Shown: positions 1 through 32,179 of the stretch, piece by piece | Layout of the letters: the number at the start of each line of letters is the position of its first letter | Numbering within the stretch: position 1 is the first letter of the stretch | DNA from: Saprospiraceae bacterium | GTDB taxonomy: Bacteria > Bacteroidota > Bacteroidia > Chitinophagales > Saprospiraceae | Direction of reading: 5' to 3' | Assembly: GCA_027011385.1 (NCBI GenBank) | Contig: JALVAD010000190.1 | Location: 1 to 32,179, forward strand | Length of the DNA stretch: 32,179 bases | Program-made: the position numbers and the translations under genes | The notes under the pieces: generated by a model | Database searches by the model: none | Told to the model about the DNA's origin: nothing | What the model saw: only the letters and a program-made list of their open reading frames with translations

Positions 1-1414
1 TATCCTTAACTGAAGTTGATTCTCCAACTCTATTAAAAACGCAATATCCTCTCAATGATAAATCATCTTCATCTATTACTTCAGACAAGGTGTATATACC
101 ATACATACATATAGTATCTTGACCAATTTGAGACATATTATATCCAAAAGATTGCTTATACCAAGATGAAGACTTATATTCACCTGTATTTTTATCCAAT
201 CTAAAAAAATACAAAGCCCTCTTTCCCAGATATGGGAACTCAATTCCTTGTATTTCCACTCCTAATCTATTACTATTAATATCATCACCAAGATACATCA
301 CATCATCTCCACTAATTAGAATACTTCCATGGTATAGTCTACCGTTTTTCATCCATGTTTTCCATAAAAGTTTACCTTTAGTGCCCAATTTTACAAAATA
401 TGTCATAAAAATTTCATCACTATTATCATATAGCAATTCATCGCCATAATATATTTTTCTTGCTTTTGTTATAATCTCTACATATATATTTCCTTCTTTA
501 TCACTATTGAATTTATGAGCATAAACAAAACGGTCATTTGACTGAAATGCATTTATGAAAACCATTTCTCCCTCCTTGGTTAACTTATAGATAACGGAAT
601 TCTCGTTAAATGATATCACTTGATTGTCTGTCAAACCATACATATCAAAAGTATCTTGACCTATAATATACCCTTTACCTTGAAATGTTGCTATATATAA
701 TACATCTCCATTATCTTCTACCACCGTGCCTAGTACTTTATTATAATCACTTGAACCGGCAACTCCTTTATACAATACACTATCTTTTTTAGTATCAATA
801 ATTAAATTGAATAATGCAGGCTCATAATATTGTCCAAACAAACCTTCAAGCGTATCTCCTGCTATTGCATAATTATACTTACCCGAAAAATATCCTCCAA
901 TATATAGTATAGAATTTTGAATCCCGACCTTCTTTAATCCATATCCTTCATTAACAAATATCGGCTTTACTTTCAGGTCTTCATCTACACTATATACCTT
1001 AAAACTATCCATTTCTTCTTCATTTTCATATACTACCCCGAAGCACAATTTGTCTCCACTAGTAGATACTGTCTTTAGCTCATAGTTAAATAGTGTATCG
1101 GTAACACTATACCCTATATAATTATTTGCATTATCTATTTTGATGATTATCACACCACCTACATCTTCTGTAGTATTACTCTCCAGAATAACCTCTTCAT
1201 CATATAGTACATCTACATTTCTAGCATAACTTCTTACTATATACTTATAGTCTCCATATTGCCATATCTTGGATTCCCAAGTGCCACTTCCTGTCAATAA
1301 TGTCTTTAAATTCACATTGGTTTGTGCCTGAATATTGACATTGGATAAGAAAACTATAAACAAAGCTAGGAATAGATTTATAGACAAAATTGAAATGAAT
1401 TTTACTTTTTTCAT
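1..1414 (-). CDS. Secreted hypothetical protein, C-terminus truncated by window edge
   Basis: Open reading frame on the minus strand missing from the ORF track (no stop inside window). ATG at 1414; translation starts MKKVKFISILSINLFLALFIVFLSNVNIQAQTNVNLKTLLTGSGTWES, a clear Sec signal peptide, and stays open to position 1. Confidence 0.8.
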   Translation of the reverse strand, partial: MKKVKFISILSINLFLALFIVFLSNVNIQAQTNVNLKTLLTGSGTWESKIWQYGDYKYIVRSYARNVDVLYDEEVILESNTTEDVGGVIIIKIDNANNYIGYSVTDTLFNYELKTVSTSGDKLCFGVVYENEEEMDSFKVYSVDEDLKVKPIFVNEGYGLKKVGIQNSILYIGGYFSGKYNYAIAGDTLEGLFGQYYEPALFNLIIDTKKDSVLYKGVAGSSDYNKVLGTVVEDNGDVLYIATFQGKGYIIGQDTFDMYGLTDNQVISFNENSVIYKLTKEGEMVFINAFQSNDRFVYAHKFNSDKEGNIYVEIITKARKIYYGDELLYDNSDEIFMTYFVKLGTKGKLLWKTWMKNGRLYHGSILISGDDVMYLGDDINSNRLGVEIQGIEFPYLGKRALYFFRLDKNTGEYKSSSWYKQSFGYNMSQIGQDTICMYGIYTLSEVIDEDDLSLRGYCVFNRVGESTSVKD

Positions 1415-1649
1415 ATTGAATTATTTTTAAATGATTTTTCCACTAAAAGGATAATGCCGGTTTACCAACCACCAAATATAAGAGTTTTTATCTAAATTTT
1501 TTAAATTCAGAGAATTATTATTTATATTTTTTTTGCAATGATTAGTGTTGTAATAAGAATCAATTTAAGGTTTGATGTGTTTTCTTGCAGACAGTATATA
1601 GTGCAATTTTGCAAGAGGCAAGATCAAAGAAGCAATGTCAGAGAAGCGA

Positions 1650-1671
1650 GGTCGGAGACACTCGCTTATCA
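1650..1671 (-). repeat. Short dispersed repeat, copy 1 (minus strand TGATAAGCGAGTGTCTCCGACC), just downstream of gpmI
   Basis: Matches 17475-17496 with 3 transitions; similarity extends a few bases upstream (ATAAG.CC). Confidence 0.5.
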
Positions 1672-1679
1672 GGGGCTTA

Positions 1680-3254
1680 TCAGGAAATTTGTATGTCAAA
1701 TTGGTTGTTTTTTTTCGACTTCTTTTTTATCAATACTTCTCCTGTCATTTCTTCGGGAATCTTCATCCCTACCAGCGAAAGCATTGTTGGTGCGATATCT
1801 GCAAGTTTCCCGTTTTTGATACTGTATTGCTGTGCATCTTTTGATATAAATATAAAAGGAACAGGACTCATAGAATGTGCAGTATTAGCTGTGCCGTCAG
1901 GATTTATCATATAGTCGGCATTGCCGTGATCTGCGGTAATCAAAAGCATATAATCGTGTTTCAACGCATTTGTCACCAACCTTTGCAAATCTTTATCCAC
2001 GGTTTCCGCAGCAATTTTTGCGGCTTCAAAATCGCCTGTATGACCGACCATATCACCATTGGCGTAGTTCAATACAATAAGGTCGGGCTCATTGCTGTCT
2101 ATTTCTTTGATTATGGCATCAGTCACTTCATCTGCACTCATCTGTGGTTTTAGATCATAAGTGGCAACTTTAGGACTGGGGATGAGTATTCTTTTCTCTC
2201 CATCGAATTCATCTTCTCTTCCTCCCGAAAAGAAGAATGTGACATGTGCGTATTTTTCTGTTTCGGCAATACGAACTTGTTTTTTACCTGCATCTGAAAA
2301 TACTTCTCCTATTGTATTTTTGAGGTTATCTTTTGTGAAAAGTACATGGATGCCTTTAAAACTTTCATCATAAGTAGTCATTGTTGCAAAATACAAATCA
2401 AGTTTTTCCATATGGTGCTCCGGCATATCTTTTTGGCTTAATACTGTTGTCAATTCTCTTGGTCTATCTGATCTGAAATTGAAGAATAATACTGCATCGC
2501 CATTTTCGATACTCCCTATGGGGTCACCGCTACCATCGACCATTACTATTGGCTTCATAAATTCATCTGTCACATCTTCATTATAGGATTTATTTATAGC
2601 GAACATTGGATTTCTAGCTTCTTCTCCTTCGGCTAAGACCATGGCATCATAGGCTTTTTTCACTCTATCCCATCTTTTGTCCCTATCCATTGCGTAAAAC
2701 CTACCTGAAATAGTTGATATTTTGACATTGGGCTTATCATCGATAAAATGCATCAATTTTTGTATGAAATCCTTACCGCTTTTAGGGTCAGTATCCCGTC
2801 CGTCCATAAATGCATGTATATATACCTTTATACCGTGCGAATTAAATATATCGATTAATGCTTCAAGGTGATTAATGTGGGAATGGATACCTCCATCTGA
2901 CAAAAGTCCCATCAAATGAATAGGCTTATCATTTTCTTTAGCGTAATTAATCAGGTTTTGAACTTCCTGATTGGATTCCAATAAATTATCTTCGATTGTT
3001 TTATTGATTTTCACCAAATCCTGATAGACTATTCTACCTGCACCGATATTCATATGTCCTACTTCAGAATTTCCCATTTGTCCTTCCGGAAGTCCGACTT
3101 GTTCACCATAAGTTACGAGCTCGGAATTTGGGTAATTCTCCAAAGCATTATCCATAAAAGGAGTATTTGCCTGTTTTAGTGCATCGATATTTGGATTTGG
3201 ACCTTTCCCCCATCCATCAAGTATGATTAGTGCTATTTTTTTATTGTTTTCCAT
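1680..3254 (-). CDS. gpmI: 2,3-bisphosphoglycerate-independent phosphoglycerate mutase
   Basis: MENNKKIALIILDGWGKGP..., GNSEVGHMNIGAGRIVYQDL, HAFMDGRDTDPKSG, ITADHGNADYM: characteristic iPGM motifs. Confidence 0.97.
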   Translation of the reverse strand: MENNKKIALIILDGWGKGPNPNIDALKQANTPFMDNALENYPNSELVTYGEQVGLPEGQMGNSEVGHMNIGAGRIVYQDLVKINKTIEDNLLESNQEVQNLINYAKENDKPIHLMGLLSDGGIHSHINHLEALIDIFNSHGIKVYIHAFMDGRDTDPKSGKDFIQKLMHFIDDKPNVKISTISGRFYAMDRDKRWDRVKKAYDAMVLAEGEEARNPMFAINKSYNEDVTDEFMKPIVMVDGSGDPIGSIENGDAVLFFNFRSDRPRELTTVLSQKDMPEHHMEKLDLYFATMTTYDESFKGIHVLFTKDNLKNTIGEVFSDAGKKQVRIAETEKYAHVTFFFSGGREDEFDGEKRILIPSPKVATYDLKPQMSADEVTDAIIKEIDSNEPDLIVLNYANGDMVGHTGDFEAAKIAAETVDKDLQRLVTNALKHDYMLLITADHGNADYMINPDGTANTAHSMSPVPFIFISKDAQQYSIKNGKLADIAPTMLSLVGMKIPEEMTGEVLIKKKSKKNNQFDIQIS

Positions 3255-3758
3255 TGCTTTATTTTAGGTTTAGTATAATTCATTTTTTCGCATTACCCAT
3301 CCATTGCCTCCTATTGAAATACTTCGATGATTTCACTGGATAAATCTAACTCCTAAAGGAGAATAAACCCGCAGCGCAAAAAAATGAACTACGCCTTTTA
3401 GATTGTTATACTTATACCAAATGAAAACCAAAATGCCCGATAAATTCGTTATCTTTTTACGTTCTGCTGCTTTTAAAATTATTTCCATAACTATGGTTTC
3501 CGCCTAAGCGGAACGGGTAATGCAAAGAATTTTAAATTTGAATAACAAAAAAATATTTAGAATTTATTCAGTACATTTTGATATTCAATTGGTATTACAA
3601 AATACTAACATCTCTTGTTAATAATTGTTGAAATGAATTGATAAATAGTGTTTGTTTTCTTTGCTAAGCTGCCCTCTAACTCCCTGTTTCTTCACTCTGT
3701 TTCGAAACCGGGAGAACCCCAACCCAAATTTCACAGTCCAAATGATATAATTACACCT

Positions 3759-5882
3759 TTATTTTTTCAAAGATAATTGGATTCTCTTTCTATCCAGATC
3801 AATACTGATTACCCTAGCAGTCACTTCTTGATTGATAGAAACTATTTCTGCGGGATCGCTTACAAATTTATCCGCCATTTCAGATATATGTATCAAACCA
3901 TTCTCTTTAATTCCTATATTGACAAAAGCACCGAAATTAGTTACATTTGTCACCTTACCTTTGATGCTCATACCTACTTCCAAATCTTCAATAGTCTTTA
4001 CTTTTTCATCAAAACTAAATACCGATGCCTTTCCTCTTGGATCCAATCCCGGTTTTTCCAGTTCTTTGATAATATCTTTGAGGGTTGGAATGCCGATTTC
4101 ATCTGTTATGTATTTATGCAAATCAATTTTCTTTAGGATGGCTATATTTGATTGAAGTTTATCTATCGAAATGCTGAGGTCTTTTGCAATTGATTTAACT
4201 ATGCCGTAATGCTCCGGGTGTACTGCTGTATTATCCAATGGATTTTTTGCTCCTCTTATTCTTAAAAAACCTGCTGCTTGCTGAAAGGCTTTTCCTCCGA
4301 GCCTTGGCACTTTTTTCAATTGCGTTCTACTTTCTATTTTTCCGATTTCCGAACGCATTTTAACGATATTTTTAGCCAATACAGGACCAAGACCGGAAAC
4401 ATATGCCAATAAATGCTCTGAAGCTGTATTGAGATTTACTCCAACTGAATTAACTGCTCCTACTACCGTTCTATCCAATTTGTCCTTCAATAGCTTTTGA
4501 TTTACATCATATTGATATTGTCCGACGCCAATCGATTTTGGGTCTAGCTTTACTAGTTCTGCCAATGGATCCATCAGTCTTCTTCCGATTGAAACCGCTC
4601 CTCTGACTGTGATATCTTTATCAGGAAACTCTTCTCTTGCAATCTTAGATGCAGAATAAATAGAAGCACCATCTTCATTGACATAAAACAAATTGATATT
4701 GGAATCCAATTTTAGACTTTGAAGCCAATTCATAGTTTCCCTGCCGGCAGTTCCGTCTCCGATGGCTATTACCTCAATTTTATACTCGTAAATCAAACTC
4801 AAAATAATATCTTCTGCCTCATACTTTTTGTTTTGTGGAGGATGAGGATAAATGACCGATTCTTTCATCAAATCTCCATTGGAATCAAGACAAACAACTT
4901 TGCATCCTGTCCTGAAACCAGGGTCTATCGCCAATGTTCTTTTTTGACCTACCGGTGGAGCAAGCAATAATTGACTAAGATTTCTTTCAAATACCTCTAT
5001 CGCTTCCCTGTCCGCTATATCCTTGTATTTTGTCCTCATCTCCGTCTCGATACTTGGTGCTATCAATCTGTTGTAGCTGTCTTCGATTACTTTTTTCATT
5101 AATCCGGCTACTGTACTGTTCCTTTTTATCAGTCTTCGGCTCAATTTTTCAAGCAATAATTCCTCTTCGACAACAAACTTCAATCTGAGAAACTTTTCTT
5201 TTTCACCTCTGAGAACAGCCAATAATCTATGTGATGGCATTAGCCTCAATTTTTCGCTATAATCAAAATAATCCTTGTATTTTTGAGCTTCCTTTATTTT
5301 TGTTTTTATCAGCTTTGACTGCAAAAAAGCATATTTATCGTATTCGTTTCTGACAATAGCTCTGATATCGGTATCTTCACTGATTAATTCTGCCACAATA
5401 TCCATTGCTCCTGCGATAGCATCTTCCACAGATTCCACTTTATCATTGAGAAAGCTTTTTGCATATCCTCTGATATCCTTATGTCTCTGCAAAAATAGTT
5501 CGTTAGCCAATGACTCCAGCCCTTTATCCCTGGCTTTAGCAGCTCTGGTTTTATTACTTCTTTTGAAAGGTAAATACAAATCTTCTATTTCGACAGAATC
5601 AAATGAATTTTCTATTTTTTTCTTCAATTCAGGAGTTAAATTGCCTTGCTCTTCTATTGATTTCAGGATGAATTCTTTTCGCTTAACAAGCTCTTTTAGA
5701 TCATTATATTTCTCGTCAATTTCATTTATAACTTGTTCGTCCATTGAACCTGTCATCTCTTTTCTATATCTGGCGATAAATGGAATTGTAGCTCCTTCAT
5801 CAAAAAGTCTCAATACATTAATTACCTTGTTTTGTGGTAATGAAAGCGATTTTGATATTAATTCGGAATATGTATTTAGCAT
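3759..5882 (-). CDS. tex: Tex family RNA-binding transcription accessory protein with C-terminal S1 domain
   Basis: ATIPFIARYRKEMTGSMDE; YqgF-like AIDPGFRTGCKVVCLD; HhH region; C-terminal S1 domain GMSIKGKVTNVTNFGAFVNIGIKENGLIHISEMAD. Confidence 0.97.
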   Translation of the reverse strand: MLNTYSELISKSLSLPQNKVINVLRLFDEGATIPFIARYRKEMTGSMDEQVINEIDEKYNDLKELVKRKEFILKSIEEQGNLTPELKKKIENSFDSVEIEDLYLPFKRSNKTRAAKARDKGLESLANELFLQRHKDIRGYAKSFLNDKVESVEDAIAGAMDIVAELISEDTDIRAIVRNEYDKYAFLQSKLIKTKIKEAQKYKDYFDYSEKLRLMPSHRLLAVLRGEKEKFLRLKFVVEEELLLEKLSRRLIKRNSTVAGLMKKVIEDSYNRLIAPSIETEMRTKYKDIADREAIEVFERNLSQLLLAPPVGQKRTLAIDPGFRTGCKVVCLDSNGDLMKESVIYPHPPQNKKYEAEDIILSLIYEYKIEVIAIGDGTAGRETMNWLQSLKLDSNINLFYVNEDGASIYSASKIAREEFPDKDITVRGAVSIGRRLMDPLAELVKLDPKSIGVGQYQYDVNQKLLKDKLDRTVVGAVNSVGVNLNTASEHLLAYVSGLGPVLAKNIVKMRSEIGKIESRTQLKKVPRLGGKAFQQAAGFLRIRGAKNPLDNTAVHPEHYGIVKSIAKDLSISIDKLQSNIAILKKIDLHKYITDEIGIPTLKDIIKELEKPGLDPRGKASVFSFDEKVKTIEDLEVGMSIKGKVTNVTNFGAFVNIGIKENGLIHISEMADKFVSDPAEIVSINQEVTARVISIDLDRKRIQLSLKK

Positions 5883-5976
5883 TTAATATTTTATTAGATT
5901 CAATCCCAATAAACGTAAATAAAAATATGAAGTTGCTTAATCGATGTAATTTTTTTTTGTAAAAAGATCTCCCCAG

Positions 5977-5990
5977 TTGACTAATCTCAA
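5977..5990. promoter_or_regulatory. Degenerate FNR/CRP-like palindrome (TTGAC-TAAT-CTCAA)
   Basis: Near-match to TTGAT-N4-ATCAA, about two helical turns (22 bp centre to centre) upstream of the perfect box at 5999-6012. Confidence 0.35.
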
Positions 5991-5998
5991 CTAAAAAT

Positions 5999-6012
5999 TT
6001 GATATTAATCAA
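5999..6012. promoter_or_regulatory. FNR-type binding site TTGAT-ATTA-ATCAA upstream of molybdoenzyme operon
   Basis: Exact TTGAT-N4-ATCAA palindrome in the tex/molybdoenzyme intergenic region. The same cluster encodes a Crp/Fnr regulator. Confidence 0.65.
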
Positions 6013-6077
6013 TAAGATAAATTTTCTGTGCAATTATATTATATCGACCTTTACATCCAAGTAAATAGTAAAGGCAA

Positions 6078-8315
6078 ATGAAAACAACAAGAAGGGAATT
6101 TATTAAGGTTTCATCGTTGGGATTGGGCGGTGTTGCTTTAGCCGGAGGAGGTTTTTCTCTATCAAAGTTATTTGGAGAAAGCAAGCATCAAGGTTTGGAT
6201 ATGAGCAAACTTAAAAGGTATCCGACTTATTGTGATGTCTGCTTCTGGAAATGTGCAGCTTGGACTTATGTCAATGATAAAAATGAGATAAAAAAGGTTG
6301 CCGGAAATGAATTGGATACTCATTGCAGGGGTAGATTGTGTCCACGAGGTACAGGAGGGCTTGGAATGTATTACGATGATGACAGATTGAAAACACCATT
6401 GATACGAGTAGAAAAGGACGGAAAACAAACGTTTAGAGAAGCTAGTTGGGAAGAAGCTCTTGATTTGATATCCGGTAAGATGAAAGATATCAAATCAAAG
6501 TACGGAGCGGAAAGTTTTGCACTCCTTAAGCACGGATCTCCAGGTAAGCATTTTGAACATTTGTTTAAAGCATTTGGCTCTGATACAATTGCAGAACCTG
6601 CTTTTGCTCAATGTAGAGGTCCACGTGCCGTTGGTTTCAAATTGACATTTGGTTCGGCTGTAGGCTCTCCTGAAACTACTGATATTAGAGATTCAAAATG
6701 CCTTGTGCTTATAGGGTCTCATATCGGAGAAAATATGCATAATTCTCAAGTACAAGAGGTCTCTGATGCTATTGATAGAGGAATAACAATTATCACAGTT
6801 GACCCAAGATTATCAACTATAGCAAATAAATCCAAATTTTGGCTACCGATAAGACCCGCTACTGATATGGCATTGCTTCTTGCTTGGATGCATGTATTGA
6901 TTTATGAAGAGTTGTACGATAAAAAATATATTGACAAGTACAGTATTGGTTTTGACAAATTGAAAGAGCATGTGCGTAAGTTTACTCCTGAATGGGCTTA
7001 TCCGATTACTGATATCAAACCAAATCAAATAAGAGAAACAGCAAGAGAAATGGCTAAAGCATCTCCGGCAGTTTTGGTTCATCCGGGACGGCATGTTACC
7101 TGGTATGGAGATGATGCTCAGAGATCACGAGCGATAGCTATATTAAATGCTCTCCTTGGTTCGTGGGGTAAAAGAGGAGGATTTTATTTCAGTGAAAAGC
7201 TGAAAGTTCCAAAATATCCACATCCTCATTACCCCGAACCAAATTGGGATGCAAAAGACTTAAGCAAAAAATATCCTTTGGCTAAAACAGGTATAACCAC
7301 TGAGGTGATTAGAGCATCAATCCCTGATGAAAATACCGAACACAAGGTAAAAGCTTGGATGGTTGCAGGCACCAATTTAACACAATCTGTTCCAAATAAA
7401 AAGATGACATTAAAAGCTATTGAGGCTTTAGAATTTTTGGTAGTTGTTGATCTGATGCCAATGGAAATAACAGGATACGCTGATGTGATACTACCTGAAT
7501 GCTCTTATCTGGAAAGATACGATATGATAAGATCTTCCGGTTGGCGAACTCCTTCAATTGCATTGAGAATGCCGGCAGTTGAACCTAGATTTAATTCCAA
7601 ACCGGCTTGGTGGATGGCAAAACAATTGGGAGAAAAGCTTGGCTTAGGAGATTATTTCAAATACAATGATTACAAAGAAGTCATCGACTGGCAATTAAAA
7701 CAATTGGGGACTTCCTTGGAAGAAATGAAGCATGTGGGTGTTATGAATTTCAATCGAAATGGTAGAGAATTGTATTTAAAAGATGGAGAAGATTATAAAT
7801 TCAAAACACCTTCGGGAAAAATAGAATTATATTCCGAAAAATTAGATAAGATGGGATTTGACCCTATACCTGTTTACAAAGCTCACGAGAAACCTCCACA
7901 AAATTATTACCGATTGATTTATGGAAGAGCACCGATGCACACATTTAGCAAAACTATCAACAATCCATATCTCAACGACTTGAAAGATACTAATAATTTA
8001 TGGATAAATCCCCGTGTCGCAGATATTTGGGGATTGAAATATGGACAAGAAATATGGATCAAAAATCAAGATGGTAAGGTTTCCGATTTTCCGGTAAAAG
8101 TTAGGATTACCGAAAGAATAAGATGGGATTCCGTTTATATGGTACACGGATTTGGTCACAATAACAAGAAGCTTTCCAGAGCTTATGGCAAAGGGGCGAG
8201 TGATTCTCAGATGATTACTAAAGTCTTGGTAGATCCATTGATGGGTGGTACGGGACTAAGAGGAAATTTTGTGACTATACTATTAGATAACCCACATAAA
8301 AACATAGAATCATGA
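6078..8315 (+). CDS. Molybdopterin oxidoreductase catalytic subunit, PsrA/PhsA-like (polysulfide/thiosulfate-type), Tat-exported
   Basis: Tat signal MKTTRREFIKVSSLGLGGVALAGG; N-terminal [4Fe-4S] motif YCDVCFWKC...CPRG; putative Mo-ligand Cys in EPAFAQCRGPRAVG; C-terminal molydopterin-dinucleotide-binding region. Followed directly by Fe-S and NrfD subunits. Confidence 0.9.
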   Translation: MKTTRREFIKVSSLGLGGVALAGGGFSLSKLFGESKHQGLDMSKLKRYPTYCDVCFWKCAAWTYVNDKNEIKKVAGNELDTHCRGRLCPRGTGGLGMYYDDDRLKTPLIRVEKDGKQTFREASWEEALDLISGKMKDIKSKYGAESFALLKHGSPGKHFEHLFKAFGSDTIAEPAFAQCRGPRAVGFKLTFGSAVGSPETTDIRDSKCLVLIGSHIGENMHNSQVQEVSDAIDRGITIITVDPRLSTIANKSKFWLPIRPATDMALLLAWMHVLIYEELYDKKYIDKYSIGFDKLKEHVRKFTPEWAYPITDIKPNQIRETAREMAKASPAVLVHPGRHVTWYGDDAQRSRAIAILNALLGSWGKRGGFYFSEKLKVPKYPHPHYPEPNWDAKDLSKKYPLAKTGITTEVIRASIPDENTEHKVKAWMVAGTNLTQSVPNKKMTLKAIEALEFLVVVDLMPMEITGYADVILPECSYLERYDMIRSSGWRTPSIALRMPAVEPRFNSKPAWWMAKQLGEKLGLGDYFKYNDYKEVIDWQLKQLGTSLEEMKHVGVMNFNRNGRELYLKDGEDYKFKTPSGKIELYSEKLDKMGFDPIPVYKAHEKPPQNYYRLIYGRAPMHTFSKTINNPYLNDLKDTNNLWINPRVADIWGLKYGQEIWIKNQDGKVSDFPVKVRITERIRWDSVYMVHGFGHNNKKLSRAYGKGASDSQMITKVLVDPLMGGTGLRGNFVTILLDNPHKNIES

Positions 8316-8848
8316 GATATGTAATGGTAATTGATACAAAAAAATGTGTAGGTTGTAGTGATTGTGTTGTCGCTTGCCAAGTAGAAAATGATGTCCCCTT
8401 GGGTTATTGCAGGGATTGGGTAACAGAATCGGTTAGCGGAAAATTCCCAAAAGTAGAAATGGAATTGAGATCTGAAAGATGCAATCATTGTGAGAACCCA
8501 CCTTGCGTGAGAACCTGCCCCACGGGAGCCAGCCATACTGTTGATGGAGGAATAGTGGTAGTGACAGGGAATAAATGCATAGGCTGCGGCGCCTGTATTG
8601 AGTCTTGTCCTTATGACGCAAGATATCAACATCCGGAAGAAGGATATGTAGATAAATGTACTTTCTGCTTCCATAGAGTGGAAAAAGGAATGAAACCGGC
8701 ATGTGTTTCTGTCTGCCCAACCAGGTGTATGTATTTTGGGGATTTACACGATCCAAATAGCGATGTTTCAAGGCTATTGGCAGAAAGAAAGTATAAGGTA
8801 CTAGCTCCTGAAGCAGGGACTAAACCTCAAGTATATTATTTGATATAG
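8312..8848 (+). CDS. 4Fe-4S ferredoxin-type electron-transfer subunit, PsrB/PhsB-like
   Basis: Four Cys clusters: CVGCSDCVVAC, CNHCENPPCVRTCPTG, CIGCGACIESCP, CTFCFHR...CVSVCPTRC. Overlaps the upstream gene by 4 bp (ATGA). Confidence 0.93.
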   Translation: MRYVMVIDTKKCVGCSDCVVACQVENDVPLGYCRDWVTESVSGKFPKVEMELRSERCNHCENPPCVRTCPTGASHTVDGGIVVVTGNKCIGCGACIESCPYDARYQHPEEGYVDKCTFCFHRVEKGMKPACVSVCPTRCMYFGDLHDPNSDVSRLLAERKYKVLAPEAGTKPQVYYLI

Positions 8849-8889
8849 TTTTAATTGAGACGGTGTATGTAACTTAAAATATAAATGGC

Positions 8890-9831
8890 ATGAACGAAGA
8901 ATTATTTATAAGCGGAAGAAATATTCACAATATTGATCCTCATTTGGAAATCTGGGAATTCCCAATTGCTTTATACTTGTTTTTAGGAGGATTGGCAGCA
9001 GGAATTCTACTTTTTGCTTCGATCGCAGTATTGTTGGATAAAGAAGAAAAATTGCCGACCACCACAATATGGGCTCCAATTATAGCTCCAATTGCAATTG
9101 TTATAGGGTTAGTAGCATTGGTGTTTGACCTGTCACACAAGATGTTTGTGTGGCAATTATATTTGGCAATAAGAATTGAATCGCCTATGTCTTGGGGTGC
9201 TTGGGTATTGCTTATTGTCACTCCATTATCATTTTTATGGGTGTTTTCGGATTTGAGAAAGATATTCCCAAAATTGGATTGGAAATTTCCGGTTTTGTAT
9301 AAACTTGAAGCTTTTATCAGGGAGCATAAAAAGTTTTTAGCGATGGTGCTCATTCCCTTATGTCTAATACTTGGAATATACACAGGAATACTGCTATCTG
9401 CTTTCAATGCGAGACCACTATGGAACAATGCCATTTTAGGGCCTTTGTTCTTGACATCGGGTTTATCAACAGCAGCAGCTGCAATTATTCTTTTGGCAAA
9501 ATCAGACTATGAGAAACATTTATTTAGTAAGATCGATGTCGGATTGATTATCATCGAGATTGGACTGATTATACATATGGTTATGGGATATTATGCAGGT
9601 GGAGAAGCTCAAATAGATGCAATACAAATTTTGATTAATGGAGATTACAGTACTATGTTTTTTGTATTCTTAGTCGGTCTGGGATTACTGTTCCCTCTAT
9701 TATTGGAAGTTTTGGAATTATGGGGATTAAAATTATCCGTTATTATCCCTGCAATATTGGTTTTGATTGGAGGTTTGGTTTTTAGAATTCTTATGGTAGA
9801 TGCGGGGCAATTGACGAGAATACTTTATTGA
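8890..9831 (+). CDS. NrfD/PsrC-family integral membrane quinol-interacting subunit
   Basis: Multi-TM protein with EFPIALYLFLGGLAAGILLFASI near the N-terminus, typical of NrfD/PsrC; genetic context with psrA/psrB-like genes. Confidence 0.88.
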   Translation: MNEELFISGRNIHNIDPHLEIWEFPIALYLFLGGLAAGILLFASIAVLLDKEEKLPTTTIWAPIIAPIAIVIGLVALVFDLSHKMFVWQLYLAIRIESPMSWGAWVLLIVTPLSFLWVFSDLRKIFPKLDWKFPVLYKLEAFIREHKKFLAMVLIPLCLILGIYTGILLSAFNARPLWNNAILGPLFLTSGLSTAAAAIILLAKSDYEKHLFSKIDVGLIIIEIGLIIHMVMGYYAGGEAQIDAIQILINGDYSTMFFVFLVGLGLLFPLLLEVLELWGLKLSVIIPAILVLIGGLVFRILMVDAGQLTRILY

Positions 9832-9852
9832 TAAAATAAATAATTATTCATT

Positions 9853-10620
9853 ATGCAAAAAAAATATATATTTCTGACCTTTCTTTTGATGGCTATGATT
9901 TTTGTTGTGGCGTTTGTTGCTGAAAGAAATAATTGTGATAGTAGTATTAGCGAACAGTTCCACTTTAAATCCAAAAAATGTACTGCTATGAGTCCGGAAA
10001 AACTCCTAATCACAGCACTAAGTTCAGACAGATTTATAGGAGTTGATGACTTAGCCCAAAAAATAATCAGTGAGGATCCCACATACATATTGATAGATAT
10101 TAGAGAAAAAGAAGAATTTCAAAAATACTCTTTACCGGGGGCTATTAATGTTCCTTTCAAAAATATTCTCAAAGTTAATGATAGTGAACCATTCTACAAA
10201 TCAAGTGCATATATCAAAGTGATTTTTTCAAATAATACTATGTTAGCGGATCAAGCTTGGATAATTATGAGAAGAATGGGTTGTAAAAACATTAAAGTAT
10301 TGGATGGAGGGCTAAATCGATTTTTCTTGACATTGATGAATCCGGCTAAACCAAAGGAAACTGACTCCCAACAAGCATTTGATATGTATAGATTTAGAAA
10401 ATCTGCGGGAATCTATTTTGGTATGCCTAATCCACAAGAGTTTATTCCTAAACAACAATTAGCAATTTACAAAGCCAAAAGGAAGATTGAAATTGCTCCA
10501 AGGGTACATTCAGCTAAAACGAATGGAAATAAGGCTAAAAGTCAGGTAAAAAAACAGGTAAAAATAATAAAAAAGAAGCAAGGAGAAGAGGAGGAAGATG
10601 AAGAAGACGAAGGTTGTTAA
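9853..10620 (+). CDS. Membrane-anchored rhodanese-fold protein lacking catalytic Cys, with acidic C-terminal tail ending in Cys
   Basis: N-terminal TM anchor; YILIDIREKEEFQKYSLPGAINVPF rhodanese motif; catalytic loop replaced by VIFSNNTMLAD; Lys-rich linker then GEEEEDEEDEGC-stop. Confidence 0.82.
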   Translation: MQKKYIFLTFLLMAMIFVVAFVAERNNCDSSISEQFHFKSKKCTAMSPEKLLITALSSDRFIGVDDLAQKIISEDPTYILIDIREKEEFQKYSLPGAINVPFKNILKVNDSEPFYKSSAYIKVIFSNNTMLADQAWIIMRRMGCKNIKVLDGGLNRFFLTLMNPAKPKETDSQQAFDMYRFRKSAGIYFGMPNPQEFIPKQQLAIYKAKRKIEIAPRVHSAKTNGNKAKSQVKKQVKIIKKKQGEEEEDEEDEGC

Positions 10621-10637
10621 ATATAAAAAATATTGAG

Positions 10638-11369
10638 ATGGGAAAGTCAAATAAAGGATTTGGAATTTTAGTAGCTATACTAATATTGTCATTTATAGCT
10701 GCAATATTCTATGTAACTGCCGATACGAGAAATATCGTACCCTTTGCAATGGATTATGATAAAGTATTAAGTGAAGTTTTGAGTCACAAAAATAGAATTT
10801 CACCGATAAAACTTGCAAAAATAATTGTTGATAAAGATTCTTCATTTGTATTGGTAGATATTAGAAGCCAATTTGATTATGACAAGGGACATTTGCCCGG
10901 TGCTACCAATATATTCAAAGCAGATATTTTGGAGAAAGATAATTTGGATTTTTTCAGATTATTAAAAGCGCAAAACAAAAGTGCCATTCTATATGGTAAT
11001 GATGCTGTTGAAGCCAATGCTCCTTTTATGATATTGCAACAAATCGGTATTGACAATGTCATTCTGTTGGAAAGCGGATATTCATTTTTTGAAGGCAATG
11101 ATTATAAAACTATTTCTGAAATGGGAGAGTTGGATTTGGGAATAGAAGTGGCAGCAATGGACTTCGCAAAATTGATTAATAGTGAGAAAACAAAAGCAAA
11201 AAATATAACCGTAGAGGAAGAGAAGGAAAAAGCTAATGCGAAAAAGGCTTTGAATTATAAGAAAAATAAAAAATCAGCCGTTACTAAAAAGACAGTAGTA
11301 ACAAAGAAAAAACAAATTCAAAAAACTGAAAAGAAAAACGAAGAAGAGGAAGAAGATGAAGGCTGTTAA
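10638..11369 (+). CDS. Membrane-anchored rhodanese-fold protein lacking catalytic Cys, with acidic C-terminal tail ending in Cys
   Basis: The ATG at 10638 (MGKSNKGFGILVAILILSFIAAIFYV, TM anchor) is preferred over the track start at 10614, which is a TTG overlapping the previous gene. FVLVDIRSQFDYDKGHLPGATNIF rhodanese motif; loop AILYGNDAVEAN without Cys; tail KKNEEEEEDEGC-stop. Confidence 0.82.
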   Translation: MGKSNKGFGILVAILILSFIAAIFYVTADTRNIVPFAMDYDKVLSEVLSHKNRISPIKLAKIIVDKDSSFVLVDIRSQFDYDKGHLPGATNIFKADILEKDNLDFFRLLKAQNKSAILYGNDAVEANAPFMILQQIGIDNVILLESGYSFFEGNDYKTISEMGELDLGIEVAAMDFAKLINSEKTKAKNITVEEEKEKANAKKALNYKKNKKSAVTKKTVVTKKKQIQKTEKKNEEEEEDEGC

Positions 11370-13149
11370 TGGTTATAACATCCTAGGATTGATTATTTAT
11401 CTTTTGTTTTTTTATTCGTGTACTTCCGATAATAATTCTGCTACCAATCAGACTAAATCGGAATCTTGCTTGTCTTGTCATAGTGGTATGACAGGATTTA
11501 GCGATGCTCATAATCCCGAAGCAATTGGGTGTAGCTCCTGCCATTTGGGTAATATCAATTCTGATATAAAGGAAATAGCTCACCAAGGGATTGTGCGAAT
11601 TCCCGGAAATCTTAGTAATGTTTCACAGACTTGTTCCACTACAAATTGTCATAAAAGTGAATTTAACAGGGTGAAAAATTCAATAATGACTACAAATAGT
11701 GGAATTGTAAGTATTGACAAATTTGCATTTGAAGAAGTAAATCATACCGATACTTTTTTTCATATTGAGAATATTCAAGGTACTGCCGCGGACAGACACT
11801 TAAAGAATCTTTGTTATAAATGCCATTTGGGATATGAGAAAAAACATCCCGGAGCTACTTCAGAATTATCGCGTGGTGGAGGCTGTTTGGCTTGCCATTT
11901 GAATTATAATAAACATAAAATTGATAGTTTAGCACATCCCTCTTTAGATTTGAATATCGGTAATGAAAAATGTTTTGGTTGTCATAGCCGGTCTAGTAGA
12001 ATCTCCACTAATTATGAGGGATGGTATGAAACTGTTTTGTCCAAAGAAGATGTAAAAGACTTTACCAAATATCGGATTCTACTTGATGGCAGAGTATTTG
12101 CACACGCAGAGGATGATGTTCATCATAGAGCAGGATTACTGTGTATAGATTGTCATTCTTCAATTGATGTGATGGGAGATGGACAAAGATATAACCATCA
12201 AAGTGATGCTGTCAAAATCCGATGTACAGATTGCCACCCCAAAGCAGGATTTAATAAAATAAGCCGTAAAAAGGCAGGAATTATCGCAGCTAAAGATTAT
12301 GTTCTGAGAAAATATAAATATAAAAGTAAAGAATTTATAATCACACAAAAAGATTCTGTTGCATTAGTAAATACAGGATTCAACAAAGAAGGAGCGCCTT
12401 TCTTGATTGGCAAATTTAATCAAAAAATACACCACTTAAAGAACCAGCCTGATGCTTGCCAAAAAGATAAAGTACACAGTAAGCTTGATTGTAGTATGTG
12501 TCACACTTCTTGGGTTACAAGTTGTATAGGCTGTCATACAGGATATGATGACAAAGTAAAAATAAAAGGAACAACCAAAAGAGGGAAATGGTATGAAGAA
12601 ATTGGTGAGTTTAATAAATCCTTGCCTGTAATGGGAGTAAGCTTTGATGAAGAAAAAACAATAACGCCCTCAATTCCGGGAATGATAATGACTTTGGATA
12701 AAACAGGGTTTAAAGGTGAAAAATATGGACATGATTCTATTTTTCTTCGACTTTTTGCACCAATTTCTGCACATACAATTAATCCCAAATCCCGTTCTTG
12801 TAAATCCTGCCACCTCAATCCTGAGGCAATTGGGTATGGTAAAGGCACATTAATGTTTAATAAGAATACAGGTAAATGGCTCTTTGAGTCTTTGTATGAC
12901 ATTGCAAAACAAGATAGTTTGCCACAAGATGCTTGGATTGGGTTTCTGTCGGCTATTGAAAAAAAAAATAGGTATTCGGCTCATCAAAACTTTTACCCTT
13001 TGGATTTGGATGAACAAATTAAGGTATTAAAGGTCGGGTCATGCATATATTGTCATCCAAATAATGAAGTTCTTTTAACAAAAATAATTGAAGGTAAATA
13101 CAAACAACAAATTGATAAATGCAAATATTTTATTGATAAAAATAATTAA
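11356..13149 (+). CDS. Multiheme c-type cytochrome (11 CXXCH plus 1 CX4CH), putative lipoprotein
   Basis: Heme motifs CLSCH, CSSCH, CSTTNCH, CYKCH, CLACH, CFGCH, CIDCH, CTDCH, CSMCH, CIGCH, CKSCH, CIYCH; N-terminal hydrophobic segment ending in LLFFYSC (possible lipobox). Confidence 0.93.
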   Translation: MKAVNGYNILGLIIYLLFFYSCTSDNNSATNQTKSESCLSCHSGMTGFSDAHNPEAIGCSSCHLGNINSDIKEIAHQGIVRIPGNLSNVSQTCSTTNCHKSEFNRVKNSIMTTNSGIVSIDKFAFEEVNHTDTFFHIENIQGTAADRHLKNLCYKCHLGYEKKHPGATSELSRGGGCLACHLNYNKHKIDSLAHPSLDLNIGNEKCFGCHSRSSRISTNYEGWYETVLSKEDVKDFTKYRILLDGRVFAHAEDDVHHRAGLLCIDCHSSIDVMGDGQRYNHQSDAVKIRCTDCHPKAGFNKISRKKAGIIAAKDYVLRKYKYKSKEFIITQKDSVALVNTGFNKEGAPFLIGKFNQKIHHLKNQPDACQKDKVHSKLDCSMCHTSWVTSCIGCHTGYDDKVKIKGTTKRGKWYEEIGEFNKSLPVMGVSFDEEKTITPSIPGMIMTLDKTGFKGEKYGHDSIFLRLFAPISAHTINPKSRSCKSCHLNPEAIGYGKGTLMFNKNTGKWLFESLYDIAKQDSLPQDAWIGFLSAIEKKNRYSAHQNFYPLDLDEQIKVLKVGSCIYCHPNNEVLLTKIIEGKYKQQIDKCKYFIDKNN

Positions 13150-13155
13150 TCCGGC

Positions 13156-13833
13156 TTAGCCAAACTCACTTATGCGTTCAAGCATTGATTTATTTTTTAT
13201 TTTAAAGCTTTTACCTTTTAATTTTATAAGCTTATCCGCTTCAAATTCTTTCAGGATGCGTATCGTATTTTCCATAGAAAGTCCCGCAAATTCTGCTAAT
13301 TCTTGTCTTGATAGTGGAATTGTGAATTCAAGACATCCAAAAATATGGTTTGAAAGACATAAAATCATATCGGCAACCTTGCCTCTTGAATTTTTTTCGG
13401 TAATACATAGCAGTCTTTTATAAAACCTGGAAGTGTTGTGATTGATATATTTTATAATTTCATTACTGAAAGCGACATTCTTTCTTAATACTTCTTTAAA
13501 TGCCATTTTATCATATAGCTCAACTTTACATTTCTCAAGTGCAGTTACCGTATATTGATAAGTTTTATCCTCAGTATATAAACTTGATAGACCAAGGAAG
13601 TTATTATCTCTTTTAATTGTCAATATTATTTTTTTTTGAGATCCTTCAATATATATTTTTGATATTCCTTTTTTTACAAAAATGATGCTATTACTTAGAG
13701 TACCTTGTTTGATTAAAACTTCTCCTTTGTCATATTTTATACTCGTTTTATTGTTTTTAAGAATTAATAATTCGCTTTCTGTTAGCAATTCAAATGCCTC
13801 ATTATGAGTAATATCTTTAATACAATTTGACAT
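13156..13833 (-). CDS. Crp/Fnr-family transcriptional regulator
   Basis: cNMP-binding-like domain and C-terminal HTH (IPLSRQELAEFAGLSMENTIRILKEFEADKLIKLKGKSFKI). The track start (13905) is a TTG inside a palindrome, so MSNCIKDI (ATG at 13833) is the more plausible start. Confidence 0.9.
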   Translation of the reverse strand: MSNCIKDITHNEAFELLTESELLILKNNKTSIKYDKGEVLIKQGTLSNSIIFVKKGISKIYIEGSQKKIILTIKRDNNFLGLSSLYTEDKTYQYTVTALEKCKVELYDKMAFKEVLRKNVAFSNEIIKYINHNTSRFYKRLLCITEKNSRGKVADMILCLSNHIFGCLEFTIPLSRQELAEFAGLSMENTIRILKEFEADKLIKLKGKSFKIKNKSMLERISEFG

Positions 13834-13891
13834 ATAAGCTCTTGTTGTTTCGGTAAATATAAAGTATTGCTGAGATTTGTCATAATATTTT

Positions 13892-13905
13892 TTGATAAAT
13901 ATCAA
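13892..13905. promoter_or_regulatory. FNR-type binding site TTGAT-AAAT-ATCAA upstream of the regulator, in the divergent intergenic region
   Basis: Exact TTGAT-N4-ATCAA palindrome between the regulator (minus) and the rhodanese lipoprotein gene (plus). Confidence 0.65.
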
Positions 13906-13960
13906 TAAATAAGATGCTTTATAGCAAATGATTACTCAAGGATTATAAATCAATTGAATT

Positions 13961-13968
13961 TAACTTTG
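13961..13968 (+). promoter_or_regulatory. Possible Bacteroidota-type -7 element (TAnnTTTG) for the 14046 gene
   Basis: TAACTTTG matches the TAnnTTTG consensus; no convincing -33 TTTG found at the expected spacing. Confidence 0.3.
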
Positions 13969-14045
13969 TGTCAGAATAATCATTGGATGTTTTAATGATT
14001 TTTCAAATTTACAAAATTTAATTTTTTAAACAAAAAACTAATATC

Positions 14046-15026
14046 ATGAAAAAGCTTTTTAATTTATTATTGATTGTGGCATTTGTGCCTTTATTATTTA
14101 CTACAGGATGTAAAAAGGATATTGTTGATGCAGAATTTGATACACTGACAGAATACGTAAGTACTAATAATTTGGATTTACCAAATATATTGGATGGTTG
14201 GGTAAAACCCGGTTCAAAAATAGGTGTAGATACGGTAGATTACTCAGTTCCTAATTATTATATTATGGACTTTAGAAAGGCTGATGATTTTGCTAAAGGG
14301 CATATCAAAGATGCACATAATGTAGTTTTTGCTAAACTTTTGGATGAAGCTGCAAAAGCAGGCGGTAAGGATATACTTTGTGTATGCTATACAGGACAGA
14401 CCGCTGCCAGAGCAACCGGATTTTTAAGATTGGCAGGATACCATGCTGTTACGCTCAAGTGGGGTATGGCTGGTTGGAATGCTGATTTTGATGCTAAATG
14501 GGCTACAAATGCAAAAGATGTAAATTCTCCAAATTGGGTGACAACCGGTGCACCTACTGCTATTTCTGAATTCGATGCACCGGAGTTTACAACAGATAAA
14601 ACAGATGGTAAAGATATTTTAACAGCCAGAATAAACAAAGCAATTGCTTATGATTGGACAATTAGTAATTCTGATGTATTAGCTAATCCTGAAAATTATT
14701 TTATAAACAATTTTTGGCCACAAGATTCTTGGGATACTTACGGACATATAAAAGGTGCCTATAGAATAAGTGATTTAAAAGCTGAAACATTAAAGAATCT
14801 TGATCCAAAAGAAACTGTTGTTACATATTGTTACACGGGGCAAACATCCGCTATTACAACAGCATGGTTGCAGGTGATGGGTTTTGATAAAGCTAAAAGT
14901 TTGCTATTTGGAGCAAATGGAATGGCTCATTCTAAGCTTGTAGTTGGAACAGTTGGTAAAGCAGCAGCTAAATCTTGGCATGGAGCAGGAAGTGCCAGCA
15001 CATTGAACTATGGATACGTGAAATAA
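14046..15026 (+). CDS. Lipoprotein with two rhodanese domains, both retaining the active-site Cys
   Basis: Lipobox LLFTTGC; active loops CYTGQTAA and CYTGQTSA, each preceded by a substrate/D-x-R type rhodanese motif (YYIMDFRKADDFAKGHIKDAHNVVF). Confidence 0.9.
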   Translation: MKKLFNLLLIVAFVPLLFTTGCKKDIVDAEFDTLTEYVSTNNLDLPNILDGWVKPGSKIGVDTVDYSVPNYYIMDFRKADDFAKGHIKDAHNVVFAKLLDEAAKAGGKDILCVCYTGQTAARATGFLRLAGYHAVTLKWGMAGWNADFDAKWATNAKDVNSPNWVTTGAPTAISEFDAPEFTTDKTDGKDILTARINKAIAYDWTISNSDVLANPENYFINNFWPQDSWDTYGHIKGAYRISDLKAETLKNLDPKETVVTYCYTGQTSAITTAWLQVMGFDKAKSLLFGANGMAHSKLVVGTVGKAAAKSWHGAGSASTLNYGYVK

Positions 15027-15052
15027 AAATACTATTTTGATTTACTAAAATT

Positions 15053-15088
15053 ATAGCCTGTCTGTGCAATCAACGGGCGGGCTATTTT
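15053..15088 (+). terminator. Rho-independent-type terminator after rhodanese lipoprotein gene
   Basis: 12-bp stem ATAGCCTGTCTG/CGGGCGGGCTAT with three G-U wobbles, 9-nt loop, followed by TTT. Confidence 0.7.
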
Positions 15089-15103
15089 AAAAAATAGTAC
15101 AAC

Positions 15104-15117
15104 TTGACTTTTTTCAA
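15104..15117. promoter_or_regulatory. Weak FNR-like half-conserved palindrome TTGA-N6-TCAA before porin gene
   Basis: TTGACTTTTTTCAA about 19 bp upstream of the porin ATG; outer TTGA/TCAA conserved, inner T/A not. Confidence 0.3.
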
Positions 15118-15135
15118 CAATTTAAAACTAATGTT

Positions 15136-16230
15136 ATGATTAAGATAAAATTTATAATTGCACTTCTTATTACACTATTTGCTACTCAAGCCATGTTTTC
15201 ACAAGGTTGTGAAGAGCCGGGTGAAGGTGATGGCATCAATATTTTTGGTTATATTCAACCACAATTTGAATACAATTTTTATGGCAAAGACGGTATTTTT
15301 AATAAAAACGCTGACAAAAGCGGATTTTATTTCCAAAGGGCAAGATTGGGAGTTCTGGGAAATATCCCATACGATTTCAGTTACTATTTTGTGATGGAAT
15401 TTTCGCCTGAAAGAGGTATGGGAATCAACGATGCTTTTGTCACTTACAATAGGTTTGGTCCTTACTTGAAAGTTTCGATGGGACTGTTCAAAACTCCTTT
15501 TGGATTAGAGCAAATGACAGGTTGCCACAAGTTGACATCTATTTACCGATCTCATGTCGTTGATGAATTGGCAGGACCTATAAGAGATATGGGAATTATG
15601 CTTTCTGGTGGAACAGGAGAGAAAAAAATATTCGGTTTGAAAGCTAAAAACATTTTTGGATACCAATTTGCCATTGTTAATGGTGAAGGAAGAAATACTA
15701 AAGATATTGACAATAGAAGATCATATATTGGAAGATTTACATTTCATCCTTTTGATTTTATTTCTATTGGAACAAGTTATAGATACAGCAATTTTAAACC
15801 TCTAGCCGAAGGAACTGAAAAAGACGATTATGGTACCAGATTAGGTTATGAGCTTATGTTGAAATACAAAGGCTTCAAATTATCGGGGGAAATGATTTCC
15901 GGAAGTGATGTTGGTACAATTAAATCAGGTGGTGGATGTAGCGGGTTGCCGGTGACATACGAGGAAGGTTCTGTTGACAAAAGCGGTTATTACTTTATGG
16001 CGTCATACAAAACTCCTTGGAATATCGAACCTGTGATTAAGTATGAATCATATGATCCAAATCTTGATCCCAAAGAAGGAAAAGAGGATGCATTTTCAAC
16101 AATGACATTCGGAGTGAATTATTTTTTCAATGAGTGGACCAGACTACAAGTCAATTATCTATACAATGCTGAAGAAAAGGAAAAAAGAAATGATAGACTG
16201 GTTATTCAGGTACAAGCAGTAATTAAATAA
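15136..16230 (+). CDS. Outer-membrane beta-barrel porin (phosphate-selective porin O/P-like)
   Basis: Signal peptide; GINIFGYIQPQFEYNF... FYFQRARLGVLGNIPYDFSYYFVMEFSPERG... LKVSMGLFKTPFGLEQM, typical of OprO/OprP-like porins; amphipathic strands to the C-terminus. Confidence 0.85.
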   Translation: MIKIKFIIALLITLFATQAMFSQGCEEPGEGDGINIFGYIQPQFEYNFYGKDGIFNKNADKSGFYFQRARLGVLGNIPYDFSYYFVMEFSPERGMGINDAFVTYNRFGPYLKVSMGLFKTPFGLEQMTGCHKLTSIYRSHVVDELAGPIRDMGIMLSGGTGEKKIFGLKAKNIFGYQFAIVNGEGRNTKDIDNRRSYIGRFTFHPFDFISIGTSYRYSNFKPLAEGTEKDDYGTRLGYELMLKYKGFKLSGEMISGSDVGTIKSGGGCSGLPVTYEEGSVDKSGYYFMASYKTPWNIEPVIKYESYDPNLDPKEGKEDAFSTMTFGVNYFFNEWTRLQVNYLYNAEEKEKRNDRLVIQVQAVIK

Positions 16231-16249
16231 AAAAACTAAATCAATAAAA

Positions 16250-17122
16250 ATGAAAACATATAAATTATTAGGAATAATCTCCTTGATAGTAATGATGGTC
16301 ACCGGTTTGACTGCTCAAGGGGACATAATCACGGCAAAACAATTCAAAGAATTGAAGAAAAGTGCCGATAATTTGGTAATTGTCGATGCAAGTAAAGCTA
16401 AACTTTATAAAAAAGCACATATAAAAGGAGCCGTAAATATACCGTATAAAGTACTGAATCTTGACAAAGGCATTGGTGAAGTAGCAGGTTTGCTTAAGCC
16501 TGTTGAAGATGTTGCTAAATTACTTGGTGACAAAGGAATTAGCAATACAGATATGATAGTTGTATATGACGAAGGAAGCCAAAAATATTCTTCAAGAGTC
16601 TATTGGGTGCTAAAATACCTCGGCGCAAAGAATGTAAAATTATTGCACAAAGAAAATAAAGCGTGGAGAAAAGCGCGTATTCCATTGACATCTTCATCAA
16701 CAAAACTCGATGCTAAAACTTTTGAGGTAGTGATAAACAATGATGTATTTGCTGATATTTCATTTATTGAATCAAATAAAGATATTGTTATAGTCGATGC
16801 GAGAGGCAAGAAAGAATTTACCGGTACCGGAGACAAGAAAAAAACAAAATATAGCAAAGGACATTTACCCGGAGCAGTCAACTTATTCTTCAAAGATGTA
16901 CAAAATGAAGACAAATCATTTAAAAGTGTTGAAGATATGACAAAAATCGCTGAAGATTTGGGCTTCACAAAAGACAAAACATATGTTGTTTATTGCAAAA
17001 CAGGTATAAAGGCAGCAGTAGTTTATAATGCATTGAAAAACGTATTGGGATATCCAAATGTGAAGCTATATGACGGAGCTTATCTGGAATGGGAAAAGAA
17101 AGGCAAGGCAATAGAGAAATAA
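16250..17122 (+). CDS. Secreted tandem rhodanese (sulfurtransferase), second domain catalytic
   Basis: Signal peptide MKTYKLLGIISLIVMMVTGLTAQG; N-terminal domain loop VVYDEGSQKYSSR (Asp at Cys position), C-terminal domain loop VVYCKTGIKAA (Cys present); GHLPGAVNLFF motif. Confidence 0.92.
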   Translation: MKTYKLLGIISLIVMMVTGLTAQGDIITAKQFKELKKSADNLVIVDASKAKLYKKAHIKGAVNIPYKVLNLDKGIGEVAGLLKPVEDVAKLLGDKGISNTDMIVVYDEGSQKYSSRVYWVLKYLGAKNVKLLHKENKAWRKARIPLTSSSTKLDAKTFEVVINNDVFADISFIESNKDIVIVDARGKKEFTGTGDKKKTKYSKGHLPGAVNLFFKDVQNEDKSFKSVEDMTKIAEDLGFTKDKTYVVYCKTGIKAAVVYNALKNVLGYPNVKLYDGAYLEWEKKGKAIEK

Positions 17123-17151
17123 GCGGAGTGATATTAAGTTTTGTTGGTAAT

Positions 17152-17183
17152 GGCTGGTTCTATTGAAGAATCAGCCTTTTTTT
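17152..17183 (+). terminator. Rho-independent terminator after the tandem rhodanese gene
   Basis: GGCTGGTTCT-ATTGA-AGAATCAGCC stem-loop (one G-U) followed by TTTTTTT. Confidence 0.9.
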
Positions 17184-17474
17184 GTTTTTAGTTAAGCGCT
17201 AGAAAGATTGGCTCAATAGGCTCAGGGTTGATAAGTATATTTTCCACCAAGAGGACATCTCGCTGTACAGAGGGATGGCTCAGGGTAGTGAGTGCAGTTG
17301 AGTCAAAAGTTGTTACACTTTGAGTTGAAGGTCTCTGACCTCTCAACGATGCAACACACGAAAATGGGTTTCATTAGTAAAAACGGTGTAGGCTTAGTGG
17401 ATATAAGAATTATTATTTTTTATTATCAAAACTGTCCACCGGAGTAGCCAGCAACCCACAATTATAAGGCCAGA

Positions 17475-17496
17475 TGATAAGCGAATGTCTCTGACT
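17475..17496 (+). repeat. Short dispersed repeat, copy 2 (TGATAAGCGAATGTCTCTGACT)
   Basis: 19/22 match, all differences transitions, to the reverse complement of 1650-1671. Confidence 0.5.
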
Positions 17497-17542
17497 GGGA
17501 TGCCAGAGGGGGTAGCTGCTCGGAAAATTAATTTTGATAATA

Positions 17543-20413
17543 TCAAAGTTCCTCCTTTAGATACTTTGCCGTATGGCTTTTTTTACAATCCAATATACCT
17601 TCGGTTTTGCCTTGGTACAGGACTTTGCCCCCCTCATTTCCTCCTTCAGGCCCGAGATCGATTATATAATCTGCAGACTTGATAATATCCATATTGTGTT
17701 CTATTACCAATATGGTATTGCCTCTATCTACCAGTTTATTCAGTACATTAATCAGATGCTTTATATCTTCAAAATGCAGTCCTGTTGTCGGTTCATCAAG
17801 AATATAGAAAGTTTTTCCCGTATCTCTTTTGGAAAGTTCTTCTGCGAGTTTAACTCTTTGCGCTTCACCACCGGATAAAGTGGTTGCTTGCTGTCCTAAT
17901 GTGATATAACCAAGCCCTACTTCCAAGAGGGTCTTTAGTTTTCTTTTGAGTGTGGGTACTGCTTCGAAGAAGTCATAGGCTTCTTCTACAGTCATATTGA
18001 GTACATCCGAAATAGTTTTTCCTTTGTATAGTACTTCCAATGTTTCCCGATTGTATCTTCTTCCTCCACAATCTTCGCAATCGACAAATACATCAGGTAA
18101 AAAATTCATCTCGATTTTCATTTTACCACTTCCTTGACAGGTTTCACATCTTCCTCCCTTGACATTAAATGAAAAGCGTCCCATAGTATATCCTCTTATC
18201 TTAGCATCAGGGGTAATGGAAAACAATTTCCGGATATGAGTAAAAAGTCCGGTATATGTTGCCGGATTTGACCTTGGCGTTCTTCCTATAGGTTTTTGGT
18301 CGATTTCTATTATTTTATCTATATTCTCAAGACCTTTAAGGGACTCAAAAGGTAGAGGTTTTTTTATACTTTTATGTATTTTTTGGCGAATATAGGGATA
18401 CAAAGTATCATTGATAAGTGTTGATTTCCCACTTCCTGACACACCTGTTACGCATATAAAGCTTGCAAGCGGCAATTTTATGGATACGTTTTTAAGATTA
18501 TTACCAGTCGCTCCTTCAAGGGTTATAAATTTTTTATTACCTTTTCTTCTTTTCTTTGGTACAGGAATTTGCTTTCTTCCACTCAAATAATCCGGTGTGA
18601 TCCCCTTAAATTTAATGAAATCTTTGGGTGTGCCTTGGGCGATTACTTCACCACCGTGTTTTCCTGCACCAGGTCCCAAATCAAAGAGATAATCCGATTC
18701 AAGCATAATCTCTTTATCATGTTCAACTACGATAACGGTATTGCCGATGTAGGTGAGCTCTTTCAATGCATCTATCAATCTTTTATTGTCTCTGGAATGC
18801 AAGCCGATACTGGGTTCATCGAGAATATATGTAATTCCTGTAAGTTTTGAACCGATTTGAGTAGCTAATCTGGTTCGTTGGGCTTCCCCTCCTGAAAGAG
18901 TTCTGGTAGGTCGATTCAAATTCAAATACCCAAGACCGACTTGGAGCAAAAAATCTACTCTGGTCAAAAGTTCTTTGAGGATTTCCTTAGCTATTGCACT
19001 TTGTTTATTGGACAATTTTTGGTTGATATTGCTTAGCCAATGGTACAATTCATTCAAATCCATTTCGGCTATATGACCGATATGTTTATTGTCTATTTTA
19101 AAATGAAGTGATTCTTTTTTCAATCTAAAGCCACCGCATTCATCACATGTCACTACCGACATATACTCTTCTGCCCATGAGCGAATCTTTTCAGAACTTG
19201 TATTCTCGTACCACCTTTTTATCATATTTACAAGCCCTTCATAAGCCAAATCATAGGTATATTCTGTCAATCCAAAATTGAAATCGTATTGAAAATCTTC
19301 ATTGCCACCGTACAATATCACATCCAATGCTTTTTTGGGTATTTTATTAATTGGAGTATCGTAATCAAATTTGTACTTCTTTGCTATTTCTTTTAATTGT
19401 TTAAATGTCCAAGTATCACGTACTTCACCAAATGGAGCTATACCTACTTCGTTGATTGTTTTACTCCAATCAGGAATCACTTTTTCAAGATCCACATTAT
19501 TTACTTTCCCCAATCCCTTGCATTTTGGACAAGAACCATAAGGAGTATTGAATGAAAACGAATTTGGAGATGGTTCTTCATATGAAATGCCTGAATCGGG
19601 ACACATCAAGCTTTTGCTGAATGGATAGACTTTATCAGCTTGCAAATCTGCAATCATAACCAGATTATCACCTATTTTCATGGCGACTTCAATAGATGAA
19701 GACAGTCTTTCTTTTTTGGTTTTATCAACGATAATTCTATCTATCACTACTTCCACATCATGAGTTTGATACCTATCCAATTTATATCTCGGCTTGATAT
19801 CGACTATATTGCCATCAACCCTGGCTTTGGTATAGCCTCGTTTTCGTATTTGATCAAAAAGTTCCCTGTAATGTCCTTTTCTTCCCCTGACCATTGGAGC
19901 CAATACGGCAATTTTTTTCTTATCGAATTCTTTAAGAATAACATCATTTATTTGCTCTTCTGTGTATTTTATCATTTTTTTGCCGGTCACATACGAATAC
20001 GCTTCTCCGATTCTGGCAAAAAGAAGTCTAAGAAAATCATAAATCTCGGTTGTAGTCCCAACAGTTGATCTGGGATTCCAACCAGTAGATTTCTGTTCGA
20101 TGGAAATCACGGGACTGAGTCCGGTGATTTGTTCTACATCAGGTCGTTCCATCTTGCCCAAAAACTGTCTGACATAAGCACCAAATGTCTCCATATAACG
20201 TCTTTGACCTTCTGCATATATGGTGTCAAATGCGAGTGAGGATTTGCCGCTTCCGCTTATACCGGTTATCACGACCAGTTTGTTTTTTGGTATATCTACA
20301 TCAATATCCATCAGATTATTTTCCCTGGCGCCTATCACCGATATATGCTTATTTTTTACAGACAAGATATTTGTATTTTTAATCAATACCAAATTAACTC
20401 TAAAATGACGCAC
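17543..20413 (-). CDS. uvrA: Excinuclease ABC subunit UvrA
   Basis: Two ABC ATPase modules (GISGSGKSSLAFDTIYAEGQRRY; GVSGSGKSTLINDTLYP), LSGGEAQRTRLATQIGS, LSGGEAQRVKLAEELS, C-terminal zinc-finger CETCQGSGKMKIEMNFLPDVFVDCEDC. Start codon uncertain: the track start is GTG at 20413; a TTG giving MSVKNKHISVIGAREN is also possible. Confidence 0.97.
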   Translation of the reverse strand: MRHFRVNLVLIKNTNILSVKNKHISVIGARENNLMDIDVDIPKNKLVVITGISGSGKSSLAFDTIYAEGQRRYMETFGAYVRQFLGKMERPDVEQITGLSPVISIEQKSTGWNPRSTVGTTTEIYDFLRLLFARIGEAYSYVTGKKMIKYTEEQINDVILKEFDKKKIAVLAPMVRGRKGHYRELFDQIRKRGYTKARVDGNIVDIKPRYKLDRYQTHDVEVVIDRIIVDKTKKERLSSSIEVAMKIGDNLVMIADLQADKVYPFSKSLMCPDSGISYEEPSPNSFSFNTPYGSCPKCKGLGKVNNVDLEKVIPDWSKTINEVGIAPFGEVRDTWTFKQLKEIAKKYKFDYDTPINKIPKKALDVILYGGNEDFQYDFNFGLTEYTYDLAYEGLVNMIKRWYENTSSEKIRSWAEEYMSVVTCDECGGFRLKKESLHFKIDNKHIGHIAEMDLNELYHWLSNINQKLSNKQSAIAKEILKELLTRVDFLLQVGLGYLNLNRPTRTLSGGEAQRTRLATQIGSKLTGITYILDEPSIGLHSRDNKRLIDALKELTYIGNTVIVVEHDKEIMLESDYLFDLGPGAGKHGGEVIAQGTPKDFIKFKGITPDYLSGRKQIPVPKKRRKGNKKFITLEGATGNNLKNVSIKLPLASFICVTGVSGSGKSTLINDTLYPYIRQKIHKSIKKPLPFESLKGLENIDKIIEIDQKPIGRTPRSNPATYTGLFTHIRKLFSITPDAKIRGYTMGRFSFNVKGGRCETCQGSGKMKIEMNFLPDVFVDCEDCGGRRYNRETLEVLYKGKTISDVLNMTVEEAYDFFEAVPTLKRKLKTLLEVGLGYITLGQQATTLSGGEAQRVKLAEELSKRDTGKTFYILDEPTTGLHFEDIKHLINVLNKLVDRGNTILVIEHNMDIIKSADYIIDLGPEGGNEGGKVLYQGKTEGILDCKKSHTAKYLKEEL

Positions 20414-20472
20414 ATATTACATTTTAATTTTACAATATTTTCATTAAAAATACTCGCCATAGCTAGGCTATT
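20404..20472 (-). repeat. Dispersed intergenic repeat of about 68 nt, copy A
   Basis: Reverse complement ATAGCCTAGCTATGGCGAGTATTTTTAATGAAAATATTGTAAAATTAAAATGTAATATGTGCGTCATT aligns to 25854-25921 with roughly 80% identity by eye. Confidence 0.6.
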
Positions 20473-20634
20473 CCTGTGTTTTTTAACTCAATCTTGAAAA
20501 ATCAATTCTATAATATTTATACGACATCTTAAATTTAATTTGGTATAAAATGTTAATTGAATAGACAAACGGACAAAGATATATCTTTTTTGAAAACTTG
20601 CAAATAAAAAATTGAAAGAGGTGCATTTCATTTT

Positions 20635-23600
20635 TTAAAATACTATCATCCGTTTTGTATCAACAAATTCATCTACTTCAAGTCTGTAAAACAATATTCC
20701 GGTCGCATACAAATCTTTCTTTTCGATTTTGACTTGATTGATACCGCCTTTTGCCATTCCTGCATATGATTTTATCTCCTTTCCCGTAATATCAAAAATC
20801 GACAGTTTGTATTTTGATGCTTTTGGCAATCTAAACTCGATTTTTGATGATTTTGAAAAAGGATTTGGAACATTCTGGCATAACTTATATTTTGGAGATG
20901 AGTTTACTTGAGTTATTGCATCTGTATTTATGATTTCAAGGGATATTTTTGATGTTTTCAATTCATCACCTCTATATGCTTCGGATTTTAATAATAAATT
21001 ATCTACTTGCAATACTTTATCTAATTCGGAATCAGCATTAGCCATTAGTTTCAGTGTAAACAATGCTTCGTCTTTACCAAATGAAGATGCTCGAAAATCA
21101 GCTATACCTAATAGCAAATTTCCTAAGATTTCATTATAATTATTTTCATATATTTCCAAAGCTCCGTTTTCTATTCCAATAAATTCTGCTCCGTGAATAT
21201 ACAGAGATAATTGTAATCCAAAAACATCATTGAAATTACCGGAATAAACCGGCACAATAACAGTATCTCCCTTAGCAAATTTTTGATTTTTAATCACAAG
21301 ATCCAGCGTTTGTGTATCCTGTGGTATCGAATCGACAATACTATTATCCGTATCACCGATTTTAAAGGCATAAAAATCTATGTCATCTACGTCATTGTTA
21401 AATAAATCTACTATTTGTATTCTCGCTTCATCTAATTCTTTTAATGCTTGTGCCGGATTTGCAAATTCATAATCCTTTGATATCGCTATCCATGAATTGT
21501 TTTCAAATTCTGTTTCTTCTCTAAGGAGTATTTTCAAGAGGGAATTTATATCTGAAATAGTAATACTGCCATCGTTATTGGCATCCATAGATAGTAAGTT
21601 GTACGGTGAAGCCGGCTGTTTTAATCCCAGCAAAAACAATTTCATCAGAATCATATCCCTAATATTGATTCCTCTGAGATAATTGCTGTCGAGAGTTCCC
21701 GAAATAGTATATGAACCTTCTTTTAGATTAAAGTCATAATATCCGCCATCTGTTTTAGTATTTTTTATAATAACGGTATCTTCTGCTATCATATTCATAC
21801 CGTTAAATCGTATATCGGAATTCAAATATGTTACTCTTCCGTTTAGATTATAAAAATGTTCGCCTTCTAATATTATTTTTATAGGAGAGAAAGCATAATT
21901 ATTGTCATCACATTCTTCGTCATAGGCGAATTTATCCCAAACGTAAATTCTAACAGGTAAATTTTTAGGATTGGCATCTTCTGTAAATTTCAATATTCTG
22001 CGTTGAGATGTGTTTTTTCCCGGTATCCATGCATCAGCTTCTCCTTGTAAAAATGCTTCATTTGTACTAATGTTTCCGGTTTTTGGATCAAAGAAATACT
22101 TGCCGTATTTTACGAATTGTTTTTCCCACTTTGAAGTATTTTCCCAAAGTTTTGGTATATAATCGGTAAATGTAAAATAGAGCTTATCTTTTGTAGCACA
22201 ATTATCAATTGAAGCGATACAGCCTTCACAACCTCCCTTATCAAAATCAACTGCATTTATCTCCACAATTCCATAATCCAAATAAACTACCGACACATCG
22301 GAAGTTATAGGGGTAGGAGCTGTTTTATCAGCAACAGCAAAATATTGTTCGACTGTTTTTACATTGCCACAATGTCCTCTCACCGTCCATTTAACCTTAT
22401 AATGTCCTTCGCTAAGACCCGATAGCAAATATTGCGATGCAATATCCGTACTGTCTATATTATCCTTTTGAATATCACCTACAACTCCTTGAATGGGATG
22501 AGGAAGATAATTGTAAGAATACTGAACAGTAATCCAAGTATCAACATTTGTAACGATATATTTCCATTGTGCATTATTGTCTAAGCCGCAAGAATCAATT
22601 AATCTGGCAGACAATACTACATCTTGAGTATAACAATCTTCAATGCCAATACAAGAATTCTCAACCACAACATCGATAAGATTCTTTTTTGTAACCACGA
22701 TATTTTGAATATATCTGTAGTAACCATCATTAACCAAATTCGAGCAATCTATGTGACCATTTGCAATCGAGTCCATATTTGATTCCGCTTGACTACCAGG
22801 ATCGTATTTACACCAATCAATAACAGCCCATTCACGTATCAATTTGAATCTGTGACTATCCTCAACAATAGTGTCTTCTTTGACGATTTCCGCAGTTATA
22901 TCATTACAATGATCGTCAGTCCATGTAGGTGTTTCAAGATTATCCAAATCCTTATATAAAATATCAATATCCCTTTCAGGGAAAACAATTGTACAAGGAT
23001 TAAACACTTTGTCGGGTAGTATTCTTATCTCTTGCTGGCAATAAGAAGTATCAATTCCATTTGAAACAGTCCAAGTTCTTTTTACGATATTATCACAATG
23101 TTGGTTAAAATGTTTATCAGTATATGTACGGGTATCATAATTACATAAACCGAGGATATCCGGTGACAATTTTGGATTGATATCCGGTGATAAACTTTCA
23201 CTACATGTAATTTCTACCTTTGGACAATCGATTATATCCGGCAAAACATCATATACCAAAATCACTTGTGAATATCTGTAATAACCATCAATTAGAAGAC
23301 TGTCACAAATCAAGCGTTGGTCTTTGGTAATATCGACATTATTCTCTGCACCGCTATTAGCTTGATAAACGCAATGGTCGATTACCGCCCAATCTCTTAT
23401 TATTTTGAAATAGCCTTCTTCGGTAAAATCAAAGGTGTCCTCGTTTATTATTTTTGCGCTTATATCATTACAGACATTGCTTTCCCAAACAGGGGCTTTG
23501 TCTAAGTTTCCGGCACAATTTGTTTTGATATCACCGGGAAAAACAATTGTGCATGGGTCAAAAGGAAGCGTAGAATCAGGTAAGAAAATATGTTGTTGGC

Positions 23601-25584
23601 AAGTCGATTCGACATTATCGATAGATACTTTCCATGTCCTTAGTATTTCATTGCCACAATTTTCCAATCTTTGGTCGGAATATTCCAAATCGTAAAGACA
23701 TCCTCTTTCGGTTTTTGGATACAGTTTATTATTTTCATCAGGATTTAGACTTTCATCACAAGACAATAAGATATCAGTACATTCTATGAATGGTTTGAGA
23801 GTATCTTGGAAATTAATAACTGCCCAGCAATCCCTGTAATGGTTTTTAAGGTCACCGTTTTCTCCAAAACGTTCAGGATTTACATCACCTGAGCCCGGGT
23901 CAACATCCAATACTCTCAAGGAAACCATTAGTTTCCCTTGAGTAACATTTTCAGAACATATAGAGATTGAATCCTTGTACCATGAATCGGTTTCGCTATT
24001 GTTTTCTTCAAGATAATTGCATTGTGCATCATACTCAGATACATTATCAACTTTTCGAGCTTTAAAGTAGAGAGAGCCGCAATTATCAAACGAATTGCCG
24101 TTGAATCTGACAGCAGCAATTTTTGTCAAACCACAATAGGGATAATTTATATTGAGCATTTTACAAGCCGGAATAGGTGGTTTACCATCAAATACAAGCA
24201 AATCAACACACTTTTCGGATTCTACACCGGCAGTATCTACCATATGATAACAAAGATTGTATTCACCTAATGCTAGGTCGTGTATTACCCAAGTCTCGGT
24301 ACTGTCATAAAGCCCGTTATCGTCAGTGTCACCCATTATAGTATCACTATCAAATGTAACCCAATATTTATCAATGATACTACATTTTTCGCCGAATACC
24401 GGTAGTTTTGGAATTACAATATCAGCTTTACAAGACATAGGATTTGTACTAAATCTCAATGTATCTCCTACTATTTCCTCAAAGGAGAAATCATTTTTTA
24501 CAACTATTACTTGGATATGTGTTAAAACCTCACCTGTACAATCATTTACCAATGTCCATTCTCTTAGTATTTTTACCTTATTGGTAAGTTGGTATTTGCT
24601 ATCTTGATAAATATCTTCAATTGTTCCACAAGATTGGGAAAAGCCTTCAGGGATACCGGTTATATCCGTATGAGGGTTGCCATTTGCGTCAATTTTACTT
24701 ATATTATTGCAATAAAGTATAGGATTATTTCCTTGTAGTCCATCCCAATTTACTGGCCATCTAAACGCTTTCAGTAAATCTGTTCCTGTGAAAAAATATT
24801 CGGAAGTACAAGTTTGTTGGTCTCCATTTGCATCTGTTATAGTATAGTGTCTCAATAGGTTTTGTTCTCCGCAATTATCCCCCCAAAAAATATCATCATC
24901 CCAATCTATAGAATAATCATTTGGAATTTCGGGAATAGGTATATCGAAACTCGCAGTATCTTCATAGCAGCTACTGAATACACATTCTTCTGCATACACC
25001 CTTTTGGCGAAAAAAGCTTGTCCTTGATTAACAGCCTTAATTGAAATATGATAGTTCCCTATAAACTCAGCATCATAATCCATGACTAATAACGTATAAA
25101 TTTTTCCGGTATCCAGAGAGACAATATTTTTTATCATACCACTATCTTGAGGTTCTTCAAATTGTAATAAAGAATCTCTGACAATATATCCCCCAAGTCC
25201 CAAAATAAGATTATCACAAGTCGGTTTCCCCCATGAATTTGCAATATATAGGCCTAAAATTAATTTGTTGTTATCCGAACCGGCAAACTTGTATTCTCCT
25301 GATTGGGAAACAGTAAAATTGTAACGATCAAAATAGTGAATGCCATCATCGGGAATTTGGTCATGAGTACCAAAATCCCAGCAAGCCTTGTCTATTTCTA
25401 TTGCAAAATCTTTGGGCGACAAGCTTCCATTTAGCGTGTCCGGAAACTCATCTCCTATATCAAATTTACCTCCCGGCTGACACGGGCAATTGATGGTTTG
25501 GGTATAAACATTCGTATTTACAAATAGAAATATATATACGATTAAAATAATACTAATAAAATCGGTGTTTTTGGATTTGTTCAT
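20635..25584 (-). CDS. Large secreted protein with tandem Cys-rich repeats, dockerin-like EF-hand segment, cohesin-like region and T9SS type A C-terminal sorting domain
   Basis: N-terminal signal peptide; two repeats of about 185 aa beginning IECTDILLSCDESLNP / IIDCPKVEITCSESLSP; SMDANNDGSITISDINSLLKIL; C-terminal CQNVPNPFSKSSKIEFRLPKASKYKLSIFDITGKEIKSY...GILFYRLEVDEFVDTKRMIVF. Confidence 0.9.
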   Translation of the reverse strand: MNKSKNTDFISIILIVYIFLFVNTNVYTQTINCPCQPGGKFDIGDEFPDTLNGSLSPKDFAIEIDKACWDFGTHDQIPDDGIHYFDRYNFTVSQSGEYKFAGSDNNKLILGLYIANSWGKPTCDNLILGLGGYIVRDSLLQFEEPQDSGMIKNIVSLDTGKIYTLLVMDYDAEFIGNYHISIKAVNQGQAFFAKRVYAEECVFSSCYEDTASFDIPIPEIPNDYSIDWDDDIFWGDNCGEQNLLRHYTITDANGDQQTCTSEYFFTGTDLLKAFRWPVNWDGLQGNNPILYCNNISKIDANGNPHTDITGIPEGFSQSCGTIEDIYQDSKYQLTNKVKILREWTLVNDCTGEVLTHIQVIVVKNDFSFEEIVGDTLRFSTNPMSCKADIVIPKLPVFGEKCSIIDKYWVTFDSDTIMGDTDDNGLYDSTETWVIHDLALGEYNLCYHMVDTAGVESEKCVDLLVFDGKPPIPACKMLNINYPYCGLTKIAAVRFNGNSFDNCGSLYFKARKVDNVSEYDAQCNYLEENNSETDSWYKDSISICSENVTQGKLMVSLRVLDVDPGSGDVNPERFGENGDLKNHYRDCWAVINFQDTLKPFIECTDILLSCDESLNPDENNKLYPKTERGCLYDLEYSDQRLENCGNEILRTWKVSIDNVESTCQQHIFLPDSTLPFDPCTIVFPGDIKTNCAGNLDKAPVWESNVCNDISAKIINEDTFDFTEEGYFKIIRDWAVIDHCVYQANSGAENNVDITKDQRLICDSLLIDGYYRYSQVILVYDVLPDIIDCPKVEITCSESLSPDINPKLSPDILGLCNYDTRTYTDKHFNQHCDNIVKRTWTVSNGIDTSYCQQEIRILPDKVFNPCTIVFPERDIDILYKDLDNLETPTWTDDHCNDITAEIVKEDTIVEDSHRFKLIREWAVIDWCKYDPGSQAESNMDSIANGHIDCSNLVNDGYYRYIQNIVVTKKNLIDVVVENSCIGIEDCYTQDVVLSARLIDSCGLDNNAQWKYIVTNVDTWITVQYSYNYLPHPIQGVVGDIQKDNIDSTDIASQYLLSGLSEGHYKVKWTVRGHCGNVKTVEQYFAVADKTAPTPITSDVSVVYLDYGIVEINAVDFDKGGCEGCIASIDNCATKDKLYFTFTDYIPKLWENTSKWEKQFVKYGKYFFDPKTGNISTNEAFLQGEADAWIPGKNTSQRRILKFTEDANPKNLPVRIYVWDKFAYDEECDDNNYAFSPIKIILEGEHFYNLNGRVTYLNSDIRFNGMNMIAEDTVIIKNTKTDGGYYDFNLKEGSYTISGTLDSNYLRGINIRDMILMKLFLLGLKQPASPYNLLSMDANNDGSITISDINSLLKILLREETEFENNSWIAISKDYEFANPAQALKELDEARIQIVDLFNNDVDDIDFYAFKIGDTDNSIVDSIPQDTQTLDLVIKNQKFAKGDTVIVPVYSGNFNDVFGLQLSLYIHGAEFIGIENGALEIYENNYNEILGNLLLGIADFRASSFGKDEALFTLKLMANADSELDKVLQVDNLLLKSEAYRGDELKTSKISLEIINTDAITQVNSSPKYKLCQNVPNPFSKSSKIEFRLPKASKYKLSIFDITGKEIKSYAGMAKGGINQVKIEKKDLYATGILFYRLEVDEFVDTKRMIVF

Positions 25585-25815
25585 AATGGATAAATATTAA
25601 GTATCGGTTATTAAAATGTGATATAAAGGTATGTGAAAAATCCGTAAACACTTAAAATACACTAAGTTATTTTTAGCATATTCTTTTTTTTAATACGATT
25701 TTATTTAGTGTGTTTGTGTGTTTTCTGGTAGATACTAAATAATATATCCATTTATATTAGATATGTATAGTTTGAATTTATTTTTTGCAATATATTAGAT
25801 AGAACCCACCTCAAT

Positions 25816-25833
25816 CCTCCCTTACAAGGGAGG
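25816..25833. repeat. Palindrome CCTCCCTT-AC-AAGGGAGG in intergenic region
   Basis: 8-bp perfect inverted repeat with 2-nt centre. Confidence 0.6.
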
Positions 25834-25853
25834 AAGCTGCAACCCGCAAGGGC

Positions 25854-25921
25854 ATGACTTAGCTATGGAGAGTGTTTTTAATAAAAATAATGGAAAGTTA
25901 AAATGTAATAAATGCTTCATT
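25854..25921 (+). repeat. Dispersed intergenic repeat of about 68 nt, copy B
   Basis: ATGACTTAGCTATGGAGAGTGTTTTTAATAAAAATAATGGAAAGTTAAAATGTAATAAATGCTTCATT aligns to the reverse complement of 20404-20472. Confidence 0.6.
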
Positions 25922-25958
25922 GCAATCAGTATATCCACCTATTTCAAAAGTGGACATA

Positions 25959-26897
25959 CTAATGTAATTTGAATACAACAGGAAGTGTGAACCAAACACT
26001 TACATATTTTTCTCCTTGTTTGCTGGGAATCCATTTGGGCATATTTGAAATTAATTCCAATAACTCTTCTTTGATTTCTTGATTTAGTCCTTTTAGAATA
26101 GAAACTTTTACAATCTCACCTGATTTATTCACTGTAAATCTGATTAACGCCTTGCCCTCTAAACCGTATTTATGTGCTTTTGGAGGATAATACAGTTTAC
26201 GATATACATACTCATTAAATTTTTGGGAAGTGCATTTTTCTCGTAATTTTTTATTTTTTATATGTGCACATTTTGCTAAATAAGGCATATGTTCTTCAAT
26301 CCTTTTATTATCAGTTGAATCAACTCTTGATTGCCTAAAGATTGTATCGGATTTATATTCGCCTTGGTTGCTTATATTGCCCAATGAGTCATAAATCACA
26401 AAATCACCTTCTTTTACACCCATTTTATAGTTCAAAACCTCGCTTTTTCTTCCTTTGAAATCAAATTTTTCAAATTTTCCATTAAGCTTATCGTTTTCGT
26501 AATTTGCGATTAATTTTAACGTATTTGCTCCCCAATAATAAAATTTCCACTCGCCTACTTTTTTATTTTTAATAAATTTCCCAACACTTTCTATACTACC
26601 ATTATCGTATCTAATAATCGATTCCCCATTCAATATAGAACAGTTTTTATCCAAGAAGCTCTGCTTAGAAGTAAGGACTTTGGTCTCAGGAAAAAATGTT
26701 CTTAAAATATACTGCCCGTTGCTATCGATAGATTTAACATAGTGATACCAACTAGCCTCAATTTTTTCATTTTCAGGAATAAATTCTTTGTATTTTTCAT
26801 AAAAAATCTTTGAATTTGCAGTGTACAAATTTGGATTCTGTACAAAACATGATGAAAAGGAAAAAATCACTATGATAAAAACTAAAAATTTCAACAT
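25959..26897 (-). CDS. Putative lipoprotein with MORN/YwqK-like repeats and C-terminal TonB-like domain
   Basis: Lipobox FSSC; repeats YDNGSIESVGKFIKNKKVGEWKFYYW...NYENDKLNGKFEKFDFKGRKSEV; C-terminal YPPKAHKYGLEGKALIRFTVNKSGEIVKVSILKG...WIPSKQGEKYVSVWFTLPVVFKL (TonB_C). Confidence 0.85.
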   Translation of the reverse strand: MLKFLVFIIVIFSFSSCFVQNPNLYTANSKIFYEKYKEFIPENEKIEASWYHYVKSIDSNGQYILRTFFPETKVLTSKQSFLDKNCSILNGESIIRYDNGSIESVGKFIKNKKVGEWKFYYWGANTLKLIANYENDKLNGKFEKFDFKGRKSEVLNYKMGVKEGDFVIYDSLGNISNQGEYKSDTIFRQSRVDSTDNKRIEEHMPYLAKCAHIKNKKLREKCTSQKFNEYVYRKLYYPPKAHKYGLEGKALIRFTVNKSGEIVKVSILKGLNQEIKEELLELISNMPKWIPSKQGEKYVSVWFTLPVVFKLH

Positions 26898-26901
26898 TTT
26901 T

Positions 26902-28785
26902 TTAACGATTTAATTCCAAAACATTATTACTCTTATCCACATCAACAATCCAATCATCTCCAAGAGTTATTTTGCTAATCTCATCAAATCGTTTTAGTGG
27001 GAAAATCAGCTTGTTATTTGCATTTTTCCAAACCTTTAAATTCAATTCAATATTACTACTTGTACCGTCTTTATAATATATTTTTATCTTCACAGGCAAA
27101 GCCAAATGACCGATATTGTTCACTGCCAAGTTCCTTTCATCCTCAATTGAAATGCCCATATCTGCATATCCAAAGTCAAAAAACCAATTTTCCCAAAACC
27201 AGTTCAAATCTTCTCCTGCTAAGTCATTGATCGAATTAAAATAATCGTACGGCATCGGGTGTTTCCCTCCCCATCGTTTCATATATCCTCTCTGAGCCTT
27301 TAAAAATCTGTCTTTTCCAAGATAGTTCAATAAATAATAGTAGGCTAAAAACGGTTTGTTATAACTGGCTTGTCTGTAAGGCCATCTAAGTCTCAGCAAA
27401 TCTACAGGAACAAAAATAGGAACTTCCAAATCACTTCCTGCAAACTGTGCATAAGTACCCATCCTTCTTTGCAAATAATTATAGTCACTATCTTTACCCA
27501 AGTGGTCTTCTATATAGAAACTAGGAAAAAAAGTAGCCCAGCCCTCGTCCATCCATGCATATTTTCTTTCATTTGTGCCAACAAAAAATGGAAAATAAGT
27601 GTGTCCGACCTCGTGATATGTCAAACCCACATTTCCCACCCAAGTATTATCCTCTGCATCATTGCACATCATTGGAAATTCCATACCTGCATTCCCATTG
27701 AATATTTTCATGGATGGATAAGGATATGGAATTCCGGGAATTTTATTGGAATAATTGGTTAATATTGTATCCAAAAGGTTGATTATTCGAGGGTAAAATT
27801 TTCTATCCTTGGCATATGCAGTGCAAAGAAAAGTTTTTCTGCCTGTTTCTTTGTCAACCACAATGGTCTTAGCATCCCACCTGAATCTATTGGATGTACC
27901 TAGAGCAAAATCAGGAACGTGCTTAGCTTTATAATGCCAAGTTAATTTTTTATTTGGTAAAGTTACATCTCTCTTTTCAACTTCTTCTTTCTTGATTATA
28001 CTCACCATTTTACCTACTTCATGAGCATCTTTCCATCGTTTGAGATACTCCGGAGATAATACTTTATCGGGATTTTGCAATTCCCCTGTCGCCCAAACTT
28101 TGAAATCTCCGGGAACAGTTATATTGACATCATAATCCGCATATTCTCCATAAAATTCGCCAAAACCGGTATAATTGTGTCTGTCCCACCCATTGATATC
28201 ATCATAAACCGCAATTTTTGGATAAAAATATGTTATCATAAAAGTACTGTCCCCGTAATTCCCCGAACGAATAACTGCATTGCGAGGAAAACTATATGTC
28301 CACTCAAAACTTAAATCAATTGATGAATTAGGCGACAATGGACTGGCCAAATCTATAAACATATTTGTACCCGATCTTCTTATATTTTTGCTATCGGTTG
28401 ATACTTCCTTATTTCTAACCTTGAGTTTGCTGATTACAACCCCATCGTGCATAATCTTTCGATTCATTCCCCAATCGTGAATATAGTTATCTTTTTTATA
28501 AATATCCCCGAGAAGAGTTATTGTTAATCTATTCAAGGTATCAGGACTATTATTCTTATATGTGATACTTTCTTTACCTGTCAATAAATATGTTTCCGGA
28601 TTGAAATCGATATCAATTTTATACACGGGCTTATTTTGCCAATATTTATTGCCTGGCGTCCCTTTACCGGATCTGGATTTAGTTTTTATAGCTTTTGCCA
28701 TATTCCTTGGCATATACAATTCTGTTTTTTGTGCAAAAAGAATCACCGGAAAAATAAAAGACAAAATATAAACAATAGTTTTCAT
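26902..28785 (-). CDS. M1-family zinc metallopeptidase, secreted
   Basis: HEVGH-x18-E zinc motif (TYHEVGHTYFPFFVGTNERKYAWMDEGW), GMEFPMM exopeptidase-like motif, N-terminal signal peptide. Confidence 0.92.
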   Translation of the reverse strand: MKTIVYILSFIFPVILFAQKTELYMPRNMAKAIKTKSRSGKGTPGNKYWQNKPVYKIDIDFNPETYLLTGKESITYKNNSPDTLNRLTITLLGDIYKKDNYIHDWGMNRKIMHDGVVISKLKVRNKEVSTDSKNIRRSGTNMFIDLASPLSPNSSIDLSFEWTYSFPRNAVIRSGNYGDSTFMITYFYPKIAVYDDINGWDRHNYTGFGEFYGEYADYDVNITVPGDFKVWATGELQNPDKVLSPEYLKRWKDAHEVGKMVSIIKKEEVEKRDVTLPNKKLTWHYKAKHVPDFALGTSNRFRWDAKTIVVDKETGRKTFLCTAYAKDRKFYPRIINLLDTILTNYSNKIPGIPYPYPSMKIFNGNAGMEFPMMCNDAEDNTWVGNVGLTYHEVGHTYFPFFVGTNERKYAWMDEGWATFFPSFYIEDHLGKDSDYNYLQRRMGTYAQFAGSDLEVPIFVPVDLLRLRWPYRQASYNKPFLAYYYLLNYLGKDRFLKAQRGYMKRWGGKHPMPYDYFNSINDLAGEDLNWFWENWFFDFGYADMGISIEDERNLAVNNIGHLALPVKIKIYYKDGTSSNIELNLKVWKNANNKLIFPLKRFDEISKITLGDDWIVDVDKSNNVLELNR

Positions 28786-29034
28786 GATACTTAATTTAAA
28801 ATTTTTTAAACCTCAAAAATAAAAAATAAAATTCTTTCACAGTTTAGATTGATATAATAATTTAATAAAAAGCAAAAACTAGATTGAGCCAAGGGGTCAA
28901 AGAACTATTATTCAATCATTCTAATAATAAAACCTTAATTTAATATTAATAAATTATTTGTTTTGTTATTTTTGGGGTTTTAATGTATTGCTGTTAATGA
29001 TTAACTCGTTACATAGAACAAAACTAGGCAAATA

Positions 29035-30453
29035 ATGAATGAATCAATTGTTAGTATATTTATGAAATGGTGTGGTGAGACACCTTACAAAATCACACCA
29101 CTACCTCAATCAGGTTCTAGCAGAAAATACTATAGAATCAAATCATCAAATCACATAGCTATTGGTGTTGAGAATACCGATCGAAAGGAAAATATTGCTT
29201 TTTTGGAATTCACAAAGCACTTTCTGAATAAAGGGATAAATGTACCTGAAATTCTTTTTTCAGATATTGATAACGATGTTTATCTCTTGGAAGATTTAGG
29301 GGATATTACCTTGTTTTCATATTTGACAGACAAAAAGAAAACAGGCAAATTTCCTGCAAAACTCAAAAGTGTATATAAGCAAGTCTTGGATCAATTGCCT
29401 GAAATTCAAATTAAAGCTTCTGAGGGACTACCTTATATATACTGTTATCCTCGCGCGGAATTTGACAAACAATCGATGATGTGGGATTTGAGCTATTTTA
29501 AATATTATTTTTTGAAATTAGCCCAAATTGAGTTTGATGAACAAGCTCTTGAAAATGACTTTCAAGCTTTCACAGATTATTTACTTACTGCTGATAGAGA
29601 TTATTTCCTGTATCGTGATTTTCAATCCAGAAATATAATGCTCAAAGGCGAAAAAATATATTTCATTGACTATCAAGGAGGGAGAAAAGGAGCATTGCAA
29701 TATGATGTCGCTTCACTGCTCTACGACGCTAAGGCTGCGATACCGGATGAGATAAGAGATGAGCTATTGGAATACTATATCAATAATTTAAATAAATATA
29801 TAAAGGTAGATGAAGTCAAATTCAAGAATTATTATTTCGGATATGTATTGATACGTATAATGCAAGCGATGGGTGCTTATGGTTTCAGGGGATTTTACGA
29901 GAAAAAAGCACATTTCTTAGCGAGTATTCCTTATGCTATAAAAAATATGAAAGGAATACTTGAAAAGATACAATTACCAATAGAGTTACCTACATTAATG
30001 TCTGTCTTAGATAAATTGGTAAATTCGGAAAGACTTCAAAAAATAGGAAAAGAAAGAAAAAAACTAACGGTTAGCGTAAATAGTTTTTCATACAAAAGGG
30101 GAATACCAATTGATGAATCCGGACATGGTGGCGGTTTTGCATTTGATTGTAGAGCGCTTAATAATCCCGGAAGATATGAGCAGTACAAAAAACTGACAGG
30201 CAAAGACCTTAAAGTGATAAATTTTTTGGAACAAGAAGAAGATGTACATAAATTTATTAAAAATGTGAAGGGGTTAATTGATATATCTCTAAATACATAT
30301 CTAAGACGGGAATTCAGTAACTTAATGATAAATTTTGGTTGTACCGGAGGTCAGCACAGGTCGGTTTATATGGCTGAATATTTTGCCAATTACCTCAAGA
30401 ACAAATACAATGTAAAAGTAGTGCTAAGGCATAGGGAACAAGAAATGAAGTAG
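29035..30453 (+). CDS. Fusion protein: APH-type phosphotransferase domain plus RapZ C-terminal domain
   Basis: N-terminal kinase-like DNDVYLLEDLGDITLFSYL and YRDFQSRNIMLKGEKIYFIDYQGGRKGALQYDVASLLYD; C-terminal SFSYKRGIPIDESGHGGGFAFDCRALNNPGRY...INFGCTGGQHRSVYMAEYFANYL...LRHREQE, the RapZ C-terminal signature. Confidence 0.92.
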   Translation: MNESIVSIFMKWCGETPYKITPLPQSGSSRKYYRIKSSNHIAIGVENTDRKENIAFLEFTKHFLNKGINVPEILFSDIDNDVYLLEDLGDITLFSYLTDKKKTGKFPAKLKSVYKQVLDQLPEIQIKASEGLPYIYCYPRAEFDKQSMMWDLSYFKYYFLKLAQIEFDEQALENDFQAFTDYLLTADRDYFLYRDFQSRNIMLKGEKIYFIDYQGGRKGALQYDVASLLYDAKAAIPDEIRDELLEYYINNLNKYIKVDEVKFKNYYFGYVLIRIMQAMGAYGFRGFYEKKAHFLASIPYAIKNMKGILEKIQLPIELPTLMSVLDKLVNSERLQKIGKERKKLTVSVNSFSYKRGIPIDESGHGGGFAFDCRALNNPGRYEQYKKLTGKDLKVINFLEQEEDVHKFIKNVKGLIDISLNTYLRREFSNLMINFGCTGGQHRSVYMAEYFANYLKNKYNVKVVLRHREQEMK

Positions 30454-30482
30454 ATTTTTTTAGTAGCAAAAAACAAGCTATT

Positions 30483-31418
30483 TTGAAGCGATTATCGATT
30501 ATAATACCTATTTTTAATGAAGAACGAATCTTACCGGAACTGTTCCAAAGAGTAACTGATGCTGCAAGAAGCATCACTTCTGATTACGAATTGATTTTTG
30601 TCAATGATGGTAGCAAGGATAAATCTATCGACATATTAAAACAATTTGCCAAACAAGATAAAAATGTCAAATACATCGATTTTTCACGTAATTTCGGGCA
30701 TCAAATAGCCGTATCGGCCGGTTTGGATTTTTCTTCAGGGCAGGCAGTAGTCATCATTGACGGTGACCTTCAAGATCCACCCGAACTTATACCCGAGATG
30801 TATAAGAAATATAAAGAGGGCTATCCTGTGGTTTATGCGAAAAGAAAAGAAAGAAAAGGAGAAACTCCGTTCAAAAAACTTACAGCGAAACTATTCTATC
30901 GCATATTACAAAAATTGACTTCTATTGATATTCCTTTGGACACAGGTGATTTCAGGCTAATAGACAGGAAAGTTGTGGACAATCTGAAAAAAATGACAGA
31001 GCAGAATAAATTTCTACGAGGTCAGATTGCTTGGATGGGATACAAATCTACTTATGTTGAGTTTATAAGAGATGAGAGGAGATTTGGCAATACAGGATAT
31101 CCATTAAGCAGGATGGTGAAATTCGCTATTGATGGAATCACAGGATTTTCCAACAAACCATTGGTATATGTCAGAAATATGGGAATATTGGTTTCTATCT
31201 TCGCATTTTTGATAATGCTCTATGCTCTGTACTCTTATTTTGTTTTGGAAAGAGTGATTACCGGCTGGACATCGATGATAGTAGCATCTATGTTTATAGG
31301 AGGTATTCAGTTGCTTTCTATCGGTATTATTGGCGAATATATAGGCAGAATCAATACTGATGTCAGAAATAGACCTTTGTATTTTATTAATGAAAGTAAT
31401 ATTAAACAAGAGAATTAG
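30483..31418 (+). CDS. Family 2 glycosyltransferase, DPM1/GtrB-like, with two C-terminal TM helices
   Basis: LSIIIPIFNEERILPELFQRV, LIFVNDGSKDKSIDIL, RNFGHQIAVSAGLDFSSGQAVVIIDGDLQDPPELI; two TM segments near the C-terminus. TTG start. Confidence 0.95.
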   Translation: MKRLSIIIPIFNEERILPELFQRVTDAARSITSDYELIFVNDGSKDKSIDILKQFAKQDKNVKYIDFSRNFGHQIAVSAGLDFSSGQAVVIIDGDLQDPPELIPEMYKKYKEGYPVVYAKRKERKGETPFKKLTAKLFYRILQKLTSIDIPLDTGDFRLIDRKVVDNLKKMTEQNKFLRGQIAWMGYKSTYVEFIRDERRFGNTGYPLSRMVKFAIDGITGFSNKPLVYVRNMGILVSIFAFLIMLYALYSYFVLERVITGWTSMIVASMFIGGIQLLSIGIIGEYIGRINTDVRNRPLYFINESNIKQEN

Positions 31419-31560
31419 AAGAGTGCCCAATATTTTAATCGGTTTCACAATCGCTAACGAGCTTATTAGTCCTATATGCTACTTAAGACTCAGAAGCCCG
31501 TTAGGGATTCTGAAGCTAACTCCTACAGAAAATATTAATACACAAATAATTTCTTAGAAT

Positions 31561-31604
31561 ATAGCACGTTATTTAATTTGAGTAACGTGTTACTATTTTT
31601 TTAT
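31561..31604 (+). terminator. Probable Rho-independent terminator after GT2 gene
   Basis: AGCACGTTA-TTTAATTTGAG-TAACGTGTT stem-loop followed within a few nt by a T-run. Confidence 0.65.
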
Positions 31605-31625
31605 TATGAAAGAAAACATGAAAAT

Positions 31626-32179
31626 ATGAATAAAAGAATACGTAATCTAGTAATGTTTTTGATTATTTTATTTAGTATTGATTTAAGTGGCCAGTATAGT
31701 TTTTTATTTGAAGTGAGTGATGGCAATAATGAAACTAAATACTCAACATATAAAGATTATTCAAGATTGTATAATTATGGAATTGGATGTAGGTATGATT
31801 TGACAAAATCTCTTAGTATTGGTTCAAAAGTAAATTATTTGAGTTTTAAATACCAAATAGATGGTAAAGGTACACATCTTAAACAAGGAGGCAAACGAAT
31901 TCAAGATGGTCAATTAAGAAATTGGCTTCTGAGTAAATATTATAGTCTTAATTTCAATCTTAGGTATAAGTTCTACGGTTTTTTTACCGGGTTGGGTTTC
32001 GGTATTGGAGGAAGTGATATTAAAACAAAATGGGACTATCATTTTACTGATTTCAAGGAAATAGATACCGAACAATATTTTACAGATATTTACGAAAGAA
32101 TTTTGACTTATGATGTTTCATTTAGATTGGGGTATGCCTATACATACAAAGATTTTATATCACTTGGGGTATATTGGGA
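31626..32179 (+). CDS. Outer-membrane beta-barrel-like secreted protein, truncated at window end
   Basis: ATG at 31626, missing from the ORF track (no stop in window): MNKRIRNLVMFLIILFSIDLSGQYSFLFEVSDGNNETKY...YGFFTGLGFGIGGSDIK...YDVSFRLGYAYTYKDFISLGVYW; signal peptide and alternating hydrophobic strands. Confidence 0.75.
   Translation, partial: MNKRIRNLVMFLIILFSIDLSGQYSFLFEVSDGNNETKYSTYKDYSRLYNYGIGCRYDLTKSLSIGSKVNYLSFKYQIDGKGTHLKQGGKRIQDGQLRNWLLSKYYSLNFNLRYKFYGFFTGLGFGIGGSDIKTKWDYHFTDFKEIDTEQYFTDIYERILTYDVSFRLGYAYTYKDFISLGVYW

What the first reader, a model, noticed from the sequence alone, without database searches (positions are those of the whole stretch)
6078..17122. Candidate undescribed rhodanese-rich extracytoplasmic respiratory module
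Seen: a PsrA/PhsA-like molybdoenzyme, Fe-S and NrfD subunits, two degenerate membrane rhodaneses, a 12-heme putative lipoprotein, a Crp/Fnr regulator, a tandem-rhodanese lipoprotein, a porin and a secreted tandem rhodanese are contiguous. The cluster holds six rhodanese domains in four proteins, three with Cys and three without. Established: PsrABC/PhsABC reduce polysulfide/thiosulfate via quinol, and rhodaneses transfer sulfane sulfur. Inference: an envelope relay imports or handles a sulfur (or selenium/tellurium) substrate through the porin, shuttles it on rhodaneses, and reduces it with electrons from quinol and/or the multiheme cytochrome. It could also run in the oxidative direction.
Basis: partly seen in the sequence, partly recalled or inferred. 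Interest (0 to 1): 0.8.

Follow-up and report, generated by a model that had tools for sequence, protein, structure and literature searches.

The report
Envelope sulfur relay with cysteine arms
A gene set in an uncultured Saprospiraceae bacterium, and in many relatives, joins a known type of sulfur-respiring molybdenum enzyme to membrane proteins that seem to hand sulfur along on flexible cysteine-tipped tails, which would be a new way of carrying sulfur across a cell envelope.

Summary
In detail: nine module genes plus a Crp/Fnr gene, with six rhodanese domains in four proteins (three with catalytic Cys, three without). The enzyme is Psr/Phs-type (best solved relative: Thermus PsrA). The halves belong together. 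In 396 Bacteroidota genomes the cytochrome never occurs without this PsrA clade (13/13), and nine named loci plus one closed chromosome hold both halves. The window's only two perfect TTGATN4ATCAA boxes lie upstream of the two operons.

It is not wholly undescribed. psrABC with Sulf_transp genes and a rhodanese is reported in Ignavibacteria, and cytochrome, porin and secreted rhodanese are distant kin of Geobacter ExtM, ExtI and ExtH.

New: the two Cys-less membrane rhodaneses end in a disordered tail with a terminal Cys (R1 42/42, R2 17/18). R1's domain is fused to YeeE/YedE half-transporters in other genomes. Tails in one operon match each other. The porin has three invariant Cys, one in a GGGC[GS]G loop, like SoxY's GGCGG carrier motif.

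Best reading: sulfane sulfur relayed on cysteine arms to a quinone-coupled Psr-type enzyme, probably reductively. Direction and substrate are unproven; arsenate is a serious rival.

The parts
5999..6012 (.). FNR-type palindrome TTGATATTAATCAA, 79 bp upstream of the molybdoenzyme gene
   Evidence: One of only two exact TTGATN4ATCAA sites in the window; 9 of 10 exact sites in 679 kb of window and relatives lie upstream of A or RL/Crp
6078..8315 (+). Psr/Phs-type catalytic molybdoenzyme (A): Tat-type leader RREF, 4Fe4S, predicted Mo ligand Cys179
   Evidence: Pfam; PRK15488 PhsA 486 bits against cut-off 694; Thermus PsrA 632 bits, next solved relative 186; Cys179 invariant in 21 relatives
8312..8848 (+). 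4-cluster ferredoxin-like electron-transfer subunit (B)
   Evidence: Fer4_11 and related
8890..9831 (+). NrfD-type quinone-coupling membrane subunit (C)
   Evidence: PF03916 172 bits
9853..10620 (+). R1: N-terminal TM anchor, Cys-less rhodanese domain, disordered tail ending EDEGC
   Evidence: PF00581; terminal Cys in 42/42 complete homologues; AF2 model; rhodanese fold
10614..11369 (+). R2: second anchored Cys-less rhodanese, tail ending EDEGC (start probably 10638)
   Evidence: PF00581; terminal Cys in 17/18, the only conserved Cys
11356..13149 (+). 12-heme-motif lipoprotein cytochrome, distant ExtM homologue
   Evidence: NF040943 198 bits against cut-off 800; always with A in 396 genomes
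13156..13905 (-). Crp/Fnr-family regulator divergent from RL (true start probably inside)
   Evidence: PF00027 + PF13545; same divergent arrangement in relatives
13892..13905 (.). FNR-type palindrome TTGATAAATATCAA between regulator and RL
14046..15026 (+). RL: tandem-rhodanese lipoprotein, two CYTGQT active-site loops
   Evidence: two PF00581 matches; lipobox Cys and both catalytic Cys invariant in 12/12
15136..16230 (+). OprP-like porin with three invariant Cys (C25, C130, C268); C268 in GGGCSG
   Evidence: PF07396; Cys invariant in 16/16; AF2 barrel and OprP best match; two other Porin_O_P of this genome have no Cys
16250..17122 (+). RH: secreted tandem rhodanese (mercaptopyruvate-sulfurtransferase-like), one invariant Cys249
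   Evidence: PRK11493 121.6 bits and ExtH 70 bits, both below cut-off; Cys249 15/15

Best explanation
The locus encodes a quinone-coupled, periplasm-facing Psr/Phs-type sulfur respiratory complex (A-B-C) served by a cysteine relay. Sulfane sulfur (polysulfide or thiosulfate) enters through the Cys-bearing anion porin, possibly handled first by the two-Cys lipoprotein rhodanese RL. It is carried in the periplasm by RH and presented to the enzyme on the terminal Cys of the flexible tails of the inner-membrane pseudo-rhodaneses R1 and R2, which work like SoxY's swinging arm: the fold docks, the tail carries. Electrons pass C to B to the Mo site, most likely reductively (releasing sulfide). In most relatives YeeE/YedE half-transporters next to R1 exchange the same sulfur with the cytoplasm. 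The 12-heme cytochrome is a separate periplasmic electron carrier, fed in many relatives by a fused cytochrome b plus Rieske. Both operons are turned on by a Crp/Fnr-type regulator through shared palindromes. Shown: families, co-occurrence, conserved Cys, disorder of the R1 tail in a model, fusions, shared boxes. Inferred: persulfide on the tail, docking into A, direction, substrate, function of the boxes.
For: Psr/Phs identity. Tails: R1 42/42 and R2 17/18 end in GC(G), the only well-conserved Cys of R1 and R2; of 36 ORFs ending in GC among 545 complete ORFs, 34 are rhodaneses. Tails within one operon are alike (7.3 of 11 residues; permutation p=5e-5) although DNA differs at synonymous sites and the domains are only about 25-30% identical. 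Tail predicted disordered. The paralogous operon has three rhodaneses ending SGGCG. R1 domain plus GGC tail fused to a Sulf_transp half. Porin Cys. SoxY GGCGG carrier precedent (PMC6067878). Co-occurrence: A/R1 27 of 27, A/cytochrome 13 of 13, A/RL 12 against 2.3 expected; RL-porin-RH always together, 14/14; contiguous in a closed chromosome. Sulfur context: Sulf_transp, type III SQR, DsrC/DsrE, octaheme tetrathionate-reductase family. Shared palindromes.
Against: No biochemistry. Melioribacter roseus, which holds a related psrABC, does not grow on S0, thiosulfate or sulfite, and its psrA/phsA is induced by arsenate (PMC5492636, PMC3534657). Cys-less rhodaneses could be mere scaffolds. The window itself lacks the YeeE/YedE halves. 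The tail permutation test does not remove phylogeny (few independent tail types). SQR next door in some relatives could indicate sulfide oxidation.
Confidence: 0.5

Rival explanations
1. Same relay, oxidative direction: R1/R2 tails bring persulfide or sulfide-derived sulfur to the molybdoenzyme, which oxidises it and reduces quinone; the cytochrome b/Rieske/12-heme branch exports the electrons.
For: Type III SQR (643 bits, cut-off 525), DsrC and DsrE next door in L044 and similar sets in L048, L066, L077, L113; hosts include aerobes such as Flavobacterium and Maribacter; ExtP-like cytochrome b fused to the cytochrome.
Against: FNR-type palindromes upstream of both operons suggest anaerobic use; closest characterised enzyme is a polysulfide/thiosulfate reductase; no Sox genes or persulfide dioxygenase were seen in the loci.
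Confidence: 0.25
2. The enzyme is a respiratory oxyanion reductase of another kind (arsenate first, then selenite/tellurite) and the rhodaneses protect against or recycle sulfur species formed with it, for example thioarsenates.
For: A Psr/Phs of M. roseus is strongly induced by arsenate and proposed as its arsenate reductase (PMC5492636); ExtI loss impairs selenite and tellurite reduction in Geobacter (PMC5877670).
Against: ArrA model only 152 bits against PhsA 486; Ext models missed by wide margins; sulfur transporters and sulfur-oxidation genes recur in the neighbourhood; the M. roseus protein was not retrieved and compared here.
Confidence: 0.15
3. R1/R2 are structural scaffolds or sensors; the terminal Cys is an anchor, a metal ligand or a redox switch, and sulfur reaches the enzyme by diffusion as in ordinary Psr/Phs systems.
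For: The rhodanese domains lack the catalytic Cys in all homologues; many Psr/Phs enzymes work without such proteins (established knowledge).
Against: Invariant terminal Cys flanked by Gly across the phylum and a possible case in Gemmatimonadota; R1 already has an N-terminal anchor; same tail on secreted RH in L061 and L071; fusion to a sulfur transporter.
Confidence: 0.1

Closest known systems
PsrABC / PhsABC polysulfide and thiosulfate reductases (Thermus PsrA, 2vpw)
   Same: Three-subunit composition, Tat-type leader, Mo ligand Cys, NrfD quinone subunit; 632-bit match over the whole catalytic subunit
   Different: Enzymes of this clade come with Cys-tailed membrane rhodaneses and often Sulf_transp halves; substrate untested
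psrABC-Sulf_transp-rhodanese cluster of Ca. Thermonerobacter, with psrABC relatives in Ignavibacterium album and Melioribacter roseus (PMC6338057)
   Same: Same core gene content; our Ignavibacteria loci carry the same core genes and the same kind of tail (KKKKREGC)
   Different: Published only as a gene list, with no tail described; here extended by the 12-heme cytochrome, Crp/Fnr, RL, porin and RH, and without the transporter
Geobacter extHIJKLMNOPQS (selenite/tellurite reduction operon; PMC5877670, PMC6148476)
   Same: Rhodanese-porin neighbours and a 12-heme cytochrome; in relatives an ExtP-like cytochrome b with a Rieske protein
   Different: All ext models below curated cut-offs; no ExtKL, ExtN or ExtS; a Psr/Phs enzyme is present, which ext lacks
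SoxYZ swinging-arm sulfur carrier
   Same: Gly-flanked Cys on a flexible arm (R1/R2 GGC, GGCG, EGC ends; GGGC[GS]G in the porin)
   Different: Unrelated fold (rhodanese or porin), Cys at the very C-terminus, no Sox enzymes in the locus
Sud, the periplasmic rhodanese of Wolinella polysulfide respiration (recalled, not tested)
   Same: A rhodanese feeding a Psr enzyme
   Different: Sud uses a catalytic-loop Cys; R1/R2 have none and are membrane-anchored with a terminal Cys

Membership tests
Psr/Phs molybdoenzyme complexes | Catalytic subunit most similar to PsrA/PhsA rather than Ttr, Arr, Dms or Nap | tested here: met
   2vpw 632 bits, next 186; PhsA model best, though below its equivalog cut-off (486 against 694), with ArrA 152 and TtrA 44
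Psr/Phs molybdoenzyme complexes | B (4 Fe-S) and C (NrfD) subunits adjacent, exported catalytic subunit with Cys Mo ligand | tested here: met
Psr/Phs molybdoenzyme complexes | Reduces polysulfide or thiosulfate with quinol | not testable with these tools
   No activity data; arsenate induction in M. roseus leaves it open
Geobacter ext selenite/tellurite operon | ExtM, ExtI and ExtH above curated cut-offs | tested here: not met
   198 against 800, 37.9 against 150, 70.3 against 200 bits
Geobacter ext selenite/tellurite operon | ExtKL, ExtN, ExtS, ExtO and ExtP in the cluster | tested here: not met
   Absent in the window; ExtP-like b and a Rieske protein only in relatives, below cut-off
SoxY sulfur carriers | SoxY fold with GGCGG C-terminus and Sox neighbours | tested here: not met
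   Rhodanese fold; no Sox genes in the window. Works-like claim only
Rhodanese sulfurtransferases | Rhodanese fold | tested here: met
Rhodanese sulfurtransferases | Catalytic Cys in the active-site loop of R1 and R2 | tested here: not met
   No Cys in the loop of any R1 or R2 homologue aligned; RL and RH do have it
Respiratory arsenate reductases (Arr) | Catalytic subunit in the ArrA family | tested here: not met
   ArrA model 152.5 bits against cut-off 1600; PDB ArrA 116 bits

The most novel reading that the evidence does not exclude
A previously undescribed class of sulfur carrier: rhodanese folds that lost their catalytic Cys and now present sulfane sulfur on a C-terminal Cys arm to a respiratory molybdoenzyme and/or a YeeE/YedE transporter, linked to the outer membrane by a porin with its own Gly-flanked Cys, so that sulfur crosses the envelope bound to protein rather than free.
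Probability: 0.4. Interest if true: 0.88.

Novelty: new variant of a known kind. Interest (0 to 1): 0.72.

Why it matters
How insoluble or reactive zero-valent sulfur is brought to periplasmic reductases and into the cytoplasm is an open question. A relay of named, conserved cysteines from the outer membrane to a quinone-linked enzyme, present in culturable Flavobacterium and Maribacter species and in MAGs including some from sulfidic habitats, makes it testable by single-residue changes. It also assigns a likely role to rhodaneses now written off as inactive and gives Bacteroidota a candidate sulfur respiration.

Tried and rejected
(2) Membership in the Geobacter ext family: rejected, all models below cut-off. 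(3) Arr/Ttr/Dms affiliation of the enzyme: rejected by scores. (4) Structural RNA or tRNA in the window: none. (5) A simple ORF-length caller mis-set some starts (R2, Crp, high-GC loci L108 and L119), so no start was used as evidence. (6) A search for carriers outside Bacteroidota: only a plasmid collection could be used; one Gemmatirosa rhodanese ORF ends RRRGC beside a T1-like ORF, suggestive only; a phylum search from it was not possible. (7) Literature searches for a C-terminal-Cys rhodanese carrier linked to thiosulfate reductase found nothing; the library is open-access only. (8) A TGT-N-ACA type box was less consistent than TTGATN4ATCAA.
Full report
OBSERVATION. All ten genes are present at the given coordinates. 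Pfam finds six rhodanese domains over the cut-off in four proteins. Catalytic Cys are present in both domains of the lipoprotein RL (CYTGQTA, CYTGQTS) and in domain 2 of RH (CKTGIKA), and absent in R1 (9853), R2 (10614) and RH domain 1. The cytochrome has 11 CX2CH and one CX4CH motif. There are two transcription units by gene layout: A-B-C-R1-R2-cytochrome with overlapping or closely spaced genes, and RL-porin-RH, with a Crp/Fnr gene divergent from RL. The host is a Saprospiraceae MAG: its nearest named relatives are Saprospiraceae MAGs (L038, 94-99% protein identity over the locus).

ENZYME. The catalytic subunit is Psr/Phs-type: 632 bits to Thermus PsrA (2vpw) over the whole length against 186 for the next solved protein. 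The PhsA model scores 486 bits (cut-off 694), ArrA 152, TtrA 44. The predicted Mo-ligand Cys179 is invariant in 21 relatives. In a tree the window enzyme groups with Flavobacteriaceae homologues. The enzymes with tailed rhodaneses (Bacteroidota and Ignavibacteriota) are separated by a long branch (1.83) from a third lineage (43% identity), whose fetched loci carry no such rhodaneses; deep forks are weakly supported.

DO THE HALVES BELONG TOGETHER? Yes. In 396 genomes drawn evenly from the phylum, the clade A enzyme is in 29; the strong R1 profile matches I counted are in 27 genomes, all of them A genomes and nearly all in the same stretch (weaker R1-profile matches elsewhere include the transporter-rhodanese fusions described below and were not counted); the cytochrome is in 13, all of them A genomes (0.95 expected, p=9e-17); RL is in 31, of which 12 are A genomes (2.3 expected, p=1e-7). 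These p-values treat genomes as independent and so overstate significance. In 39 loci found through the cytochrome alone, RL, porin and RH are always all three present (14) or all absent, 24 loci hold A, and 9 hold A and the RL-porin-RH trio, in several gene orders, many contigs being truncated. One closed chromosome (G174, L112) has porin-RL-RL-x-R2-R1-T2-T1-C-B-A next to the cytochrome. The module is also in the isolate Flavobacterium alvei (L069). The only two exact TTGATN4ATCAA sites in the window are at 5999 (79 bp before A) and 13892 (between Crp and RL); over 679 kb of loci 9 of 10 exact sites lie before A or RL/Crp.

THE TAILS. R1 and R2 homologues have an N-terminal anchor, a rhodanese domain without catalytic Cys, and a hypervariable charged linker ending in GGC, EGC or GGCG. 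The terminal Cys is present in 42 of 42 R1 and 17 of 18 R2 (the exception, L048, lacks the tail in the ORF called; the 42 include the window gene twice) and is the only well-conserved Cys. Among 545 complete ORFs in the cytochrome-anchored loci, 36 end in GC, and 34 of those are rhodaneses. In one operon the R1 and R2 tails resemble each other (7.3 of 11 residues identical; permutation p=5e-5) although the domains are only about 25-30% identical and the tail DNA differs at synonymous positions, which suggests selection on a shared partner. The permutation test does not correct for phylogeny, and there are few independent tail types, so the p-value is not to be taken literally. The paralogous operon of the same genome (contig C82, L033) has three rhodaneses ending SGGCG. 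Rhodaneses from L034, L035 and L036 of the same genome do not end this way. AlphaFold2 gives R1 a membrane helix 2-26, a confident rhodanese domain and a disordered tail 214-255; Foldseek confirms the rhodanese fold.

TRANSPORTER LINK. In most relatives two Sulf_transp (YeeE/YedE) half-proteins lie between C and R1, with invariant GRGCTSG (43/43) and nearly invariant GG[FY]CPGT (37/38). In G362 and G110 (L103, L104) and in L107 the second half is fused to the R1 domain with its GGC tail; in G362 and G110 this sits beside an octaheme cytochrome similar to the tetrathionate-reductase-family octaheme of L064 (TIGR04315) and a membrane protein. The carrier-transporter unit is thus reused with a second putative sulfur-oxyanion enzyme. 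The window operon lacks the halves, but the paralogous operon has them. PmpAB-type half-transporters and YeeE/SoxT sulfur import are known (PMC11582611).

PORIN. Sixteen homologues share three invariant Cys: C25 at the mature N-terminus (QGC), C130 and C268 in GGGC[GS]G (the flanking residues vary slightly). The two other Porin_O_P proteins of this genome that could be read have none. The predicted barrel is closest to the anion-specific OprP. From strand order, C130 would sit in the loop-3 position and C268 in another outer loop; this is inference from a model. SoxY carries sulfur on a C-terminal GGCGG Cys (PMC6067878).

CYTOCHROME. It is a distant ExtM (198 bits, cut-off 800). In many relatives the same cytochrome is fused to an ExtP-like cytochrome b, with a Rieske gene upstream; in the window it is a lone lipoprotein. 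This suggests a separate quinol-to-periplasm electron route.

WHAT IS KNOWN. Ca. Thermonerobacter has psrABC, two Sulf_transp domains and a rhodanese, with psrABC relatives in I. album and M. roseus (PMC6338057). Geobacter extHIJKLMNOPQS has the rhodanese-porin-12-heme set, and extI loss impairs selenite and tellurite reduction (PMC5877670). Against a simple sulfur reading, M. roseus does not grow on S0, thiosulfate or sulfite, and its psrA/phsA is induced by arsenate (PMC3534657, PMC5492636). No description of the terminal-Cys tails or the Cys porin was found, in an open-access library only.

VERDICT. A real, conserved, probably co-regulated module: a Psr/Phs-type enzyme with a probable cysteine-arm sulfur relay. 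The family assignments and conservation are computed results. The carrier function, direction and substrate are inference. New variant of a known kind, with a credible case for a new carrier class.

Noticed in passing
G000 contig C82 (locus L033) 92-7805: Second psrABC-like operon in the same genome with two Sulf_transp halves and three rhodanese proteins all ending ...RKKKxVSGGCG.
   Followed up: partly
L109 7405-11389, L110 6664-10633: Octaheme cytochrome similar to the tetrathionate-reductase-family octaheme of L064, a membrane protein, a Sulf_transp half, and a Sulf_transp-rhodanese fusion ending GGC: the carrier-transporter unit used with another enzyme.
   Followed up: partly
L044 12608-16384, L113 1813-3891: Type III sulfide:quinone reductase (L044: 643 bits, cut-off 525), DsrC-like and DsrE-like genes near the module in several relatives (DUF1641 also in L044).
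   Followed up: partly
L064 4146-4685, L072 1084-1647: Small rhodanese-like proteins ending DDGGEVGGC or DTGGEVGGC beside octaheme cytochromes: a further tailed family.
   Followed up: no
L108 (Gemmatirosa kalamazoonensis plasmid 1) 5906-8468: Rhodanese ORF ending RRRGC beside a Sulf_transp-like ORF, a possible case outside Bacteroidota.
   Followed up: partly
L047, L050, L056 RL genes (about 620-640 aa): RL is internally duplicated (four rhodanese domains by sequence reading) in some relatives.
   Followed up: no
29035-30453: Fusion of an APH-type phosphotransferase with a RapZ C-terminal domain.
   Followed up: no
20635-25584: 1649-aa secreted protein with a type IX secretion sorting domain (weak match).
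   Followed up: no

Follow-up and report, generated by a model that had tools for sequence, protein, structure and literature searches.

Rhodanese-domain proteins with a terminal Gly-Cys arm in sulfur operons of Bacteroidota: candidate periplasmic sulfur carriers

Gene Content of the Window

What do two adjacent rhodanese-domain proteins do beside PsrABC-like genes when both have lost the catalytic cysteine and both end on Gly-Cys? The question arises from a 4.47 Mb draft genome of a Saprospiraceae bacterium, in which the window analyzed here, the whole stretch of 32,179 bases, is an entire contig (C190). The genes psrA, psrB, psrC, A, B, and that of a multihaem cytochrome follow each other in operon-like order; 3′ of this run lies a regulator gene on the opposite strand, and beyond it a porin gene flanked by the genes for a double rhodanese and for a rhodanese of the TST type. 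The features are as follows.

6078..8315, + strand: PsrA-like molybdopterin oxidoreductase with a Tat-type N-terminus (MKTTRREFIK); PF00384, 8.6e-41
8312..8848, + strand: PsrB-like 4Fe-4S subunit; PF13247, 4e-28
8890..9831, + strand: PsrC/NrfD-like membrane subunit; PF03916, 2.7e-50
9853..10620, + strand: protein A, with an N-terminal anchor, a rhodanese domain without catalytic Cys, a linker, an acidic tract, and a terminal Gly-Cys
10054..10323, + strand: rhodanese domain of A; PF00581 match, 2.4e-12
10219..10251, + strand: active-site loop of A, VIFSNNTMLAD, with Ser at the catalytic Cys position
10585..10617, + strand: tail of A, acidic tract EEEEDEEDE and terminal Gly-Cys (Gly and Cys codons 10612-10617)
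10638..11369, + strand: protein B, with the same architecture as A
10833..11084, + strand: rhodanese domain of B; PF00581 match, 6.3e-13
10986..11018, + strand: active-site loop of B, ILYGNDAVEAN, with Gly at the catalytic Cys position
11340..11366, + strand: tail of B, acidic tract EEEEEDE and terminal Gly-Cys, overlapping the start of the cytochrome gene
11356..13149, + strand: multihaem c-type cytochrome with 11 CxxCH motifs and one CX4CH, distantly ExtM-like; NF040943, 2e-58
13156..13905, - strand: Crp/Fnr-type regulator; PF00027 and PF13545
14046..15026, + strand: double rhodanese with a loop Cys (CYTGQ) in both domains and no tail; PF00581, 9e-23
15136..16230, + strand: Porin O/P-type porin; PF07396, 6.7e-18
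16250..17122, + strand: TST/MST-type double rhodanese with a loop Cys in the second domain (YCKTG) and no tail; PF00581, 1.2e-34

The enzyme encoded next to A and B is of the PsrABC type, as all three subunits are present and PsrA has a Tat-type N-terminus. The best solved relative of PsrA is the PsrABC of T. thermophilus (2VPW; 6e-189), and its match to the PhsA model (1.3e-145) falls under the cut-off of that model. Relatives of the multihaem cytochrome (11356-13149) recur next to PsrABC in many genomes.

Protein A has 255 amino acids, cysteines at positions 28, 43, 144, and 255, and the end EEEEDEEDEGC directly before the stop codon. For B the best start is the ATG at 10638 (243 amino acids; a TTG at 10614 would yield a version of 251 amino acids); it ends in EEEEEDEGC, and its terminal cysteine is its only one. 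Each protein begins with a hydrophobic segment. Rhodanese is the only Pfam family matching A and B, with PF00581 above the Pfam cut-off in both and in most tested relatives, and the SoxY fold (PF13501) was not matched. By sequence, A and B are rhodanese-domain proteins without the defining catalytic residue, and they are not SoxY by fold. AlphaFold models of the two proteins, calculated from two-row alignments, reached a pLDDT of 43 and lend no support to statements on tail reach or docking. The open reading frames and PF00581 matches confirm the original prediction's description of two neighboring anchored rhodanese-domain proteins with cysteine-free loops and EDEGC ends. A frameshift introduced by assembly, looked for as a trivial origin of the tails, was rejected because two independent assemblies, those of locus L017 (a Saprospiraceae MAG, 98% identical) and genome G077 (79%), both keep the two tails.

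Distribution of the Gly-Cys Tail

Genomes of the phylum Bacteroidota were surveyed with PsrC, PsrA, or PmpB as seed, so that loci were not chosen on the tail. Most of the loci matched by PsrC in 396 genomes of the phylum were read, and in these all complete rhodaneses immediately 3′ of psrC or pmpB end in xGC(x)0-1. The PsrA seed (388 genomes of the class) added three rhodanese-bearing loci, in which every A and B protein carries the tail (6/6). With PmpB, one half of the YeeE/YedE-type sulfur transporter PmpAB, as seed (247 genomes of the phylum), 21 of 21 fusions of PmpB with a rhodanese domain were found to carry the tail, one of them already known from locus L098 and one from L073; where TST accompanies PmpAB, four of four rhodaneses do so. 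Altogether about 84 operon rhodaneses end in xGC(x)0-1, namely the 81 rows of a tail profile, which count one gene twice and thus represent 80 distinct genes, plus four more. The profile consists of G, E, or D, an invariant Gly-Cys, and zero to one further residue. The endings observed across relatives, [G/E/D/M]GC(x)0-1 with some GGCG, resemble the GGCGG arm of SoxY without being identical to it. The linker after the domain has a median length of 48 residues (33 in the fusions), and 41 of 61 tailed proteins contain no cysteine beyond residue 45 other than the terminal one.

The predicted family of such proteins, with a nearly invariant last cysteine, thus exists in Bacteroidota operons, and the expected psrABC-like context holds for the window and its relatives by operon order. 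Of the tail architecture proposed as shared, the Gly-Cys end stood, whereas the Lys-rich linker and acidic tract proved variable, many tails being basic. The constant element is Gly-Cys at, or adjoining, the C-terminus, and the stretch before it may be acidic or basic. Tail-less homologs and homologs with a loop cysteine, named beforehand as findings against the prediction, do occur, though sparsely: one B protein without tail and four proteins with both cysteines. The former is B of Chondrinema litorale (WP_284687218, 138 amino acids), which lacks any cysteine; A of the same organism (WP_284687217) ends in KKKKKVQGGCS. The entire PsrABC-PmpAB-tailed rhodanese operon of C. litorale is located on a plasmid (NZ_CP111047.1; locus L118, 246578-252515), where an IS4 transposase gene precedes it by a few kb. 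A search of a plasmid collection gave one Bacteroidota match.

Among the non-rhodanese open reading frames of at least 150 amino acids in the same loci, none of 521 ends in GC(x)0-1, which, set against the 81 rows and four additional rhodaneses, shows that the tail is not due to chance. The same count bears on the idea that the tail serves protein sorting or modification, or that it arises secondarily from a purine-rich ribosome-binding site of the gene that follows, as might be suspected from the overlap of the B tail with the cytochrome gene start at 11356. The last genes of operons are tailed too, the tail codons are varied, and a C-terminal hydrophobic segment of the CTERM type is absent; the ribosome-binding origin was rejected on the codons and the count, and this explanation as a whole is disfavored to the point of being hardly credible. 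In the genome of the window itself, 20 matches to the pattern [E/D/G][E/D/G]GC before a stop codon were examined, and the only in-frame open reading frames among them were A, B, and short repeat-derived ones. In genome G000 the string GGGGATGGGTGCTAA occurs at 18 or more sites (at least 18) and apparently belongs to a dispersed repeat. Two genes have a frame break and an intact tail: in the L095 rhodanese (9948-10545) the break lies upstream and the tail DNA still encodes KPKKKKREGC before the stop, and the other is a PmpB fusion (L177, 1501-2693). Both breaks represent either sequence error or early decay.

Loss and Regain of the Loop Cysteine

As predicted, the loop cysteine is absent from most of the family, namely from 56 of 62 tailed domains and from all 21 PmpB fusions. 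The catalytic position of the 62 domains is occupied by Ser (29), Gly (22), Ala (4), Asp (1), or Cys (6), and that of the fusions by Ala (12), Gly (7), or Ser (2). Untailed rhodaneses have Cys at this position in 22 of 34 cases.

The six Cys-bearing tailed domains belong to four proteins. Those of L088 (7670-8356) and L090 (9401-10048), from one genus, nest within a Cys-less clade of the rhodanese domain tree, in which many forks are unresolved owing to the short domain; from this nesting, their loop cysteine is likely a secondary regain with the tail kept. The third protein of both L006 (6609-7805) and L019 (8563-9759) is a double rhodanese with both loop cysteines and an SGGCG tail. It nests among untailed double rhodaneses and hence apparently acquired its tail separately, which would make it a natural case of an arm added to an apparently active enzyme. 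In one genus SGGCG ends are found on three operon-mates, an active double rhodanese among them. Since the four proteins keep or regained a loop cysteine as well, its loss is not a strict condition, and the tail is the constant feature.

Operon Contexts and Tail Charge

The tailed rhodaneses were found in four contexts. The commonest in the survey combines PsrABC and PmpAB with one to three tailed rhodaneses. In the second, to which the window belongs, PsrABC occurs without PmpAB; it comprises seven operons, and all their tails are acidic. The third consists of an octaheme tetrathionate reductase (TIGR04315, 551 bits against a cut-off of 375; 1SP3, 4e-125), a cytochrome b, PmpA, and a PmpB-rhodanese-GC fusion. 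In the fourth, an active TST (loop YCH) is encoded with PmpA, PmpB, and a rhodanese ending in RMGC (L182-L185). The transporter halves keep their conserved cysteines (CPGT of PmpB in 37/37, GCTSG of PmpA in 35/37), and through the fusions the arm is linked to the transporter.

Tail charge differs between operons with and without PmpAB. Among 34 operons with PmpAB, the net charge of the tails is basic in 31, neutral in two, and acidic in one (L146), a difference from the operons without PmpAB with a per-operon Mann-Whitney p of 3e-5, uncorrected for kinship. The contrast of acidic and basic tails is also present within two single genomes, G000 and G077. The acidic tract of the original prediction is a local variant: it goes with the absence of PmpAB, and PmpAB operons mostly have basic or neutral tails.

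Two sets of loci served for comparison. Distant PmpAB homologs located by a canonical MBL-rhodanese or by no rhodanese (L186, L187), a negative control, have no tail nearby. The PsrABC of another clade (L078-L081, L099, L100) has neither a rhodanese nor PmpAB in its vicinity, which indicates that PsrABC as such does not need the arm. The latter loci stem from a genus with small genomes, and some lie near a sulfide:quinone oxidoreductase-like gene.

Several tailed proteins have lipobox-like N-termini (LSC, SAGC, IAGC). Together with the Tat-type PsrA, these suggest that the tailed rhodaneses and PsrA are located on the periplasmic side, the side to which we infer they are exported. SoxY scored above its family cut-off in none of eight genomes.

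The window pair, which adjoins PsrABC and has no PmpAB, would also fit a docking peptide from which the molybdenum site or a haem receives its sulfur directly, with the Cys thiolate as transient ligand or as deliverer within the site, the rhodanese domain as mere anchor, and PmpAB not a partner. A precedent is the ergothioneine synthase of C. abyssi, for which relay of sulfur by persulfide to a metallopterin site has been proposed and whose Cys mutants are inactive (PMC9516567). However, the same tail occurs with the octaheme tetrathionate reductase, and with PmpAB and TST where there is no redox enzyme, so PsrA is not the common partner, and we regard the docking peptide as improbable.

The original prediction had also allowed for selenium on the terminal cysteine. 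A selenium (or tellurium) carrier in an Ext-like selenite/tellurite system could be suspected from the distant matches of the window's cytochrome, porin, and TST to the ExtM, ExtI, and ExtH models, and from the PmpB relative YedE/FdhT, which is selenium-linked. But all Ext and YedE/FdhT matches lie far under the cut-offs (for the cytochrome against NF040943, 198 bits with a cut-off of 800), the closest relative of PsrA is a polysulfide/thiosulfate reductase, and the window-type cytochrome is missing from most tailed operons; the selenium option is thus unsupported and very improbable.

Tail Similarity Within Operons

Over the eight tail residues compared in 14 A/B pairs, identity is 76% for tails from the same operon and 29% for tails from different operons. 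This match was reached in none of 100,000 permutations, a value that overstates the effect, as related operons are not independent. The rhodanese domains of A and B within operons are only 20-32% identical. Synonymous codon differences were found in 13 of the 14 tail pairs; in G272, ten of ten residues are identical and seven of ten codons differ. Recent gene conversion of tail DNA is therefore unlikely as the general cause, and may account for the pair of G678, whose tails are identical in DNA. The synonymous differences between codons and the low identity of the domains argue for selection on the tail peptide and not just on its DNA. A and B tails seem to be held alike as if both fit one partner.

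Near-identical tails would also be expected of cross-linked partners, and the main rival to a sulfur carrier is a structural or redox tether, with the terminal cysteine carrying no sulfur but linking A to B, or either of them to PsrA or PmpAB, by a disulfide. The long linkers agree with it, as does the apparent periplasmic location, where disulfides form, and a thiol in such a tether would give the same sequence pattern, which counts against the carrier reading. Yet many operons encode a single tailed protein and hence no A-B pair, the PmpB fusions keep the tail although they need no tether to PmpB, and all contexts found are sulfur redox or sulfur transport clusters. The tether is, on balance, unlikely.

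Comparison with Known Sulfur Carriers and Proposed Function

Sud, the polysulfide-sulfur transferase of Wolinella succinogenes, is a rhodanese-type partner of the periplasmic Psr and works through its loop cysteine. Profiles of A and B both weakly match Sud (1QXN), and in the window and its relatives a rhodanese likewise adjoins psrABC, but A and B have lost the loop cysteine and have a C-terminal Cys tail. DsrC has a sulfur-handling cysteine near its C-terminus. So does LbpA (PMC6067878); the folds of DsrC/TusE and LbpA are, however, unrelated to that of the tailed proteins, and they are cytoplasmic and have other partners. The Psr operon of Desulfurivibrio dismutans encodes a secreted rhodanese-domain sulfurtransferase proposed to feed sulfur systems including YeeE/YedE, but this protein has three rhodanese domains, and a C-terminal Cys tail is not described there (PMC12142623).

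The closest functional analogy is offered by SoxY, which carries its sulfur substrate in the periplasm on the cysteine of a flexible arm at its C-terminus, GGCGG (PMC6067878). Some of the tailed proteins end in SGGCG, but they all have the rhodanese fold instead of PF13501, no SoxZ partner was seen, and their arm ends in GC or GCx on a long Lys/Pro/Ala/Glu linker. In other bacteria, divergent soxY genes adjoin genes for octaheme tetrathionate reductase and YeeE/D (PMC11237559), the same partners as those of the tailed rhodaneses. For SoxT1, passage of sulfur from the SoxY cysteine along channel cysteines has been suggested (PMC11582611). Among such SoxT/PmpAB/TsuA (YeeE/YedE) systems, PmpAB is encoded in most tailed operons, but it is a tailed rhodanese, in some cases as a fusion with PmpB, that takes the place of SoxYZ.

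Judged from their sequences, A and B are probably periplasmic sulfur carriers, dead rhodaneses whose C-terminal Cys arm, similar to that of SoxY, is offered to a redox enzyme and to a transporter. The rhodanese domain minus its catalytic cysteine would serve as an anchored scaffold, with the Gly-Cys borne by a flexible linker some 30-70 residues long. On a swinging arm like the GGCGG of SoxY, the terminal cysteine would be loaded with sulfane sulfur in the form of a persulfide or Cys-S-sulfonate; the analogy to SoxY, the SoxT proposal, the cysteines of PmpA and PmpB, and the shared partners of divergent SoxY argue for this load. The arm could then move sulfur between a periplasmic redox enzyme (PsrABC, elsewhere the octaheme tetrathionate reductase) and an acceptor, which in most operons would be the PmpAB transporter. 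In the window, with its acidic tails and without PmpAB, sulfur might be donated or accepted by PsrA, by the canonical rhodaneses (14046, 16250), or by the multihaem cytochrome; the double rhodanese (14046..15026) is a possible loader of the arm. These partners, and either direction of flow, are proposals, as is the sulfur on the cysteine.

In the open-access literature, outside which most subscription papers fall, we found no rhodanese described as having a tail of this kind. For the family as a whole, we see an even chance that it represents an undescribed type of periplasmic carrier, widespread in Bacteroidota, in which the Gly-Cys arm of a dead rhodanese replaces SoxYZ and moves sulfane sulfur back and forth between PmpAB and a redox enzyme that can be exchanged (PsrABC, octaheme tetrathionate reductase, or TST), the charge of the arm being matched to the set of partners. 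For the handover of sulfur from periplasmic PsrABC or octaheme tetrathionate reductase to their partners and to YeeE/YedE transporters, the arm would provide a concrete, testable carrier. If this is true, annotations as "rhodanese-like domain" in these operons need to be read differently, as the working residue would lie outside the annotated domain, in a tail to which domain searches are blind.
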